Source: a virus. From it: a stretch of 62,195 bases of DNA. Under the pieces are notes generated by a model. It saw only the letters and a program-made list of their open reading frames with translations. It did not search any database and was not told the origin of the DNA. Where the stretch lies: IMG/VR virus record IMGVR_UViG_3300042539_001868, positions 1-62,195 of that record; one strand, written 5' to 3'. Position numbers and translations under genes: made by a program. Shown one piece after another: positions 1 through 62,195 of this stretch. Each line of letters starts with the position of its first letter. Position 1 is the stretch's first letter.

Positions 1-894
1 GTTTATGAACCACTTGGAAACTACGGTTCAATACAAGACCCTGATAAAAATTGTCAAACTAACGAAGGTGTGATTAACGTTTATCCTGTATCCAAATATG
101 TTTCAGGACTTGTCGATGATGAATGGTCTGGTTTGAATTGGTTTGATACCAACAGTAGAGTTAAAAAACAAATCGAAGAATGGTATAAAGACGAAACTAA
201 AAATAATAACCCATCTGATGATGAACTAAAGTCGTGGATAACTAAAAACAAAATAAAGTTATTCAATGGTGAGTGGACTGAAAAATTAGTTGATTTAAAT
301 AAAGACACTATCGACAGGGGGATAAAGAATGAAACTCAAGCGATGGATATCCTAAAAGAAAAATTAGGTTCAAATGTTCAAATTAGAAGATTTTGTTCAG
401 GTAGCGTACAAGACACTAGAATGGGTCAAGATTTGGCCGTAAAGATTGGTGATAAAGAAGAATTTTTTGTACAAGTTAAACCTCTTAAAAAAGTTGAAAG
501 TAAATATGACTCCGATGGTGATACCTTCTTTGTTGTATCAAGTCCAAGTTTTGATAATAAAAGATATAAACCTCAAAACGTTGATTTATTCTTTTTTGTT
601 AATAATGAAAATGGAGAATATATAGGGTTTAGAAATAAACCAAATAAAATTTATACACAATACGCAGGACTTGTAAGATTTTATGAACCTTGGGAATTAA
701 CTAACATTTCATTTGAACAATCAAAATTGTACAAACCAAGTTCCAAAAAAGTAAGTAAAGTAGAAGATGACATTTTCAAAGTTGGAGAAAGAAGACTTCA
801 AAATTTAGAATTTAGAAGAAAACAAATTGAAAAATTAATTGACGACGAACTTCAAAAATTAAAACAAACTAAGACAAATAACTCCGAAAAATAA
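1..894 (+). CDS. PD-(D/E)XK nuclease-like protein, 5' end outside window
   Basis: The frame is open from base 1, so the true start lies upstream; the first possible start inside the window is GTG at 70, which I do not trust. Counting from that GTG, residues 119-137 read GQDLAV, a short turn, then FFVQVK, with acidic residues in the helix before it (NETQAMDIL, about 92). An Asp followed by a strand with Q-x-K is the pattern of the restriction-endonuclease-like fold, with Gln in place of the usual Glu. The C-terminal 60 residues are a charged helix rich in Lys and Glu. It lies directly upstream of the scaffold and capsid genes on the same strand, so a role in head assembly or packaging is possible, but that is context only. 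The nuclease assignment is a motif reading, not a firm homology. Confidence 0.5.
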   Translation, partial: VYEPLGNYGSIQDPDKNCQTNEGVINVYPVSKYVSGLVDDEWSGLNWFDTNSRVKKQIEEWYKDETKNNNPSDDELKSWITKNKIKLFNGEWTEKLVDLNKDTIDRGIKNETQAMDILKEKLGSNVQIRRFCSGSVQDTRMGQDLAVKIGDKEEFFVQVKPLKKVESKYDSDGDTFFVVSSPSFDNKRYKPQNVDLFFFVNNENGEYIGFRNKPNKIYTQYAGLVRFYEPWELTNISFEQSKLYKPSSKKVSKVEDDIFKVGERRLQNLEFRRKQIEKLIDDELQKLKQTKTNNSEK

Positions 895-945
895 AAAAAT
901 AATTTCCCAAACACTTGAAAATTAAGATTTTTTAAAGCTTGGATA

Positions 946-952
946 TATTTAT
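946..952 (+). promoter_or_regulatory. Candidate late promoter (TATTTAT) for scaffold and capsid genes
   Basis: TATTTAT lies 22 bases before the scaffold start, in the context ATATATTTATTAG. It matches the motif found upstream of many genes here and probably serves both scaffold and capsid genes, since no copy lies between them. Confidence 0.6.
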
Positions 953-974
953 TAGATAAAACCAAACAAAAAAA

Positions 975-2420
975 ATGGCAAAAAACAAATCTTTAGTAGA
1001 AGAAGCAATCATTCAGATGAAAATTCTGGAAGAAACGGTTGCAGAAAACGCAAAAGGAATACTTGCTTCAACAATGAAGGAAGAAATCAGCGAACTAGTA
1101 AAAGAATCTCTTTCTGAACAAGAAGAAGACGAGATTGAAACAGATGTTAAAATGTCTATGGGCTCAGAAGAAGACTCTGAAGATGAATCTGAAGAAGATT
1201 CAGAAGAAGAATCTGAAATGGGTGGTATGGATATGGATATTGATAACATGGATATGGATATGTCCTCTGATGATGACGTAATTGACCTTTCTGACGAAGA
1301 TGACGACGAAGTTCTTCGCGTTTTCGAATTAATGGGACCTGATGATAACATCGTTGTAAAAAAAGATGATGCAGGAAACATAAACCTTAAAACTGACGAA
1401 AATGAATACATGATTGTTGGTGAAGGTGAAGAAGAAGAGGAAGAAATGTACGAAGAAGAAGAGGAAGAAGAAATGTACGAAATGGACATGACTTCAGACA
1501 TGTACGAAGAAGAATCTATCGAAGACATCGTTTCAAAAGTATTCGACAAATCAGAAGATGATGAAGAAATGAACGAAGAGGAAGAAGAGGAAGAGGAGAA
1601 TGAAGAAGTAGTTTATGAAATCGAGTTCGATGAAGAAGAAATGGATGAAGAAGAAATGTACGAATCTGACGAAGAAATGGAAGAAGAAGACATGGAAGAT
1701 TCTATGAACGAATCCAAAATGAAAGTAAAAGCAAAAGGGGTAGGAATGGGTTCACCTAAATTTAAATTTAATCAAAAACCTAACATGAGTGGTGGTTTCA
1801 AAACAAAAATGAAAAAAGGAAACGCTACAATGGGAACAGGTAAAGCTAAGTTTGAATACAAAGAAGGTGAAAACATGAAAATGAAAATGAGACCCGTAAA
1901 GAAAACAGTTAAAAAAATGGAAACAAAAGAAGCGTCTCGTACTTTAGGTTCAGGTTCGATGTTTAGAAAAGGCGGTTTACCAAAACCAAGAGCTCACTCT
2001 AAATTTAACACCGCAATCAAAGAAAGTGAAAATTCGAGAGAATTAGAACTTTTAAGAGAAAAGAACGAAGAGTACAGAAAAGCACTTAACGTTTTCAGAA
2101 ATAAATTAAACGAAGTTGCGGTATTCAACTCAAACTTAGCTTACGCTACACGTTTGTTCACTGAACACTCTACTTCAAAACAAGAAAAAATCAACATCTT
2201 AAGAAGATTTGACGGAGTTGAATCTTTAAAAGAATCGAAAAACTTGTATAAAACAATTAAGGATGAATTGTCTCCATCCTCAACTCAAACAATGAACGAA
2301 TCAGTTGAACGTGTAATTGAAAAAACACCTTCTACAGGTTCAGTAAATTTAATTGAGTCGAAAACTTATGAAAATCCACAATTCTTAAGAATGAAGGATT
2401 TAATGACTAAAATAAAATAA
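975..2420 (+). CDS. Prohead core scaffold protein, T4 gp22-like, with acidic expansion
   Basis: This 481-residue protein directly precedes the major capsid gene, the T4 position of the scaffold (gp22). Residues 1-50 are helical; about 50-250 are extremely acidic with long Glu runs and Asp-Met repeats; about 255-345 are basic and Gly/Lys/Met-rich; 350-481 are helical and contain a conserved-looking stretch around LNEVAVFNSNLAYATRLF. T4 gp22 is about 270 residues, so the acidic centre is an expansion. Several [LIM]-x-E sites (LSEQ, MNES, LIES) would be cut by a gp21-type protease, as T4 scaffold is during head maturation. Function is inferred from position, composition and the C-terminal helix. 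The start is ATG 22 bases after a late-promoter motif, behind an A-rich leader. Confidence 0.75.
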   Translation: MAKNKSLVEEAIIQMKILEETVAENAKGILASTMKEEISELVKESLSEQEEDEIETDVKMSMGSEEDSEDESEEDSEEESEMGGMDMDIDNMDMDMSSDDDVIDLSDEDDDEVLRVFELMGPDDNIVVKKDDAGNINLKTDENEYMIVGEGEEEEEEMYEEEEEEEMYEMDMTSDMYEEESIEDIVSKVFDKSEDDEEMNEEEEEEEENEEVVYEIEFDEEEMDEEEMYESDEEMEEEDMEDSMNESKMKVKAKGVGMGSPKFKFNQKPNMSGGFKTKMKKGNATMGTGKAKFEYKEGENMKMKMRPVKKTVKKMETKEASRTLGSGSMFRKGGLPKPRAHSKFNTAIKESENSRELELLREKNEEYRKALNVFRNKLNEVAVFNSNLAYATRLFTEHSTSKQEKINILRRFDGVESLKESKNLYKTIKDELSPSSTQTMNESVERVIEKTPSTGSVNLIESKTYENPQFLRMKDLMTKIK

Positions 2421-2451
2421 TAAAATAAAAAAAAAACAAAAAACCTAAAAA

Positions 2452-4299
2452 ATGGGAGCATTATTAGAATCAGGTCTTGTTGGTAACATCGGTTTAAAAC
2501 ACCTTAAAGTTATCAAAGAAGATACAATCAACAAATGGGATAAATTAGGATTCCTAGAAGGCCTTAAAGGTCACCTAAAAGAGAACGTTGCTCAGTTATA
2601 TGAAAACCAAGCATCTTTCTTAATCAATGAAGCTACGTCAGATGGTTCATCAGGTTCTTTCGAAACTGTTGTATTCCCTATCGTTAGACGTGTGTTCTCT
2701 AAATTATTAGCTAACGACATCGTGTCAGTTCAAGCTATGAACTTACCTATCGGTAAATTATTCTACTTCGTACCAAAAATTCAAGGTTACAGTGGTGGAA
2801 CTAACACTCAATGGAGTGATGTATCAAGTGGTGACCACTACGCACCTGTAGGTTCTCCTGGTAACTACCCTGGAAATCCAAACGCTGGTTACACAAGTGG
2901 TGCTCCTTACGCTAAAAACCTTTACGATTTATTCTACGAAGGAAATGAAGCTGCTTTAGACCCTCCAGGTTTATTTGACTATTCAAAAGGTCGTTGGTCA
3001 GCAATTACTGCTAGTACTGAGATTCAAGTATGGTCAAATGGTTCTTTAGCTTCAGCTACAACTGAATACGCTACTGCAACTAACGTACGTAAAATCATCA
3101 TCAAAATGTGTGGTTTTGCTGATAGCGGAGCAGGTAAATTAATCGGTCCTGATGGTAATGAAATGGATACAGAATCTTTCTTATCTGATTTAATTATCTT
3201 CACAGGAGCAGGTTTATCTTCACAAGATGGTAACCCTTGTCCTATCTCTACAGGTCCATTATTGTTCCGTGTGGTAACACAACAATACGGTAAAGGTATC
3301 GTTAACTACGGTAATACAACTCAAACTAATTGGCCAGCGGCTTCAGGTAACAATCCTGCAGGTAACGGTGGTTCATTTAAGAACATCTGTGATGCTAACG
3401 GTTGTATCTATTTAGAAGTTGACTTATCTTGTCCAGTATGTGCTGACTGTAACGCAACATCTTTAGATGGTTATACAGGAGCTACAATCACTGCTAACAC
3501 AACAACTTCATTCTACGCTGCTTTCAGACGTTATGAAGAATTAGAATTCGAAGACAAAATTGGTGAGGTTTCTTTCGATTTAGAATCAGTAACTGTTTCT
3601 GTAACTGAAAGAAAATTAAGAGCACAATGGTCTCCTGAATTAGCTCAAGACGTTGCGGCATTCCACAACATCGATGCTGAAGCTGAATTAACGGCTTTAT
3701 TATCTGAACAAGTTGCGGCTGAAATTGACCGTGAAATCTTACGTGACTTACGTAAAGGTGCGGCTTGGAACTTACGTTGGGATTACAACGGATGGAGAAG
3801 AATTTCTTCAACAACTTCTTACACTCAGAAAGATTGGAATCAAACATTGATTACTGCAATTAACCAATTGTCAGCACAAATCCACAAGTCAACACTTCGT
3901 GGTGGAGCTAACTGGATTGTTGTATCAAGTGAGGTTTCTGCTATCTTTGATGACTTAGAATACTTCCACGTATCTAATGCTTCACCTGAGCAAGACCAAT
4001 ACAACATGGGTATTGAAAGAGTTGGTACTTTAGCTGGACGTTACCAAGTATACCGTGACCCTTATTTCCCACCTAACCAAGTGTTAATCGGACATAAAGG
4101 AACATCGTTACTTGATACTGGTTACATCTACGCACCGTATGTACCATTACAATTAACTCCTACAATGTACAATCCATTCAACTTCACACCGATAAAGGGT
4201 ATTATGACCCGTTACGCGAAAAAAATGGTGAATAACCGCTTCTACGGAAGAATTACCGTTGATGGTGTTCGTACATTTGATTTAAGAGAATTGAGATAA
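2452..4299 (+). CDS. 23: Major capsid protein, T4 gp23-like
   Basis: HK97-fold capsid subunit that builds the phage head. The 615-residue product (T4 gp23 has 521) shares clear gp23 signatures: SFLINEA around residue 60, matching T4 SFLTEA; RKLRAQWSPELAQDVAAFH and DAEAELTALL in the middle; and the C-terminal block NPFNFTPIKGIMTRY. The predicted maturation cut by a gp21-type protease is after Glu60, leaving ATSDGSSGSF as the mature N-terminus; T4 gp23 is cut after Glu65. A segment at about residues 110-350 rich in Ser, Thr, Gly and Cys (CPVCADC near 327-333) has no obvious T4 counterpart and may be a surface insertion. GC and codon choice look higher than in neighbours, as expected for a highly expressed gene. 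It ends 24 bases before a strong terminator. Confidence 0.95.
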   Translation: MGALLESGLVGNIGLKHLKVIKEDTINKWDKLGFLEGLKGHLKENVAQLYENQASFLINEATSDGSSGSFETVVFPIVRRVFSKLLANDIVSVQAMNLPIGKLFYFVPKIQGYSGGTNTQWSDVSSGDHYAPVGSPGNYPGNPNAGYTSGAPYAKNLYDLFYEGNEAALDPPGLFDYSKGRWSAITASTEIQVWSNGSLASATTEYATATNVRKIIIKMCGFADSGAGKLIGPDGNEMDTESFLSDLIIFTGAGLSSQDGNPCPISTGPLLFRVVTQQYGKGIVNYGNTTQTNWPAASGNNPAGNGGSFKNICDANGCIYLEVDLSCPVCADCNATSLDGYTGATITANTTTSFYAAFRRYEELEFEDKIGEVSFDLESVTVSVTERKLRAQWSPELAQDVAAFHNIDAEAELTALLSEQVAAEIDREILRDLRKGAAWNLRWDYNGWRRISSTTSYTQKDWNQTLITAINQLSAQIHKSTLRGGANWIVVSSEVSAIFDDLEYFHVSNASPEQDQYNMGIERVGTLAGRYQVYRDPYFPPNQVLIGHKGTSLLDTGYIYAPYVPLQLTPTMYNPFNFTPIKGIMTRYAKKMVNNRFYGRITVDGVRTFDLRELR

Positions 4300-4321
4300 T
4301 CAAAATCTTAAATAAAATCCT

Positions 4322-4353
4322 AAAAAGGTCAGAGAAATCTGACCTTTTTTTTT
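4322..4353 (+). terminator. Rho-independent terminator after capsid gene
   Basis: Perfect 11-bp stem AAAAGGTCAGA / TCTGACCTTTT with a GAAA tetraloop, followed by a run of T. It closes the scaffold-capsid transcript. Confidence 0.92.
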
Positions 4354-4391
4354 ATTTATATTGACACAATTGATATTATGGTTATATTTAT
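4353..4391 (+). promoter_or_regulatory. Two TATTTAT motifs upstream of HNH gene
   Basis: TATTTAT occurs at 4353-4359, inside the T-run of the capsid terminator, and again at 4385-4391, only five bases before the HNH start. The second would give an almost leaderless transcript. Confidence 0.45.
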
Positions 4392-4396
4392 AATAT

Positions 4397-5077
4397 ATGA
4401 AAAAAATTATTTTAGACCAAAATACAATTAATGAAATAATTAGAATGTATAATGAAGAAATGTTAGGTTCTCCTACCATATCTAAAAAAATAGGAATTCA
4501 CAAAACAGTAATAATTAGAATTTTAAAAGAAAATGGTGTTAATGTAGGTAAATCAGGAAGAAAATTTACAGGTGGTAAATCTGAGACTAATAAAAGATAC
4601 TATAAAAAAAATAGAGAAAAAATTTTAGAGTATTTTTCAGATTGGCAAAAAGAAAACAGAGAACATTTAAATACTTACCACCAAAAATGGAGGGAAAAAA
4701 ATATAGATAAACATAGGGATTATAAACGTAAATATGAAAAACACCGTAAGGATACTGACCCCCTCTATAAACTAATCTCTAATTTCAGAACTGCCATTTA
4801 TCAAGTATTAAAAGAAAGTAACGTAGAAAAAAACGGTCATTATTTTGACATTTTAAAGTACTCTCCTGAAGAATTAATATCTCACTTAGAAAACCAATTT
4901 AAAGACGGTATGACGTGGGATAATTACGGGGAATGGCATGTTGACCACATAAAAGCTATTTCATTATATAACATAAAAGAAATCGGTGATGAAGAGTTTA
5001 TGAAGTGTTGGAGTCTATCTAACCTTCAACCAATGTGGGGAGAAGAAAATATTAGAAAATCAAATAAAGTGTTATAA
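4397..5077 (+). CDS. HNH endonuclease with N-terminal helix-turn-helix (free-standing homing type)
   Basis: 226 residues. The N-terminal 50 residues (IIRMYNEEMLGSPTISKKIG...) look like a resolvase- or transposase-style helix-turn-helix that would read DNA. A basic Lys/Arg/Tyr-rich linker follows (about 60-130). The C-terminus holds the HNH nuclease core: WHVDHIKAIS supplies the DH pair near residue 186, and SLSNLQPMWGEENIRKSNK supplies the Asn and final basic residues. This layout is typical of free-standing homing endonucleases that spread between T4-like genomes. It sits alone between two terminators just after the capsid gene, a common homing target. It uses its own promoter motif and is not part of the head operon. 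Confidence 0.88.
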   Translation: MKKIILDQNTINEIIRMYNEEMLGSPTISKKIGIHKTVIIRILKENGVNVGKSGRKFTGGKSETNKRYYKKNREKILEYFSDWQKENREHLNTYHQKWREKNIDKHRDYKRKYEKHRKDTDPLYKLISNFRTAIYQVLKESNVEKNGHYFDILKYSPEELISHLENQFKDGMTWDNYGEWHVDHIKAISLYNIKEIGDEEFMKCWSLSNLQPMWGEENIRKSNKVL

Positions 5078-5080
5078 ATA

Positions 5081-5110
5081 AAAAAACCCACTCTTTTGAA
5101 GTGGGTTTCT
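5081..5110 (-). terminator. Terminator between convergent genes
   Basis: Stem AAACCCACT / AGTGGGTTT (5084-5092 with 5100-5108). Read leftwards it ends in seven T, so it mainly terminates the minus-strand gene at 5127-5501, but it also lies just past the HNH gene stop. Confidence 0.85.
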
Positions 5111-5126
5111 AACATTTTAAATTAAA

Positions 5127-5501
5127 TTAACCTCTTATACAAGCCTCGAATTGTTTTAAACACATATTTTCAGAACCTTTTTCCATACAAGATTTGTATT
5201 TACTTGTACATTCTTTACTTTTAAATTCTCTTCTCATTCTGCCTTTTTCTCTGTATTTGTCTCTTATAGGGTTTATTGATTCCCAATCTGTTTTATCAAA
5301 ATCCGTCATAAATTTTTCAGAGTCATCGTCATAATCTTCCCAACTTTTTTTATAGGTCGGCATTTTTTTAATTGCGTCATTATATTCTTTTTCAATAGAC
5401 GAATATTCTGTTTCATCTTCATCAGACCATTCCTGTTCTTTAATAATTCTTTTAACAAGTTTCATTAAATCTGATTCTGTTAATCTTATAACTTTTTTCA
5501 T
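5127..5501 (-). CDS. Small acidic protein with capsid-targeting-like N-terminus
   Basis: 124 residues, function not recognised. The N-terminus MKKVIRLTESDLMKLVKRII is an amphipathic helix ending in I-K-E (Glu22) followed by Gln. It lines up residue for residue with the N-terminus of the product at 13009-13704, including the E22-Q23 position. T4 packages small internal proteins with an N-terminal targeting peptide removed by the gp21 protease after [LI]-x-E, so I propose the same fate here. After the site the protein is acidic (WSDEDETEYSS), then carries four Cys near the C-terminus (KECTSKYKSC, NMCLKQFEAC), a spacing that could form two disulfides or bind metal. It has its own promoter motif and terminator. 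Confidence 0.75.
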   Translation of the reverse strand: MKKVIRLTESDLMKLVKRIIKEQEWSDEDETEYSSIEKEYNDAIKKMPTYKKSWEDYDDDSEKFMTDFDKTDWESINPIRDKYREKGRMRREFKSKECTSKYKSCMEKGSENMCLKQFEACIRG

Positions 5502-5528
5502 AATATTTTTTTTTAATTTTATTTACAT

Positions 5529-5535
5529 ATAAATA
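5529..5535 (-). promoter_or_regulatory. Candidate late promoter (TATTTAT) for gene at 5501
   Basis: On the minus strand the context reads GAGATATTTATATG, 27 bases before the ATG at 5501. The same GAGATATTTAT string precedes the plus-strand gene at 5692. Confidence 0.6.
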
Positions 5536-5553
5536 TCTCAATTTTTAAAAAAA

Positions 5554-5622
5554 TTAATTTATTCCAATAACTGAAATTGAACTATTTGTACCGTATATTT
5601 TAATACCGGGACTAACTGACAT
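5554..5622 (-). other. Tiny open frame, possible gene remnant
   Basis: An ATG-started frame of 22 codons (MSVSPGIKIYGTNSSISVIG...) ends in TAA, and the frame stays open a further 12 codons upstream of the ATG. Its Ser/Gly/Ile pattern looks like a beta-strand fragment of a structural protein. It lies in the 190-base gap between divergent genes, has no promoter motif of its own, and may be the tail end of a lost gene. Chance cannot be excluded. Confidence 0.25.
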
Positions 5623-5671
5623 TTTATAAAGAGAAGTTAAATCTGAATTTAATTTTTTTTATGTTTTGAGA

Positions 5672-5678
5672 TATTTAT
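5672..5678 (+). promoter_or_regulatory. Candidate late promoter (TATTTAT) for gene at 5692
   Basis: Context GAGATATTTATTTAG, 13 bases before the ATG at 5692. Confidence 0.6.
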
Positions 5679-5691
5679 TTAGAAAGTTAAC

Positions 5692-6948
5692 ATGAAAAAT
5701 TCTTTAAACGAGGAATTAAATAGAATAAATTTTTTATTTGACTATCAAAAAGGTCGAGTTGTTTCTGAGCAGTTAATTCAAAAAACTAAACAAAAGATTG
5801 GTGATACTAAAACCGCATCAACTGAAGAAATAACTCCTGAGAGTGTTAGTGAATCAAAACAATGGTTGATTTCAAACAATTATGATTCATTATTTACTGA
5901 ATTTGATAGAAAAAATAAAAAAGGTAGAGGTAATAGTATTTTACGAACATGGAAAAAAAACGCTGACCAAGGAATTTCTTCAAAAGAGGAATTAACACCT
6001 GAACAATCTGAAGGTGTTTTTATGTTAAAATTTGCTCTTGAAAGTTATGTCAACGCAAAAGAAAGCTCAAAGAAAAAAATAAAAATAATTTCAATTTCCA
6101 AAGGACAAACTACTGAAGAAGTGTCTGAAGATAAGGTAGATAAAAATCAACTACCTAAAGAATTGGCCGAAGTTAACACGTTAACAGGACCTACTGGGTT
6201 ATTTCAAGATAACTCAACTGAACCAACTGCGAATCTTGATTCATCGATTGATGAAATTATTAAAGGTTTGGAAATAAAAAAACAAGAATTTATTAAAGAA
6301 AATCCCCAATTTGCCGAATTATCTGAGGTAATGTTATGGGAATGTACTGACGTTATTGTTGAAACATCTTCAAGTAGATATGCAAATACTGAGCCAGCCG
6401 AAAAGTTAAACTTTTTATCTCTTTCAAAAATGAGAGCTGAAAAAGGGTACTCTAAAATAATTCAATTATTAAATTCAAAAGGTGTTCTTTTTGGGGATAC
6501 ATATGAAAAAAATAAAACTTTGCCAGGGGCGATTGATTATACAGGAAAAAATGGAGATGGAAGTTCAGGACCTCCACCTCCAAATGGAAAAAGTATGGCT
6601 GATTTAAGATTTGAAGGTAAATTAAATGCTCCAAGATATGTTAAAAGTGATTCTCCTGAATATAAAAAATTATTTGATTTGTCGGTTAAAAATTACGGTA
6701 ATCCTTTGGAAAATCCTAATGACTATTCAATTTACAAATACTTTAATTTCAAAGCCAATTTTCAATTAGTTATACGTAAAGAATATAGATTCCCTCAACC
6801 TGAAAAGAAAGTAGTTACTTATGGCGAATATAAAATTTTCTTTTTAACGACCAAATGGTCTTTAAAAATTAAATTCCCAAAACTTTCTTTAAAGTTAATT
6901 TCAGGTGGAATGAAAAATTCAATTATGGATGCTTGTCCAAGATTTTAA
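5692..6948 (+). CDS. Putative internal head protein with cleavable N-terminus
   Basis: 418 residues, no family recognised. The N-terminus MKNSLNEELNRINFLFDYQK followed by GRVVSEQ differs in sequence from the other proposed targeting peptides but likewise ends in [V]-x-E (Glu26) followed by Gln, consistent with prohead-protease cutting. The body is Lys/Glu-rich with low-complexity stretches (about 30-200); the C-terminal 130 residues look folded, with a Pro-rich turn SSGPPPPNGKSM near 293 and strand-like segments (FQLVIRKEYRF, YGEYKIFFLTT). There is no signal peptide or membrane segment. It is transcribed alone from its own motif and ends two bases before a convergent gene. The head-protein reading rests only on the N-terminal pattern. 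Confidence 0.65.
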   Translation: MKNSLNEELNRINFLFDYQKGRVVSEQLIQKTKQKIGDTKTASTEEITPESVSESKQWLISNNYDSLFTEFDRKNKKGRGNSILRTWKKNADQGISSKEELTPEQSEGVFMLKFALESYVNAKESSKKKIKIISISKGQTTEEVSEDKVDKNQLPKELAEVNTLTGPTGLFQDNSTEPTANLDSSIDEIIKGLEIKKQEFIKENPQFAELSEVMLWECTDVIVETSSSRYANTEPAEKLNFLSLSKMRAEKGYSKIIQLLNSKGVLFGDTYEKNKTLPGAIDYTGKNGDGSSGPPPPNGKSMADLRFEGKLNAPRYVKSDSPEYKKLFDLSVKNYGNPLENPNDYSIYKYFNFKANFQLVIRKEYRFPQPEKKVVTYGEYKIFFLTTKWSLKIKFPKLSLKLISGGMKNSIMDACPRF

Positions 6949-6950
6949 CG

Positions 6951-7433
6951 TTAATGAAATCTAACTGAAGACCAAAAATATACCCAATTAAATGATTCTC
7001 TTCTAATTTCAAAAACAGTACCACAACCAAATTCTTTAACATCTTTTTGATATATAAGTTTTTTATGTGGTGGAGAGTCCAACCATTCACTTACAAAAAT
7101 TTTAGCTAGAAATTCGTTTGTTAATCCTTTAACCGATAAAACATTAGCAAACATTAAGGTAATTTCACTAAATTTTCCTTTTTGAGTATGAACTACGGTA
7201 TTGTATTTAACGCTATTTTTTGAGTTTGTTAACGCCCCCTTTTTTAATTTTATATTAAGTGTTAAAGTTTGTAATCCTGAATCGGCTCTTAACTTATTAA
7301 TCTTTTCTTCAATTAAAGTTGATATAACCTCACAATCAAGTTTGTTAAGGACTGTTGAATCTAATTTAGATAATTTTTGTGATTTTACATAACAAAATGT
7401 TAATAATAAAAAAAGTGTTATAATTTGTTTCAT
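6951..7433 (-). CDS. Secreted CAP-superfamily (SCP/PR1-like) protein
   Basis: 160 residues from ATG 7433; a TTG five codons upstream is rejected because the promoter box overlaps it. Residues 1-18 (MKQIITLFLLLTFCYVKS) are a clear signal peptide. The mature part follows the CAP pattern: INKLRADSGLQTLTL near the N-terminus, a helix with Asn and Ser, HTQKGKFSEI in the middle with a His and Glu placed as in the CAP cavity, then WLDSPPHKKLI and a Gly-Cys-Gly strand (EFGCGTVF). CAP proteins are secreted and act in adhesion or lipid and metal binding; the role here is unknown. Its upstream box is of host type, not the TATTTAT late type, which suggests expression by host RNA polymerase, possibly as a host-altering cargo gene. 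Confidence 0.72.
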   Translation of the reverse strand: MKQIITLFLLLTFCYVKSQKLSKLDSTVLNKLDCEVISTLIEEKINKLRADSGLQTLTLNIKLKKGALTNSKNSVKYNTVVHTQKGKFSEITLMFANVLSVKGLTNEFLAKIFVSEWLDSPPHKKLIYQKDVKEFGCGTVFEIRRESFNWVYFWSSVRFH

Positions 7434-7437
7434 AATA

Positions 7438-7445
7438 CAAATATA
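7438..7445 (-). promoter_or_regulatory. Host-type promoter -7 box TATATTTG
   Basis: Minus-strand TATATTTG followed by TATT and then ATG matches the Bacteroidota -7 consensus TAnnTTTG. The -33 region has TTTT rather than TTTG. The transcript would begin at or near the start codon. Confidence 0.6.
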
Positions 7446-7469
7446 CAAAACTATTTTTAATTATAAAAA

Positions 7470-7505
7470 TAAAAACCCCACTTTTAAACAAAGGTGGGGT
7501 TTTTT
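7470..7505 (-). terminator. Terminator overlapping end of gene at 7504
   Basis: Stem AAAAACCCCAC / GTGGGGTTTTT (7471-7481 with 7494-7504) with a 12-base loop and T-runs on both sides. It ends the minus-strand gene at 7504-7890, whose stop codon touches the stem, and insulates it from the CAP gene. Confidence 0.88.
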
Positions 7506-7890
7506 ATTGCTCCTTAAAATTCGGATTTTCAATTAATACGCTAACGGAAATGTTTGAATTATAAATTTTTTCCCAATAGGTGAGAGATAACATTTTATAT
7601 AAAGAAAATACGGTTTCTTTCATTTCTTTTTCATCAATTCTTCCTTCTTCATCTGAACAGTAATTATACGACCAAAGTGATAAGAAAATAATGTCATCGA
7701 TTAACATGTTATCGTAACAATCAAAATTAACATGTTCTTTTAAGAAATCAAAGTCTATGTAAATATTAATGTCGGTTATAAGGTCACTAAAATGAATTCT
7801 TAATTTTAAAACATCAATATGTTTTATAAATGGGTACTTTTTTTTAAATAAAATATTAAGAGCTCTTTCTAGTTTTTTCTCATCATTCAT
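7504..7890 (-). CDS. Hypothetical acidic protein
   Basis: 128 residues from ATG 7890 (MNDEKKLERALNILFKKKYP); ATG 7896 and TTG 7950 are in-frame alternatives, but the extra N-terminus (FGLLQQFFISFQ) looks unlike a natural start. The sequence is helical and acidic with aromatic residues (DFLKEHVNFDCYDNMLIDDI, SLWSYNY), and no motif, signal peptide or membrane segment that I recognise. It looks like a soluble cytoplasmic protein. It forms a single-gene unit ended by the hairpin at 7470-7505. Confidence 0.6.
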   Translation of the reverse strand: MNDEKKLERALNILFKKKYPFIKHIDVLKLRIHFSDLITDINIYIDFDFLKEHVNFDCYDNMLIDDIIFLSLWSYNYCSDEEGRIDEKEMKETVFSLYKMLSLTYWEKIYNSNISVSVLIENPNFKEQ

Positions 7891-7986
7891 AATCATAATT
7901 ATCTGAAAACTGATAAAAAATTGTTGAAGTAGTCCAAATACGTCTTTCAAGGTTTTTTTTAATTTACAATATATATTTTCCTTTAA

Positions 7987-7993
7987 TATTTAT
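7987..7993 (+). promoter_or_regulatory. Candidate late promoter (TATTTAT) for T9SS-like gene
   Basis: Context AATATTTATAATAAAAG, 13 bases before the ATG at 8007. Confidence 0.6.
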
Positions 7994-8006
7994 AATAAAA
8001 GACATT

Positions 8007-9695
8007 ATGAAAAAATTTATAATCACAACACTTCTTGTTCTTTTATCGGTTTATTTAAAGGGACAATTTTGTTCTCAGACCACATTGGTTAATATGGGAA
8101 ATATTACACCAACGGGGGTAAATCAAAGTGTTACAGGAGCTGCAAGTGCTAAAAGATATTGGACATTTACCGCAACTGCGGGGTGTACTTATACATTAAG
8201 TACATGTACAAGCATAAATAGTAATGACACTTATTTAAGACTTTATTCGGGTACAAATCCTGCAAGTGCGATTTTGGTTACGTCAAATGATGATAACGGA
8301 CCTATTTGTACGGGAACTAAGGCATCGATTGTTTGGACTTGTGTTACAAGTGGACCTTATTCAATTCTTGTAACAAATTATTCATGTGCCAATTTAAGTG
8401 CATCAACCAATTTGGTTTTTCGTGTTGTTTGTGGAGCACCTGCGTTTAATCCTTGTACGGGAACTTATCCAACAATAACGTGTGGAGTAAATGTCAATTG
8501 GACTATTTTATCGGGTAATGGGGGTTACAATCCACCATCAACCACTTGTGGTTTTTCAACACCAGGTCAAGAAAAAATATATGTTTTTACCCCAACTGTT
8601 ACGGGGACTTATACCATAAATCAAACTGCTAGTTTTAATTATATTGATTATTTCTTTAAACCCGTGTCAGGAGGTTGTAGTGGAACAGGATGGACTTGTA
8701 TTGATGATTTAACGGGGGCGTCGTCAAGCATTCCGTTTAGTTTGACCCAAGGCGTTCAATATTATATTATGTTAGACCCAGAGACAACTGGTGGAGGTAA
8801 TGTGACGTTTAATATTGGATGTCCAAGTGCGGTCGTTGTTACACCACCAAATGATAACTGTGCAAATGCTATTAACATTTCATCTCTTCCATTCACTTCA
8901 CCTGTTGTAAGTACAAATAATTCAACCTCTGACGTTCCAACCTCAACAACAAGTTGTGGTACATTTGGGGCTAATCTATGGTATAGTGTCTTGGGTAATG
9001 GAACAACTTATACCGCAACAACGTGTAACGCATCGACTAATTATGATACCGAAATTAGAGTTTATACAGGAGCTTGTGCTAGCTTAAATTCAATGACGGA
9101 GATTGTATGTAATGACGATGATGGTGTTTGTGGAACAGGTACGACAAAATCTACGGTTAATTGGTGTAGTGTTACCGGAACAACTTATTTTATCTCAGTT
9201 GGGTATTTTGTTAATACATTAACCTATGGTAATTTTGTTCTTAATGTAACATCAGGTGTTGGATGTCAAATATTACCAATTGAACTTATGTCTTTTGATG
9301 GGTATAACAACAAAGAATATAATGTAATAAATTGGGTTACGGCAACGGAAAAAAATAATGATTATTTCACACTTCAAAGAAGTTTGGATGGGTTTGATTG
9401 GGAAACTATTGAGATTAGAAAAGGTGCTGGTACAAGTCAACTTTCAATATTTTATGAATATAAAGATTATTCATACATTAAGGATTCACCAAATTATTAT
9501 AGACTAGTTCAATCTGATTATGACGGAACAAAAACAAATTCTTCAATTATTGTTATAACATCAAAGAGTGAAAAGAAATGTAATGAATATCAGTACTACG
9601 ATTTATTGGGTAGGGAAATAAAAATAGAAGACGTTGTTAGTGGGATATACTTGAGAAAGTGTGGTGATAGAATTGAAAAAATAATAAAAAACTAA
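8007..9695 (+). CDS. Secreted adhesin-like protein with T9SS-type C-terminus
   Basis: 562 residues. Residues 1-20 (MKKFIITTLLVLLSVYLKGQ) are a signal peptide. Three Cys-rich beta-sandwich repeats follow (about 25-140, 145-275, 280-415), each with aromatic and Asp-Asp-Asp turns (SNDDNG, CNDDDG) that resemble pre-peptidase-type C-terminal domains of secreted Bacteroidota proteins. From about 425 the pattern LPIELMSFDGYNNKEYN, INWVTATEKNNDYFTLQR and YYRLVQSDYDGTKTNS is the linker domain typical of Bacteroidota secreted proteins, and the end (YYDLLGREIKIEDVVSGIYL... then KIIKN) matches a type IX secretion sorting signal. It would be exported across both host membranes. A late-type promoter precedes it. 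It may be acquired host DNA or a phage-encoded surface factor. Confidence 0.8.
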   Translation: MKKFIITTLLVLLSVYLKGQFCSQTTLVNMGNITPTGVNQSVTGAASAKRYWTFTATAGCTYTLSTCTSINSNDTYLRLYSGTNPASAILVTSNDDNGPICTGTKASIVWTCVTSGPYSILVTNYSCANLSASTNLVFRVVCGAPAFNPCTGTYPTITCGVNVNWTILSGNGGYNPPSTTCGFSTPGQEKIYVFTPTVTGTYTINQTASFNYIDYFFKPVSGGCSGTGWTCIDDLTGASSSIPFSLTQGVQYYIMLDPETTGGGNVTFNIGCPSAVVVTPPNDNCANAINISSLPFTSPVVSTNNSTSDVPTSTTSCGTFGANLWYSVLGNGTTYTATTCNASTNYDTEIRVYTGACASLNSMTEIVCNDDDGVCGTGTTKSTVNWCSVTGTTYFISVGYFVNTLTYGNFVLNVTSGVGCQILPIELMSFDGYNNKEYNVINWVTATEKNNDYFTLQRSLDGFDWETIEIRKGAGTSQLSIFYEYKDYSYIKDSPNYYRLVQSDYDGTKTNSSIIVITSKSEKKCNEYQYYDLLGREIKIEDVVSGIYLRKCGDRIEKIIKN

Positions 9696-9705
9696 GAGAT
9701 AAAGA

Positions 9706-9712
9706 TATTTAT
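9706..9712 (+). promoter_or_regulatory. TATTTAT motif before tiny ORF
   Basis: Context AGATATTTATAAAATAAAT, nine bases before ATG 9722. Confidence 0.4.
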
Positions 9713-9721
9713 AAAATAAAT

Positions 9722-9781
9722 ATGAAAAATTTATTCAATATATCTCAAGTTGTTGATTCTAAATCAATGAAACCTTTCTAA
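9722..9781 (+). CDS. Possible 19-residue peptide or truncated gene start
   Basis: ATG to TAA encodes MKNLFNISQVVDSKSMKPF. A well-formed late-promoter motif and A-rich leader stand in front, as for full genes. The stop overlaps the last four bases of the convergent gene at 9778. It could be a real micro-protein or the surviving 5' end of a deleted gene whose promoter is intact. There is no coding evidence beyond the start signals. Confidence 0.3.
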   Translation: MKNLFNISQVVDSKSMKPF

Positions 9782-10014
9782 TTTGAAGGTTCTTCAGTTT
9801 TACCTTCTTTTTTTGAGATTGTTCTAATTGCTTTTGATATTACTTCAGCCTCACCGATACTGTAAGCTCCGTTATGATATGCCAATTTAACTGCCTGTAT
9901 TAATAAATAAGTTGCAGATTCTTTGTCCATTGTTTTTAACAGAACATCTAAATGTTCTTCATTATATAATGGAACTGAGTCAAAAAGTTTTCCAAATAAT
10001 TCTTCTTCTTTCAT
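9778..10014 (-). CDS. Hypothetical small protein
   Basis: 78 residues, helical and acidic at the N-terminus (MKEEELFGKLFDSVPLYNEE), with a central helix ESATYLLIQAVKLAYHNGAY and a polar tail. No recognised motif. Its start overlaps the stop of the gene at 10011 by four bases, so the two are translationally coupled and probably act together. It ends in TAG, one of only two amber stops I noticed in the window. Confidence 0.7.
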   Translation of the reverse strand: MKEEELFGKLFDSVPLYNEEHLDVLLKTMDKESATYLLIQAVKLAYHNGAYSIGEAEVISKAIRTISKKEGKTEEPSN

Positions 10015-10655
10015 TTTTCTTTAATTTCGTAAAAATAATTAGTTTCATCACCTGAACTCCACTTTTCACCTTTTTCACAAGTAAACTCATGGGTTGAAAC
10101 TTTAAAATCAGGAAACTTTGTTTCGTGACTTATCAAACTTTGGTCAAACCATTTTATTCTGTTATTAGGTTGAGCGGCAAATTGTCCATTGTCCAACCTA
10201 ATGACATTATATGATTTGTGTTCGTTTGGTGTTTCAGATAATGTTGTATTAATTAAATTAGGATTTGAATTGCAAGAATCAATAGTAAACATGTACTCAC
10301 CCATCTCAGTTTCTTTGTTTTTCATGTATACACCACATCTGAGACCTTTTAAAGTATCTTTTTGAAGAATAGTAATGTCGTAAGACAAACAGTCCCATAT
10401 TTGAAGAAAATCAAGAGGATAATCTTTATCTTCAATTTTTAATGGTTTCCATACGTAAGCAGATATTGGTAGTTTGTCGTAAAGAGCCCCATAGTCAGTT
10501 AATAGTGATTCTATATAAAGAGCCTTTCCTTTAATTGATTTTGCACTAACCCATACACAAGGAGTTAATTCACCAAATCCTTTTTGAAAATCATATAAGT
10601 ATTCTTTTCTTATATAACATTGGATTGGTGGTAAATTAATAATAAAATTGTTCAT
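10011..10655 (-). CDS. Hypothetical protein
   Basis: 214 residues, mixed alpha/beta, with many aromatic residues and a proline-containing N-terminus (INLPPIQCYIRKEYLYDF). No signal peptide, membrane segment or catalytic motif is evident. Strand-like segments such as ISAYVWKPLKIEDKDYPL and EKWSSGDETNYFYEI suggest a compact beta-rich fold. It heads a two-gene unit with the 78-residue protein downstream. The ATG lies 24 bases after the minus-strand half of a palindromic promoter motif shared with the divergent gene at 10688. Confidence 0.7.
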   Translation of the reverse strand: MNNFIINLPPIQCYIRKEYLYDFQKGFGELTPCVWVSAKSIKGKALYIESLLTDYGALYDKLPISAYVWKPLKIEDKDYPLDFLQIWDCLSYDITILQKDTLKGLRCGVYMKNKETEMGEYMFTIDSCNSNPNLINTTLSETPNEHKSYNVIRLDNGQFAAQPNNRIKWFDQSLISHETKFPDFKVSTHEFTCEKGEKWSSGDETNYFYEIKEK

Positions 10656-10673
10656 AAAATGTAAAAGGTATCG

Positions 10674-10687
10674 ATATTTATAAATAT
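10674..10687. promoter_or_regulatory. Palindromic divergent promoter motif ATATTTATAAATAT
   Basis: The 14-base perfect palindrome contains TATTTAT on both strands (10675-10681 plus, 10680-10686 minus). It touches the ATG of the plus gene at 10688 and lies 24 bases before the minus gene at 10655, so one element could fire both ways. Confidence 0.6.
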
Positions 10688-11551
10688 ATGAAAAAGTTTT
10701 ATAAAAATCTTAATGAGGCAACGGGAGATAGTTCTTCGGGTTCATTTAGAATGCCATTACAACCAAAAGAAAAAAAATGGAGTAAGGATTCATTAGCTCC
10801 GTTTAATATTAAGATAGGTTCTGATGAAGATAAGACAAACATAGATACAAGTTCTAAAAAGGCCAGATATGCAGAAAGACCAAAAGTGGCTTTCTTTAAT
10901 AAAGGAAAAGAACAAGTTTCAGAATGGATTGAAGTTACCAATGATTTATTTTTAAAAGAAGTTAGTGTTGAAAAAGAAACAAAATTAAGAAATTTAATAA
11001 AGAAGGTTTTAAGAGAATCAAATTCATCAGTTACTGCCGGTTTATATAACGGACCGATGGAGTTAGGTTTGAAAAAATGGAAAAAACAATTAAAACCATT
11101 TGATATCGAAGTTGAAAATTCACAGAATACAAAAAGTAAAAATTCTAAATTAAAAGATAATGTTTTAACTAAAGTTGGTGTTTGGGAAAAAAATCCTGAC
11201 GGAAGTTACGATATCCCAACCCATGACGCAGGTGGAAAAAAACAAACAAAGATAAACGAAGATTTGGCGGTTTGGTTTGGAACTAAGAAAAAACCAAAAG
11301 GCTCAAAACAACCAAAAGGACCGTGGGTTAATATCTGTAAAAAAGTTGATGGTAAACATCCACCATGTGGGAGAAGTGAAGCTACAGATAAGGCATATCC
11401 AAAATGTAGAGCTGCGGGAGTTGCAGGTAAAATGAGTGATTCACAAAAAAAGGCAGCATGTGCTCAAAAAAGAAGAGCCGAAAAAACAAATCCTAAATCA
11501 GGAACGGGGAACAAACCAAAAATGGTATCTTATAAACCAAGAAAGAAATAA
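10688..11551 (+). CDS. Putative internal head protein, basic, Cys-containing C-terminal domain
   Basis: 287 residues. The N-terminus MKKFYKNLNEATGD, then SSSGSF, copies the major capsid protein's cleavage region (INEATSDGSSGSF), predicting a cut after Glu10. A second site of the helical type lies inside (LRNLIKKVLRE, Glu110). Each is followed by a related block: PLQPKEKKWSKDSLAPFNIK (about 23-42) and MELGLKKWKKQLKPFDIEV (about 124-142), so the protein contains a duplicated unit. The C-terminus (about 165-287) is very basic and resembles DUF5872-like viral domains: VWFGTKKKPKGSKQPKGPW, PCGR near 226-229, YPKCR and AACAQKRR. Such basic Cys/Arg-rich domains suggest nucleic-acid binding. I infer a packaged DNA-associated protein. 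It ends five bases before a terminator stem. Confidence 0.75.
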   Translation: MKKFYKNLNEATGDSSSGSFRMPLQPKEKKWSKDSLAPFNIKIGSDEDKTNIDTSSKKARYAERPKVAFFNKGKEQVSEWIEVTNDLFLKEVSVEKETKLRNLIKKVLRESNSSVTAGLYNGPMELGLKKWKKQLKPFDIEVENSQNTKSKNSKLKDNVLTKVGVWEKNPDGSYDIPTHDAGGKKQTKINEDLAVWFGTKKKPKGSKQPKGPWVNICKKVDGKHPPCGRSEATDKAYPKCRAAGVAGKMSDSQKKAACAQKRRAEKTNPKSGTGNKPKMVSYKPRKK

Positions 11552-11554
11552 AAA

Positions 11555-11574
11555 AACCCCTTATTTAAGGGGGT
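11555..11574. terminator. Bidirectional terminator
   Basis: CCCCTT / AAGGGG hairpin (11557-11562 with 11567-11572) extended by A-runs on the left and T on the right. It ends the plus gene at 11551 and would also stop leftward transcripts. Confidence 0.85.
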
Positions 11575-11713
11575 TTCCATTTAATTTAACTTCTACTTCA
11601 GGGTCAAACCATCCGTAAACTTCATTGTCAATTTTTGTAAAATCTTTACATAAAATGTGCATTACAATTTTACCACCAACTGTTCTGTTTAACAATAGAC
11701 ATCTATATTTAAT
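11561..11713 (-). pseudogene. Remnant of a small gene
   Basis: A 50-codon open stretch on the minus strand, with no ATG at its head, reads RTVGGKIVMHILCKDFTK then EVYGWFDPEVEVKLNGNP and stops at TAA 11561-11563, inside the terminator. An internal ATG at 11662 would leave 33 residues. The amino-acid pattern (YGWFDPEVEV) looks like a real protein, while its upstream frame is closed by TGA. It probably marks the 3' end of a gene whose start has been lost, or a frameshifted gene. The alternative is a short real protein starting at 11662. Confidence 0.4.
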
Positions 11714-11743
11714 TCAAAGACAAACGGCAAAAGCTAAAAGAGC

Positions 11744-12007
11744 TTAATTTATAATATTTTCTTTTGATGGGTTGAGAGAATCAGGTTTGGTTTTTTCAAC
11801 CCATCTTATTCTTTCCACCTTTACAGTATCAAAAACCTTTTCTTGAACTTTTACCTTAATTGTATCATATACAATTATATGTTCTTCTTTAGGAAATTTT
11901 TCATAACTTTCACTTATACTACTCAATATAAACATGAACAAACCTATAATGATTGGAGATAACAAAACAAAAAATCCAATATAAAATAATGACTTAAACT
12001 TTTTCAT
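11744..12007 (-). CDS. Small single-pass membrane protein
   Basis: 87 residues. Lys-rich start MKKFKS, one hydrophobic helix at residues 6-30 (LFYIGFFVLLSPIIIGLFMF...), then a polar region with a beta/coiled pattern (YDTIKVKVQEKVFDTVKVER). The topology suggests anchoring in the host inner membrane with the C-terminal two-thirds outside the bilayer. The layout recalls phage spanin or superinfection-immunity subunits, but no lipobox or specific motif supports that, so function is unknown. It overlaps the upstream gene by 14 bases and shares its host-type promoter. Confidence 0.7.
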   Translation of the reverse strand: MKKFKSLFYIGFFVLLSPIIIGLFMFILSSISESYEKFPKEEHIIVYDTIKVKVQEKVFDTVKVERIRWVEKTKPDSLNPSKENIIN

Positions 12008-12425
12008 TTACGATGTTGTGATAAATGTTAGTTAATGAATGTTTTACGTTTGACCTAATCTCATCTTCCATTTTTTGTCTTCTAACTTCTACTTCGTTAT
12101 CAAACATATGAATTAATCTGTCAAAAGACTTTGGAAGTATATCAATATTATAACTGTAATTATGATTTACTATTGTTAATTGTTTTATTTCAATAATAAT
12201 GAAAATTTGTTTTTCATCGTTTTTGATGTATCTTTTACCTGAAATGGGCGAAATTAAAAGTTTTGAGTTTTCTTTGTTGATTAAATTTTTACAGATAGAT
12301 AAACATTCATTTTCGAATTCACCTTTTGGTTCTTTTTCTAAATTACTTGCTCTGAATATTTTAAGTGCTGTCTTTTGAAAAAATCTAACAAATTTATGTT
12401 TCAGTGTTGGTTTACTTAAATTCAT
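11994..12425 (-). CDS. Hypothetical protein in host-promoter unit
   Basis: 143 residues, basic at the N-terminus (MNLSKPTLKHKFVRFFQK) and otherwise mixed, with a beta pair around KLLISPISGKRYIKND and IFIIIEIKQLTIVNH. The last 35 residues form a charged helix. No recognised motif. It heads a two-gene unit with the membrane protein at 11744. Its upstream region is the best Bacteroidota promoter in the window, so early expression by unmodified host RNA polymerase is likely. Early genes of this kind often act against the host, but nothing in the sequence says how. Confidence 0.7.
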   Translation of the reverse strand: MNLSKPTLKHKFVRFFQKTALKIFRASNLEKEPKGEFENECLSICKNLINKENSKLLISPISGKRYIKNDEKQIFIIIEIKQLTIVNHNYSYNIDILPKSFDRLIHMFDNEVEVRRQKMEDEIRSNVKHSLTNIYHNIVNEKV

Positions 12426-12429
12426 AACA

Positions 12430-12460
12430 CAAATATAGGAATAATTAAATTATAATCAAA
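12430..12460 (-). promoter_or_regulatory. Host-type promoter TTTG-N19-TATATTTG
   Basis: On the minus strand TTTG (12457-12460) is followed 19 bases later by TATATTTG (12430-12437), matching the Bacteroidota housekeeping consensus in both boxes and spacing. Only four bases (TGTT) separate the -7 box from the ATG, exactly as at 7433. Confidence 0.72.
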
Positions 12461-12465
12461 AAAAA

Positions 12466-12954
12466 TTATTTCAAATTCAACAGTTTTAAAAAATCTAACC
12501 AGACATTCAAATCGGTTTCATTTCTTCCTATATTTGCCGAATAACAACAAAGAACAATATTATCTTCAGTATAACCCTTATTTCTATCCAATCTGTCAAT
12601 TGAAGGTTGTTGCGGATGTTTCCTTATAGTTGTTGGTATTAAAGGTATATTAAACCAACAACATAATCCATTTTGTTTTTTATAAATTTTATTAATTATT
12701 TCTACAGTCAGATTATTTTCGATACCTCTATATTTAGAATCATGAATTAATGTGTTTTGCCACAATCTTATTCTTCTTTCTTTTTGTTTTTTACCCTCTT
12801 CTTTTCTAAAATTAGAATCTAATCTTTTTTTTCGTTTATATTCTCTTGTCACTTTGAGTACACAATCAATACACTTTGTACCCCTTTGTGATTTGTAAAA
12901 ACTATCTAAAGATTTTTCTATGTTACAAACAGAACATTTTTTTTGTATATCCAT
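12466..12954 (-). CDS. HNH endonuclease with N-terminal zinc finger
   Basis: 162 residues. The N-terminus carries CSVCNIEKSLDSFYKSQ with a second Cys pair CIDC at 34-37, a C2C2 zinc-binding motif common in phage HNH proteins. A basic helix (about 40-70) follows. The core shows CCWFNIPL, then SIDRLDRNKGYTEDNIVLCC with the D-R...N pattern of HNH enzymes related to recombination endonuclease VII, and ANIGRNETD near the end. It would cut DNA, probably as a mobile or homing-type gene. It stands alone; its promoter motif is four bases from the ATG, which implies a leaderless message. Confidence 0.85.
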   Translation of the reverse strand: MDIQKKCSVCNIEKSLDSFYKSQRGTKCIDCVLKVTREYKRKKRLDSNFRKEEGKKQKERRIRLWQNTLIHDSKYRGIENNLTVEIINKIYKKQNGLCCWFNIPLIPTTIRKHPQQPSIDRLDRNKGYTEDNIVLCCYSANIGRNETDLNVWLDFLKLLNLK

Positions 12955-12958
12955 ATTA

Positions 12959-12965
12959 ATAAATA
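12959..12965 (-). promoter_or_regulatory. Candidate late promoter (TATTTAT) for HNH gene at 12954
   Basis: Minus-strand ATATTTATTAATATGG, four bases from the start codon. Confidence 0.5.
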
Positions 12966-12984
12966 TATGGGTATACTATAATTT

Positions 12985-13010
12985 ACAAAAAAAAGTGGTA
13001 TTAACCACTT
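12985..13010 (-). terminator. Terminator for gene at 13009-13704
   Basis: Stem AAGTGGT / ACCACTT with loop ATTA (12993-12999 with 13004-13010); read leftwards it is followed by eight T. The gene's TAA lies in the stem. Confidence 0.9.
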
Positions 13011-13704
13011 ATTTTTTTTTCCATTTACCACCTTTTTCTTTATATCTTTTAGCGGCGGCTCCGTTACAATAAGCACTTGGACAGACTTTATATCTTGATT
13101 TTGCCCAACTCAAACAACTTTGCCATAGTGAAGGATTTGTTGGAACATTCTTTTTTTTCTTTTCAGACAATTCTGATTCCATCATATAGTTATTGTCATC
13201 CATCATGTCATCATGTGGAGCGTTAATTTCATTCATAAGAAAATCAAACACTTGGTCCATGTTGTTTTTAGCTTCAGCAATATGGTCTTGAGCCCAATCA
13301 TGTCCGTTTTCCAAAATACCCTCAACTTGAGACGGGTCTAAATCCATTAATAGTTCAGTTTGTCTATTCATTTGTTCTAAGTTTGAAAAGAACATATATC
13401 TAGAACTTTCAGCATCATGAGATTCCATTATGTCTTCACTACCTTTAGCATTATTTAAATAATCAAAAGATTTTTCACCATAAATTTCATATAATTTTTT
13501 AAAAATTTGTTGTGGGTTTTTTCTTAAATAACGAATAACATCGTTTGGAATATAAGGACCGTATTTTTTTCCAAACATTGATTTAATATCTTTTTCTCTT
13601 GGTTCAGTACCTCTTTCAGGGTCTGCGGTATAATCTTGTTCCTCTAACACTCTTTTAACTAAATGAGCGATTTCGGATTCTTTTAATTTTATAATTTTTT
13701 TCAT
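13009..13704 (-). CDS. Putative internal head protein with capsid-targeting-like N-terminus
   Basis: 231 residues. MKKIIKLKESEIAHLVKRVL then EEQ is nearly superimposable on the N-terminus of the product at 5127, with the L-E-E cut site again at Glu22-Gln23. The middle (40-175) is acidic and helical with many Met and Asn. The C-terminal 45 residues carry a separate basic domain, NPSLWQSCLSWAKSRYKVC then PSAYCNGAAAKRYKEKGG, of a type I associate with C-termini of T4-like cyanophage virion proteins. I infer a modular packaged protein: targeting peptide, acidic spacer, basic effector domain. It has its own promoter motif seven bases upstream and a strong terminator. Confidence 0.75.
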   Translation of the reverse strand: MKKIIKLKESEIAHLVKRVLEEQDYTADPERGTEPREKDIKSMFGKKYGPYIPNDVIRYLRKNPQQIFKKLYEIYGEKSFDYLNNAKGSEDIMESHDAESSRYMFFSNLEQMNRQTELLMDLDPSQVEGILENGHDWAQDHIAEAKNNMDQVFDFLMNEINAPHDDMMDDNNYMMESELSEKKKKNVPTNPSLWQSCLSWAKSRYKVCPSAYCNGAAAKRYKEKGGKWKKK

Positions 13705-13711
13705 ATCTCTT

Positions 13712-13718
13712 ATAAATA
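13712..13718 (-). promoter_or_regulatory. Candidate late promoter (TATTTAT) for gene at 13704
   Basis: Minus-strand context ATATATTTATAAGAG, seven bases before the start codon. Confidence 0.58.
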
Positions 13719-13725
13719 TATTGTT

Positions 13726-14772
13726 TTATGAGTTTAGCCCATTTCCTCCTAAAGTTATGGCATCTAATTGTATTACTGCCTTACCTTGATTATCCGTCCA
13801 TACAGGATGTGGTGGAGATACCGTAAAAGTATTTCCTGAACAAATAACACAAACAGTACTTTCAGTATTTGCACTTTTTGGAGAAGTACAAGTAATACAG
13901 TCTCCATATTCTAAAACTATCGTATCAACAGTACTATCAAATACATCTGTAACAACTTCAGTAAATGTGAAACAATTATTAATAAATTGATTGTTTTTAG
14001 TTACGTATAATTCGTAAACACTATTGGAGGTAGGTATAAATGAATAAGTATTGTAGAAGGTTAATAAGTCCACAATATAAACTGAACTATCAACGCAGTT
14101 TACAAATTTCAATGATTGAAATCCATTTGCTATATAACATTCTACACAAGTTATCAAATATTCGTTTACGGTAATCCCTGTTGGACTATCAACTAAATTT
14201 TCTAAAGACACGCATTTAATGTTTTCATCAACCATTAAAGAATAAACTTCACCAGGATTAACGTTAAAGTTAAAACTAAAATCAAGATTATAAATTTCTT
14301 CAGTAACACAATCAATTGCTTCCCATTTATTATTACAACTTAAACAATCTTCAAATTGACCAGTTGACGGAGTCATATTTGTGTCAGGGTCGTTAGTGGA
14401 TACATCGACAAATTGGGCACAAATCGCGGGGTCGGTATAAAATTTGTAGTATCCTTCAACAATTGGAGTACTACCAAAACCTACACAAAAAATAGGAATT
14501 GAAACGTAATATTCTGTTATACCATCACAATCTAAAAATTTGAAAGATTGATAATTATTGTCCAAGTAACACCTACAACAATCAGAATAAAGAGAGTATG
14601 AATTGTATGATGGTGTAATATCGGTTTCTTCAAGCACCTCACCGCACAATAATTGACTACCCGGTATTGAGCTTTTAAAAGACCAAATCTCGCCTATGTT
14701 AACTGTGTTAGTCCCAAAATCAACAACATACGTATCCTTACTTATACAACTTGTTAAAATATAATATGCCAT
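13726..14772 (-). CDS. Cys-rich repeat structural protein, probable tail/fibre component
   Basis: 348 residues, about 22 of them Cys. It contains two or three repeats in which an aromatic strand ends in a Cys-rich turn (DCCRCYLDNNYQSFKFLDCD near 63-82; TCVECYIANGFQSLKFVNCV near 209-228). The last 45 residues (CVICSGNTFTVSPPHPVWTD... then LDAITLGGNGLNS) recur as a separate small gene just upstream. The Cys pattern resembles the plus-strand fibre proteins at 42-61 kb, so it is probably a surface-exposed virion part. There is no signal peptide. It is last in a three-gene unit that starts at 16426, after genes I take as baseplate or tail. Confidence 0.68.
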   Translation of the reverse strand: MAYYILTSCISKDTYVVDFGTNTVNIGEIWSFKSSIPGSQLLCGEVLEETDITPSYNSYSLYSDCCRCYLDNNYQSFKFLDCDGITEYYVSIPIFCVGFGSTPIVEGYYKFYTDPAICAQFVDVSTNDPDTNMTPSTGQFEDCLSCNNKWEAIDCVTEEIYNLDFSFNFNVNPGEVYSLMVDENIKCVSLENLVDSPTGITVNEYLITCVECYIANGFQSLKFVNCVDSSVYIVDLLTFYNTYSFIPTSNSVYELYVTKNNQFINNCFTFTEVVTDVFDSTVDTIVLEYGDCITCTSPKSANTESTVCVICSGNTFTVSPPHPVWTDNQGKAVIQLDAITLGGNGLNS

Positions 14773-14776
14773 ATTA

Positions 14777-14941
14777 TTAGTTGTTTAATCCATTAGGCCC
14801 ACCTAATGTTATTGCGTTCATTTGAATTACATCGTTACCTTGATTATCAGTCCATGTTGGATGTGGAGGGATAACTGTTACAGTATTTCCGGAACATTCT
14901 ACACAAACTGTATTTTCTGTATTTGCACTTGTTGCTGGCAT
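14777..14941 (-). CDS. 54-residue paralogue of the C-terminal domain of the neighbouring protein
   Basis: ATG at 14939-14941 to TAA at 14777-14779 encodes MPATSANTENTVCVECSGNT followed by PPHPTWTDNQGNDVIQMNA and ITLGGPNGLNN. This matches the last 45 residues of the 348-residue protein just downstream almost position by position (SANTE-TVC-C-SGNT-V-PPHP-WTDNQG-VIQ-AITLGG-GLN). The domain therefore exists both alone and fused. It is too small to be an obvious gene but the alignment makes it real. It sits between the genes at 14963 and 13726 in the same transcription unit. Confidence 0.8.
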   Translation of the reverse strand: MPATSANTENTVCVECSGNTVTVIPPHPTWTDNQGNDVIQMNAITLGGPNGLNN

Positions 14942-14962
14942 GTTGATTTTTAATTATTTTGT

Positions 14963-16426
14963 TTATTTGTAATTGACAATTTGAAACTTAATTTGTCGTT
15001 TATATGTATTGACTTCACCAGTACTTATAACTTGAATATCAATATAATATTCATTTGGTATTTTATCTCTTGTATCAAAAATAAAATAGTACTCGTTAGG
15101 TGTTTTATTTATTTGAGTCCAATCTTGAACCTGAACTTCTGTTTGACCCTCTCTAACATAAACTCTATATTTGGCATCAACTTTTTGTAAAAGTTTTTGT
15201 GTTGTATAAGCTTGTTTTATAACAACACCAACTTTTCTAATATCGGTATTAAAGATTTTTTCATCTTGTTTAATACCATAATAATCAAAACCATAAATTT
15301 TTGGTTCTTGACTTGTAGTCCCTATTTGAATAGAATTTTTGAATGGATATAATGTAAAGTCATTAAGTATACTTGGTAGACTTGTATTATTTAATTTTAA
15401 GTTATACCATTTATCAGAAAATGTACAAGGGGTTTTATAACCAGCCAAAGGTGGTATTACAACTTCATAAACTCCACGAGTTCTTTGACAAGTTGTCAAA
15501 CCTGTCAAACCTTGAATAGGGTCTCCTGTATTATCTAATATATCTACTAAAGGTGTTTGGTCTAGGTTGATAGGATTTCCATCTTCATATAAATAAAGGT
15601 ATAACTTATTAGTTTTACCTAATGTAAATAAATTCCTATCATCATCTATTAAATCGTTATATGTTGTTTCAAGATACGGTTCGTAAAATGTCTGAGTGTG
15701 TCTTGTAAAAAATTGTACCTCATAGTTTTCAGTTAGTCCTGTTAAGTTTTCTACTTGTGGAACAAAGGCAATACCCCATCCTGAAACATTTTCAATTGTA
15801 CCATTAAGAACTGAGTTGATTTCATTTGTCATATCAAATGAAATGTTTTCATTTCCAAATTCAAAATGTTGTACATCAACTATGGTAAGAGCACTGTAAT
15901 TAACATTACCTTGGTTTGTATTACTATAAATCCCTGGTTCAGTCCAAGTTCCTATGGTAGTTGTTTGATACCAATTCGAAGGTCTATCAGAAAAATTTTT
16001 GTCGTACGTTATTTCATACTTCAAATCCGCAAAATCATACCCAACACCTTCATCCCAAATTTGGGGTAAATTAGGATTATCGTCAATAAAAGGAATTCTA
16101 AAAAGAATCAAATCAAAAGATGTCGCTCTTCTTCTTAGTTGTGATGTTTGAGTATTTAAATCTTCAGGGGAAAAAGTTGAAGTGTTTGTCATCCTTAAAA
16201 TATGTTTCAATGTGTCAGTACAACCTGTTGTAATTGTACCATCAAATATTTTTTGTTTTAATAGAGTTAAATCTAAATTAAATATAAAACGAGAATGACC
16301 ATTTAAGGCTTGTGAAAAAGCGGTAGCGCCGTAAAAAAGTTCTGTCACAGGATTCCTACCCGTGTTAGTAAAACTATTGGAAATTATTGTGTTATTTCTA
16401 CTGAAATACGAATTATTTATTGACAT
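14963..16426 (-). CDS. Virion structural protein, probable baseplate/tail
   Basis: 487 residues, beta-rich, Asn/Thr/Tyr-rich, no signal peptide. The N-terminus (NNSYFSRNNTIISNSFTN, then GRNPVTELFYG) and the C-terminal domain (about 290-487: short strands, a KIYGFDYYGIKQDE segment, an Ig-like end with YYIDIQVISTGEVNTYKRQI) look like modular structural domains. I recognise no exact T4 counterpart. Neighbouring genes and transcription from a TATTTAT motif 15 bases upstream support a late structural role. It heads the unit 16426 to 13726. A receptor-side or baseplate-attached role is inference. Confidence 0.6.
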   Translation of the reverse strand: MSINNSYFSRNNTIISNSFTNTGRNPVTELFYGATAFSQALNGHSRFIFNLDLTLLKQKIFDGTITTGCTDTLKHILRMTNTSTFSPEDLNTQTSQLRRRATSFDLILFRIPFIDDNPNLPQIWDEGVGYDFADLKYEITYDKNFSDRPSNWYQTTTIGTWTEPGIYSNTNQGNVNYSALTIVDVQHFEFGNENISFDMTNEINSVLNGTIENVSGWGIAFVPQVENLTGLTENYEVQFFTRHTQTFYEPYLETTYNDLIDDDRNLFTLGKTNKLYLYLYEDGNPINLDQTPLVDILDNTGDPIQGLTGLTTCQRTRGVYEVVIPPLAGYKTPCTFSDKWYNLKLNNTSLPSILNDFTLYPFKNSIQIGTTSQEPKIYGFDYYGIKQDEKIFNTDIRKVGVVIKQAYTTQKLLQKVDAKYRVYVREGQTEVQVQDWTQINKTPNEYYFIFDTRDKIPNEYYIDIQVISTGEVNTYKRQIKFQIVNYK

Positions 16427-16441
16427 TTATAACTTTTAATT

Positions 16442-16448
16442 ATAAATA
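16442..16448 (-). promoter_or_regulatory. Candidate late promoter (TATTTAT) for gene at 16426
   Basis: Minus-strand GATATTTATAATTAAAAG, placed exactly between the stop of the upstream gene (16449) and the start at 16426, 15 bases before the ATG. Confidence 0.62.
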
Positions 16449-18014
16449 TCAATTAATTCTGATTTGTTGATTTAAGATTGTATTATTGGCGTCGGCCAAA
16501 ATTGCCAAAATTTCTGCGGTTGTTTGTCCATTACCCGCGGCTACAGGAACTGGAGGCATTGTTGCGGTAGGATGAACGTGACCTATTACATATGAAAAAA
16601 TCTTTTGAAGTAATTTCATTAACTCATCACCCCTAACCATAGGATATGTAATATTTAAAATACTCTTTTCATCACCTATAAATTTATCTTGTGATATACC
16701 GTAAAGAGTTTCATTTAGATTTATCGCACCTTTAGGGCCTGATGAATCTTGGGACAATAAATAAAGTCTTTGACCTCCTAAAATTCCATAAGTAATATTG
16801 CTTGCGGTATAATCCGCAGGGTATATTGTTGATTTGTTATATTTCCCTTGAGGTCCCACTTCAGGTTTACCTTGATTGTTACCTTGGGTGACAAAAAAAC
16901 CAGTTTCTAAAGTACCTAAATCTAATGTTATTTTAGTATAAAAATATAAATAATTAATAATTTCTTTAACATCATTAAATGAGTTAACGTCTAAAGAAGG
17001 ATTACCTCTTTGATAAGTTATTTTAGATGGCGTTACCACAAACGGAAAACCATTTGTAAAATTCTGTTGACTGTTAACAGTATAACCTGTTATTTGTAAA
17101 TAACTTTCAAATAAACCTCTAATGAATTTATTAATTAAATTAACAACTTCACTTGCCGGTGTGGCAAAAAACCTTAATTCTTCCAGTGGTCCTGTGTAGT
17201 TTGTTCCGACACTTAATTGTGTAATAGTCCCGTCTTTAAATGTTGAGGTATTTGTTAAAGGTCCTGGAACAACATTATATAAACCAACACTTCCATTAAA
17301 ACTGTCTTGTAAATTTTCTAAATTATCAATATTCCAAATGATAACTTTTTTTACCACATTTATATTTTCAGTAAATGAGAAACGTGTCTCAGGTTCACCA
17401 GCAATTTTTGTTTCTGTAAAATTTGAGAGTTGAAGAAATGACCTTAGAGTATTACCTACAGGCAATCTATTTTTTGATAATTCGTTAGTTTTTCCGGCTC
17501 TGATTAATACTTCGTTTTCTTTTATAACAATATCCGCAGTTCCTCGACCTAAAATCGCATTGTCTCCGGGTTCAGGAAAAACACCTTTACTTTTAGATTC
17601 TTTATAGGTGCCGTCCGTATTTTTTATACTTGAATTTTGAATGATTCGATTACCAGACGCTAAAAACTTTTTTGACCCTTGATAGTATTCAAAAGGTGAA
17701 GTTCTTGGGTCTGAAAAAGGTCCTTGTATATAAAATTGACTTTGAAATGGAAAATCTTTATTTTGATAAATTATATGGACATATTCATTTATCTTTGGCG
17801 TTTGATAAACAAAAAAAGGAAGTAATGGTAAAAAAACAATTGGGTCTTTACTAGTCCACTTATCTAATTCTTCATTCCAATCAGGAATTGATTCAATAAT
17901 GTCTCTATAATTTTTAGTTTCAGGTATTACACGTAATCTACCTAACATCATAGGGTCATTATCGTCTAATACAATACCGGGAAAAATTATTTGATGGTCT
18001 TCTTTACTACTCAT
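16449..18014 (-). CDS. Baseplate hub/spike-like protein with N-terminal OB-fold pattern
   Basis: 521 residues. The N-terminus [20 protein letters not shown] then VIPE resembles the OB-fold start of gp5/VgrG-type spike proteins (xGRVKVRIP). About 110-180 hold a loop- and Gly-rich section ([20 protein letters not shown]), then ENEVLIRAG, a pattern I associate with T4-like structural proteins. The C-terminal 60 residues read [20 protein letters not shown] and then a helix; a GHxH-Pro-rich end is common in baseplate spike tips. There is no lysozyme domain, unlike T4 gp5. Start and stop overlap closely with neighbours (start overlaps the 72-residue gene by eight bases). Assignment rests on the OB-like start and context. 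Confidence 0.55.
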
Positions 18015-18225
18015 TAGGATTTGTTCTTAACTTATATTCTTTTAATAATAAATTATACGTATTTTCTAATTTATCTAAATGATGAGTTAATTTTATTAAA
18101 CTTTCTTTTGTATTTGAAAAATCTTCTTGGATAAAATCCATAGCAAATGTTAAATCTTTATTTGGTGAGGATTTGTATTCTTTGATAATTTTTAAAACTT
18201 TTTCTGAATCTTCTTTTTTTCCCAT
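18007..18225 (-). CDS. Small coiled-coil protein
   Basis: 72 residues, highly charged and entirely helical in pattern ([36 protein letters not shown]), with heptad leucines over the second half. It overlaps the spike-like gene by eight bases and follows the 649-residue gene by three, so the three are coupled. A small assembly or chaperone-like partner for the baseplate proteins is plausible; no family recognised. Confidence 0.7.
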
Positions 18226-18228
18226 AAC

Positions 18229-20178
18229 TTAAAACTTTTTTCCATTTGCACTACTTGGTAATGAAACACCCCATGGTGGTACGGCTAACGGTGGTATAGC
18301 GACTTGAACTTTACCATTTTCGGCGTCTTCTTTAGCCATCGCTTTCATTTGACCAAATCTACTTAGAATATCTAAATTTGGACTACCATCAGGCATTGCT
18401 CCTGTAGGAATACCGATTTTTTGATATTCTTCAATTGTACCCATAAACGCTCTCGCTTCTGAATACCCATCACATAATCCTGACGCAAACAACAATGGTA
18501 ATGGTATGCCTTGTCCCCACCCTGTTGTTGCAATTGTTAATAACTGAAGAATTTCATCGATAACGCTTTTACATCGGCGCCAATCTCGAATAAAAGATGC
18601 CACCACTATTAATAATTGAATTAATTTTAAAACCATTACTATTCGTTTATCGGCCTTTTCTCTAGCCAAATCTCTAATTATCGCCTGTAGTAAATTGAAA
18701 ATATCTTTTTTAATTATATTAAATAATTCTCTAACAAAAATCGCACCTATTTTAGAAATTAATTGAGTTACAAATTTTTTGAATTTCTTTATAAAATCCA
18801 TATAAGATTGAATTTCATCTGTTTGTGCATCAAATATCATTGATAGGTTACTTTTTATAGCTTTAAACATAACAATTATTGGTAAAATAATTTTTGGTGT
18901 TAATAAAGCCCTAATAAGTCCATCACAAATTAATTTTATGAAATTAAAATCAACCGATGCTTTTATATTTGCCGAAAACGCCAAACCAAAACCTGGCCAT
19001 CTAGGGTTACTTGTTAACACATTAGTTAAATTATCCGCTGAAGATTCTAAATCAGTTTCGTCTTCCACAAATAACATTTCATTTAAAGCATCTACTAATT
19101 GAGCTGAATTGACAGGTAATTTTACATTATCACAATCTTGAAATTCAACAACCCCATTTTTAATGTTAGTTACCGTTTGTTCAATATTTCTTAAATCAAT
19201 ATCGGTAAATTCAAAAAATGATTCGTCAATACCATCAACATCTGAAAGTTTTGAAATACCACTAACATCTATTTCTCTCGCATTATCAAAACATAAACCT
19301 AAAATTCTTTGGATAATTATTGATAATTTAGTTGCGTCATCGGTTCTTTGAATACCAAAATCGCCTTCAATTGATATTGCACCACATATAGAATCTATAA
19401 TGGACGCTTGTATATTCACAAAATCAGTAATAGTGATACTACGATAATAATCAGATAAAAATTCAATAACTTTATTAATGTTATTTGCTCTATTAACTAA
19501 CGTTACTTTAAACCATCCGCCAGGCACTAAAGTAATTGGGTGTACATCAAAATATTGTATGTCAAACAAAGGTTGACCTGACCTACCTGTATAAAGTTGA
19601 CCATTATCTACAGAATATGGATTACCACTTTGAATTCTGGTATATAATTCTTTATTAAGTGAAAATGGATATATCCCTACTTGAACAGGGAGTTTTTCGT
19701 ACATGGTTCTTCCGACTTTTGTTGCCGGGTCTATCTTTAGACTACCCCTTAAATCTATTGAACTAACTTTAATATAGACACCTGTAGCGCCTGTAGTTGC
19801 TTGGTAAGTTTGTTGTTGACTACAACCAATAGCGTTAACGGATTCCTCCAATAAAATTTTCTCAATTTCAGGTCTGATTTTATTTATTGTTTTTATCAGT
19901 ATCCTTTTTAAATAACTTATAGTATTTGCACCCTTACCACCTGTTATTTTGGATATGTCTAACAATTCCTCAAACTGTGATTTGATTTGTCTTTGGAATT
20001 CTTTTGGTTGGTCTTTTAATTGGTTAACCTGAGTTGTAACTTCGGATTTGGATTTTTCTAAAGAATCTCCCGTTCTTTTTTTCGCACCGTCGTATTGACC
20101 TTTTAAATCATTATAAGCTTTCGCAGAATTGATTTTACTCTTTATTTCGTCATATCCGCTATTAGTATCTAACGCCAT
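18229..20178 (-). CDS. Large structural protein, probable baseplate component
   Basis: 649 residues. The N-terminal 110 residues are coiled-coil (YDEIKSKINSAKAYNDLKG..., EVTTQVNQLKDQPKEFQRQI). A beta-rich domain covers about 130-320 (GVYIKVSSIDLRGSLKID, PLFDIQYFDVHPITL). The C-terminal half has long hydrophobic helices (LIRALLTPKIILPIIVMF; VLKLIQLLIVVASFI), which in a phage particle suggest helix bundles or a membrane-interacting part, not a classical membrane protein. The last 70 residues are Pro/Gly-rich (VAIPPLAVPPWGVSLP). No T4 protein is recognised. It lies between small coiled-coil genes in the late tail unit from 20559 to 16449. Confidence 0.6.
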   Translation of the reverse strand: MALDTNSGYDEIKSKINSAKAYNDLKGQYDGAKKRTGDSLEKSKSEVTTQVNQLKDQPKEFQRQIKSQFEELLDISKITGGKGANTISYLKRILIKTINKIRPEIEKILLEESVNAIGCSQQQTYQATTGATGVYIKVSSIDLRGSLKIDPATKVGRTMYEKLPVQVGIYPFSLNKELYTRIQSGNPYSVDNGQLYTGRSGQPLFDIQYFDVHPITLVPGGWFKVTLVNRANNINKVIEFLSDYYRSITITDFVNIQASIIDSICGAISIEGDFGIQRTDDATKLSIIIQRILGLCFDNAREIDVSGISKLSDVDGIDESFFEFTDIDLRNIEQTVTNIKNGVVEFQDCDNVKLPVNSAQLVDALNEMLFVEDETDLESSADNLTNVLTSNPRWPGFGLAFSANIKASVDFNFIKLICDGLIRALLTPKIILPIIVMFKAIKSNLSMIFDAQTDEIQSYMDFIKKFKKFVTQLISKIGAIFVRELFNIIKKDIFNLLQAIIRDLAREKADKRIVMVLKLIQLLIVVASFIRDWRRCKSVIDEILQLLTIATTGWGQGIPLPLLFASGLCDGYSEARAFMGTIEEYQKIGIPTGAMPDGSPNLDILSRFGQMKAMAKEDAENGKVQVAIPPLAVPPWGVSLPSSANGKKF

Positions 20179-20184
20179 AAAATA

Positions 20185-20559
20185 TTATTTTTTTAATTTA
20201 TATGGTTCGTCTTTTTTTGACAAATCTTTTTCCAACAAATTTTGTAATAACGTATCGTCCATATCTATATCTGAAATAGAAAAAGATTCTTTACTAACAT
20301 TCGATTTTTCCCAAATGCCTGATTGTAACTTAGATAAGGTTAATTTCTTTTCTACGCAATCATTTACGATTTTTTGTTGTTTTTCAATTACCGGACCTAA
20401 CACAGTCATGTCTTCAGGTTCTTTCATCATACTTAACATTTTATTTTGAATCCTTATTGCAGTATTTCTTTGTTCAACTAATTCGTTATAAATCTCTTGC
20501 ATTAAAGATAATATGGATTCTTTTGTTAAGTTGATTTCTTTTTTTACCGGTCTTCCCAT
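20185..20559 (-). CDS. Small coiled-coil protein, first gene of tail unit
   Basis: 124 residues, helical and charged throughout (NLTKESILSLMQEIYNELVE, RNTAIRIQNKMLSMM), with an acidic middle (SISDIDMDDTLLQNLLEKD) and a basic end. No enzyme motif. The start MGRPVKKEI lies five bases after a TATTTAT motif, so the transcript has almost no leader. It begins the run of probable tail genes, just downstream of the late sigma gene on the same strand. Confidence 0.7.
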   Translation of the reverse strand: MGRPVKKEINLTKESILSLMQEIYNELVEQRNTAIRIQNKMLSMMKEPEDMTVLGPVIEKQQKIVNDCVEKKLTLSKLQSGIWEKSNVSKESFSISDIDMDDTLLQNLLEKDLSKKDEPYKLKK

Positions 20560-20564
20560 GTTTT

Positions 20565-20571
20565 ATAAATA
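20565..20571 (-). promoter_or_regulatory. Candidate late promoter (TATTTAT) for tail unit
   Basis: Minus-strand TTAATATTTATAAAACATG, five bases before the start at 20559, in the 26-base gap after the sigma gene. Confidence 0.6.
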
Positions 20572-20585
20572 TTAAATGAAGGGTT

Positions 20586-21338
20586 TTATTTAACCATCTT
20601 TTCTATTAAGTCAAAATAGATAGTCCTGTATTTTTTCATAGAACTTCTGATTTCTTTAGTACTTAAATTTGTCATATCTCTAAGAGAAAGAAGAATAATG
20701 TTTTTGTTAAATTTGTTATTATCGCTACCTATAAAGATATTATCGTAATTTTCGAATATTTCGTACAAAGCATGACCAAGTTTTATTTCGTTATCAGTCA
20801 AGTTTCCACTTTTAATAAATTTATCTAATTCATCTAAAAACTTTTTTATTATTTGTTCTGAACTTATAGATTCTGTATCAATACTGTATGAATATTCAGG
20901 GTTGTTCTCCAAATTAGTGGAGATATCTTCATATGATATTTTTCTATTTGTTTCCTTTTGGTCTTTGATAATTTGACCCATTAGATAGTTTTTACAAATA
21001 GTACCAAAGTATGAGTAAGCTTTCTTTTCTTTTGATGGTTTAAATTTATCAACTTTAGTCATCAAAAAAGAATGTGTGTCGATATGGATTTCATAAAAAT
21101 CCATATCTTTTCTGTACAGTTTATATCTTCTTATTATGGAAGATATCATTTTGTCTAATGGTTTTCTCAAAAAATCGTTGTAGATTTTGTTCTTTTCCTC
21201 AAAAGTTGTTGATTCTAAGTATCTAACAACCGCCAATTCTTCTCGAACATCAAAATAATTTGCTTGTTTTGGTTTTCTACCTTTCTTTTTTAAATCAACA
21301 CTAGTATCACCTGTTAGATTTAAGTTTTCGGTCATCAA
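20586..21338 (-). CDS. 55: Late-transcription sigma factor, T4 gp55-like
   Basis: 250 residues (T4 gp55 is 185). It directs host RNA polymerase to phage late promoters. A Lys-rich N-terminus (KKKGRKPKQANYFDV) leads into helices corresponding to sigma region 2: LRKPLDKMISSIIRRYKLY, DTHSFLMTKVDKFKPSK, then the signature AYSYFGTICKNYLMGQIIKD, typical of gp55-type and other sigma-70 region 2 proteins. The C-terminus has helices with LSLRDMTNLSTKEIRSSMK, a helix-turn-helix-like stretch that could be a vestigial region 4; T4 gp55 itself lacks one. The many TATTTAT boxes near late genes are its likely target. It overlaps the upstream glycosyltransferase stop by four bases. Confidence 0.85.
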   Translation of the reverse strand: MMTENLNLTGDTSVDLKKKGRKPKQANYFDVREELAVVRYLESTTFEEKNKIYNDFLRKPLDKMISSIIRRYKLYRKDMDFYEIHIDTHSFLMTKVDKFKPSKEKKAYSYFGTICKNYLMGQIIKDQKETNRKISYEDISTNLENNPEYSYSIDTESISSEQIIKKFLDELDKFIKSGNLTDNEIKLGHALYEIFENYDNIFIGSDNNKFNKNIILLSLRDMTNLSTKEIRSSMKKYRTIYFDLIEKMVK

Positions 21339-22150
21339 ATTTCATTTGATTCAAACGTTATGGCTCTATCATTGATAAAGAAATATTCTTTCTTAGCCGA
21401 GTCAATCCAAAACTTAACTTCATTTTCAGTTAAAACGTCTTGACCGTTTTTGTAATTCCAAAATATAGAACCATTCCTCAAGTTAACATGTTTATAACCT
21501 ATTCTAGGTATACTCATTATTTTTACGGAGTTATGTGTTAACCTTAAAAATAATTCATAACCAAAAGTTAATTTGAATGATGGTTTTAACATTCCCCAAT
21601 CAACAAAGGTAGATTTTTTTATAACCATACCTGAAATTTGAAAGTTCTGAAATTGTTGTAAAGTTTCATTTGTTAAGAAACCAATTTCTGAGGAAATATT
21701 CATAGCAAATGTTGCTTCATTAGTGAAACCAACAAAAAGACCTTTTTCATCAGTATCAACAACTATTGGTAAGAACACGTCAACATCTGAATATACTTTT
21801 GAATATTCATTAACATTCTTAAACCAAATACTTGAGTATTCGTCATCGAATTCAAAAATTGAAATCCACTTTGATTTTGCAGATTGAACTCCAAAGTTTA
21901 TTTGTTTTGAGAAATTAGGTTCTTTAGTCCATTCATATTTTACAACATTTAAATCACCAAAATCAAAGTTATTAAGATGTTCAACTAATGTAGTTTCATT
22001 TGTATGAACAATTACTAATTCATTTATTTGAGTTTTTTGTGTTTTTAAAGATTCAATACATTTGTTAAAGTAATCCTCAAATCCAAAAGGCATTGCCGAT
22101 TTTATTGGTAATATTACCGATACGTCAAATTTTTCAATGTTATTTTCCAT
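21335..22150 (-). CDS. Glycosyltransferase family 2-like protein
   Basis: About 271 residues from ATG 22150 (MENNIEKFDVSVILP); the ATG at 22189 lies inside the upstream gene and is less likely. GT-A fold signs: DVSVILPIKSAMPFGFEDYF at the start, a nucleotide-sugar strand, then the metal-binding acidic cluster ISIFEFDDEYSS near 110, and an acceptor-side helix (FGYELFLRLTHNS). It would transfer a sugar from a nucleotide donor in the host cytoplasm. It follows the GT-B gene at 22152 with a one-base gap, so the pair is probably co-translated. Donor and acceptor are unknown. Confidence 0.78.
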   Translation of the reverse strand: MENNIEKFDVSVILPIKSAMPFGFEDYFNKCIESLKTQKTQINELVIVHTNETTLVEHLNNFDFGDLNVVKYEWTKEPNFSKQINFGVQSAKSKWISIFEFDDEYSSIWFKNVNEYSKVYSDVDVFLPIVVDTDEKGLFVGFTNEATFAMNISSEIGFLTNETLQQFQNFQISGMVIKKSTFVDWGMLKPSFKLTFGYELFLRLTHNSVKIMSIPRIGYKHVNLRNGSIFWNYKNGQDVLTENEVKFWIDSAKKEYFFINDRAITFESNEI

Positions 22151-22151
22151 A

Positions 22152-23213
22152 TTATTCAGTTGTTTCAAATTTAGATAATTGTTCTTCAAATGAAGTCAAT
22201 CTTGTGTTTATGTATCTTTCAAAAAGTTGAATTGCAACTTTTTCAAATTCTTCTTTTGTTGATAAGTTCTCAACAGTTTTCAACATCTCCTCTTTCAATT
22301 CAGGTTTAACATTATCTTCCAACCAATTTTGTAAAAAGTCGGCGATAAAATCAACAACTTGATTTTTATTATTTACCCAAAGTCCATTATTCTCATTCAT
22401 CCAACTTGGTAATAAGTTTGGAACTAAACCTAAAACAGGTACTCCAACTTTCATAGATTCTAATGGGAAAGTTCCAAAACCACTTGTTTCATCAACCCAA
22501 ACAGATAAGAAACAATCTTTAAGAGTGCTAGCAAATTCTTTTTCAGAAAGACCTCTCATGTCTCTAAATGTAATCCATCTGTATTGAGGGAATTTAATAT
22601 AGAAAGTTTTAATTATGTTTATTGCGTCTCTTTGGTCTCTTGAATGGATGGCAATTATTGGTTTTGCAGGTAAACTTTGTTTTTCAAAATTATCCGAAAT
22701 AAAAGGTTTTAAAATGTCAAAAGAAACGTTTCTCATAACATTTTCAATAAATTCTTTTTGGAATTCTGAAGTCGTGATACATTTCATAAAACCTAATTGT
22801 GACCAAGTTTGACCTGGTTGTAATGTTTCTAACATATGGTCATATGCTTGACACAACACTATTTTACCACAAGGTAATTTAGACAGTTGACTCATCACAA
22901 ATCCATATAATTCAGGAATAATAACAAAATCTTCAGGCGCAACTTCTAAGTTTTGACCTTCGATTGCTTTGTGAGGAATTTTTTCCATATATTCTTTACC
23001 TAACCAACCTTCTACTCCTGAGTAATCAGGTTTCTCATGTAAAATAATTGCGTTATAACCTGCGTTTATTAATGTCATGGCTAAGTTATAAATGTAACTT
23101 ATAGACGCTTTAGCATTTCCTTTTGTGTCTTGAACAATCAAATAAATTCTTGATTTTTTTGATTTCAAGTTTTCAATAGATTTTTCGACTTTTGAAATTT
23201 GTTCTTGATTCAT
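22152..23213 (-). CDS. GT-B glycosyltransferase (family 4-like)
   Basis: 353 residues. The first 30 residues are a charged helix; then RIYLIVQDTKGNAKASISYI begins the N-terminal Rossmann domain. The C-terminal donor domain holds KPIIAIHSRDQRDAINIIK and the signature ETSGFGTFPLESMKVGVPVLG (key Glu with Gly-Phe-Gly), where family 4 enzymes bind nucleotide sugar. The final 60 residues are helical. It is co-directional with and next to the GT2 gene at 21335. It lies outside the AT-rich island, among core genes (sigma, PhoH), so it may be an older glycosylation gene of this phage lineage. Confidence 0.82.
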   Translation of the reverse strand: MNQEQISKVEKSIENLKSKKSRIYLIVQDTKGNAKASISYIYNLAMTLINAGYNAIILHEKPDYSGVEGWLGKEYMEKIPHKAIEGQNLEVAPEDFVIIPELYGFVMSQLSKLPCGKIVLCQAYDHMLETLQPGQTWSQLGFMKCITTSEFQKEFIENVMRNVSFDILKPFISDNFEKQSLPAKPIIAIHSRDQRDAINIIKTFYIKFPQYRWITFRDMRGLSEKEFASTLKDCFLSVWVDETSGFGTFPLESMKVGVPVLGLVPNLLPSWMNENNGLWVNNKNQVVDFIADFLQNWLEDNVKPELKEEMLKTVENLSTKEEFEKVAIQLFERYINTRLTSFEEQLSKFETTE

Positions 23214-23217
23214 ATTT

Positions 23218-23487
23218 TTAGTATTTGTTTATTAATTTTTTATTCAGTAAACTGTTAAAGGCGATTTTGAATGGTAATGATAAACCACTTGTTTTAGCAC
23301 CTAGGGTTTCATCTAAATCGTCGTTTTCGGTTAATATTGTGTCAGTTAACATTTTAACCATTTCATATTTTACAACACTGATGTGATTTTCAGCGACGCC
23401 TGAGTTAATCATTGGAGGTTCTATATTGATATAGTCTTCAATAGCGTCCAAGTCCAAAAAATAATGTTCTCCTAATATTTTTAACAT
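23218..23487 (-). CDS. Hypothetical small protein
   Basis: 89 residues, acidic and helical, with ALGAKTSGLSLPFKIAFNSL near the C-terminus. No motif recognised. It overlaps the HAD-like gene upstream by seven bases and sits five bases ahead of the GT-B gene, so it is part of the same message. A regulatory or adaptor role cannot be told from sequence. Confidence 0.7.
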   Translation of the reverse strand: MLKILGEHYFLDLDAIEDYINIEPPMINSGVAENHISVVKYEMVKMLTDTILTENDDLDETLGAKTSGLSLPFKIAFNSLLNKKLINKY

Positions 23488-24083
23488 AATTCCATTTCTT
23501 TAAGTTTTTGTTCTAACTCTTTTAATGTTGTAATTGAGTGAGTCCAATTTATGTGTTTATTATATTCCGTCTCATACTTGATAATAAATTTATTTGACGG
23601 ACACTCCAATAATAAGGTAGGATTCGAAGTAAGTAAAACATCTATTTCATCCCACATAGAATTTATTGTATGATTACTGTAAAATTTTACTTTTTCCAAA
23701 AGACATCCAAACTTTGATAAGAAAAATAAAGATGCCGGTTTTGATTTACCCATTTCATCTGAAACAATAGTTAAATCGTTGTTATCTCTTAACTTTACAT
23801 ATAATTCATTTAAATCGTTGAATGTTGTGTATTCTGTTGATTGTGCATGACCAAAAATTTCCATAGGAAATTCTTCGTAAATAAATGAATAAAGTTCTTC
23901 TTCGTTTTGAAATGTGAAATGTTCAGACAAATTCAAACTTGTAACAGGTAAACTCATTTTATATTCAAATGAATTTTCATCTTCAATACCTTCAGTCTTA
24001 TCAATCATAAATTTTTGATAAGTTTGTTCGATTTTACCTATGGTGTTTCTTAATACACCGTTGATTTCAATTCCAATTCTCAT
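23481..24083 (-). CDS. Degenerate HAD-like phosphatase fold protein
   Basis: 200 residues. The N-terminus MRIGIEINGVLRNTI aligns with HAD motif I (DxDGV), but both catalytic aspartates are changed, to Glu6 and Asn8. Further on, LTIVSDEMGKSKPASLFFL resembles motif II (Thr/Ser) and motif III Lys, and FYSNHTINSMWDEIDVLLTS could be motif IV with acidic residues. T4-like phages often carry HAD-type 5'-nucleotidases. The missing nucleophile suggests a binding or structural role, or an unusual chemistry. Overlaps PhoH by four bases. Confidence 0.6.
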   Translation of the reverse strand: MRIGIEINGVLRNTIGKIEQTYQKFMIDKTEGIEDENSFEYKMSLPVTSLNLSEHFTFQNEEELYSFIYEEFPMEIFGHAQSTEYTTFNDLNELYVKLRDNNDLTIVSDEMGKSKPASLFFLSKFGCLLEKVKFYSNHTINSMWDEIDVLLTSNPTLLLECPSNKFIIKYETEYNKHINWTHSITTLKELEQKLKEMELC

Positions 24084-24808
24084 TCTTCGTATCTTTTCAA
24101 GATTTTAGTAATCAAAGGATTTCTAACGATATCACCATCACCGAACTCAAATACACCAATATCGTTAACATCTTTGAATTTTTTAATAACATCATAAAGC
24201 CCACTGTGAGTTTTATCTTTGTAACGGTCGGTTTGTTCTAAATCACCTGATATTAAAAATTTAGAATTAAATCCAATCCTTGTCAATAGAAGTTTCATTT
24301 GATTTGGAGTGGCGTTTTGTGCTTCTTCAAATATTAAAATTGAATTATCAATGTTCATACCTCTCATATACGCCAATGCAAAGACTTCAATGATATCATT
24401 TTCTTTTAATCTTTCTCTAGCCTCTTTCCCGATTATTTTATTCATCAAATAGTAAGATGGGAATATATACGGGTCTAATTTTTCTTCTACATTACCAGGA
24501 AGAGAACCTAATTTTTCTTCCGCTTCAACCGCGGGTCTTACAATAATAATTTTTTCATATTGGTTGTTAGGGTCCGCCAACAAATCCAAAGCCGCCTTCA
24601 TAGCTATGTAACTTTTACCAACGCCAGCAGGTCCTGAACAAATTGTTATTTGGTTTTTACATAGAATGTCATAATATTTCTTTTGATTCTCGGAAAGATA
24701 TTTTTCTTTGGATTTTTTCTTAATAGTTTCAATGATAAATTCTTTCCTATTAAAGATTTTTTTCGGTTCATCACTGTTACTTGAGGTGATTTTCTTTTTT
24801 TGTACCAT
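24080..24808 (-). CDS. phoH: PhoH-like P-loop ATPase
   Basis: 242 residues. Walker A SGPAGVGKSYIAMKA near 57-71, Walker B NSILIFEEAQNATPNQMKLL near 163, and downstream motifs TRIGFNSKFLISGDLEQTDR define the PhoH family, related to the N-terminal half of RecD-like helicases. Basic N-terminal tail (MVQKKKITSSNSDEPKK). PhoH is widespread in T4-like phages; its exact role in infection is unsettled (RNA or nucleotide metabolism). It overlaps the glycosyltransferase at 24777 by 32 bases and marks the right-hand core boundary of the sugar island. Confidence 0.93.
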   Translation of the reverse strand: MVQKKKITSSNSDEPKKIFNRKEFIIETIKKKSKEKYLSENQKKYYDILCKNQITICSGPAGVGKSYIAMKAALDLLADPNNQYEKIIIVRPAVEAEEKLGSLPGNVEEKLDPYIFPSYYLMNKIIGKEARERLKENDIIEVFALAYMRGMNIDNSILIFEEAQNATPNQMKLLLTRIGFNSKFLISGDLEQTDRYKDKTHSGLYDVIKKFKDVNDIGVFEFGDGDIVRNPLITKILKRYEE

Positions 24809-25388
24809 ATATTTGTTTTGGGTTTAATTTATTATAGTACGATATTGGTTGATTCCAAATCGCACATTTTTTTCCATAGAATTCATAGACTGAATTCCAA
24901 AATAAAAAATCTTTTTGATTCACTTTTGGTATATGGGATTCCGGCCATCTACATTCGGACAAACAAGAATAATGTGATAAAACATTACCAGTGTCAATGT
25001 GTCTAAAAATAGGTTTACTAGCAATTAGTCTTATTTTATTATCGTAATCCAATTGTTCTCCAACCATCATACCAATAAAATTTTGTTCTTCACATTCTTT
25101 ATACTTTATATATATGTTTTCGTGAAATAATGTATCATCATCTAAAAAACAAAAATAACCCGATTTAATTTTAGATAAAACTTCTCTACGTTTTTTATAC
25201 GCTTCAGTATCTTCACAATCCACATTGTATATTTTAATTCTTTTATCATCGTTTATAAAATCGTTATTTAAATCTTCTCTTCTATTAGATTTTGATATAT
25301 GCCAAGTTATATCGTCATTCATCAATATTGAATTGTAAATTAATTCCAAATTGTCAAATCTATATAAAGGTGTAATTATATGTAACAT
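24777..25388 (-). CDS. Short GT-A glycosyltransferase-like protein
   Basis: 203 residues. LHIITPLYRFDNLELIYNSI is the usual first strand and helix of family 2 enzymes, and SGYFCFLDDDTLFHENIY near 97-105 gives the metal-binding DDD. After that come HIDTGNVLSHYSCL and a C-terminal segment ending YYNKLNPKQIYG. At about 200 residues it is a minimal GT-A domain. It lies at the downstream end of the sugar island, two bases after the aminotransferase gene. Confidence 0.75.
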   Translation of the reverse strand: MLHIITPLYRFDNLELIYNSILMNDDITWHISKSNRREDLNNDFINDDKRIKIYNVDCEDTEAYKKRREVLSKIKSGYFCFLDDDTLFHENIYIKYKECEEQNFIGMMVGEQLDYDNKIRLIASKPIFRHIDTGNVLSHYSCLSECRWPESHIPKVNQKDFLFWNSVYEFYGKKCAIWNQPISYYNKLNPKQIYGTKKENHLK

Positions 25389-25389
25389 T

Positions 25390-26019
25390 TTAGGTACTGT
25401 ATATTTTATATTTTGATAAATCAGGGTATGGTAATTCTATATCTTCATTAACTTTTTTATTACCATTATAATCATAAAATTGATTCATCAATAATAAACC
25501 TCTGGCGGATATTTCAGGTATCATGTAAAAATTCCATCCTAACATATCAAAGTAATCATCGTGGTATGAACATTCATTTCTACCACTATATCTAGCTCTT
25601 TTAAACCATTTATAAGCGGTTTCATCATCGGTCAAAATTGCCCCGCCTTTAGTTAATTTCAAATGTTTGTAAGGTCCTGTAAAAGAAATACACATATGTG
25701 TATTTGGTATATACATATCCGCAGTAAATCTTAAAGCACTATCCCAAACTTTAGTAGGGTATAGTTGATAGGCCCCTTTTAATGTAGACCCTTCCGAATT
25801 TAAAAATTTAACTTTTCCGCCGGCGTGAATTATTTCACAAGGAACCGATGGGTATGTTCTACTAGGTATTCCAATTTCTTTACCTTTAATATTTTCATAA
25901 TATAAAGAAAGAAACAATGCGTTACTTTGATTATCTAATGCAACACAATATGGTGCTCCAGTATAGTCGCAAATTTTAGACTCAAATTCTTCTGTTATTT
26001 TATACGCGTTTTTAGACAT
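25390..26019 (-). CDS. DegT/DnrJ/EryC1-type aminotransferase, short form
   Basis: 209 residues, whereas full family members have about 370. It begins in the usual way (FESKICDYTGAPYCVALDNQ with the SNAL phosphate-loop pattern), has VWDSALRF where the family has the cofactor-binding Asp (D93), and ISFTGPYKHLKLTKGG with the PLP lysine (K118). The C-terminal small domain is largely missing; the sequence ends after PYPDLSKYK without sign of a frameshift. Family members add amino groups to keto-sugars for surface glycans. A truncated enzyme may need a partner, or act in a simplified way. It overlaps the acyltransferase start by eight bases. Confidence 0.82.
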   Translation of the reverse strand: MSKNAYKITEEFESKICDYTGAPYCVALDNQSNALFLSLYYENIKGKEIGIPSRTYPSVPCEIIHAGGKVKFLNSEGSTLKGAYQLYPTKVWDSALRFTADMYIPNTHMCISFTGPYKHLKLTKGGAILTDDETAYKWFKRARYSGRNECSYHDDYFDMLGWNFYMIPEISARGLLLMNQFYDYNGNKKVNEDIELPYPDLSKYKIYST

Positions 26020-26632
26020 TTTCTCTAATAATTTTACAAGGATTGCCGTAGGCCACTACATTATCTGGTATGTTTTTTGTTACAACAGAGCCAGCACCAA
26101 TAAAAACATTATCCCCTATTTTTATATTGTTAATTATTTTAGACCCAATACCTATTTGAGTCCTCTCCCCAACATAAACTCCACCTGAAATACTTACAGA
26201 AGGATTTATTGATGTATATTTACCGATAAAGCAATCATGTCCTATTGATGAATTTCTATTAATATTAACATAATCTTCCACAGTCGTATTATTGGCGATA
26301 CAAACTAAAGGTTCAATTCTTATTCCACTACCAAAATAACTATAATTCGATATCTCAGAAGATTTATGAAATAAATTAATAAATGATTTAGAATTTAAAC
26401 CGAGTTTTTTGATTAAATCGTATTTACCCTTTGGGTTAGCAAAACATAATAATAGATTTTTTTTGTCTATTAAATTATCCACAATTTCAAAATCAATAAA
26501 TTCCAATCCATTAGAATACCTTTTTTGATTATCAAATAAATAAATTTTGGGGGTTAAATATAACGAATTTAGTATGTCGCATATACTTAAAAAGTGGGGT
26601 TGAGTAAAACCGACTATCGTTATTTCATTCAT
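26012..26632 (-). CDS. Sugar O/N-acyltransferase, NeuD/PglD-like hexapeptide protein
   Basis: 206 residues. The N-terminal 85 residues (EITIVGFTQPHFLSICDIL...) form the small Rossmann-like domain of NeuD/PglD enzymes; the rest is a left-handed beta helix of hexapeptide repeats (SIGHDCFIGKYTSINPSVSI, IGIGSKIINNIKIGDNVFI, GAGSVVTKNI) ending VVAYGNPCKIIREN. The catalytic His is likely in SSIGHDC. Such enzymes acylate amino-sugars made by DegT-type aminotransferases, and the two genes are adjacent, giving a consistent two-step N-acyl amino-sugar route. Confidence 0.88.
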   Translation of the reverse strand: MNEITIVGFTQPHFLSICDILNSLYLTPKIYLFDNQKRYSNGLEFIDFEIVDNLIDKKNLLLCFANPKGKYDLIKKLGLNSKSFINLFHKSSEISNYSYFGSGIRIEPLVCIANNTTVEDYVNINRNSSIGHDCFIGKYTSINPSVSISGGVYVGERTQIGIGSKIINNIKIGDNVFIGAGSVVTKNIPDNVVAYGNPCKIIRENV

Positions 26633-27329
26633 AAACTAAATCAAATTTATTTAAATTATTTATGATTAACTCTCTTTTATGGGTGAATAATAAATCTAAA
26701 ATGGAGGTGTAAGGGTTACTAAAATCCAAATTTTTACCTTGAATAAAAATTAATTTTATATTATTTTCTTTAAAATTATCGAAAGAATATAAATTCTTGC
26801 CTCCTATCGAATTTAGGTATTCATTTCCATTAAAATATTTAACTATTTCGATTACTCCGAACTCTTTTTTTTTATCTGTAATTTCGCAACTACTATCAAT
26901 TATTTTGGTTTTAATGTCTAAGTAACTACAAATTTTTTTTATAATATTTAAATTGAATTGTGATATTGTGATTTCTTGTGGAATGAAAATAGGATTAATA
27001 ATTTTTTCTATTACTATTTCGTAATTTTCGTTTTTTGAATACAAATGATAAAGTTTATTTTTAAATTTTCTAAAGTAGTTGCCTTTAAATAAAACATTAG
27101 TGTCTGTACATCTTTTATTTGAACTCGCATTATTAATCTCTACATTTATAATGTTATTGTCTTTAATAACATTTCTAGTCATATATCCTGATTTTTTAAA
27201 TGATACATGGTCTAAATTTACATAAACATCACAGTTTTTAATTGTTTGGAAATAACCTACATACGGAAAAAAATACGGTTGCATAATTGCAACTCTTGTA
27301 TTATGTGTGATTATTTGTTTTGTTTCCAT
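26625..27329 (-). CDS. WbqC-like protein
   Basis: 234 residues. RVAIMQPYFFPYVGYFQTIK near 12-31 is the hallmark of the WbqC family found in O-antigen and other glycan clusters; further matches are VNLDHVSFKKSGYMTRN, EITISQFNLNIIKKI and YLNSIGGKNLY. The family is thought to take part in building unusual amino-sugars, but its reaction is not established. It overlaps the upstream cleavage enzyme by 29 bases and the acyltransferase downstream by eight, consistent with a coupled pathway. Confidence 0.88.
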   Translation of the reverse strand: METKQIITHNTRVAIMQPYFFPYVGYFQTIKNCDVYVNLDHVSFKKSGYMTRNVIKDNNIINVEINNASSNKRCTDTNVLFKGNYFRKFKNKLYHLYSKNENYEIVIEKIINPIFIPQEITISQFNLNIIKKICSYLDIKTKIIDSSCEITDKKKEFGVIEIVKYFNGNEYLNSIGGKNLYSFDNFKENNIKLIFIQGKNLDFSNPYTSILDLLFTHKRELIINNLNKFDLVYE

Positions 27330-28137
27330 ATCCTAATTTTTTGAACTCTAATGGTGATAACACATTTAAGTCCATCTCATTCATAATAGTATGAATCCTT
27401 TTTAATAAATCAATATTGGTTGTCTTTTCCTTATTTCTATAATATAGATTATCCTCAAGACCAATCCTTAATCCATCAAAATATAGTAATCCCATCATAT
27501 TACATTTCAATTGGTCTTTACCGATTCCTCCTAAACAAGTCATAGAATTTTTTGGTAGATTATTCACTATTGATGAAATACTTGAAATGTCAGATTGTGC
27601 GTTATATATATTACCCAATATAACATTAATATAATGAGGACCTTTTAATATATTCTTTGAAATTAGATAGTTTGTGTAATTTATCATACCACTATCAAAA
27701 CACTCAATCTCAGGTATAACACCATAATCATCCATTTTTTGGATTAACTTTAAAATCATATCAGGTTCATTCACGGATGATGATTTTGGAAAATTAAGGG
27801 ATGACATTGTTAGAGAACCCATATCAGGATAAAGTTCTAATACCTCAGAACGTTTTTCGAATTCAGGATGTAATCTTCCTGTTAAAGAAACACAAATAGA
27901 TAAACCAGGACAATGTTTTCTTATCCCTGTAATAATTTCACCATATACGTCTTTTCTATATGTATTAGATAAATCTTTAGGGTCTCTTGCATGTATATGA
28001 GTGACGGTGATACCCAATTCATATGCGTTATGAACTTCCTCAATAATCTCATTTGGAGTTAAAGGTGCGAAAGAGTTTTCCCTTGTAGTTTGAGTTCCTG
28101 TCGGTGTGAAATTTATAATTTTATTTGTTAATGACAT
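27301..28137 (-). CDS. Beta-keto acid cleavage enzyme (BKACE/DUF849 family)
   Basis: 278 residues, full family length. Motifs: FAPLTPNEIIEEVHNAYELG, then VTHIHARDP with the Zn-binding HxH, ICVSLTGR, a Glu in IPEIECFDSGM, and the C-terminal GLRIGLEDNLYY, all typical of BKACE TIM barrels. The founding member condenses 3-keto-5-aminohexanoate with acetyl-CoA; other members act on different beta-keto acids. Its substrate here is unknown. Placed between a TIM-barrel isomerase and WbqC inside a glycan cluster, it may make or degrade a precursor for a decorated sugar. An uncommon gene for a phage. Confidence 0.85.
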   Translation of the reverse strand: MSLTNKIINFTPTGTQTTRENSFAPLTPNEIIEEVHNAYELGITVTHIHARDPKDLSNTYRKDVYGEIITGIRKHCPGLSICVSLTGRLHPEFEKRSEVLELYPDMGSLTMSSLNFPKSSSVNEPDMILKLIQKMDDYGVIPEIECFDSGMINYTNYLISKNILKGPHYINVILGNIYNAQSDISSISSIVNNLPKNSMTCLGGIGKDQLKCNMMGLLYFDGLRIGLEDNLYYRNKEKTTNIDLLKRIHTIMNEMDLNVLSPLEFKKLGYGNKTNNHT

Positions 28138-28162
28138 TGTATTAATATAATAAATTTTTAAT

Positions 28163-28927
28163 TTATTTATAGATTTCTGTGAATAATTTTACACTATCCC
28201 AAACATTAATTTGTTTTTTTACTTCGTATGTTATTATTTTTTTATACCCTATTTTTTTTAAAGAATTTGAAAAACTTTCATGGAATTTAATATCATTTAA
28301 GAGTCCCAAATTATTTTCAGATATATGTATATGATTGATAAATTTAAAATTATTTATTAATTCTTTTTCAGGTGAAAGACTTTCATTAATTAAATTATGT
28401 GTGTCAATCATAGTTGTAATATTCTTTAATCCGGTTTCTTTAATGAAATTAATTATTTCTAAATTATTAAAGAAAAAGTCACCACCATATATTTTAGAGT
28501 TAGGTTCTATTGAGATTTGAATATTAGTATCGTTTAACATATTATCTAATGTTAAAAAAGTCTTGATTAAATCATTTTTTGATGAATTATTAAAATTTCT
28601 TAAATTAGGCGACCCCAAAACTAAAATTTCACAGGATAAAATTTTACAATAATGTATTAGTTTTTCAAAATGAGGAATAACTACAGAATAATTACAAATA
28701 GTATTGCAATTAACATTATGGAATAATGATTGTACGGATTTTACTTTTAAATTGTGAGAATTAATTTTTTTTAAAAAATCGTAAACTAAATCATCATTTA
28801 AAGTCTCCCAATCAAAAAGTTTTGTAAAAACAAATTCAATTAAATCGATATTATAACTTTTTAATTTTTCAAAAACAGATTCATTGTCATAATCCCAGGC
28901 TAAATTACTTAATGCTAAATTCATCAA
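28163..28927 (-). CDS. Sugar phosphate isomerase/epimerase-like TIM barrel
   Basis: 254 residues. NLALSNLAWDYDNESVFEKL, then IDLIEFVFTKLFDWE, VKSVQSLFHN, EILVLGSPNLRNF, ISIEPNSKIYGGDFFFN, TTMIDTHNLINE and NHIHISENNLGLL follow the AP-endonuclease-2/xylose-isomerase-like barrel, including the Glu/Asp/His metal ligands at strand ends (IEPN, IDTHN, HIHISEN). It probably isomerises or epimerises a sugar or keto-acid. The start overlaps the upstream dehydrogenase by 23 bases. The reaction is not defined by sequence. Confidence 0.82.
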   Translation of the reverse strand: MMNLALSNLAWDYDNESVFEKLKSYNIDLIEFVFTKLFDWETLNDDLVYDFLKKINSHNLKVKSVQSLFHNVNCNTICNYSVVIPHFEKLIHYCKILSCEILVLGSPNLRNFNNSSKNDLIKTFLTLDNMLNDTNIQISIEPNSKIYGGDFFFNNLEIINFIKETGLKNITTMIDTHNLINESLSPEKELINNFKFINHIHISENNLGLLNDIKFHESFSNSLKKIGYKKIITYEVKKQINVWDSVKLFTEIYK

Positions 28928-29672
28928 TAAATTTTTTAATTTCCTTTAAAGTTTCTTCTTTACTATTAAAGTAACCATTTTTTTTAAATTTTGTAGTACA
29001 ATTGTACGTTATAGGAATATCGTTTTTTTCAACTTGATTTATATAATCGGGAAAAAAATTTAAAATTTCAATTGTTGGTATAGGTTCGTTAAAAAAATTA
29101 AAAATTTTATCGTCACGATAATTTGTATCGTAAAATAAAACATCTTTATAAAGATTTTCTAAATTATACCATTGGTATAAAGAGTTAATTTTTATTTTAT
29201 TAATTTGATTTCCATTGATTAAATCATATAAAATATTTTTTTTTATTTTTTTTCCAAAAACAGCCGGTAATCTAAAAATTTTTAAATTATTATATTCTAA
29301 AAACTTATCAACAAATAACTCAAAAAAATATCTATTGGTCCCATAACTTAATTCTTTTATATTTGGATAGTAGTCTTCATTAACTAATAATGGTGAATTA
29401 TTGTAAACGTCAATTGTGGAAAATAAAAAAATATTATTATATTTTTTTTTATTTAATATATTAATTAAAAAATTAATATTTTGAATATCTTTTTGTAAAT
29501 TTTTATTTACTAACCATTTGGTTGCCGGTAGACAAGATAACCATAAATTATTTCCGTCAGATACTTCTTTGTCAAAATTGTTAATATTGTTTGTATTATA
29601 TACAAAATCAAAATTTATTTTTTCTTGTAGAGTTTCACCAATTAAACCTGTGTGACCAATTAAAATGTTCAT
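28905..29672 (-). CDS. NAD(P)-dependent epimerase/dehydratase-like (extended SDR)
   Basis: 255 residues. MNILIGHTGLIGETLQEKI is the GxxGxxG cofactor loop, LFSTIDVYNNSPLLVNEDY the catalytic Ser/Thr strand, and LSYGTNRYFFELFVDKF the active-site Tyr helix, where the family Lys (YxxxK) is replaced by Arg. It is shorter than usual, with a reduced substrate domain. It probably modifies a nucleotide-activated sugar or related metabolite in the island pathway. Overlaps both neighbours (four and 23 bases). Confidence 0.78.
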   Translation of the reverse strand: MNILIGHTGLIGETLQEKINFDFVYNTNNINNFDKEVSDGNNLWLSCLPATKWLVNKNLQKDIQNINFLINILNKKKYNNIFLFSTIDVYNNSPLLVNEDYYPNIKELSYGTNRYFFELFVDKFLEYNNLKIFRLPAVFGKKIKKNILYDLINGNQINKIKINSLYQWYNLENLYKDVLFYDTNYRDDKIFNFFNEPIPTIEILNFFPDYINQVEKNDIPITYNCTTKFKKNGYFNSKEETLKEIKKFIDEFSIK

Positions 29673-30652
29673 TGAGATATTATTTTTTTTAAAAATTCTT
29701 CTATTATGTAGATACCTTGTATTTTACCTGTAAAACAAGAAATAATATTACCTTGTTTTTTAATTATTGGGTATCTTGAGTCAGATAAATTTTCTGTCTT
29801 TGTTTTAGTCGAAAAAAAATAATCTTTATATGTGAAGTCTTTATTAAAAGATGGGTAATACCCAAGTACTTTACTTTCGATTGACTCCCTTATTTTTTCT
29901 ATATAAACAGAGTCTATTTTTTTTCGGTAGTTTTGAATTTTTTTAAAAGTTTTAAATTTTTTAATCGGAGTAAATTCAACATCGGTTAATGTATATTGAT
30001 TATTTGTATATGGGAACAATGAAAATAATTTTCCATCAACTAGAGTTAAAGAATCAAAATCGGTTTCATTATTTTTTTCATAAATCAAAGATATTGTTAA
30101 TTCATAAAATACATTTTCTTTAATTATTTCGTTTTCATTATTAGTACAATCCACTACAATATCAAAATTTTTTGATAGTTTTTTTAATCTTTTTTTATCA
30201 ATTTTTTCATATACTATTAATCCATTTAATACCTCCTCAAAAAAAAACTTAGCTTTTTTTGCGTCTATAAAACGTTCCTCAGTATTAATACAACCAGAGA
30301 TATCTTTAAGATTAATGTCCGACAATTCAAATTTATAATCAGAATATATTTTTAAAAAAGTATTAAAATCTAAATAAGATTTTAAGTTAGGTACACAGTA
30401 AATGTTTTTATCTATTTTTTTTGTTAAAAATTTATAATCAATTAAAAAATTTTCAAAAGTATTTTTACATAAATCTCTAGTCTCAGAACTTCTTGGATAG
30501 TGAAACCCTAAATGAAGTCTATTTTGATTAAATAATGAAGAACCTAAAAAAATTTCACTATTTTTTTCATATAATTTTATATCATGAGAATCTTTTAATT
30601 TATAAGCTAAATGACACCCAATCCAACCAGCACCAATTATTGCAATCTTCAT
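29669..30652 (-). CDS. FAD-dependent oxidoreductase, DAO-like
   Basis: 327 residues. MKIAIIGAGWIGCHLAYKL is a FAD-binding GxGxxG loop, followed by DIKLYEKNSEIFLGSS with the ribose-binding Glu, and QNRLHLGFHYPRSSET, a substrate-side motif seen in D-amino-acid-oxidase-like enzymes of glycan clusters. KNFDIVVDCTNNE and the C-terminal CFTGKIQGIYIIEEF complete the FAD domain. It would oxidise an amine or alcohol group of an island metabolite. Very AT-rich. Overlaps the dehydrogenase gene by four bases. Confidence 0.78.
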   Translation of the reverse strand: MKIAIIGAGWIGCHLAYKLKDSHDIKLYEKNSEIFLGSSLFNQNRLHLGFHYPRSSETRDLCKNTFENFLIDYKFLTKKIDKNIYCVPNLKSYLDFNTFLKIYSDYKFELSDINLKDISGCINTEERFIDAKKAKFFFEEVLNGLIVYEKIDKKRLKKLSKNFDIVVDCTNNENEIIKENVFYELTISLIYEKNNETDFDSLTLVDGKLFSLFPYTNNQYTLTDVEFTPIKKFKTFKKIQNYRKKIDSVYIEKIRESIESKVLGYYPSFNKDFTYKDYFFSTKTKTENLSDSRYPIIKKQGNIISCFTGKIQGIYIIEEFLKKIISQ

Positions 30653-30658
30653 AAAAAT

Positions 30659-31342
30659 TTATTTTGATAATATTTTATAAACTTTTTCAGTCATAATCGA
30701 ATCACAATCTGAGACTCTAATTTTTATTCTAATATGTGTTGAGTTTAATATTTTATGTTCTTCAATATTTTGATTTTGATTAATTATGTCATATCTTGAC
30801 ATATTACCAATGTTAGGTTTAATATTGTTTAATTTATTTAAAACATGACCAATAAAAATATCATCAGTCCATTCACTATTTGACAAATTTTTATTATTTA
30901 AAATAATTTTTACACATTCATTATCCAATAAAGTACCTGCACCGGAACAAAAATTAAAATCATTATATTGACCAAATATACCATCATAAACATATTTTCT
31001 ATCTTTAATTTGGTTACAATAATCGTAAAATCTGTCTAAATTTATTATTGTAGATAGATTTGTTTTAAAAGTTAAATCATAATTATTTACATTTGAATAA
31101 TCTAAACCGTTTAAAACTTTTAATAATAACGAATACCAATAGTTTTCTTCACATTTTGATATAATTTTATTTCCATCAAGTATATATTCTTCGGAAATTT
31201 TTGAATCACAGTAAAGAAATAAAATGTCAATAGGTAGATTTTTAATTTTAGAGTCTTCAACAATTTTATCCCAAAATTTTTTGTATGTTATAAAATTTAT
31301 ATCTTCAGTCTCATGAGACATTACCAAGATTAGAATTCTCAT
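30659..31342 (-). CDS. Putative GT-A glycosyltransferase (GT31-like pattern)
   Basis: 227 residues. RILILVMSHETEDINFITYK begins an alpha/beta domain; DILFLYCDSKISE may hold a nucleotide-sugar site, and NFCSGAGTLLDNECVKIIL followed by SEWTDDIFIGHVLNKL resembles the Gly-rich strand plus EDV-x-x-G helix of GT31-type galactosyl- or GlcNAc-transferases. No clear DxD. Family placement is tentative. It lies between the FkbM methyltransferase and the oxidoreductase. Confidence 0.55.
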   Translation of the reverse strand: MRILILVMSHETEDINFITYKKFWDKIVEDSKIKNLPIDILFLYCDSKISEEYILDGNKIISKCEENYWYSLLLKVLNGLDYSNVNNYDLTFKTNLSTIINLDRFYDYCNQIKDRKYVYDGIFGQYNDFNFCSGAGTLLDNECVKIILNNKNLSNSEWTDDIFIGHVLNKLNNIKPNIGNMSRYDIINQNQNIEEHKILNSTHIRIKIRVSDCDSIMTEKVYKILSK

Positions 31343-31344
31343 AA

Positions 31345-31983
31345 TTATATTTTTAAATAATCTTTATAAACCCAAATACTATCTGATTGTAATTTATAAT
31401 CAGACGTGAAGGAAAAATAAATCTCAATAAAATTTTTCTTAATTAAAAAATCTTTAATTTCTTCATAAAGTTTTTGATTTTTCCAAACTTCTTTGTGTTC
31501 ACATTCAATATGTAAAGATTTAAGATATGATAATTTTTCATTAAAACTTTCTAAAACTTCATATGTTAAACCCTCAACATCAATTTTACAAATATCAATT
31601 TCATGATTAATGATGTCTAATAGTTTTTCACCCCTAATGGTGTTAACAATAATTTTATTAGTTTTTGTTTTTTCATACCAATCATCCGCTCTATCTATTA
31701 AAGAACTTGTACCTGCACTCACATCGTCTCCAACTACTTGATTAAAATAATGTTCTCCTTCAGTATTTGAAATTGCCGATTCTACTAAATTTATATTAGG
31801 GTATTTTTCTTTAATTTCCTTTATTTTAATCGGATTTGGTTCCACAACCCAAACATCTTTATCGTTAAGACCAAACAATTTTTTTAAATAATTAGCGTCA
31901 TTTCCATCTCTAGAACCTATTTCAAGAATTTTTTTAACATTAATATTTGTTTTATTTACAATAACATTGTGATAGTTTTTCAT
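31345..31983 (-). CDS. FkbM-family methyltransferase
   Basis: 212 residues. ILEIGSRDGNDANYLKKLF is the SAM-binding motif I; DVWVVEPNPIKIKEIKEKY supplies the acidic residue after strand 2; INLVESAISNTEGEHYFNQV and DICKIDVEGLTYEVLESF are characteristic of the FkbM family, which O-methylates sugars and natural products. It follows a run of glycosyltransferases, so methyl-capping of a glycan is the likely role. Gaps to both neighbours are one or two bases. Confidence 0.87.
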   Translation of the reverse strand: MKNYHNVIVNKTNINVKKILEIGSRDGNDANYLKKLFGLNDKDVWVVEPNPIKIKEIKEKYPNINLVESAISNTEGEHYFNQVVGDDVSAGTSSLIDRADDWYEKTKTNKIIVNTIRGEKLLDIINHEIDICKIDVEGLTYEVLESFNEKLSYLKSLHIECEHKEVWKNQKLYEEIKDFLIKKNFIEIYFSFTSDYKLQSDSIWVYKDYLKI

Positions 31984-31984
31984 T

Positions 31985-32695
31985 TTATAATATATAATTT
32001 AATAATTTATTTATTTCTATTTCATTTTTTTTATATGGACGTAAAGAGTGACAATCAATATAGAATCCATTTTTTAGTTTTTCAACATCATAATTCCAAT
32101 TAACCCTGTCAATTCTATTTTCATAAAACCCACCCTCTCTGTCGGGGAATTTAAATTCTATTTTTTTATTATTTTTAATTTTGTCGTATAAATGAACTTG
32201 GTCAGTATACCAACCTATGTTAGGTATTTTCTTTATAAAAGTAATCCAATCATCTTCTAAATTAAATAACTCAATAAAATCTTCTGAATTTCCTGCAACA
32301 TAACACATTGGATATTGATTTATATTTTTTGTTTGGGGATGGTGAGAGGACATTATAATGAAATCATTATTTTTGTATTTGGATAAATCATCAATAAAAT
32401 ATTTTTTAGATAGTGGTATCATATCAATATCTGATATTATACAATTACCTTTTAAATATTTGGGTAAATAAAATCTAACAAGTTGGGATAATAGTCCTTC
32501 GTCGTAATTTGGTATTGGGTTAAGTTTTATTATGATACCATATTCATCATTAATAATTTCTTCTTTTTCATTTGTAACAAGACCTAATACAGGTGTAATG
32601 TTTAAAAATTTTTTCCATACTCTTGAGACTATCGGCCAAAAATCTAAATATAGGGGGTTATTGTTAGACCCCACCAACGCGTAATTTACTATCAT
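31985..32695 (-). CDS. Putative GT-A glycosyltransferase
   Basis: 236 residues. The N-terminus MIVNYALVGSNNNPLYLDFW leads to LVRFYLPKYLKGNCIISDID, where SDID is a GT-A DxD metal motif (about residue 94). A later GNSEDFIELFNLEDDWITF and IGWYTDQVHLYDKI resemble GT8- or GT32-like acceptor regions. The C-terminus mentions several Arg/Trp residues (DRVNWNYDVEKL). No exact family recognised. Overlaps the next upstream gene by 32 bases. Confidence 0.68.
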   Translation of the reverse strand: MIVNYALVGSNNNPLYLDFWPIVSRVWKKFLNITPVLGLVTNEKEEIINDEYGIIIKLNPIPNYDEGLLSQLVRFYLPKYLKGNCIISDIDMIPLSKKYFIDDLSKYKNNDFIIMSSHHPQTKNINQYPMCYVAGNSEDFIELFNLEDDWITFIKKIPNIGWYTDQVHLYDKIKNNKKIEFKFPDREGGFYENRIDRVNWNYDVEKLKNGFYIDCHSLRPYKKNEIEINKLLNYIL

Positions 32696-33356
32696 ATTTT
32701 AATAAGACTAAATGGTCATTACCTAACGGTTTATCAAATTCGTCAATTCTACCCCCAACAAATAAAGTATCTTCCCTTTTAGTTGGAAAAGGTTTTTTTT
32801 CAAAAAACTCATCATGAGTACAATTATCATTTATGTATTTACTGTATATTTTTTTTAAAAATTTTTGGTCGACACCGTAAACATGTTTATTTTCTTTTTG
32901 GAATTCTAAAATTTCATTTCTAATATTTTTAATACTTCCTTTTATTCCCCACATACCGGCCAAAATACCTATAGAATCATTACCAAATGGTATTTTATGT
33001 GCGGGATGGTCCCTCATAATATGTAAAGTTTTTTTACTGTTAATCCATTCATCAACCGCAAATTTTTCCCTAAAATTTATTCTAGAGTCGCAATCTCTAA
33101 AAATAGAGTATTCAGAATTATCATTTTCAACACATAAAAATCTCCAAAATTCACCGTAAATTTTAGAACCTGTCATATCAATTAATTCAATTTCATTTTT
33201 TTTTAATTCTTCAATTGTTTTTTTTGGGACTGTATTATCATAATAGATAATCATTTTCCAATTCGGATATATTTTTTTACTTAATTCGGAGTTTTTAATC
33301 GCCCCAACATTGTAAATTGGTTTATCACCCCACAAACTAAAACTTAAATAATTCAT
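32664..33356 (-). CDS. Putative GT-A glycosyltransferase with DxD motif
   Basis: 230 residues. NYLSFSLWGDKPIYNVGAIK at the start, then EYSIFRDCDSRINFREKFAV with the DCD metal motif (near 86-90), and HIMRDHPAHKIPFGNDSI followed by ILAGMWGIKG. This pattern occurs in short sugar-transferase-like proteins of capsule clusters. It is coupled with the 748-residue enzyme upstream (four-base overlap) and the transferase downstream. Donor and acceptor unknown. Confidence 0.72.
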   Translation of the reverse strand: MNYLSFSLWGDKPIYNVGAIKNSELSKKIYPNWKMIIYYDNTVPKKTIEELKKNEIELIDMTGSKIYGEFWRFLCVENDNSEYSIFRDCDSRINFREKFAVDEWINSKKTLHIMRDHPAHKIPFGNDSIGILAGMWGIKGSIKNIRNEILEFQKENKHVYGVDQKFLKKIYSKYINDNCTHDEFFEKKPFPTKREDTLFVGGRIDEFDKPLGNDHLVLLKYDSKLRVGGV

Positions 33357-35599
33357 TTATTAGAACTTAAAAAGTTTATTGATTTTTCAAAATCAACAAC
33401 GTGTCCTGAAGTTCCGTGAGAATTTAATTGGTAATGTTTTAATATGTTTGATAACATTGAAACTTTTTTATTTTTTATAATATAAAAAAAACTTATTGAC
33501 CTTTCGTGTGCGTGACCCGCAGTATCTGTATTATTTAAGTCGTAAATAAGTTTCTCAAACCATTTCATGTACTCGTTAAAAGTATCTTTATTAAAAGTAG
33601 AATTACTTGTAGATGACCAAATCTCATTTGGATTTTTTTTAATCGATTTATCTATCATTTCATAAACATCAATACCATAATTTTTTTTAATTGACGGTAT
33701 CAAATATTTTACCCATTTTTCATTTTTAATGTATTGATAATTAGACATTAGTATTGGTACATAACCTATAAAATCAAAACCCTGAGTAATCTTTTCATTA
33801 TATAAATTATTAAACTCGTCAGAAATAATTATGTCATACTCAAAAAGATTTATGTAATCTGAGTTAATTAAGTTATTTTTCCATAACGCATACCAACCTG
33901 TAAAAGAAGTGAATAATGGATATTGTTCTATATTAAACGGTAAATTTCTAGCAATTATAACATTATTTAATTTTTCAATTTTATCAACCTGTTTATCACC
34001 AACAAACACATATTTTAAATCTGTAAAATTAGAAAATTTATTAATTTCTAAATATTTTAATAATACGTCTTGGTCGTGTATAAAAATGAATGTTGATATT
34101 TTTTTATTAATTCCATTATTCATATTTTTTGATAAAAAAGGAAACAAAATGTTTTTATAATCATCTTGCATTTTTTGTGATTTATTAAAATCTTCATTTC
34201 TAGTTACTGATTCGTAATGATAAGAAACGCAATCAGAACATAAATAATTTTTTAAATTTAAATTTAAACATTGAATGTTTAATTCAACATCCTCAAAACA
34301 ATTAGAATAATTTTCATTATACATACCGCATTTTATAAAAATTTCTTTTTTTATCATCATCAACGCACCTGTATTACCTAACACTTCTTTCGTTACTCTA
34401 TCAAATTTGTAATAAGAACCAATATTTTTATGATTTATAGATAATTGTTTATTTTTTTCAACATAATTGAATACAATACCATTGTGTTGGATTGTATTAT
34501 TTTTAAAATGTAATCTGGCTCCGACAGTCCCAACTTTATTTTGTGTCTTAAATACATTAAGCATTTCATATAAAACATTATTAAGTATTTTAATATCGTT
34601 ATTACAAAAAAATAAAAATTCGTATTCGTCACTAACGTGATTTTTTACAACATCATTATTTATTTTTGCAAAATTATAATAATCATATTCTATTAATTTT
34701 ATGTTATTATAAGTGGAAATAAATTGTTTTATCCAAACTTTTTCTTCATCGGTAGAACCTGTATCAGCAATAAAAATGTCAAACAAATTTTTATTACAAT
34801 GGTCATAAAAAGATTTAATACAATCAAATAACATTTCAATTTTTCCTTTAGTTGGGATTATAATTGCGACTTTACCAATATTTTTAATTATCTTTTCTTT
34901 AATTTCAGGAACATATATTTTTTCAGGTTTTAAATCCAACGGTAAAACATATTTCCATTTGTCCAAGAAAAAATCTTTAGAAATAAAAAATTCTTGATTT
35001 GGTTGTCCAACTGATTCATGAGTAATTTCAAATGAAGACGTAACCCCAATTTTAACACCATCTAAATAATTTGGAATACAAAATCCATGGTCATAAAAAT
35101 GAAATTTACCAATAGTCTCATCAAAATTATGTTTAATTTTTGTTTTATCAAAAGATATAAACAATCCGTCAATTGTTACAACAGGTATTAAAAATGGTAA
35201 CTTAGGTGAATATTTACTTAACCATTTTTTTTGACCTTCAGGATGATGATAAACTTGACCAACCATTGTTTGGTTCATTTTTTCCCAATATACTCCTGAC
35301 TCAGGAAAATAACAACTTCCTGCCTTTCCAATTATACCAAAATCAGAATTATTGGAAAAATCTTCTAATAATTTTTTACCCCAACCTTTTTCTAATTTTA
35401 TATCATTATGACAACAAACTACAATATCAAATTTTGATTCTGATATTCCTTTGTTGTATAGTTCAGTTAATTTAAACTGATTAAAATTTTGATATTCCAA
35501 AATTTGAACATCATTTAAACCACAACTTTGTAACAAATGTTGTCTAAATTTGTTATTATATGTATCATCTTTATGAGTTGAGTAAACAATTGTTATCAT
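33353..35599 (-). CDS. Multi-domain glycosyltransferase (GT2-type centre)
   Basis: 748 residues with three apparent modules. Residues 1-235: GT-A-like start (MITIVYSTHKDDTYNNKFRQ), FDIVVCCHNDIKLEKGWGKK. Residues 245-480: classic family 2 domain, VAIIIPTKGKIEMLFDCIKS, IFIADTGSTDEE, EYEFLFFCNNDIKILN with the NDD-like acidic site, and GALMMIKKEIFIKCGMYNE. Residues 500-748: a third alpha/beta module (TFIFIHDQDVLLKYLEI, YINLFEYDIIISDEF) resembling another transferase domain. Such fusions can add successive sugars. It is the largest enzyme of the island and very AT-rich. Confidence 0.82.
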   Translation of the reverse strand: MITIVYSTHKDDTYNNKFRQHLLQSCGLNDVQILEYQNFNQFKLTELYNKGISESKFDIVVCCHNDIKLEKGWGKKLLEDFSNNSDFGIIGKAGSCYFPESGVYWEKMNQTMVGQVYHHPEGQKKWLSKYSPKLPFLIPVVTIDGLFISFDKTKIKHNFDETIGKFHFYDHGFCIPNYLDGVKIGVTSSFEITHESVGQPNQEFFISKDFFLDKWKYVLPLDLKPEKIYVPEIKEKIIKNIGKVAIIIPTKGKIEMLFDCIKSFYDHCNKNLFDIFIADTGSTDEEKVWIKQFISTYNNIKLIEYDYYNFAKINNDVVKNHVSDEYEFLFFCNNDIKILNNVLYEMLNVFKTQNKVGTVGARLHFKNNTIQHNGIVFNYVEKNKQLSINHKNIGSYYKFDRVTKEVLGNTGALMMIKKEIFIKCGMYNENYSNCFEDVELNIQCLNLNLKNYLCSDCVSYHYESVTRNEDFNKSQKMQDDYKNILFPFLSKNMNNGINKKISTFIFIHDQDVLLKYLEINKFSNFTDLKYVFVGDKQVDKIEKLNNVIIARNLPFNIEQYPLFTSFTGWYALWKNNLINSDYINLFEYDIIISDEFNNLYNEKITQGFDFIGYVPILMSNYQYIKNEKWVKYLIPSIKKNYGIDVYEMIDKSIKKNPNEIWSSTSNSTFNKDTFNEYMKWFEKLIYDLNNTDTAGHAHERSISFFYIIKNKKVSMLSNILKHYQLNSHGTSGHVVDFEKSINFLSSNK

Positions 35600-35600
35600 T

Positions 35601-36431
35601 TTAATTTAAATTTTGATTGTAATAATTTGCAGCGTTTAATTCTGATTTTTTGTATTTGTCTATATTTCTTTGTGTATCGTATCCTGAAGAATCTGACCAA
35701 AAACAATGTATGAAATTTTTTCTATAATCAATAAATTTATAACCTTTTAAATACATTTCTCTAAACCATTTTGTACCCAAATCTAATCCGTATTCGCCAA
35801 ATAAAGAAACGTCACCCAAAGGTTTACATTCTTTCATTACTATTTCTCTATTTATTAAACACGACCATTCATTCATTCTACATTCAGGTAATGGTTTTGG
35901 ATTATTTTTATCTATCATACTTATTTGAGTCCTTACATGTGGGTAACTTAAAGTATATAAAACATCATAACTAATATCAACTTCATTAAAAATTTCACCA
36001 CTACAAAGATTATTACTTTTCGCGGGACAATTCCAACACTGACCTATTTGACCAATACTAAGATTTTCACCAATTAAATTTAGCATGTCCCCGATAATAT
36101 CGCCAGTATAAAGAACATCATTATGAGTTACAAATACGAATTTTTTATCACTTTTTTCAAATCCATATTGATATCTAACTTTAAATCTATCATTTTCATT
36201 TTTATAATCAATTGACGATGAAATAAAAGAATATGTATTTGGTTCGTAAACAATTAAATTATCAAAATAATCATAAATCCAAGTCACATTTTCATTGTTT
36301 GGTTGTTGTTTTTCTTTTATTAAAAAAATTTTGTCTATATGTTGTTTTGAATGTTTTAATAGACTTTTTAGAGTACTTAATGTTTGCCAAGGTTTACCAT
36401 AAACATTAATTATAACATCAACTTTATTCAT
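35601..36431 (-). CDS. GT2-like glycosyltransferase
   Basis: 276 residues. NKVDVIINVYGKPWQTLSTL is the family 2 opening; KFVFVTHNDVLYTGDIIGDM gives the acidic donor site, and a Cys-containing loop (GQCWNCPAKSNNLCSG, about 133-150) may bind metal or form a structural knot. DVSLFGEYGLDLGTKWFREM is an acceptor-side helix. Overlaps the methyltransferase upstream by four bases. Confidence 0.75.
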   Translation of the reverse strand: MNKVDVIINVYGKPWQTLSTLKSLLKHSKQHIDKIFLIKEKQQPNNENVTWIYDYFDNLIVYEPNTYSFISSSIDYKNENDRFKVRYQYGFEKSDKKFVFVTHNDVLYTGDIIGDMLNLIGENLSIGQIGQCWNCPAKSNNLCSGEIFNEVDISYDVLYTLSYPHVRTQISMIDKNNPKPLPECRMNEWSCLINREIVMKECKPLGDVSLFGEYGLDLGTKWFREMYLKGYKFIDYRKNFIHCFWSDSSGYDTQRNIDKYKKSELNAANYYNQNLN

Positions 36432-36988
36432 TTTTTCTTTAAAACAAAAAGAGTATTTTTAAAATATCTACAATAATCTTCGGGTTGATTTCTTAAATCT
36501 TCAGTTTCTTTTTCTAAAAGAACAAACCCTTTTTCTAAAATTATTGGTAAAATTTCATTATTATTTAATTCATTAACATGTCCATATCCCCCCTGACCTC
36601 TTACCGCCCAAGAAAAAATTAAATATTCGTTACAAATAGAAGTCATATTTTCTATAAAAATTTCTTGAAATTCTTTTGGGATATGTTCGCCAACTTCTAA
36701 ACATAAAACATTACCTTTTTCGTAATGTTCAAAAACTTCAGTTAAATTTTTTTGTCTGATGTCCAAATCTTCATGTAGTTTTATGGGGTCACCTTCAAAA
36801 CCAATTAATTTAACATGACCATTTTCTTTTAATTCTTTTAAATAATCACCAACACCACATCCTAAATCGTAGATTATTTTGTTTTTATCATATGATAAAA
36901 ATTTGCAAATCCAATTACTAACTAATTTTGAATGTATATGGTGTGATACTGCGGAGTCTTTTCTCCAAAAACCTGTCTTATCTATCAT
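36428..36988 (-). CDS. SAM-dependent methyltransferase
   Basis: 186 residues. IIYDLGCGVGDYLKELKENG is SAM motif I, HVKLIGFEGDPIKLHEDL follows with the acidic residue, and GNVLCLEVGEHIPKEFQEIF is the post-motif region of class I methyltransferases. WAVRGQGGYGHVNELNNNEI may form the substrate pocket. It is the first gene of the AT-rich island when read in the direction of transcription, nine bases after the dUTPase gene. Confidence 0.83.
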   Translation of the reverse strand: MIDKTGFWRKDSAVSHHIHSKLVSNWICKFLSYDKNKIIYDLGCGVGDYLKELKENGHVKLIGFEGDPIKLHEDLDIRQKNLTEVFEHYEKGNVLCLEVGEHIPKEFQEIFIENMTSICNEYLIFSWAVRGQGGYGHVNELNNNEILPIILEKGFVLLEKETEDLRNQPEDYCRYFKNTLFVLKKK

Positions 36989-36996
36989 TTTTTTTA

Positions 36997-37605
36997 TTAA
37001 ATTCCTGTTGAACCAAATCCGTTACTATTCCTGTCTTTATTTGCCGTCTCATTTTTTTCTTCCAACTCAACCCACGCTCCATTAACAACAGGACAAAGAA
37101 CCGCTTGAGCAACTTTCATTCCTTTTGTTATTTTAAATGGTTCGTTATTTGTGTTAAATAAAATAACTTTAACCTCTCCTGTGTATCCGTTATCAACAGT
37201 TCCAGGTGAGTTTAAACACATTAATCCTTGATTAATTGCTAGCCCACTTTTTGACCTAACTTGAATTTCAAAACCGTCTTTAATATCAAATGATAGTCCT
37301 GTAGGAATCAATGCTCTTCCAAAAGGCTCTAATACAACCTCTTCAGTTGAATATAAGTCAAAACCTGAATCGCTTGGATAATTGTATTTTGGAGCTACCG
37401 CATCAGGATGTAATTTTTTATAACCAAGTAAATGAGTTGGTTTGTAATTTCTCATTTCTTCATCAAGTTCCTTAACATCAATCCCACTAGCCTTAAATAA
37501 TTCATTATAATCAAAATTATCTAAATCACCATTATCCATAACACCTTTTAATTTTTCGGCATACTCTCTAAGAGCATCCAAATCCATATTTTCACCTAAA
37601 TTCAT
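36997..37605 (-). CDS. dut: dUTP diphosphatase (dUTPase)
   Basis: 202 residues. It hydrolyses dUTP to dUMP, supplying thymidylate precursor and keeping uracil out of DNA. All five trimeric-dUTPase motifs are present: SDSGFDLYS, RSKSGLA, SPGTVDNGYTGEVKV, KGMKVAQAVLCP and the C-terminal RNSNGFGSTG arm. An N-terminal extension of about 60 residues (acidic helix, DLDALREYAEKLKGVMDN) precedes the catalytic core and is absent from typical 150-residue enzymes. An in-frame ATG at 37587 is an alternative start. Overlaps the exonuclease gene by four bases. Confidence 0.95.
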   Translation of the reverse strand: MNLGENMDLDALREYAEKLKGVMDNGDLDNFDYNELFKASGIDVKELDEEMRNYKPTHLLGYKKLHPDAVAPKYNYPSDSGFDLYSTEEVVLEPFGRALIPTGLSFDIKDGFEIQVRSKSGLAINQGLMCLNSPGTVDNGYTGEVKVILFNTNNEPFKITKGMKVAQAVLCPVVNGAWVELEEKNETANKDRNSNGFGSTGI

Positions 37606-38324
37606 TTTTTTAAACTTTTTAATTTTTTTATAACCTCAATTAAAACCTCAACATCTCTTTCACAATATTTTGAAATCTCTTCTAATTTATTGTCAATCCA
37701 ATAACTGTCATGTACTTTATCACCGGTAACTTCACCATCTTTAGATGTTGGTATATCCAAACAAGAACATAACAAATCCAAAGAACCAATTGAAGTATAA
37801 GAACCATATTGCCAAATTTCTTTTGTGTCTATGGCCTTAACTTCCCAAGGTTTTGTATCATATGATGGAAGAATTGAAGGTGGTAATATTCCATTAACAA
37901 TCATTCTTTTTGCTAACATTGGAATATCAAAGTTCTTTAAGTTGTGTCCACATAAAAAGAAATCCAATCTTCCACATCTATCTAAAAGTTTTTGAACATT
38001 TTCTAAAAGAACTTTTTCATCATCTCCTGAGAAAGTTTGTTTTTTAATTTCTCCATTATCCATAACAAAGGCGGCACTCACACAAACAATTTTTGAAAAC
38101 TCAGGTACAAGACCTGCACGTTTCTTAAAAACTTCGTTCATTAATTGAGTTGATTCCATTCCAACTTGATTGTCTTCAGGAAATCTTTTTAAAAACCAAT
38201 CGAAATATTTTTCAAATTGGTTTGCCATATTTGGATTTAAATTTTGACAAATTTCATAGTCAGGACAACACCCAACGGTTTCAATGTCCAAAAACAATAT
38301 TTTACTAATCGGAATATTAATCAT
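37602..38324 (-). CDS. 3'-5' exonuclease, DNA polymerase B exo-like (DnaQ fold)
   Basis: 240 residues. ILFLDIETVG holds the exo I DxE pair, FLCGHNLKNFDIPMLAKRM is exo II with Asn-x-x-x-x-Asp, and KYCERDVEVLIEVIKKL is exo III (Y-x(3)-D type). This matches the predicted PolB-like exonuclease family (RNase H fold) that acts on DNA or RNA ends. It is a stand-alone exonuclease with no polymerase domain, placed with dUTPase among nucleotide and replication genes. Two bases separate it from the upstream transferase. Confidence 0.88.
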   Translation of the reverse strand: MINIPISKILFLDIETVGCCPDYEICQNLNPNMANQFEKYFDWFLKRFPEDNQVGMESTQLMNEVFKKRAGLVPEFSKIVCVSAAFVMDNGEIKKQTFSGDDEKVLLENVQKLLDRCGRLDFFLCGHNLKNFDIPMLAKRMIVNGILPPSILPSYDTKPWEVKAIDTKEIWQYGSYTSIGSLDLLCSCLDIPTSKDGEVTGDKVHDSYWIDNKLEEISKYCERDVEVLIEVIKKLKSLKK

Positions 38325-38325
38325 T

Positions 38326-39543
38326 TTACTTTACAATTGATTTGTACCACTCAGCTCTATCTTTTGTTATATTTTTTAAATGATATTTGTCTTTAACAGT
38401 TTCATATAATCTGTTGCCCATATCTTCTATCATATTTGGATTTTGAATCAACTTTTTAATGTATTTGTGCCAATCACTATGATTGTTAACTTCATTAACT
38501 AATAGAGCATTACCATCAGTAAATTCACCATTTTTCAATGAATGTTTCAAATCAATAGTATACGGACCTACATTAGATGCGATTAACGCTTTCTTATAAA
38601 ATCCCGCCTCAATAACTTTTAATTGTGATTTAACTCTATTGAATATATGATTTTTAATTGGTGCTAATGAAATGTCTAATTTAGAATAATTCATTGCGTA
38701 ACTTGTTACAGGTTTTGTCCAAACTCTTAAATAAGGAAGTGACTTATCTGATTTAAATTCACCTTCTTTAAATTCCATTAAGAACTTTTTATAGTCCTCA
38801 TCAATAATTTTGTAATTATCGGTGAACAATTCTTCATATCTCGCCCAAACTGTTTCGTGAGGTAAAATATCTCTTTTCTTTTGTTCACCTGTTTCTTTAT
38901 TGATTTCGGTTACATAACCTCTAGTATCAAACCCACAAATTACATATTGAATTTTACTATTGAGGTCAGCTCCATTTTTACTAACAACACCACGAAGTAA
39001 TTCCAAATCATGTAAGTGAGATGAACCACCTAACCAACCAACTCGGATTCTATCTGAAGGTAACGTAGGTTCTTTAAATTGATTTTCATCAGGATTAATT
39101 CCATTTGGAAAAACTACAACATTTTTGTTTAACTTTTTTATTTCATTTGCAAAAACTTCAGTAGTTGTTGTGACATACTGAGCGTGACGCAAGTTTTCCA
39201 TAATTTTCTTATCAATTTGATTTTGAACAATTATAGAGTGAATTGGATGTTCTTTTGTCGGTAACCAATAGTCGTCTAAATCAACAACTGTAACAATACC
39301 CATATCTTTTAATCCTTTAAGGATACTTGGAGTCATGTTATAGTCATGCCCAATATTTCTGTGGATATGGACTATTTGATATTTTTTCCAATAATTTGGG
39401 TCTTGAATTTTAGGTTGATAATCAATATCCACGTGAAAATCATCGGGGTACATATTTTGTAACATTACATGGGGGTCGACTGAACGAAATTTCCCAACTC
39501 CACTTGTGTCTGATGGGAGAACTAAAACATTAATTTTTGACAT
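38326..39543 (-). CDS. GT-B glycosyltransferase
   Basis: 405 residues. Rossmann start INVLVLPSDTSGVGKFRSVD with the Gly-rich donor turn, YQIVHIHRNIGH, then GIVTVVDLDDYWLPTKEHPI; the donor domain has DRIRVGWLGGSSHLHDLELL and ISLAPIKNHIFNRVKSQLKV leading to IEAGFYKKALIASNVGPY, the family 4-like nucleotide-sugar site. It begins the long minus-strand block that runs to the sigma gene. It lies outside the AT-rich island. The start codon overlaps a TATTTAT string, which I do not accept as its promoter. Confidence 0.82.
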   Translation of the reverse strand: MSKINVLVLPSDTSGVGKFRSVDPHVMLQNMYPDDFHVDIDYQPKIQDPNYWKKYQIVHIHRNIGHDYNMTPSILKGLKDMGIVTVVDLDDYWLPTKEHPIHSIIVQNQIDKKIMENLRHAQYVTTTTEVFANEIKKLNKNVVVFPNGINPDENQFKEPTLPSDRIRVGWLGGSSHLHDLELLRGVVSKNGADLNSKIQYVICGFDTRGYVTEINKETGEQKKRDILPHETVWARYEELFTDNYKIIDEDYKKFLMEFKEGEFKSDKSLPYLRVWTKPVTSYAMNYSKLDISLAPIKNHIFNRVKSQLKVIEAGFYKKALIASNVGPYTIDLKHSLKNGEFTDGNALLVNEVNNHSDWHKYIKKLIQNPNMIEDMGNRLYETVKDKYHLKNITKDRAEWYKSIVK

Positions 39544-39600
39544 AAATACTAAATTATATGGAAAATATAATCTAATACTTTTGGATTATCAACTTCAAAA

Positions 39601-39631
39601 AAAAATCCACACATAAAATGTGAGGATTTTT
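39601..39631 (-). terminator. Terminator after minus-strand unit 42292-39650
   Basis: Stem AAAAATCC-CACAT / ATGTG-GGATTTTT with one A-A mismatch and loop AAA; read leftwards it runs into nine T. It separates this unit from the long block beginning at 39543. Confidence 0.88.
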
Positions 39632-39649
39632 ATTAAATTTGTAATACTT

Positions 39650-40246
39650 TTATTTACCGACTTTTTTAATCTTGGTTACTTTACCTTCAAATACATGACT
39701 ACCTACTTTAAAAGTAAAAAGGTCATTACTTTTGTTAACTGATTCAATTAATAAACCATTCTCAGACAAAACTTCTTTAACAGTTTCTTTAAGTATTGCT
39801 TTTAAATCTGTATGAGATAAACCTAAATTATTAGAAACACTTTCAGTTCTTCTTTGAGGTATAGGACCTGTTTGTTTACCTGACGCGTCAACATTCATAA
39901 GTCTTGCTGCCTTATCTACTAAATCGTTAGAAAGTGATGGCCCACCAACTGATGGTTGTTGAATAGGATGTTCAATCATTAATTGTTTAATTTCATCAGG
40001 TAACTTAGATGTTAATATTCTATCTTTGGTAGCTAATTGTGATTGTTGAGGTTGTTGTATAGGTCTTGATTCCTGAATATATTCTTGAGGTAAATTGTAT
40101 TTTGCTTGAGGAACTTGGTAATCTTCTACTTCAGGCATATTTGGTAAAGGTAATGAAGAATTACCTGCTCTTGGTATTGATTGATGTTTTTCCATGATTT
40201 TTTTAGAAATCATTAATTTTTGTATTAATTCGTTTTCTGCTGACAT
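39650..40246 (-). CDS. Hypothetical protein with Gln/Pro linker, possible virion protein
   Basis: 198 residues. A short N-terminal helix is followed by a Pro/Gln-rich disordered stretch (VPQAKYNLPQEYIQESRPIQ, then QQPQQSQ) and a helix LSHTDLKAILKETVKEVLSE at about 145-164 that resembles the proposed capsid-targeting helix (LTESDLMKLVKRIIKE) but is internal. The last 25 residues form a small beta domain (LFTFKVGSHVFEGKV). No enzyme motif. Last gene of its unit, directly before a terminator. Confidence 0.65.
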   Translation of the reverse strand: MSAENELIQKLMISKKIMEKHQSIPRAGNSSLPLPNMPEVEDYQVPQAKYNLPQEYIQESRPIQQPQQSQLATKDRILTSKLPDEIKQLMIEHPIQQPSVGGPSLSNDLVDKAARLMNVDASGKQTGPIPQRRTESVSNNLGLSHTDLKAILKETVKEVLSENGLLIESVNKSNDLFTFKVGSHVFEGKVTKIKKVGK

Positions 40247-40251
40247 AAATT

Positions 40252-40644
40252 TTATTCTTGTTGGTCAAAGTTTGCGTTTATTATAACTCTTAACATACTC
40301 TTATCTCCCGTTCTATTGTAACCTGGTCTTGGAGTGTTAAATTTTTCTCCTGAAGGTTTGAATGAAAGAATCTTGTCAACCCTAAAAAGACGCCAACCTG
40401 GTAATGGTTGTTCACCTTTGTAAGCGGTATGAGAAGACCCTTGTTCATCCCAAGCTCTCAAAACAGGATTATCAGATTTACTATAACCGAAACAAACAGG
40501 TTCAATTTGACGAAGTCCTCGTCCACCTGGCTCGTCACCATCATAATAAATGATAATCTTATTTTTTTTCTTAATAGCGTCAACGATAGAATCGATTGAT
40601 GCTACTTCTAAAATAAGGGATTTAACTGTGTTGTAAAGTTTCAT
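40252..40644 (-). CDS. WYL-like domain protein with capsid-targeting-like N-terminus
   Basis: 130 residues. The N-terminus MKLYNTVKSLILEVASID ends its helix in I-L-E (Glu13), a possible prohead-protease site. The rest follows the WYL regulator domain: IDSIVDAIKKKNKIIIYYDG, then GLRQIEPVCFGYSKSDNPVL, RAWD, WRLFRVDKILSFKPSG. WYL domains bind ligands or nucleic acid in bacterial regulators; here there is no DNA-binding domain. If the N-terminus is a packaging signal, it would be a WYL protein delivered with DNA. Overlaps its upstream neighbour by one base. Confidence 0.65.
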   Translation of the reverse strand: MKLYNTVKSLILEVASIDSIVDAIKKKNKIIIYYDGDEPGGRGLRQIEPVCFGYSKSDNPVLRAWDEQGSSHTAYKGEQPLPGWRLFRVDKILSFKPSGEKFNTPRPGYNRTGDKSMLRVIINANFDQQE

Positions 40645-40937
40645 TATAAACCTGGAGTTGTGTATGGTTTGTTAGGTTGGAATTTGTTTACAACAATTTC
40701 AGCTTTACGCTCCACGATATCTTGAATCGCACCTGCGTTTTGATTGTAAACATCTAAAAATCCACCCGTACCTTTTCCTTGTTCATCACCATCAGCTAAA
40801 GCGTCAGGATTTGTTGATGAGTAAAGATTTGCTTTATTAAAATCATTTTTTGGAAACAATTTAGCTCTTTCAGCTTCCGCAATTGAACTTAAAGTGTTTT
40901 TTGGTTGTTCGAAATTTAAAGGTTCTACTTGTGCCAT
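40644..40937 (-). CDS. Hypothetical small protein, possible structural
   Basis: 97 residues. Begins MAQVEPLNFEQPKNTLSSIA, then AEAERAKLFPKNDFNKANLY, a Gly/Asp-rich loop (DALADGDEQGKGTGG) and a helix. No motif recognised. Polar, no Cys, no membrane segment. Gene packing (one-base overlap downstream, four-base gap upstream) ties it to the WYL-like and neighbouring genes. Confidence 0.65.
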   Translation of the reverse strand: MAQVEPLNFEQPKNTLSSIAEAERAKLFPKNDFNKANLYSSTNPDALADGDEQGKGTGGFLDVYNQNAGAIQDIVERKAEIVVNKFQPNKPYTTPGL

Positions 40938-40941
40938 AATA

Positions 40942-41412
40942 TTAAATTATTTTATTTATTAGTTCGTTTATTCTTTTTAGACTTTCTGTTATCGCAACAT
41001 TAAAATCATTAGTATTTGAATGATGACTTTTTGCTAGTCTATTCATGTTTTTTAAATTATTTTTTTCATGAGGTTGGATAAATTGATTTGATAACGCAAT
41101 CGACCTATTTTTTTTCAGACTATGAACATCATCCCTCATAGAGTCTAAGCATTGGTTCACCCATTCTTTAACATAATAACCACCATTCAAAATAAATGGT
41201 AAATCACTATCCATTCCTTTGAAGGAATCAAACCAATTTTTAATTCTTTTTAATTGTTGATAAGTTATTTCTCCTGACTCACGAAGTTCTTGGTTTCTTT
41301 TATATCCTTCGGTAGTCTCACTTGCACCTTTAGCCGATTCGAAACACTTATTCAAATATTCAGTTACTTCTTTTGGTATTGGTATATTTTTTCCGTATAA
41401 ATCCTTATTCAT
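40942..41412 (-). CDS. Hypothetical helical protein
   Basis: 156 residues, mostly helical, charged (ITYQQLKRIKNWFDSFKGM, HEKNNLKNMNRLAKSHHSN). No recognised domain. The end (VAITESLKRINELINKI) is a leucine/isoleucine helix. Overlaps its upstream gene by eight bases. A DNA- or head-associated role is possible from context only. Confidence 0.65.
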   Translation of the reverse strand: MNKDLYGKNIPIPKEVTEYLNKCFESAKGASETTEGYKRNQELRESGEITYQQLKRIKNWFDSFKGMDSDLPFILNGGYYVKEWVNQCLDSMRDDVHSLKKNRSIALSNQFIQPHEKNNLKNMNRLAKSHHSNTNDFNVAITESLKRINELINKII

Positions 41413-42292
41413 TTGTTTTTAACGCTTTGATAAGTTGATTAATACTTATACCTTCTTTTTCTGCCAATTTTTTTATTGACTTAATATTTTTCAATAAAAT
41501 TTTATTCAACCCAGAATTTTTACTAACAACATCTGAGTCATTTCTATCTCGTTTTGAAAGTATGTCTTCCACCATTTTTTCCATGGCTCTTTTTTGTTCT
41601 TCATCAATATTACTATTTTCAGATACTATTTTTTCTAACAATGAAGACATCATATCTTTTTGTTGTTCTTCAATAGTTTTTTCAGATAAACGTTGTTTTA
41701 ACTTACCACCTTTTCTTTTAGCTTTAGGAAGTTTACCAAATTCTTTTGCTCTATGTTTTGGATTATCAACACCCATATCTTTTAATGTTTTTACCGTATT
41801 CTTAAAATCCATGTTTTCAGTTTCTTCATATCCAAAAGCATCTGAATAATCAACTTCTGAAACAACATTATCTTGTTCGTCTTCACTTTCACCCCAATAT
41901 ACACGATATCCTCTAGTTACAGGGTCATTTGACACACGAGACATAGGTATGGTTTGGTCCATAGTTTTTCTTGGATGGTTCAACATGTTTAAAAAAGGAA
42001 CTTTTGAGTTTGTGAATGTTCCATCAGAATCAACTAACTCATCAAGTTCTTCTACATCTTTTAAATCTTTTTCTAATTCTTTTTTGTTCGGTTTAGTTTT
42101 TTTATTTAAAAACTTATCCATAACTTTTTTTACTTTATTTGCGTCCTTTTTTTTGAATTCTTTTTTCTCATCTTTTTTTCTTGATTCAGATATTGTATCG
42201 GCAATCGAATAATAAAGGGAAATATTTTCGCCTTTATCTTTCAAGAAGAAATAACAATTATTTTTAAAGTATTCTTGGTTATAAGAAATCAT
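41405..42292 (-). CDS. Hypothetical charged protein, first gene of minus unit
   Basis: 295 residues, Lys/Glu-rich with long charged runs (about 35-75 and 225-255), and an acidic middle segment. The C-terminal 35 residues (NIKSIKKLAEKEGISINQLI) look like a small helix-turn-helix. The N-terminal 30 residues (MISYNQEYFKNNCYFFLKDK) are aromatic. No signal peptide. It heads a five-gene unit ended by the terminator at 39601, and has a late-type motif 13 bases upstream, divergent from the fibre gene at 42344. Confidence 0.65.
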   Translation of the reverse strand: MISYNQEYFKNNCYFFLKDKGENISLYYSIADTISESRKKDEKKEFKKKDANKVKKVMDKFLNKKTKPNKKELEKDLKDVEELDELVDSDGTFTNSKVPFLNMLNHPRKTMDQTIPMSRVSNDPVTRGYRVYWGESEDEQDNVVSEVDYSDAFGYEETENMDFKNTVKTLKDMGVDNPKHRAKEFGKLPKAKRKGGKLKQRLSEKTIEEQQKDMMSSLLEKIVSENSNIDEEQKRAMEKMVEDILSKRDRNDSDVVSKNSGLNKILLKNIKSIKKLAEKEGISINQLIKALKTNE

Positions 42293-42305
42293 ACTCTTTT
42301 TCTCA

Positions 42306-42332
42306 ATAAATACTTCGAAACAATGTATTTAT
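42306..42332. promoter_or_regulatory. Divergent pair of late-promoter motifs
   Basis: Minus-strand TATTTAT at 42306-42312, 13 bases before the gene at 42292, and plus-strand TATTTAT at 42326-42332, 11 bases before the gene at 42344. The only 51-base gap between the two units holds exactly one motif for each. Confidence 0.68.
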
Positions 42333-42343
42333 CATAAAAAAAG

Positions 42344-45300
42344 ATGGCATCTCAAAATATTAACCAATATGTTTATCCGAACTTGTTCCCGCAACTTAGT
42401 TTGGAATCATATGATATGTCTTTAACCTCAGATGAAAGAGATTTCAATCAAGAAGTTGTGTTCTCACCGTATCTGATTGCACAAACATATGGTAATAGAT
42501 TGCCTTTTTATTTTGACATTAATAACACAAATTCCGCTCAAAATTTAACACTCAATTATAAAGAGTATAATAGGAATAATATTTTTGTTTCTGAGAATTA
42601 TTACAATCCTGATAATATAGATTTTTCTTGTGTAACATCGGGTCAATCATGCGATATAGGACTCACAGGTATTGATAATGGTTTAGTTCAAAACATGACA
42701 GGAGAAACAATAACATTTACAAATGGATTGTTACCTAATTTACTCAAATTCGATAGAATGAGTTTTGATAGAAGATTAAAACTTTTCCAAGTCACTGGAA
42801 ATACAAGTGACCCAAATATTAGATTTTCAGGATTTTCTGATAGAGTTTTATACGAAGTTGTAAGTAAGTTTAGTCCATTTGAAGGTAGATATCACGAACT
42901 ATACGGAGGTTTTTATCAAGGTTTTTACAAATTATTTGGTTACGATTATGAAATTTTTCCTGAAAGGATGAATAAGGGGTGGACGGTTGAAATGATTTTA
43001 AAACCAAGATTTGTAAACGAATATGAACCAACTGAAGGTGAAACAACCTTAAATAAAATATACCCAAATAATAAAAATACTTTCTTTTATTTTGGAGGTA
43101 GGGCGGAAAATAAATTTTATCATCATGCCGATGGTACTCAAGAATGTTATACAGGATATACAAGAGTTACATCAGATTTAACAACTCTTGAAACTTGCGC
43201 TTGTTGTAATACAAGTGTAACAAACAGTAGATGTATATATGTTTACCCTCCAAGGTCTGTAAATAACGTTCACGACCCACATGTAAATTATGGATGTGAT
43301 TTATGTGGTGGAAATAAAGAAAAACGAATTAGTTGTGGTTGTGATTGTAATAGTACTGCTTGTGAAACTTGTGGTTGGGAGTGTCAGACTCATATTTGTC
43401 CAACACCAAGCCCAACACCAACACCAACACAATCAGTAACTCCAACACCAAGCCCTACTTCAGGATTGTTACCTACAATAACACCAACTCCAAGCCAAAC
43501 GACTGGATTAACACCAACTCCAAGTCCCACTCCCGGATTAACACCAACTCAAACCGTAGTGACTGATATTTTCAGAGGTTTATATTTGAATGACTTTAAT
43601 ACAATTATTGGAAATCCAACTGAGGAACAAAATGTTTATAATTGGGTTCAAAACAATAAAATCAACCATGTTTATTGTTATGATTTAACTCCAATTTTGG
43701 CAACACTTACAGGTCGAAATAATGTTAGAAATTTTAATACGACCATTAGAAACTACGGTGTTTTAAAAATTGCGGGTATCGGTGCTACGGAAAAGACATT
43801 AATTGGTAGTGGTACTACAGGTCAAAACTCAAGAGTTTATTATAATAATGAGTGTACTCAACCTTCACAAAAATACGATATTTTAAATATCGAAAATGAA
43901 TATTGGAATTATAATGGTGCGAGCCCTTATATAAATCCGGGAACAAATGGTCAAATAAGATATGACAACGGTACTAACTTAGATTGGAAATCTCAAAACG
44001 GAAACGTTTATCAATACGGTATTACAAATAATATTGAATCTGATGTATACCAAGGAATAATTCGTGACGGAAAAAATAGCCCTCCAACCCCACCATTCAA
44101 TTTAAAAGTACCTGATACAACAATTGCTCTTGATTTAGTTAATAACTCAAGAAGATTATTAATAGATTGTTATTTGACAACCGCACAATTCACATCATCA
44201 CCTGATGCAGGTTTCAATCATATTTTAACAAGATTAACACTTTTAGGAAACGCGTCATTATCATCGTCCAAAGTCACTGAAATTGTTATATTGTTCAACG
44301 CTAAAGACGCGTTTATGAAATCTTATTTCGTTGCCAATCCTTTAGATTCCGCCTACAATACCGTATTGTCATCATTTAATAGTAATACTTTTTCAGGTAA
44401 AGCGGGTGTGAAGTTAGTTGGTTTTATGATGTTTGGTTATCAACAAGTTAAAGACATTTTAAATGTTCAACAACAAAATTTATTTTTACCACCAACTCCA
44501 ACACCATCTTTAGAAGTATGTGATGTTATTAAACCTGTTTGCACACCTACATGTACTAAATGTGATACTTGTACAACTTGTGATAATTGTACTTCAGGTT
44601 GGACATCAATTGAAAATACTTGTGAAACCGACCCACTGTTAGATGCAAACGGTATTTCATTTAGATTATGTGGTGACCCTAAAAATCCTCAAATCGGGGT
44701 TAGAGCGATAGTTTTTACAGGACAATGTGAAACTACAGGTACTTGTTCAAACACAGGTTCAACATATGTAACTGGTTACACCATTGTTGATTACTGTAGC
44801 CCTCCGATATATCCTTATTGTTTATCGGTTAATCCCGCATATTTGGAAGAGGAACATTGGTTTCAATTAGATGCTGTTTGGGAAAGATATACTTGGTTAG
44901 ATAATTGTGATTTATGGTACAGAGGTGGTTTAGGTAATATAACTGAGAAACTATATTTGGAAGGTTTAGCCAATAATACTAGCTCTTTAATTACTGTACC
45001 ATATACCCAAGAAAATGGGAAAACATCAGAACAAATTGAATTGATTAATTTAAATTCAAAATGGTTTGATGAAAAAAAATATAGAAAAGGAAGACTCAAA
45101 TTTTATATCAATGGTAAGTTATTTTACACTATTGAAGATTTTGAAGAGATTATTCCAAGAGCTTTGAGTACGGATAAAGAAAAACAAGTCGGAGTTCCAT
45201 TTAATGTTTCTTGGGGTGGAGGAACACAAGGTTTGAGAGAGAACTTAACCTTCTCATCGATGACACAACCTTACGGACCATACATACAAGACCCTGAATG

Positions 45301-46291
45301 TTTTCCAATTAATGATTTATCGGGAACAACACTTAATAGATTAAAAACTAATATAATAATAGAACAAAATTTTGCGGGAACTTTTGAAGGCGCTATTTCA
45401 CAATTCAGAATGTATGTTACACCATTAAGTGCTCCTGAAATTAAACATAATTTTGATTTATTAAAAAATACATTTAGGATGTTTAATCCTGATTGTCCAA
45501 ATTGTGAGAACCCTTGTCCTCCAAATGATTTTACATATCAAATTATTGAACCAACCACAACAACCACAACCACTTCACCTATTACAACCACGACTACAAC
45601 AATAATACCGACCACGACCACAACTACAATTTTAACACCATTTGGTTTAGGTCGAGAATTATCGGCGGATAAAAGAGATTTAAATTATCTTATTTCAAAT
45701 AAATTACCAAGACCAAAAATTTCAATTTCTGAAAGATATTGGGATGATGAAAGATGGTGGGGAGACCAAGGTAATACACCACAATGTGTTGGGTACGCAT
45801 GGTCACATTGGATTGATGATGGACCTATAATACATGCCGGTAGAAGACCAAATGTAAATCCGACAACTTTATATAGAGAATCACAAAAACGTGACCAATG
45901 GCCGGGTGAAAACTACAATGGAACATCAGTTAGAGGTGGTGCTAAATACTTACAAGAAATTGGTAAGATTAAATCTTACTTATGGGCGTTTGATGTTCAA
46001 ACTTTAATGAATACTGTTTTAACACAAGGCCCTGTTGTTGTTGGTACTAATTGGTATTATAACATGTTTTTTCCTGATAGGAATGGATTAATAAGAGCGT
46101 CTGGTAGATGGATGGGAGGTCACGCCTACGTTATAAATGGTGTTAACACAAAAACACAATTATTTAGAATCAAAAATAGTTGGGGTAGAAATTGGGGTCA
46201 AAAAGGAAGAGCGTTTATAAGTTTTTCTGATATGACAAGATTGATAAGAGAAGGTGGAGAAATATGTTTAGGAACTGAAAATAAATTTTAA
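42344..46291 (+). CDS. Giant tail-fibre-like protein ending in papain-like cysteine protease
   Basis: 1315 residues. About 1-270: structural N-terminus. 275-350: Cys-rich knot (CDLCGGN, SCGCDC, CETCGWEC). 350-405: Thr/Pro-rich linker. 410-715: alpha/beta domain (TDIFRGLYLNDFNTIIG, NHVYCYDLTPIL, ILNIENEYWN), possibly a glycosidase-type barrel. 720-830: Cys-rich. 830-1062: concanavalin/LamG-like (TFEGAISQFRMYVTPLSAPE). 1069-1099: Thr-rich linker. 1110-1315: C1A papain-like peptidase with oxyanion Gln1142 and Cys1148 (DQGNTPQCVGYAWS), His1260 (GGHAYVINGV) and Asn1278 (IKNSWGRNWGQKG). No signal peptide. A receptor-binding fibre carrying a protease, and maybe a glycosidase, could breach host surface layers. 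Confidence 0.85.
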   Translation: MASQNINQYVYPNLFPQLSLESYDMSLTSDERDFNQEVVFSPYLIAQTYGNRLPFYFDINNTNSAQNLTLNYKEYNRNNIFVSENYYNPDNIDFSCVTSGQSCDIGLTGIDNGLVQNMTGETITFTNGLLPNLLKFDRMSFDRRLKLFQVTGNTSDPNIRFSGFSDRVLYEVVSKFSPFEGRYHELYGGFYQGFYKLFGYDYEIFPERMNKGWTVEMILKPRFVNEYEPTEGETTLNKIYPNNKNTFFYFGGRAENKFYHHADGTQECYTGYTRVTSDLTTLETCACCNTSVTNSRCIYVYPPRSVNNVHDPHVNYGCDLCGGNKEKRISCGCDCNSTACETCGWECQTHICPTPSPTPTPTQSVTPTPSPTSGLLPTITPTPSQTTGLTPTPSPTPGLTPTQTVVTDIFRGLYLNDFNTIIGNPTEEQNVYNWVQNNKINHVYCYDLTPILATLTGRNNVRNFNTTIRNYGVLKIAGIGATEKTLIGSGTTGQNSRVYYNNECTQPSQKYDILNIENEYWNYNGASPYINPGTNGQIRYDNGTNLDWKSQNGNVYQYGITNNIESDVYQGIIRDGKNSPPTPPFNLKVPDTTIALDLVNNSRRLLIDCYLTTAQFTSSPDAGFNHILTRLTLLGNASLSSSKVTEIVILFNAKDAFMKSYFVANPLDSAYNTVLSSFNSNTFSGKAGVKLVGFMMFGYQQVKDILNVQQQNLFLPPTPTPSLEVCDVIKPVCTPTCTKCDTCTTCDNCTSGWTSIENTCETDPLLDANGISFRLCGDPKNPQIGVRAIVFTGQCETTGTCSNTGSTYVTGYTIVDYCSPPIYPYCLSVNPAYLEEEHWFQLDAVWERYTWLDNCDLWYRGGLGNITEKLYLEGLANNTSSLITVPYTQENGKTSEQIELINLNSKWFDEKKYRKGRLKFYINGKLFYTIEDFEEIIPRALSTDKEKQVGVPFNVSWGGGTQGLRENLTFSSMTQPYGPYIQDPECFPINDLSGTTLNRLKTNIIIEQNFAGTFEGAISQFRMYVTPLSAPEIKHNFDLLKNTFRMFNPDCPNCENPCPPNDFTYQIIEPTTTTTTTSPITTTTTTIIPTTTTTTILTPFGLGRELSADKRDLNYLISNKLPRPKISISERYWDDERWWGDQGNTPQCVGYAWSHWIDDGPIIHAGRRPNVNPTTLYRESQKRDQWPGENYNGTSVRGGAKYLQEIGKIKSYLWAFDVQTLMNTVLTQGPVVVGTNWYYNMFFPDRNGLIRASGRWMGGHAYVINGVNTKTQLFRIKNSWGRNWGQKGRAFISFSDMTRLIREGGEICLGTENKF

Positions 46292-46294
46292 GTT

Positions 46295-46780
46295 ATGAAT
46301 GAGTTAATAATAATAAGTAGTGAAAATTGGGATGGACAAGATGTAAACATTTTGTTTAAACCTGATAATGATGAAATTGTTTTAAATTTAGGTGACGTAA
46401 CACTACCGTTTACTTTTCAACCAAGTTTATTGATTCCTCCAAGGGAAATATATGGCACTTATACTATTGTTACATTGAGTGGTGGATGTCCATATTTTTT
46501 AAATGTGATAAGACCAACACCTACCCCTACACCAACTATAACGGTTACTAAAACGCCAACACTTACTCCTACACCTACAATCACCCCTACGCCAACATTT
46601 GACCCTTGTAAAGTTCCCACACCGACACCATCAATTACTTCAACTCCAACCGTTACACCGACAATTACAATAACTCCATCATCAACTTGTACAAATCCAT
46701 GTGGATGTCCTGACCCAAGCAAGACTCCAAAACCTACGACAACACCAACACCAACTCCGTCTTACAATACTTGTAATTAA
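46295..46780 (+). CDS. Small fibre protein: beta module plus Thr/Pro stalk
   Basis: 161 residues. The first 75 form a beta module ([41 protein letters not shown]) related to the module seen at 46842, 59477 and 60862. The rest is a Thr/Pro/Ser stalk ([19 protein letters not shown]) with a CxxPCGCPD cluster near the end, then TP repeats. It starts three bases after the giant fibre gene and probably shares its message. No signal peptide. A short decoration or tip protein is plausible. Confidence 0.75.
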
Positions 46781-46829
46781 CCATACCTTTATTCTTAAAC
46801 TTACTGTTCTATAATTTAATGGACTTAAC

Positions 46830-46836
46830 TATTTAT
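46830..46836 (+). promoter_or_regulatory. Candidate late promoter (TATTTAT) for fibre gene at 46842
   Basis: Context CTATTTATTGTTG, five bases before the ATG at 46842, in the 61-base gap between fibre genes. Confidence 0.5.
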
Positions 46837-46841
46837 TGTTG

Positions 46842-49800
46842 ATGCAATTAATAACGATTACTGGCGCAACAGGTGTCGGACCTTATAACATATATGTTTG
46901 TGACATCACACTAACCACATGCGTTCAAGTTGCAAGTTCAACCCCAATACCCCCAAGTTACAGTTTTTACTTACCTAATGTATTTGTTGGTGTTAATCAA
47001 GTCATCGTAAAGTTATTAGATTTAAGTGATGGGTGTGAATATTTCAACATCTATTATTGTAACTTTCCAAGTAATACTCCTACAATTACACCAACAGTTA
47101 CTCCAACAATGGATGTTAATTGTAATTGTTTAATTTTCAACAATACATCTTCATCAATACAAAATATTAGTTACACACAGTGTGACGGTAATGTTTTCTA
47201 TGGAACAATCGCAGGTCTTACAACATTATACGTCTGTGGTAAATTACCATCAACGGATGACCCAAGTGTAACAATATCTATTACAAAACCTTGTGTAGAT
47301 GGTTCTTGTCCTCCACCAACACCGACAATTACAACAACTCCAACTGTTACACCTACAAATACATTTACTAACACTACAACACCTACAATAACTCCAACGG
47401 TTTCAATACCATCATTAAATTTATTTTTCCAAGAATGTTGTGACCCAACCAAAACTTTTATAGTTACAGGAATTCCTGGTTATTTAGTATTTCCAATCGG
47501 AAGTGTTCACTATATTCAAACACCAAGTTATTCGGCCTGTTCAGAGGTGATAAACCCAACTTTTGTAAGTGCGGTTTATCCTTACTCATCATCATTATTT
47601 CACTCAGATTGTATTTCTTGTGTGGCAACACATTTATGTCCTTCACCAACACCAACTGTTACCCCAACAACCACCCCAACCCCTGTAACTCCAACAGTTA
47701 CACCTACAATTACAACTACCCCTGTAACTCCAACAGTAACCCCAACTAACACGGTAACACCAACTATTACTGTAACACAAACACGACCAAAAGTAATTTA
47801 TTTAGTTAAACAATGTTGTCCATCAACACCACCTCCTACGTCAACACCAACAGTTACACCTACTAGAAACTCAACAATATACAAAGTTAGAAAATGTTGT
47901 CCAAACGCAATTTATCGAGTGAAGAGATGTTGTCCTTCAACACCACCTCCTACACCAACTCCAACCGTAACACCAACAAGAAACTCAACAATTTATCGAG
48001 TAAAGAAATGTTGTTCTGAGCCAGCTCCTACACCAACCGTAACCGCAACTAACACTCCTACAAGAACTCCAACCAGTACCCTTGTTACCGCAACTCCAAC
48101 TATCACTCCGACAAATACTGTTACACCTACCGTAACACCAACGAATAATTTTACAATAATGACGTTGAGGTCGTGTTGTTTATCACCAGCACCTACCCCG
48201 TCCCCAACAACTACAAACACTCCAACTATAACACCAACAAATACCGTCACTCCAACATCACCGTTGAAAAATGTTTTCTTCCGTGATTGTTGTGATGAAA
48301 CAAATTTATTTTTATTACAAGGAGTTCCTCCTTTTTATTCGACATCAAGTGGTGATACCTACATTGTAGGTAGTTCGGGATTCAATGGTTGTGCAACTGT
48401 AATTCCTCCAACGTCTGTATTAAATGTTTATACGTATACATCATTATCAGCCTCTACGGATTGTAACACTTGTATTGAAACTCAGCCTTGTCCTACACCG
48501 ACTGTGACTCCAACAACAACAGCCACTCCAACAACAACTCCAACTGTTACACCAACTGTGACAATTACAATAACTAACACTCCTACAGTTACACCGACTA
48601 ATACCGTAACACCTACTATAACTGTAACTCCTACTAATTGGACTGTAAGAGAAGCCATTCCTTGTTGTTTATGTAATGGTTTACCTATTCAGTATGTTAG
48701 CGCTCCGATTACTTTATCAGGGGGTATTGTGTTTTTAGGTAGTGATGGTCAGTGTTATCAATTAGGTGACCCTATCAATACATCACCCACAATTACTTAT
48801 GTAAACGGTGGATATGGATTTAGTTGTGAGGCATGTTTCAATGATTGTTTGGGAACTGGTACAACACATCCTTGTCCTACTTCTACTGTAACACCTACTG
48901 TTACTCCTACAATCACACCGACTCCAACTAAAAACTTCACAATAATGACTTTAAGGTCTTGTTGTTTATCTCCAATACCAAGTCCAACAACAACCCCTAC
49001 AATCACGCCAACTATCACAACAACTCAAGTAACACAAACTCCGACACCTACCAATACATCAACACCTGTCACTCAAACTCCGACTCCAACTAACACGTCT
49101 ACACCTGTAACTCAAACTCCAACCCCTACTGTTACTGTAACACCTACTGACAACTTTACAGTTATGACTTTGAGAAGTTGTTGTTTAACTCCTTTACCAA
49201 GTCCAACACCAACAAATACTGTTACTCCTACAATTACTGTAACACCAACAAATTGGTTAGTTAGAGAAGCAATTCCTTGTTGTATTTGTAACGGTCTTCC
49301 TATTCAATATGTTAACGCACCGACAACATTGGCGATTGGTTTAGTTTTCTTAGGTAGTGATGGTCAATGTTATCAACTAGGTAATCCTGTTTATCAAATA
49401 CCTACAATAACTTATGTGAATGGTGGATATGGTTTCAGTTGTGACGCTTGTATATCTGATTGTATTGGAATGGGTATGCCTCATCCTTGTCCTACTTCTA
49501 CCATAACACCAACCCCAACTAATACTCCTACAATATCTGTAACACCTACAATTACTCCGACTAATACCCCAACAATTACACCAACTCCAACTAAAAACTT
49601 TACAATAATGACTTTAAGAAGTTGTTGTTTATTCCCTATTCCAAGTCCTACACCAACAGTTACTCCAACTCAAGTAACTCAAACACCAACTCCGACTAAT
49701 ACCGTAACCCCAAGTATTACTCCAACTATAACTACAACTCCGGTAACACAAACTCCAACACCGACTAACACCGTTACTCCAACAATCACACCTACACCAA

Positions 49801-50366
49801 CTAAAAACTTTACAATAATGACTTTAAGAAGTTGTTGTTTGTTCCCTATTCCAACTCCTACTCCTACTCCATCAATAACCCCTACCATTACAACAAGCCC
49901 TGTAACTCCTACAGTCACTCCGACAAATACTTCTACACCTGTTACTCAAACACCTACGCCTTCAGTAACCTCAACCCCTGTAACTCAAACACCTACTCAA
50001 ACAGTTACTCCAACTCCTACAATTAACTTTACTATAATGACTTTAAGAAGTTGTTGTTTGAATCCTATTCCTACACCAACTGTCACTCCGACAATTACTC
50101 CAAGTTCAGTGACTCCAACTCCAACAATAACGCCAACAATTACTCCGACAATAAACTTTACAATTATGACATTACAATCTTGTTGTTTAGTTCCCGCTCC
50201 AACACCAACGAATACAGTAACCCCTACTATAACCGTAAGTCAGTCTGTAACTCCAACACCATCGGTTACACAAACACCTACCCCATCACAATTGGTGTAT
50301 AAACAGTTTCAAGATTTAAGTTTCTTTGAATTTATGGACAACGTTCCTTACAACTTCCAAAATTAA
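46842..50366 (+). CDS. Cys-rich, Thr/Pro-rich fibre protein with repeated CC modules
   Basis: 1174 residues from ATG 46842; an in-frame TTG at 46836 is rejected as start because it overlaps the promoter motif. A first beta module (ITGATGVGPYNIYVCDITLT, 1-72) matches the stand-alone proteins at 59477 and 60862. Then come Cys-rich domains joined by long stalks of TPT, TVT, TNT and TIT units: two of type CCDPTKTF..., two of type AIPCC-CNGLPIQYV with SDGQCYQLG, and seven copies of a peptide NFTIMTLRSCCL-x-P-x-P. About eleven CC pairs could cross-link or bind metal. Its mucin-like composition fits an exposed stalk. It ends YKQFQDLSFFEFMDNVPYN. Confidence 0.82.
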   Translation: MQLITITGATGVGPYNIYVCDITLTTCVQVASSTPIPPSYSFYLPNVFVGVNQVIVKLLDLSDGCEYFNIYYCNFPSNTPTITPTVTPTMDVNCNCLIFNNTSSSIQNISYTQCDGNVFYGTIAGLTTLYVCGKLPSTDDPSVTISITKPCVDGSCPPPTPTITTTPTVTPTNTFTNTTTPTITPTVSIPSLNLFFQECCDPTKTFIVTGIPGYLVFPIGSVHYIQTPSYSACSEVINPTFVSAVYPYSSSLFHSDCISCVATHLCPSPTPTVTPTTTPTPVTPTVTPTITTTPVTPTVTPTNTVTPTITVTQTRPKVIYLVKQCCPSTPPPTSTPTVTPTRNSTIYKVRKCCPNAIYRVKRCCPSTPPPTPTPTVTPTRNSTIYRVKKCCSEPAPTPTVTATNTPTRTPTSTLVTATPTITPTNTVTPTVTPTNNFTIMTLRSCCLSPAPTPSPTTTNTPTITPTNTVTPTSPLKNVFFRDCCDETNLFLLQGVPPFYSTSSGDTYIVGSSGFNGCATVIPPTSVLNVYTYTSLSASTDCNTCIETQPCPTPTVTPTTTATPTTTPTVTPTVTITITNTPTVTPTNTVTPTITVTPTNWTVREAIPCCLCNGLPIQYVSAPITLSGGIVFLGSDGQCYQLGDPINTSPTITYVNGGYGFSCEACFNDCLGTGTTHPCPTSTVTPTVTPTITPTPTKNFTIMTLRSCCLSPIPSPTTTPTITPTITTTQVTQTPTPTNTSTPVTQTPTPTNTSTPVTQTPTPTVTVTPTDNFTVMTLRSCCLTPLPSPTPTNTVTPTITVTPTNWLVREAIPCCICNGLPIQYVNAPTTLAIGLVFLGSDGQCYQLGNPVYQIPTITYVNGGYGFSCDACISDCIGMGMPHPCPTSTITPTPTNTPTISVTPTITPTNTPTITPTPTKNFTIMTLRSCCLFPIPSPTPTVTPTQVTQTPTPTNTVTPSITPTITTTPVTQTPTPTNTVTPTITPTPTKNFTIMTLRSCCLFPIPTPTPTPSITPTITTSPVTPTVTPTNTSTPVTQTPTPSVTSTPVTQTPTQTVTPTPTINFTIMTLRSCCLNPIPTPTVTPTITPSSVTPTPTITPTITPTINFTIMTLQSCCLVPAPTPTNTVTPTITVSQSVTPTPSVTQTPTPSQLVYKQFQDLSFFEFMDNVPYNFQN
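48146..50200 (+). repeat. Seven dispersed repeats of NFTIMTLRSCCL with TPT stalks
   Basis: The peptide [N/D]FT[IV]MTL[RQ]SCCL-x-P-x-P recurs seven times inside the gene at 46842, separated by Thr/Pro stalks of varying length. At DNA level the repeats stay close (acaataatgactttaaga and variants), a likely substrate for recombination. Confidence 0.85.
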
Positions 50367-50401
50367 AAGTCAAGGTATTCAGAAAAATTTAAAACGACTT
50401 A

Positions 50402-50408
50402 TATTTAT
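50402..50408 (+). promoter_or_regulatory. Candidate late promoter (TATTTAT) for fibre gene at 50430
   Basis: Context CTTATATTTATGATTAAAAAG, 21 bases before the ATG at 50430. Confidence 0.62.
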
Positions 50409-50429
50409 GATTAAAAAGAATAAAATAAT

Positions 50430-53123
50430 ATGGCTTGTAATAACCAATATATTGTAGAAGATTGTTGTAACTCATCCAACAGTTTTAGAGTGGGCGACAT
50501 TTGTATTGCCGGATTAAATGATGGGGATATTTTTTATACTGAATGTTCAGGATTAACTACAGGTTCAACAAGTTTTACTTTTAGTGGATGTGTTATAGTT
50601 AATAGTTTAGCCTCAGTTTTGGCCAATGCCGCGGACACATTCAGTGCGTTAACCTCGTATACGGCGTGTACTGATTGTCAAACTGCGATAAGTGGTACTC
50701 CTTGTCCAACCCCAACACAAACGGTTACTCCAACTCCAACAACTACAAATACAAGTGGTTTAATATATCTAACCGCTCAAATGTCATTACCCGCTAACTT
50801 AACGGTTGGTATGGTAGTAACAGACTCGAGTGGAAATTGTTGGGAAATTATTGCAACAACAGGTACTACACCAACAATTACTTGGGGTAATCAAATTTTC
50901 CCTGTTGGTGGATGCGCGTCTTGTTTAACGGTAAACCCTTGTCCTACATTAACTCCAACCGTAACACCTACTAATACTCCTACTAATACAGTTACACCTA
51001 CAGTAACACCAACATCATTAGGTTGTCAGGCTTACAATATTCAAGTTAATACAGGAATCAGTGGTTGTACATTTACTTATACAGATTGTAGTGGGGCGAC
51101 ACAAACTGTAACAATTACAAGCGGAATGTCAAATACGGTTTGTGCTTTATTACCACCAACAACAAGTTGTGGAGCATCAGCATACACTATAACAAACATT
51201 GGTAATTGTTGTCAATCTTATCAAATACAAGTAGGTTCAGGAGTAAGCGGTTGTACGTTTAGTTATGTAGATTGTAGTGGAGTTACACAAAATGTTACAA
51301 TCACAAGTGGTAATACAAATATACTTTGTTCATTAACAACACCAACAACAAGTTGTGGTGCATCTGCGTACACAATGACAAACCAAGGATTCTGTTGTCA
51401 AACATATAATATTAATGTTAATTCAAATGTTACAGGATGTACTTTCAGTTATATCAATTGTAGCGGATTTAACCAAACTGTTACAGTATTAAGCGGTTTA
51501 CCACTATCTGTATGTTCTATTATAACACCAACCACAAGTTGTCCGTCATCGGCATATACTATGACAATGTTAGGTAGTTGTTGCTCATATTACAATTTAT
51601 CTGTTGTTGATAGTTCATGTACATTCAATTACATAGATTGTAGCGGAAATAGTCAATCAGTAGTTGTAACAAGTACTGGTTCAACTAATGTTTGTTCATT
51701 GGTCACACCTACAACAAGTTGTAATCCAACAGGATATACAATAACAAGTGCGTCAACATGTAATCCTTGTATTACTTATACTTTAACTAATAATAATTTA
51801 TCACCTTATACGTTTAATTACACTGATTGTAGTGGAGTTACTCAATCGATAACTCTTTCTGGTACAGGAGGAAATGGTGTCATTTGTACCATATCACCAC
51901 CACCTGTTATAAGTGGTGTGACAGTTGTAGCTTCAGGTAATTGTAATCCTTCGACTTGTTATTATGTATCTGTACAAGCGGGCGCAACATACGAGTGTTA
52001 TATTGATTATGATGACCCTATTTCAGGATTCACCACTATTGTAATACCTTCCGCAACTACTGTTAATGTTTGTTCAACAAGTTTACCGGTCGTTTCGGCA
52101 ATATCGGCGGTTTGTTCACCAAGCGATGTAGTGATTATAGCGGGAAGTGCCTGTACTTCTAATGTTAATTCTTTAGGTTATACGTGGGATTGTCCTACAG
52201 TACAATGTAAATGTTGGGATATATACATCGAAGCTCCGACAAATTGTACCGTACCTTATGTTGATTGTGATGGAATAATTCAGTTTTACGCACTCAGTGG
52301 TGGTACAACAGGAAACACAGTTTGTTCTCCTTATCAACCTAATTTAACAAGTTGTGGTGTTACCTATACCGCAACAACTAGTGGAGATTGTGCCGTAGCT
52401 ATTAGTGGACTTTACGAATGTGTACCTTGTACTACAGAGTGTCTTACATTAGGATATGATGAACTTTCAGGTACAATTCAATATTATGATTTGACCGCAA
52501 ATACCTCAACCGTTATTGTAACTTCACTTATTGTTGATGACATTGCCAGTACAAGTAGTTATATTTGGGGTTTCGCAGGTACAAACATATACGAATATCC
52601 GTGGGATAGTTGTCCGCTTTCATTCAGTGCTGCTAGTAGAACTATTACTATAACAGGTTTTACAGGTTCTGTATTAGGTTCAACATCAATTGGAGTTAAC
52701 AACAATCAATTAATATGTAGCGATGGTGGTTCAAACAATATTTATGAATTAGATATAACAACAACAACCGCAATCCAAACTTTAATTTTATCGGCGCCTG
52801 TTGGTAGAGAGTTTGTTAACGATATTTCATATTCGGCAACCGATAAATTATTAACAATTACAAGTGGGGCTAGCGGTTATTATATAACTCAATTTGATTA
52901 TAATACCGCGGTTCAAGAAGTTGATGTTCTTTGGTCGGCAGGTACAATACCATATTCGTTTATTTCGGAGTCTACTAATTTATATGTTGTTGACAACTTA
53001 GGTGATATTTATCAAATCCAAACTACAACACCATATACACAAACTTTTGTACAAACACCTTCATCTCCGTTTAAGTATACGGCACAATACTCAAGGATAT
53101 GTTTCCTTAATAACTTAACATGA
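50430..53123 (+). CDS. Cys-rich fibre protein with DCSG repeats and a beta-propeller-like end
   Basis: 897 residues. It starts with a CC domain (EDCCNSSNSFRVGDICIAGL) and a short Thr/Pro stalk. A strand domain follows (SLPANLTVGMVVTDSSGNC then WEIIATTG), also found in the next gene. About 200-500 hold five or six 60-70-residue repeats with GCTF-x-Y-x-DCSG-x-x-Q-x-V, a V-C-S/A-L turn and PTTSC-x-x-SAYT. From about 660 to the end lies a propeller-like domain (ECLTLGYDELSGTIQYYDLT, YSATDKLLTITSGASGYYI) matching two copies in the gene at 53139. It ends TGA immediately followed by TAA, in frame with the next gene. Confidence 0.8.
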   Translation: MACNNQYIVEDCCNSSNSFRVGDICIAGLNDGDIFYTECSGLTTGSTSFTFSGCVIVNSLASVLANAADTFSALTSYTACTDCQTAISGTPCPTPTQTVTPTPTTTNTSGLIYLTAQMSLPANLTVGMVVTDSSGNCWEIIATTGTTPTITWGNQIFPVGGCASCLTVNPCPTLTPTVTPTNTPTNTVTPTVTPTSLGCQAYNIQVNTGISGCTFTYTDCSGATQTVTITSGMSNTVCALLPPTTSCGASAYTITNIGNCCQSYQIQVGSGVSGCTFSYVDCSGVTQNVTITSGNTNILCSLTTPTTSCGASAYTMTNQGFCCQTYNINVNSNVTGCTFSYINCSGFNQTVTVLSGLPLSVCSIITPTTSCPSSAYTMTMLGSCCSYYNLSVVDSSCTFNYIDCSGNSQSVVVTSTGSTNVCSLVTPTTSCNPTGYTITSASTCNPCITYTLTNNNLSPYTFNYTDCSGVTQSITLSGTGGNGVICTISPPPVISGVTVVASGNCNPSTCYYVSVQAGATYECYIDYDDPISGFTTIVIPSATTVNVCSTSLPVVSAISAVCSPSDVVIIAGSACTSNVNSLGYTWDCPTVQCKCWDIYIEAPTNCTVPYVDCDGIIQFYALSGGTTGNTVCSPYQPNLTSCGVTYTATTSGDCAVAISGLYECVPCTTECLTLGYDELSGTIQYYDLTANTSTVIVTSLIVDDIASTSSYIWGFAGTNIYEYPWDSCPLSFSAASRTITITGFTGSVLGSTSIGVNNNQLICSDGGSNNIYELDITTTTAIQTLILSAPVGREFVNDISYSATDKLLTITSGASGYYITQFDYNTAVQEVDVLWSAGTIPYSFISESTNLYVVDNLGDIYQIQTTTPYTQTFVQTPSSPFKYTAQYSRICFLNNLT
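51030..51960 (+). repeat. Tandem 60-70-residue DCSG repeats
   Basis: At least five diverged tandem copies share Y-x-DCSG-x-x-Q-x-V and PTTSC-x-x-SAYT. Divergence is moderate (YTDCSGATQ, YVDCSGVTQ, YINCSGFNQ, YIDCSGNSQ, YTDCSGVTQ), and a sixth, weaker copy (YVDCDGIIQ) lies at about 52260. Confidence 0.82.
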
Positions 53124-53138
53124 TAAAAAATATTATAT

Positions 53139-54878
53139 ATGGTAGATTTAGATAATTGTGATGTAATTTATATATCGGGAAACGATATATATGGTTACGT
53201 ATATTCCTCAAATACGTCAACTTTGTTAAACGCATATTTTTCAGGGTTAACACCATCATTGATGGATGACATTGCTCATACCTCAACAAAATTTTGGCAA
53301 ATAAAAACAGGTGGAACAATTGATGAGTGGGATATCACATTATCTCCATTTGGGGCGACTTATAATAGAACAATCACAATACCGGTACCATACAACATTT
53401 ATGCGGCTCTATTTGCAATAGATAATACAACATTAATTTCGTATGATTCAAATAGTTTACAAATTGTTGAGTTAGATATCACAGGTTTAGTTGCAACAGT
53501 TACACCAAAATTTTCAGCTCCTTTAGGTAGGTCTTTTGCAATTCAAGACATAACCTACACAACAACGGGAAAATTAATATGTCCAACATTTTTAGGTGGT
53601 CAATATTATATTTCTCAGTTTGATTATGTAACTGGTTTATTAGAAGTTGACGTACCAATAACACCGACCATAAGTGGTCCGATGAATTTCTTTGTTGATA
53701 GTGGAAATTTTTACGTGATTAACTTTTCAGGTGCGGTATATAACATTGGTTTATCTTCACCTTACCCAATTACTTTCACACAAAACACGGGATACCCAAC
53801 CAAGGGAGCGTCTCAAATTGCAAGTTGTGTAGATGTAGTTTTTTCTCCGCCACCTACACCAACAATAACACCTACTAATACCATAACACCAACTCCAACT
53901 GTGACTCCCGGTTTATATTATGCCGAAGGAAATATTTTATTACCCGTAGGTTTACCACCCGGAACTGTTGTTGTAGATACTAATGGTAATTGTTGGGAGA
54001 TTATCGTTGAATCGGGAACAACAACCAACTTAACTTGGAATGGTGAAATATATCCAAGTGGTTGTACAGACTGTTTAGCCGTACATCCTTGTACTACCCC
54101 AACACTTACACCTACAAATACCGTAACTCCAACACCAACAAGTGAACCTTTATGTGTTTCTAGTGGTGCGTGTGAACCATTTTTATGGGCTGGCTCAACC
54201 CCATATTTGTATGATTTTACGGCAAATACTACAACTAATTTATCACCTTATGTCCCATCTGGTTTTACTTCAGGAGAACCTATTGGAGTTTCTGAAAATT
54301 ATTTATTTACTTGGTCTGAAGGTTCCCAAGAATTATATCAATATCAAATAACATATTGTCCATTTTTGTTTTCAACAGTTTGTACATATAATTTAAGTGG
54401 ATATAGTTATAATTTATTAATGGCGACTATCAACGACAATACAGTATTGTTGGGTGGTGGTAATTATATTGACCAAATAGATTTAAATATCACCGCATGT
54501 ACCGCATCTGCAACAACAATATTTAATCCGGTTTCAACTTTCCCTGGTAGAATTGCAGACGCTGAGATGTTATACACCTCAACAGGTAAATTAATTTGTA
54601 TAACTGAAACATTTACAGGAAGTAGTTATTGGATTACTCAATACTCATATCCATCAGGTACTGTTGAAGTTGATATTGATATTACCGCAATTTGTAGTGC
54701 TAGTACACCTACCACAATGTTTGTACATAATTCTTTATTTTATCTTGGTATGTTGAACGGAGATATTTTCAATATCCAACTTACAAGTCCTTATACACAA
54801 ACTTATGTTCAAAGTTCAGGACAATTTACAATTAATTCAGGTCAATCTGCGACTTGTGCAAACGTGAATTTTACTTAA
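53139..54878 (+). CDS. Fibre protein with two beta-propeller-like domains
   Basis: 579 residues. Residues 1-245 and 335-579 are two copies of the domain that ends the previous protein: compare GREFVNDISYSATDKLLTIT with GRSFAIQDITYTTTGKLICP and GRIADAEMLYTSTGKLICIT, and the endings YTQTFVQTP, YPITFTQNTG, YTQTYVQSSG. Between them is a Thr/Pro stalk and the domain LPPGTVVVDTNGNCWEIIVE seen in the gene upstream. Repeated strand-turn-strand blades suggest a ligand- or glycan-binding propeller. It starts 15 bases after the TGA-TAA of the previous gene, in the same frame. Confidence 0.78.
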   Translation: MVDLDNCDVIYISGNDIYGYVYSSNTSTLLNAYFSGLTPSLMDDIAHTSTKFWQIKTGGTIDEWDITLSPFGATYNRTITIPVPYNIYAALFAIDNTTLISYDSNSLQIVELDITGLVATVTPKFSAPLGRSFAIQDITYTTTGKLICPTFLGGQYYISQFDYVTGLLEVDVPITPTISGPMNFFVDSGNFYVINFSGAVYNIGLSSPYPITFTQNTGYPTKGASQIASCVDVVFSPPPTPTITPTNTITPTPTVTPGLYYAEGNILLPVGLPPGTVVVDTNGNCWEIIVESGTTTNLTWNGEIYPSGCTDCLAVHPCTTPTLTPTNTVTPTPTSEPLCVSSGACEPFLWAGSTPYLYDFTANTTTNLSPYVPSGFTSGEPIGVSENYLFTWSEGSQELYQYQITYCPFLFSTVCTYNLSGYSYNLLMATINDNTVLLGGGNYIDQIDLNITACTASATTIFNPVSTFPGRIADAEMLYTSTGKLICITETFTGSSYWITQYSYPSGTVEVDIDITAICSASTPTTMFVHNSLFYLGMLNGDIFNIQLTSPYTQTYVQSSGQFTINSGQSATCANVNFT

Positions 54879-54882
54879 TTTC

Positions 54883-54889
54883 TATTTAT
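54883..54889 (+). promoter_or_regulatory. Candidate late promoter (TATTTAT) for glycosylation cassette
   Basis: Context TTCTATTTATTAATAG, 39 bases before the ATG at 54929, in the gap after the propeller gene. Confidence 0.48.
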
Positions 54890-54928
54890 TAATAGTTAAA
54901 AATTTTTATTTTTCTTATAAAAAGAATT

Positions 54929-56173
54929 ATGAAAATTTTTATACAAATAGCCTCTTTCAGAGACCCACAACTTTCTTTAACTATTAAAAGTATGTTGGAA
55001 AATGCCAAGAAACCTAAAAACTTGGTTATTGGTATATGTAACCAATATAACAAAGATGATGAATTTAATATTGATGAATTCAGAAATGACAAAAGATTTA
55101 AAATTATAGACGTTTTGGATGTTGAATCCAAAGGAGTTTGTTGGGCTAGAAATCAAGTACAACAATTATACAAAGGAGAAGACTATACTCTTCAAATTGA
55201 TTCTCATATGAGGTTTGAAAAAGATTGGGATGATACTTTGATTAAGATGGTAAAACAACTTCAAGAAAAAGGATTTGAAAAACCTTTATTAACAGGTTAT
55301 GTATCATCATTCAATCCTGATAATGACCCCGCGGAAAGAGTTAAAGAACCTTGGAGAATGGCCTTTGATAGATTCATTCCTGAAGGTACGGTATTCTTTT
55401 TACCTGAAACAATTCCTAATTGGCAAAACTTAACTGAACCTATTCCCGCAAGATTTTATTCCGCCCATTTTGCATTCACTTTAGGTAAATTTAGTGAAGA
55501 GGTTCAACATGACCCTGAATTTTATTTTCATGGTGAGGAGATGTCAATTGCGGTTAGAGCCTATACACATGGGTATGATTTATTCCACCCACATAAAGTT
55601 GTTATTTGGCATGAATATACAAGAAAAGGAAGAATAAAACAATGGGATGTTGATAGAGATTGGGTAAATAAAAATAATTCATCACATAAAAAAAATAGAA
55701 AATTATTTGAAATGGATGGTGAAGTTAATGATATTAATTTTGGTAAGTACGGTTTTGGAACTGAAAGAACTTTACGTGATTATGAAATATATTCCGGTAT
55801 TCGTTTCCAAAAAAGAGCAGTACAACAATATACTTTAGATAAACAATATCCTCCAAATCCAACAATTTACAATTCTGAAGAAGAATGGGAAAATAGTTTT
55901 GCAAGTATATTCAAACATTGTATTGATATTAATTTCTCACAAGTACCTGAACAAGATTATGAGTATTGGGTGGTTGCTTTCCACAATGAAAAAGACGAAA
56001 CCATTTTTAGAAAAGATGCCGATAAAAATGAAATTGCTAATATGATGAGAGACCCTGATGGTTATTGTAAAGTATGGAGAGATTTTCAAACAACACATAA
56101 ACCAAAATATTGGGTTGTATGGCCTTATAGCACATCTAAAGGATGGTGTAATCGTTTAACAGGGAATTTGTAA
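54929..56173 (+). CDS. GT60-type polypeptide GlcNAc-transferase-like glycosyltransferase
   Basis: 414 residues. KIFIQIASFRDPQLSLTIKS, GVCWARNQVQQLYKGEDYTL, then QIDSHMRFEKDWDDTLIKM are hallmarks of the Pfam GlcNAc family (CAZy GT60), whose studied eukaryotic members transfer GlcNAc from UDP-GlcNAc to Thr or hydroxyproline in proteins. DSH is the metal-binding DxH. ARFYSAHFAFTLGKFSEEV and FYFHGEEMSIAVRAYTHGYD also match the family. A C-terminal extension (about 310-414) may bind an acceptor. Encoded between Thr/Pro-rich fibre genes, it is a strong candidate to O-glycosylate those stalks. It heads a four-gene cassette with gaps of one to four bases. Confidence 0.8.
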   Translation: MKIFIQIASFRDPQLSLTIKSMLENAKKPKNLVIGICNQYNKDDEFNIDEFRNDKRFKIIDVLDVESKGVCWARNQVQQLYKGEDYTLQIDSHMRFEKDWDDTLIKMVKQLQEKGFEKPLLTGYVSSFNPDNDPAERVKEPWRMAFDRFIPEGTVFFLPETIPNWQNLTEPIPARFYSAHFAFTLGKFSEEVQHDPEFYFHGEEMSIAVRAYTHGYDLFHPHKVVIWHEYTRKGRIKQWDVDRDWVNKNNSSHKKNRKLFEMDGEVNDINFGKYGFGTERTLRDYEIYSGIRFQKRAVQQYTLDKQYPPNPTIYNSEEEWENSFASIFKHCIDINFSQVPEQDYEYWVVAFHNEKDETIFRKDADKNEIANMMRDPDGYCKVWRDFQTTHKPKYWVVWPYSTSKGWCNRLTGNL

Positions 56174-56174
56174 T

Positions 56175-57110
56175 ATGAGAAAATTAGTTATACACCAACC
56201 TACAAATCATCAAAGTAGAAGATATAGGTATTATAATTATTTTTGGGATTTATTATGCGATGAATTATCTAAAAGACATGAAGTAATTACAAATAGATAT
56301 TCTAAAAACATTCATTTTGAAAGACAAACTGTTAGTCTTTTAGGTCATGACAACACAACGACAGACATATTAATGATGGAGTGTGAAATGATAATTCAAG
56401 ATATTGATACATTAGAAATTTATGTATTATCAGTATCCGATGATTTCTCACACGCTTCATTAGGATTGCAAGATAACCCAAATTTAAAAAAAGTTTTTAT
56501 ATCTCAATTTGATTCCCAAAGAGTTTATTCACACTTATCTAACAAGGATAATTTTTCAAAATACTCTCCTTGGATTTATTTCCCATCTAATATTTTCGAT
56601 ATTGAAAAGTATTATAATTTAAGAAAAGAAAAAACTTTAATTGATAAGTTTTATTTCAGAGGAACATCATTAGAAGATAGAAAAATTATAAATCATTTTG
56701 ATAGAACATATTTTGAAGGTGGTTTACCTATAGGTGGATTTGATAACTATGCAAGTGATTTAATTAATTATAAAGTTGCCTTATCAATTGCTGGTAGAGG
56801 TGAGTTTTGTTATAGAGATGTTGAAAACATGGGGATGGGAATACCTATGATTAGATTTGTATATAAAAATAGTATGTATCCAAGTTTAATACCTAACTAT
56901 CATTACATTGCGGTAAACAGACCAACTGACTTAGATTGGGATAGAATGGGTAACGAAGAACATTCTAAAATGATAACTAATAGATTTTTAGAAGTTAAAG
57001 ATGATATAAACTTTTTGGAATTTATATCCAATAACGCTAGAAACTATTATAATGATTATCTATCAACTCATAACAATGTGAGACACACAATTAAACTATT
57101 AGATTTATAA
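56175..57110 (+). CDS. Putative glycosyltransferase (exostosin/GT90-like pattern)
   Basis: 311 residues. N-terminal part QPTNHQSRRYRYYNYFWDLL..., with DILMMECEMIIQDIDTLEIY. The C-terminal half has FYFRGTSLEDRKIINHF and INYKVALSIAGRGEFCYRDV then ENMGMGIPMIRF, which resembles the GT-B donor region of exostosin- or GT90-type enzymes (acidic-Met-Gly turn before a strand). It follows the GT60 gene with a one-base gap, so a second sugar on the same acceptor is a reasonable guess. Confidence 0.65.
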   Translation: MRKLVIHQPTNHQSRRYRYYNYFWDLLCDELSKRHEVITNRYSKNIHFERQTVSLLGHDNTTTDILMMECEMIIQDIDTLEIYVLSVSDDFSHASLGLQDNPNLKKVFISQFDSQRVYSHLSNKDNFSKYSPWIYFPSNIFDIEKYYNLRKEKTLIDKFYFRGTSLEDRKIINHFDRTYFEGGLPIGGFDNYASDLINYKVALSIAGRGEFCYRDVENMGMGIPMIRFVYKNSMYPSLIPNYHYIAVNRPTDLDWDRMGNEEHSKMITNRFLEVKDDINFLEFISNNARNYYNDYLSTHNNVRHTIKLLDL

Positions 57111-57114
57111 AATA

Positions 57115-57747
57115 ATGAATTTTAAAGAAAGAATAACAAAAGAAAGTAATTTAGATGTAAACGATAGTTTGTCGGCTTATATGGGTCATGCGGCACAACA
57201 AAATCATAACGTATATGAAGTTTTTTATAACTTTTTAAATGATGTAAGACCAAAACGTATTTTAGAAATTGGAACTGCTTTAGGGGGGTTTACAAAATTT
57301 TTGAAGTTGGTAAGTGACGAACTTAATTTAGATATTAAAATTTTAAGTCTTGATATTCACTACAATCCTTGGTACGTAGAAATGATTGATTCAGGTATTG
57401 ACATAAGAGTTGAAAATGTTTTTAATTCTGACTATACAGAGGTTTACGACTATGTAAAAAATTTCATGCAATCCGAAGGTACGACCTTAGTTCTTTGTGA
57501 TGGTGGAGATAAAGTAAGAGAATTCAATCTTTTATCAAAACACATCAAAGTAAATGATTTTATCATGGCTCATGATTATGCTGAAAATAGTGAGGTTTTT
57601 AAACAAACCGTAGATAAAAAAATTTGGAATTGGCATGAAATATCTGATAGTGATATAATACATTCTTGTAATGAAAACAATGTAAAAATTTATCAAAAAG
57701 AAAATTTTGAAAACGTGGCATGGACATGTAGGAGGAAAGAACTATGA
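57115..57747 (+). CDS. Class I SAM-dependent methyltransferase-like protein
   Basis: 210 residues. RPKRILEIGTALGGFTKFLK is motif I, DIKILSLDIHYNPWYVEMID the strand-2 acidic region, and TTLVLCDGGDKVREFNLLSK followed by NDFIMAHDYAEN resembles CmcI/TylF-like hydroxylase and methyltransferase proteins, with the metal-type DGGDK and HDY motifs. It would modify a sugar or small molecule, perhaps the end of the chain made by the cassette. Its end overlaps the next start by four bases. Confidence 0.8.
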   Translation: MNFKERITKESNLDVNDSLSAYMGHAAQQNHNVYEVFYNFLNDVRPKRILEIGTALGGFTKFLKLVSDELNLDIKILSLDIHYNPWYVEMIDSGIDIRVENVFNSDYTEVYDYVKNFMQSEGTTLVLCDGGDKVREFNLLSKHIKVNDFIMAHDYAENSEVFKQTVDKKIWNWHEISDSDIIHSCNENNVKIYQKENFENVAWTCRRKEL

Positions 57748-59420
57748 GTAAAGTAACATTAGTAACAGGTTTATGGGACATAGGTAGAGGTAATCTTAAT
57801 GAAGGTTGGTCTCGGTCTTATAGTCATTATTTAGAAAAATTCAAACAGTTATTATCTACTGATTTGAATTTAATAATTTTTGGAGACACCGAACTTCAAC
57901 AATTTGTTAGTCAACATAGAAGTCATCATAATACGCAGTTTAATCTTCGTGATTTAGATTGGTTTAAAAATAATGACTATTATCAATTAATACAAAATGT
58001 TAGAACTAATCCAAATTGGTACAATCAAACAGGATGGTTAACTGAATCAACTCAAGCAAAACTTGAGATGTACAATCCATTGGTGATGTCAAAAATGTTC
58101 TTGTTACATGATGCCAAAATCATGGATAGATTCAATTCAGATTATTTGTTTTGGATTGATGCTGGTATAACAAACACAGTTCATCCTGGCTATTTTACGC
58201 ATGATAAAGTAATAGACAAACTACCGAACATTATTAGTAAGTTCACATTTGTTTCTTTCCCATACGAAGCTAACACAGAAATTCACGGGTTTGATTTTAA
58301 AAAGATTTGTGAATATGCTGACGATAAAATTACAAAAGTGTCAAGAGGTGGTTTCTTTGGAGGTCCTAAAAGTACAATAACCGATGTTAATAGTATCTAC
58401 TACCATCTGATGATTGATACCTTATCTAAAGGTTATATGGGAACTGAAGAAAGTCTTTTCAGTATTATGACTTATAAGAACACTGATTTAATTGACTACT
58501 CAGAAATAAAAGATAATGGTTTTATTAATCATTTTTTTGAAGAAGTTAAAAACGGAACTACTAAGTTAAAAAACGAATCTAAAACACCTAATGTAAGTAG
58601 ACCTGCCGGAGCAAGTAAAGTTGGGTTATATGTAATTGGTTTTAACAGTCCAAATCAGTTTCAGACTTTGATTGATTCAATGTTAGAATACGATAAGAAC
58701 TTTATTGATAAACCAAGAAAAATATTATTAGATAATTCAACAGATTTATCAACAACTCCATTATATTCAGAGATTTGCGAAAAATACGGATTTGAACACA
58801 TTAAAAAAGATAATTTAGGTATTTGTGGAGGAAGACAATGGATTGCAGAACATTTCAACCAATCCAATTTAGACTACATGTATTTCTTTGAAGACGACAT
58901 GTTTTTCTACCCTAAAAGAGGTGAAGTTTGTAAAAACGGATTTAATAGATTTGTTGATGGGCTATACGATAAATCTCTTAACATCATTCAAAGAGAAAAT
59001 TTAGACTTTTTAAAATTAAATTTTACAGAATTTTATGGTGACAATTCAACTCAATGGAGTTGGTACAACGTACCTCAACAAGTCAGAGAAACAATTTGGC
59101 CTAACAATTCGAAACTTCCTGTTCAAGGATTAGACCCGAACGCTCCGAGAACAAAGTTTGAAGAAATAAAAGTACATATGGGGTTACCTTATTCAACAGG
59201 GGAGGTTTATTATTGTAATTGGCCACAAGTAGTATCAAAGGATGGAAGTCAAAAAATGTTTTTAGAAACAACTTGGGCAAGACCTTTCGAACAAACATGG
59301 ATGAGTCATATGTATCAAGAAACTGTTAAAGGAAAAATTAAATCAGGTATTCTATTATTAACACCAACAGAACACAACCGATTTGACCATTATTCTAAAG
59401 AATTAAGAAAAGAGAGTTAA
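57744..59420 (+). CDS. Two-domain glycosyltransferase: HtrL/YibB-like plus GT2-like
   Basis: 558 residues. Residues 1-280 match the HtrL/WlaTC (YibB) family: VTLVTGLWDIGRGNLNEGWS, NPLVMSKMFLLHDAKIMDRF, YLFWIDAGITNTVHPGYF, GGFFGGPKSTI and MGTEESLFSIM. Residues 295-558 form a second GT-A domain: KVGLYVIGFNSPNQFQTLID, NLGICGGRQWIAEHF and YMYFFEDDMFFYPKRGE with the EDD metal site. The fusion may add two sugars in succession. The ATG lies in the preceding gene's end; an AGGAGG stands eight bases before it but may be chance, being inside codons. Confidence 0.82.
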   Translation: MSKVTLVTGLWDIGRGNLNEGWSRSYSHYLEKFKQLLSTDLNLIIFGDTELQQFVSQHRSHHNTQFNLRDLDWFKNNDYYQLIQNVRTNPNWYNQTGWLTESTQAKLEMYNPLVMSKMFLLHDAKIMDRFNSDYLFWIDAGITNTVHPGYFTHDKVIDKLPNIISKFTFVSFPYEANTEIHGFDFKKICEYADDKITKVSRGGFFGGPKSTITDVNSIYYHLMIDTLSKGYMGTEESLFSIMTYKNTDLIDYSEIKDNGFINHFFEEVKNGTTKLKNESKTPNVSRPAGASKVGLYVIGFNSPNQFQTLIDSMLEYDKNFIDKPRKILLDNSTDLSTTPLYSEICEKYGFEHIKKDNLGICGGRQWIAEHFNQSNLDYMYFFEDDMFFYPKRGEVCKNGFNRFVDGLYDKSLNIIQRENLDFLKLNFTEFYGDNSTQWSWYNVPQQVRETIWPNNSKLPVQGLDPNAPRTKFEEIKVHMGLPYSTGEVYYCNWPQVVSKDGSQKMFLETTWARPFEQTWMSHMYQETVKGKIKSGILLLTPTEHNRFDHYSKELRKES

Positions 59421-59454
59421 TTGATTTATCTTCACAAGTTTTTCATAGGTATTA

Positions 59455-59461
59455 TATTTAT
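59455..59461 (+). promoter_or_regulatory. Candidate late promoter (TATTTAT) for module gene at 59477
   Basis: Context ATTATATTTATTAGATAATA, 15 bases before the ATG at 59477. Nearly the same string precedes the scaffold gene (ATATATTTATTAGATAAAAC). Confidence 0.66.
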
Positions 59462-59476
59462 TAGATAATAATAAAA

Positions 59477-59695
59477 ATGCCAACTAACATTACCATTAAT
59501 ACAATTTCAGGTGCAACTCCATATGATATATATCTATGTGATTCACCTATAACAACTTGTATATACATTGCAACAATTTCAAGTGTTCCGTATACATTTC
59601 AAGTTCCTGTATTATTGGAAAGTCAAACATCATTTAATTTAAAGATGGTGGACAATAATAACTGTCAGGCGATAACTCCACTAACATTACCATAG
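59477..59695 (+). CDS. Stand-alone 72-residue beta module of fibre proteins
   Basis: 72 residues: TINTISGATPYDIYLCDSPI, then TTCIYIATISSVPYTFQVPV and LKMVDNNNCQAITPL. It matches the N-terminal module of the fibre gene at 46842 (ITGATG-x-x-PYNIYVCD-x-x-x-TTCVQVA) and the protein at 60862. It ends in TAG, and the next gene's ATG follows at once in the same frame, so occasional amber readthrough would recreate the module-plus-stalk fusion seen at 46842. No signal peptide. Confidence 0.78.
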   Translation: MPTNITINTISGATPYDIYLCDSPITTCIYIATISSVPYTFQVPVLLESQTSFNLKMVDNNNCQAITPLTLP

Positions 59696-60859
59696 ATGTC
59701 TTGTCCAACACAATATTGTATTAATAATACTGGTTTAGGTTATGATGATAACTATACAAGTGGCGGTACATATAATAGTAATCCATACTATGTAGGTTCA
59801 TCAAGTGGTTATGTTATATATTTTTCCATATCATCTAATTCTTGGTGTTTATCAAACGCTTTAGGTGGTTCTTGTCTTTTATCAGGAAAATCACCATGTA
59901 CAAGTGTTTGTCCTGATTTATGTGATGAAATATTTTTTAGTGGTGTTTGTCCTACTCCAACACCAAGTCCTACAACAAATTGTGACACCTTTAACTTCGA
60001 TGCAATTTTTGATTGTTTATATGAGCCAACACCAACACCAACTCCAACATCATCATTAACACCAACTCCAACACCTACACCAACAGTAACAAATTTTTGT
60101 AGTATTGTTGGTATCGGAGCATCGATAACAGGAGTAACACCAACACCAACTTCAACATTAACACCAACACCAACCAAAACACCATCAGTTACAAGACCAT
60201 TTAATTTTTCAGGTGATGTTACATTTACTCCAACTGACACAACAATAAAATGCCCATCAAGTAAACAATTTCAAGATTGTTACAATGGAGAAATGTATTA
60301 TACCACAAATCCAATTGTAAATCCAAGCAGTGGTGAAACCACACAATTTATGATTTTCAAAGCCAACGTAAATGGAGTTTCAAAGTGTATCTCATATGTC
60401 GGCATTAATAATCAAGTCATAGGAAAAGATAACATTACTTTAGTTCAAGGACCGATAGGTTTATCTAACTTAGGTGAATGTGCTCTTTGCGTACCTGACC
60501 CAATACCAAGTCCAACACCTTCAATAACGCCTACTAATACCGTGACACCGACCATAACCCCATCGGCAACATTACCTCCAAATCAATATTACGTTTTGAA
60601 AAAATGTTTTAATGAAATACAATATATTATCCAAACTATTGCTCCTATAACCACAGTACCTGGTAATGTAATTGGTAATCAAATAACTAAAGAGTGTTGG
60701 GAATTTATGTACGTTTCTTCAAGTTACCCAACTTTACCTTTGGGTACAGTTGGGACATATATTGATGGTAACTATTTCCCGAATACAAGTGTTACGGTTT
60801 TTACTAATACGGAGTCACTTTCTGCATGTGAAAATTGTGCCTCTAACCCATCTGAATAA
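59696..60859 (+). CDS. Cys-rich, Thr/Pro-rich fibre protein
   Basis: 387 residues. The first 85 form a Cys-rich domain ([20 protein letters not shown] ... [18 protein letters not shown]). Stalks of TPTPT follow with short Cys inserts ([30 protein letters not shown]). A middle domain (about 185-275) has [19 protein letters not shown] and [14 protein letters not shown], then another stalk and a final domain ([29 protein letters not shown]) related to the GNCWEII domain in genes at 50430 and 53139. It probably forms part of the exposed fibre network. Start follows the TAG of the previous gene directly. Confidence 0.76.
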
Positions 60860-60861
60860 TT

Positions 60862-61089
60862 ATGACATCAATTGATTTGACATCTATAACAGGTTTAACT
60901 TATCCATACACCGTATATGTGTGTAATGTATATGGTGAGGATTGTATTTTAATTGCGGTTATTGAAAATACCGTACCTCCAAATAACGAAATTGCGTTAC
61001 CAATAGAATTTAATCAAGCACCTGCGGTTGGTATTAAAATTATAACAACTGATGGTTGTGAAAGATTTTTAACTTTCGACTGTATTTAA
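60862..61089 (+). CDS. Stand-alone 75-residue beta module of fibre proteins
   Basis: 75 residues: TSIDLTSITGLTYPYTVYVC, then CILIAVIENTVPPNNEIALP and IKIITTDGCERFLTFDC. Same module as at 46842 (N-terminus) and 59477, with the pattern SITG-x-x-xPY-x-(I/V)Y(V/L)C and a closing GCE-x-F. Three copies as separate proteins or domains in 15 kb suggest an interchangeable tip or junction unit. Confidence 0.76.
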   Translation: MTSIDLTSITGLTYPYTVYVCNVYGEDCILIAVIENTVPPNNEIALPIEFNQAPAVGIKIITTDGCERFLTFDCI

Positions 61090-61104
61090 AAAACAATTTT
61101 ACAA

Positions 61105-61111
61105 TATTTAT
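61105..61111 (+). promoter_or_regulatory. Candidate late promoter (TATTTAT) for SHAEG fibre
   Basis: Context CAATATTTATAATTAAAAAA, 17 bases before the ATG at 61129. Confidence 0.62.
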
Positions 61112-61128
61112 AATTAAAAAATAAGTGA

Positions 61129-62195
61129 ATGGCATTACTCACAAGTAGGGCTCTTGCAACAGGAGTCACAGGAACAGATTTAATACATATTGTTATAACG
61201 GGAGATACTTCACAAAATCCTGCGGGTTCTTCGTATAAAGCCGAAATTGACCAAGTTAAAGATTATCTATCAACTTTTTTTGTCAACTCAACAGGAAATA
61301 CTTCAGGTAATTGTATTACAGATTTATATGTTGATAATTTATATGGTTGTTCTCCAATAACAATTCATGATAGCATTCAAATAAATGGTTCAGGAAATAT
61401 TGGTGTTCTGTCAGTTGCTTTTGGAAGTGGTTGCGAATCTATTGGTGATTATTCATTTGTTCAAGGAGAAAGTTCTGCAACAGGTGAATATGGTTATAAT
61501 TCTACTTCTATAGTATCAGGTGTTATAACATTGGACGCGATTTACGGGGATGTTACTACAGAATTTAATACTGACATAGTATTGGATGATTTTAAATACG
61601 ATAATTTATATAGTGTAATATACACAAGAATTGGTAGTATTATTTTCAATGGTACAAATACAGTTATAACATTAAATGACGCATCAATTACTACAACTCA
61701 AGCTCATATAGGTAGTGATATATTCACTACTCCTTCAGGTAGTGATGTTTTTGTAGGTGGACATTTTTCTAACGCTAAAGGTAAAGATAATTTTTCAATA
61801 GCGATATACTCACATTCTGAGGGTAGTGGCAATAAAACATTTGGTGCTAACTCACACTCAGAAGGGGTGTCGAATATATCAAGAGGAATTGGTTCACACG
61901 CTGAAGGTAGAGGTACAATATCATCCGGTCTTTATTCACACGCAGAAGGTATTGATACTCAAGCAATAGGAGATTATTCACATGCTGAAGGTATTTCTAC
62001 CACCTCACAAGGTGAATATTCACACTCAGAGGGTAATCGAACTAATAGTCAAGGTGAATATTCACACTCAGAGGGTAATCGAACTAATAGTCAAGGTCAA
62101 TACTCCCACGCAGAAGGAGTTGAAACAATATCCGAGGGAACGCATTCTCATGCTGAAGGTAATGGCTCAAAAAGTTATGGGGATTCATCTCATGC
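61129..62195 (+). CDS. Tail fibre with SHAEG (YadA-head-like) repeats, 3' end outside window
   Basis: 355 codons are visible with no stop. The N-terminus MALLTSRALATGVTGTDLIH and the following 220 residues look like a structural base (VKDYLSTFFVNSTGN). From about residue 226, nine 14-residue repeats of the form YSH[AS]EG-x-x-T-x-S-x-G and the start of a tenth fill the rest. This pattern occurs in trimeric autotransporter heads (left-handed beta roll) and in phage fibres, where three chains form a rigid spike. It is therefore probably a trimeric receptor-binding fibre. ATG lies 17 bases after a late motif behind an A-rich leader. Confidence 0.85.
   Translation, partial: MALLTSRALATGVTGTDLIHIVITGDTSQNPAGSSYKAEIDQVKDYLSTFFVNSTGNTSGNCITDLYVDNLYGCSPITIHDSIQINGSGNIGVLSVAFGSGCESIGDYSFVQGESSATGEYGYNSTSIVSGVITLDAIYGDVTTEFNTDIVLDDFKYDNLYSVIYTRIGSIIFNGTNTVITLNDASITTTQAHIGSDIFTTPSGSDVFVGGHFSNAKGKDNFSIAIYSHSEGSGNKTFGANSHSEGVSNISRGIGSHAEGRGTISSGLYSHAEGIDTQAIGDYSHAEGISTTSQGEYSHSEGNRTNSQGEYSHSEGNRTNSQGQYSHAEGVETISEGTHSHAEGNGSKSYGDSSH
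62011..62094 (+). repeat. Perfect 42-bp tandem duplication in SHAEG fibre
   Basis: Bases 62011-62052 and 62053-62094 are identical (start ggtgaatattcacactcaga, end actaatagtcaa), encoding two identical 14-residue repeats. The neighbouring repeats differ, so this copy is recent. Confidence 0.95.

Follow-up and report, generated by a model that had tools for sequence, protein, structure and literature searches.

Organization of the GT60-like cassette

The window analyzed here comprises positions 1 to 62,195 of IMG/VR record IMGVR_UViG_3300042539_001868, derived from a large freshwater bacterial virus, and harbors a GT60-like cassette at positions 54929 to 59420. The cassette consists of four ORFs on the + strand (54929 to 56173, 414 aa; 56175 to 57110, 311 aa; 57115 to 57747, 210 aa; and 57744 to 59420, 558 aa) flanked by Thr/Pro-rich ORFs. 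Successive ORFs are separated by 1 nt and 4 nt and, in the case of the last pair, overlap by 4 nt, in agreement with the original prediction of four coupled genes on the same strand. No membrane segment was detected in the products of these four genes. A second sugar cluster is located at 23 to 37 kb of the window.

A TATTTAT motif at positions 54883 to 54889 (+ strand), 46 nt upstream of the first cassette gene, may represent a promoter element. Of the 57 window genes, 16 (approximately 1 expected) have the same motif in the 50 nt preceding them, including those starting at positions 42344, 50430, 54929, 59477, and 61129, and the motif is present some 40 to 52 nt ahead of the GT60-like gene in 11 of 36 relatives. 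As to the late-type motif proposed earlier, the sequence enriched ahead of genes proved to be TATTTAT and not a T4-type TATAAATA late promoter, which was discarded.

Predicted functions of the cassette-encoded enzymes

The product of the first gene (54929 to 56173, + strand), the proposed initiator, owes its GT60 designation to its match with Pfam family PF11397 (E = 3.4e-70; 237.7 bits against a cutoff of 21), and is also matched by phrog_24687, a glycosyltransferase family (E = 7e-166). When its AlphaFold model (pLDDT 90.3) was searched against the PDB, the 19 best matches were all polypeptide GalNAc-transferases (best E = 1.9e-11). By family and predicted fold, the protein thus looks like a polypeptide HexNAc-transferase, and the GT60-like label originally given to it was borne out. 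The closest solved folds are those of GT27, the polypeptide GalNAc-transferases of animal mucin-type initiation, although identity to these is approximately 12%, the query TM score is 0.45 to 0.50, and a PDB sequence search with the GT60 alignment returned no relatives. GT27 enzymes carry a DXH motif, and residues D91-S92-H93 of the phage protein form invariant columns in the GT60-like alignment.

Characterized GT60 members are polypeptide GlcNAc-transferases which act on mucin-type Thr or on the hydroxyproline of Skp1 (PMC3769586, PMC6939170, PMC3188802). With Dictyostelium Gnt2, Trypanosoma cruzi TcOGNT-2, and Skp1 Gnt1 (CAZy GT60/PF11397), the phage protein shares its Pfam family and the proximity of mucin-like Thr/Pro-rich proteins; in contrast to these enzymes, it lacks a membrane anchor, possesses an extra C-terminal part, and is coupled to a second conserved enzyme, its activity being predicted from sequence.

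This second enzyme, encoded by the closing gene of the cassette (57744 to 59420, + strand), is a two-domain glycosyltransferase, as indicated by the HtrL/GT2 label it had first received. Its residues 3 to 252 match PF09612 (HtrL; E = 1.6e-15, 57.9 bits against a cutoff of 24.1), while its score for the NCBIfam YibB equivalog (63.8) falls below the cutoff of 264.9, and it is therefore regarded as a relative of YibB and not as YibB itself. The C-terminal half was assigned as a second GT-A domain from the predicted model (pLDDT 88) and a fold search, in which the LH3 glycosyltransferase, K4 chondroitin polymerase, and LARGE1 were matched; a PDB sequence search with the HtrL alignment returned no relatives. 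Homologs were matched in 76 loci, in three of which they were fragmentary or weak. The C terminus also yields a weak match (E = 0.016) to phrog_842, a beta-glucosyl-HMC-alpha-glucosyltransferase family, and glycosylation of DNA bases is a common task of phage glycosyltransferases. That the cassette would modify phage DNA is nevertheless very improbable, given that this match is at chance level, that the modeled initiator has a polypeptide-transferase fold, that the neighboring genes encode TPT proteins and not base-modification functions, and that exchange of interior genes (see below) is not expected of a DNA protection function; this candidate was, consequently, dropped.

The two intervening genes belong to the variable part of the cassette. 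The third (57115 to 57747, + strand; homologs in 20 loci), previously noted as a SAM enzyme, indeed encodes an RMNT/CmcI-like SAM-dependent methyltransferase (PF04989, RMNT_CmcI; E = 1.2e-5), which is probably a sugar O-methyltransferase. The second (56175 to 57110, + strand; homologs in 18 loci) had been proposed to encode a second glycosyltransferase, an assignment which was abandoned, as neither the single sequence nor an 11-member alignment produced a convincing match in Pfam or the PDB; no membrane segment was found in its product.

Thr/Pro-rich proteins flanking the cassette

The proposed main acceptor, encoded at positions 46836 to 50366 (+ strand; 1,176 aa), contains 308 Thr residues and 93 TPT, 18 PTVT, and 23 PTIT motifs, i.e., dense Thr/Pro repeats of the kind expected for a mucin-type acceptor. 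Downstream of it lie a Thr- and Cys-rich repeat protein (50430 to 53123, + strand) with two TPT segments (12 TPT) and a 573-residue run devoid of Lys and Arg, and a protein (53139 to 54878, + strand) with two TPT segments (10 TPT) which is encoded immediately 5′ of the GT60-like gene, while a protein with three TPT segments (15 TPT) is encoded 3′ of the cassette (59696 to 60859, + strand). The repeats are encoded with all four Thr codons and thus represent a protein-level repeat; together with the near absence of the reversed pattern from the records holding the TPT pattern, this rules out a DNA microsatellite. The stalk repeats of the flanking genes in the original prediction were, accordingly, recovered in four ORFs, but the fiber status of these genes was not, since family searches of the TPT proteins gave no significant match to any fiber or tail fiber family.

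Association of the GT60-like enzyme with TPT repeats

Among related viral loci, 76 of 80 contain a TPT-rich ORF within 10 kb, and such an ORF is located directly upstream in 24 of 38 nonredundant cassettes, most of the cassettes counted being derived from one phage lineage; separation of the enzyme from the TPT stalks, which would have spoken against a functional connection, was thus not the rule. Repeat DNA was present in all 19 GT60-positive records, and the two features lay close together in five long records (combined P = 0.002). In a composition-matched comparison, PF11397 was detected in 14 of 32 records selected for the TPT pattern and in 1 of 18 selected for the control pattern, the sole positive of which itself has 11 TPT matches; adjusted for record size, this contrast is of moderate strength (P of about 0.006 to 0.045, calculated by hand from record lengths). 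In related phages, the association of the GT60-like enzyme with TPT-rich proteins is thus a strong one. The converse does not apply, as PF11397 was absent from 18 of the 32 TPT-rich phage records, and the repeats consequently do not need the enzyme; furthermore, bacterial PF11397 proteins were located near TPT genes in just 2 of 35 cases, and the co-occurrence is thus not general to the family. The proposal that the phage glycosylates its own stalks is, therefore, supported by the family and fold of the enzyme and by the linkage in related phages, but not by the bacterial linkage or by these enzyme-free TPT-rich records.

The isolate Xanthomonas phage XacN1 and RAS14 both carry the GT60-like enzyme and its HtrL/GT partner. 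XacN1 encodes the former as ORF334 (48% identity) and additionally possesses TPT-rich ORF350 and ORF325, although ORF350, which adjoins an ORF annotated as a structural protein, lies approximately 12 kb from the glycosyltransferase gene. At least two glycoproteins are reported for XacN1, in which neither tail fibers nor fiber homologs were found (PMC5852040). In the 31 kb of RAS14 examined, Thr/Pro-rich sequence is confined to a short segment of a single large protein.

It is conceivable, if unlikely, that the cassette glycosylates a virion protein other than the TPT stalks, such as the capsid or another tail protein, and that the adjacency merely reflects a common exchangeable region. The scarcity of repeats in RAS14 and in the 142-kb record G029, which is GT60 positive but has a single TPT pattern match, would fit such an acceptor, as would the many TPT-rich records without PF11397, the unnamed XacN1 glycoproteins, and the divergence of stalk genes, too, between phages with near-identical GT60 proteins. 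The directly upstream position of TPT-rich ORFs, their occurrence in nearly all GT60-positive records, and the resemblance of the repeats to known acceptors of this enzyme class argue for the stalks instead.

As regards the acceptor residue, Thr or hydroxyproline had been envisaged. Gnt1 is a GT60 enzyme with a hydroxyproline acceptor in Skp1 (PMC6939170), and the stalks are Pro rich. However, a prolyl-hydroxylase-type oxygenase (PF13640) was found in none of 15 large GT60-bearing records (104 to 322 kb), although these records are incomplete and hydroxylation could be due to the host or to an oxygenase of a different family. Thr is, therefore, the likelier acceptor, and hydroxyproline, for which there is very little probability, was dropped.

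Conserved flanks and exchanged interiors

Across relatives, the conserved unit is not the four-gene set but the pair formed by the GT60-like and HtrL/GT genes, the latter accompanying the former in most loci, while the genes between them differ in most relatives. A total of 91 interior gene families were distinguished, and the enzymes specified by interior genes include transferases, methyltransferases, a carbamoyltransferase, an epimerase, and an aminotransferase (DegT). Pairs of cassettes whose GT60 proteins are 98 to 99% identical can have no interior family in common; the DNA homology of such pairs ends 5 to 10 nt past the GT60-like gene and resumes at the HtrL domain, showing that interior gene sets between the conserved initiator and HtrL genes have been exchanged. 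The large downstream genes in relatives, considered as possible tail genes, proved to encode DNA polymerase B, and several of these cassettes thus sit between TPT genes and the polymerase and not in a proven tail module.

Conserved flanks around an exchangeable sugar-gene interior are typical of bacterial O-antigen and capsule loci. The phage cassette differs from these in the absence of membrane export and polymerase genes and in an initiator which resembles a polypeptide transferase; by analogy, it is reminiscent of an O-antigen locus tailored to an acceptor that is a soluble protein. Not one of 255 interior ORFs contains a membrane segment, so that there is no sign of lipid-linked polymer export, and a lipid-linked surface polysaccharide was discounted. 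The O-antigen-like layout and interior enzyme types, along with the second sugar cluster of the window, could alternatively point to a role in modifying the surface glycans of the host, for superinfection exclusion or a change of receptor, akin to serotype conversion by temperate phages. Such a role is improbable: these ORFs and the four window genes offer no flippase, polymerase, or lipid-carrier transferase, the modeled initiator is nearest to polypeptide transferases, and no sign of a temperate lifestyle was found.

Proposed glycosylation pathway and its relation to known systems

It is, on balance, probable that the cassette specifies a phage-encoded, soluble protein O-glycosylation system which acts in the host cytoplasm on TPT/PTVT-type repeats of neighboring phage proteins. 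The GT60-like enzyme would add the first sugar, probably an alpha-linked HexNAc drawn from the host UDP-HexNAc pool, to Thr within these repeats, following which the two-domain HtrL/GT and whichever interior enzymes are present (transferases, methyl- or carbamoyltransferases, and epimerases) would extend and then cap the glycan. Under this scheme, the TPT stalks would serve as acceptor, the proteins bearing them would be fibers, and the glycan coat would stiffen and protect such exposed appendages and vary their surface. Given the conserved flanks and exchanged interiors, phages that are almost the same would differ in their glycans. The initiator-like enzyme, the neighboring mucin-like repeats, and the wholesale swapping of tailoring genes between close relatives together suggest that the virus decorates parts of its particle with sugars that can change. 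More tentatively, large freshwater phages may possess a modular virion mucin system, in which a conserved initiator and a two-domain extender surround tailoring genes swapped as whole sets, near-identical phages thereby obtaining different coats on their TPT proteins, much as bacteria switch O-antigens but with a protein as the scaffold.

Glycosylated virion proteins are known from mycobacteriophages, in which the subunits of the capsid and the tail tube bear glycans at their C termini (Freeman 2023, as cited in PMC12619734), although in that account neither a cassette with conserved flanks and exchanged genes nor TPT stalks are described for mycobacteriophages. Among the papers searched, none joined GT60, glycosyltransferase, and phage. 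The novelty of the present locus resides in its architecture, with the GT60-like and two-domain enzymes as conserved bookends around a swappable interior. GT60-initiated mucin-type O-glycosylation has been described in protists, and a viral counterpart that comes with mucin-like proteins of its own would extend it to bacterial viruses. If interior exchange sets the glycans, phage surface glycans would diversify like bacterial O-antigens, which would bear on host recognition and protease resistance as well as on how phages are perceived by immune systems. The cassette would also provide small, soluble enzymes for glycosylation that act on simple repeats. The proposed GT60-like system, carried by considerably more than 100 viral contigs in addition to cultured jumbo phages, may explain glycosyltransferases of large aquatic phages to which no role has been assigned.

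Organization of the cassette and nature of its initiating enzyme

Within the 62,195 bases of the window, where a capsid gene of the T4 gp23 type occupies 2452-4299, the four ORFs of the cassette (54929-59420, plus strand) lie end to end with almost no spacing. The GT60-like gene of the original prediction was confirmed in ORF 1 (54929-56173) by matches to PF11397 (E=3.4e-70) and to phrog_24687, a glycosyltransferase family (7e-166), while the proposed SAM enzyme, ORF 3 (57115-57747), is by Pfam a methyltransferase related to rhamnosyl O-methyltransferase/CmcI. ORF 4 (57744-59420), described as a two-domain HtrL/GT2 protein, harbors an HtrL/YibB domain according to Pfam, its second domain being a GT-A domain seen in the structure model. 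The label of second glycosyltransferase was dropped for ORF 2 (56175-57110), for which Pfam and solved-structure searches returned no convincing match.

Alignment of 37 GT60 sequences, namely that of the window and 36 phage homologues 69-82% identical to it, revealed a conserved D-S-H at positions 91-93 in addition to long invariant blocks. The AlphaFold model of ORF 1 (mean pLDDT 90.3) returned polypeptide GalNAc-transferases as all 19 of its best solved-structure matches (best E=1.9e-11), at low identity (about 12%) and with query TM-scores between 0.45 and 0.50. Further down the ranking came other GT-A enzymes, e.g., TarS, GlfT2, and chondroitin polymerase. Members of GT60 initiate mucin-type Thr glycosylation in T. 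cruzi (PMC3769586) and Dictyostelium (PMC3188802), and one initiates hydroxyproline glycosylation of Skp1 (PMC6939170); the literature search found no paper joining GT60, glycosyltransferase, and phage. Family assignment and modeled fold together give good support to the view that the predicted initiator acts on protein. PF13640, the sole oxygenase family searched, was absent from all 15 GT60-bearing records of 104-322 kb, a set of incomplete records, and Thr is, therefore, considered a likelier acceptor residue than hydroxyproline.

Thr/Pro-rich neighbors and expression signals

The Thr/Pro-rich stalk genes predicted to surround the cassette are indeed present, with 93, 12, and 10 TPT tripeptides in ORFs upstream and 15 in one downstream. 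Their description as fibers found no such backing and is a guess, as family searches gave no match naming fibers and, in several relatives, the gene that follows the locus encodes DNA polymerase B. Lys and Arg are scarce in these proteins (33, 7, 9, and 11 residues), so that standard tryptic proteomics would give poor coverage of them. The ORF at 46836-50366 contains 18 copies of PTVT, a repeat which in the Dictyostelium prespore antigen carries O-GlcNAc. A large protein encoded at 42344-46291 has a papain-like peptidase at its C terminus (PF00112; phrog_16701, E=1e-52) along with TPT and poly-Thr segments, and a similar peptidase protein is encoded upstream of the cassette in the related locus L004. 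The ORF at 61129-62195, which runs off the end of the window, encodes many HAEG/HSEG repeats that resemble YadA-type head repeats, without confirmation by Pfam.

The heptamer TATTTAT, the reverse complement of the T4 late-promoter core ATAAATA, occurs no more than 50 nt ahead of the start in 16 of the 57 window genes, against about one expected from motif frequency, at distances of 11-46 nt and for genes of either strand. Its presence ahead of 54929 and 59477 (as well as 42344, 50430, and 61129) suggests that the cassette and the following TPT gene probably each head a separate transcription unit controlled by a common signal. The late-type motif noted previously stands as an enriched element, including before 54929, and its late-promoter role is putative. 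In the related loci L070 and L071, a terminator-like hairpin was read by eye between the stalk gene and GT60.

Co-occurrence of GT60 and TPT proteins

The anticipated co-occurrence in related phages was borne out. A scan of viral contigs yielded 134 relatives, of which 80 were kept; in 76 of these 80 loci, the fetched flanks (up to 10 kb) hold an ORF containing four or more TPT, which in two cases is a short minus-strand ORF. Such an ORF was located directly upstream of 24 of 38 GT60s differing by >5%, and all 19 GT60-positive whole records tested contained the TPT DNA pattern, just once in record G029. In a less biased test, in which records were selected for either the TPT pattern or its reversal, PF11397 was found in 14/32 versus 1/18 records (Fisher p 0.004); the lone positive control has 11 TPT hits, and regrouping by TPT content gave p=0.00025. 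The TPT-pattern records are larger (3.5 versus 1.4 Mb in total, summed by hand), and after adjustment for size p falls between roughly 0.006 and 0.045. For five long records taken together, the distance from GT60 to a TPT cluster is shorter than placing it at random would give (combined p=0.002). The dependence is one-way: phage GT60 goes with TPT proteins, and many TPT-rich records lack GT60. Record G045 (locus L202; 201987 bases) represents an extreme Thr/Pro-repeat phage, with 579 TPT-pattern hits and no PF11397.

Exchange of the cassette interior

A homologue of ORF 4 accompanies GT60 in 76 loci, including those of XacN1 and RAS14 (three matches being fragmentary or weak), nearly always downstream (just upstream in loci L061 and L079) and separated by 0 to 9 genes. 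The 255 interior ORFs form 91 families, encompassing, by Pfam, methyltransferases, GT10, GT25, GT2, GT34, GT7, PLOD-type transferases, and carbamoyltransferase, together with UDP-GlcNAc 2-epimerase, nucleotidyltransferase, and DegT aminotransferase. As the sequences show directly, interior sets are exchanged between near-identical bookends, and pairs at 98-99% GT60 identity can have no interior family in common (L026, L029, L044, and L066). In four pairs among these loci, DNA homology extends from approximately 60-75 nt before GT60 through the gene to 5-10 nt after it (92-95%), ends, and picks up again with the HtrL domain (88-93%); these pairs also differ in the stalk gene upstream. ORFs 2 and 3 of the window are one such exchangeable interior, and a changeable glycan is the most economical reading of this exchange.

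Such a cassette might alternatively make a lipid-linked surface polymer. This fits less well, since no membrane-type hydrophobic segment was detected among the 255 interior ORFs and the four window genes, which better suits a soluble acceptor that would be glycosylated stepwise in the cytoplasm. A second sugar/surface-type cluster on the minus strand (23481-36988) encodes PhoH, a DegT aminotransferase piece, a hexapeptide acyltransferase, WbqC, BKACE, a xylose-isomerase-like protein, an FAD oxidoreductase, an FkbM methyltransferase, and a two-domain GT2 (33353-35599), and could supply modified sugars.

Candidate acceptor, lineage, and bacterial relatives

The TPT proteins offer the best single explanation for the acceptor of the GT60-like enzyme, an assignment we somewhat favor. 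The proposal that the phage glycosylates its own stalks is retained as regards a protein-acting enzyme (by family and fold) and a candidate TPT acceptor, the fiber identity of the latter being a guess. Virion glycosylation as such is not new in phages, being known in mycobacteriophages (as cited in PMC12619734).

The closest cultured homologues of ORF 1 are encoded by jumbo phage XacN1 (48%) and Stenotrophomonas phages CM1 and RAS14 (45%). Phage cassettes, with three Bacteroidota records included, form one well-supported group in the tree, from which XacN1 and RAS14 stand apart; lineage, therefore, explains part of the TPT pattern. XacN1 is a separate case possessing both components: its GT60 homologue, ORF334, is followed by a carbamoyltransferase, two more genes, and the HtrL homologue ORF330, while ORF350 (29 TPT) lies about 12 kb from ORF334 beside an ORF annotated as a structural protein, and the very large ORF325 contains 10 TPT. 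At least two glycoproteins are reported for XacN1 (PMC5852040). Across the 31 kb inspected in RAS14, GT60 is accompanied by no more than a brief Thr/Pro segment of a single very large protein.

A TPT-rich ORF was present within 6 kb at 2 of 35 bacterial PF11397 loci, and the TPT link is, therefore, a property of the phage cassettes rather than of the PF11397 family. In a Halieaceae MAG (L420:2967-7221), an HtrL/GT homologue accompanies two tandem PF11397 genes, one of which is fused to PqqD, the domain that recognizes the peptide in RiPP systems, a hint that the acceptor of the bacterial relatives is a peptide. The same enzyme pair occurs in a Gemmatimonadetes MAG (L415:5926-8957), where a PF11397 gene adjoins an HtrL/GT homologue, with a catalase gene nearby.
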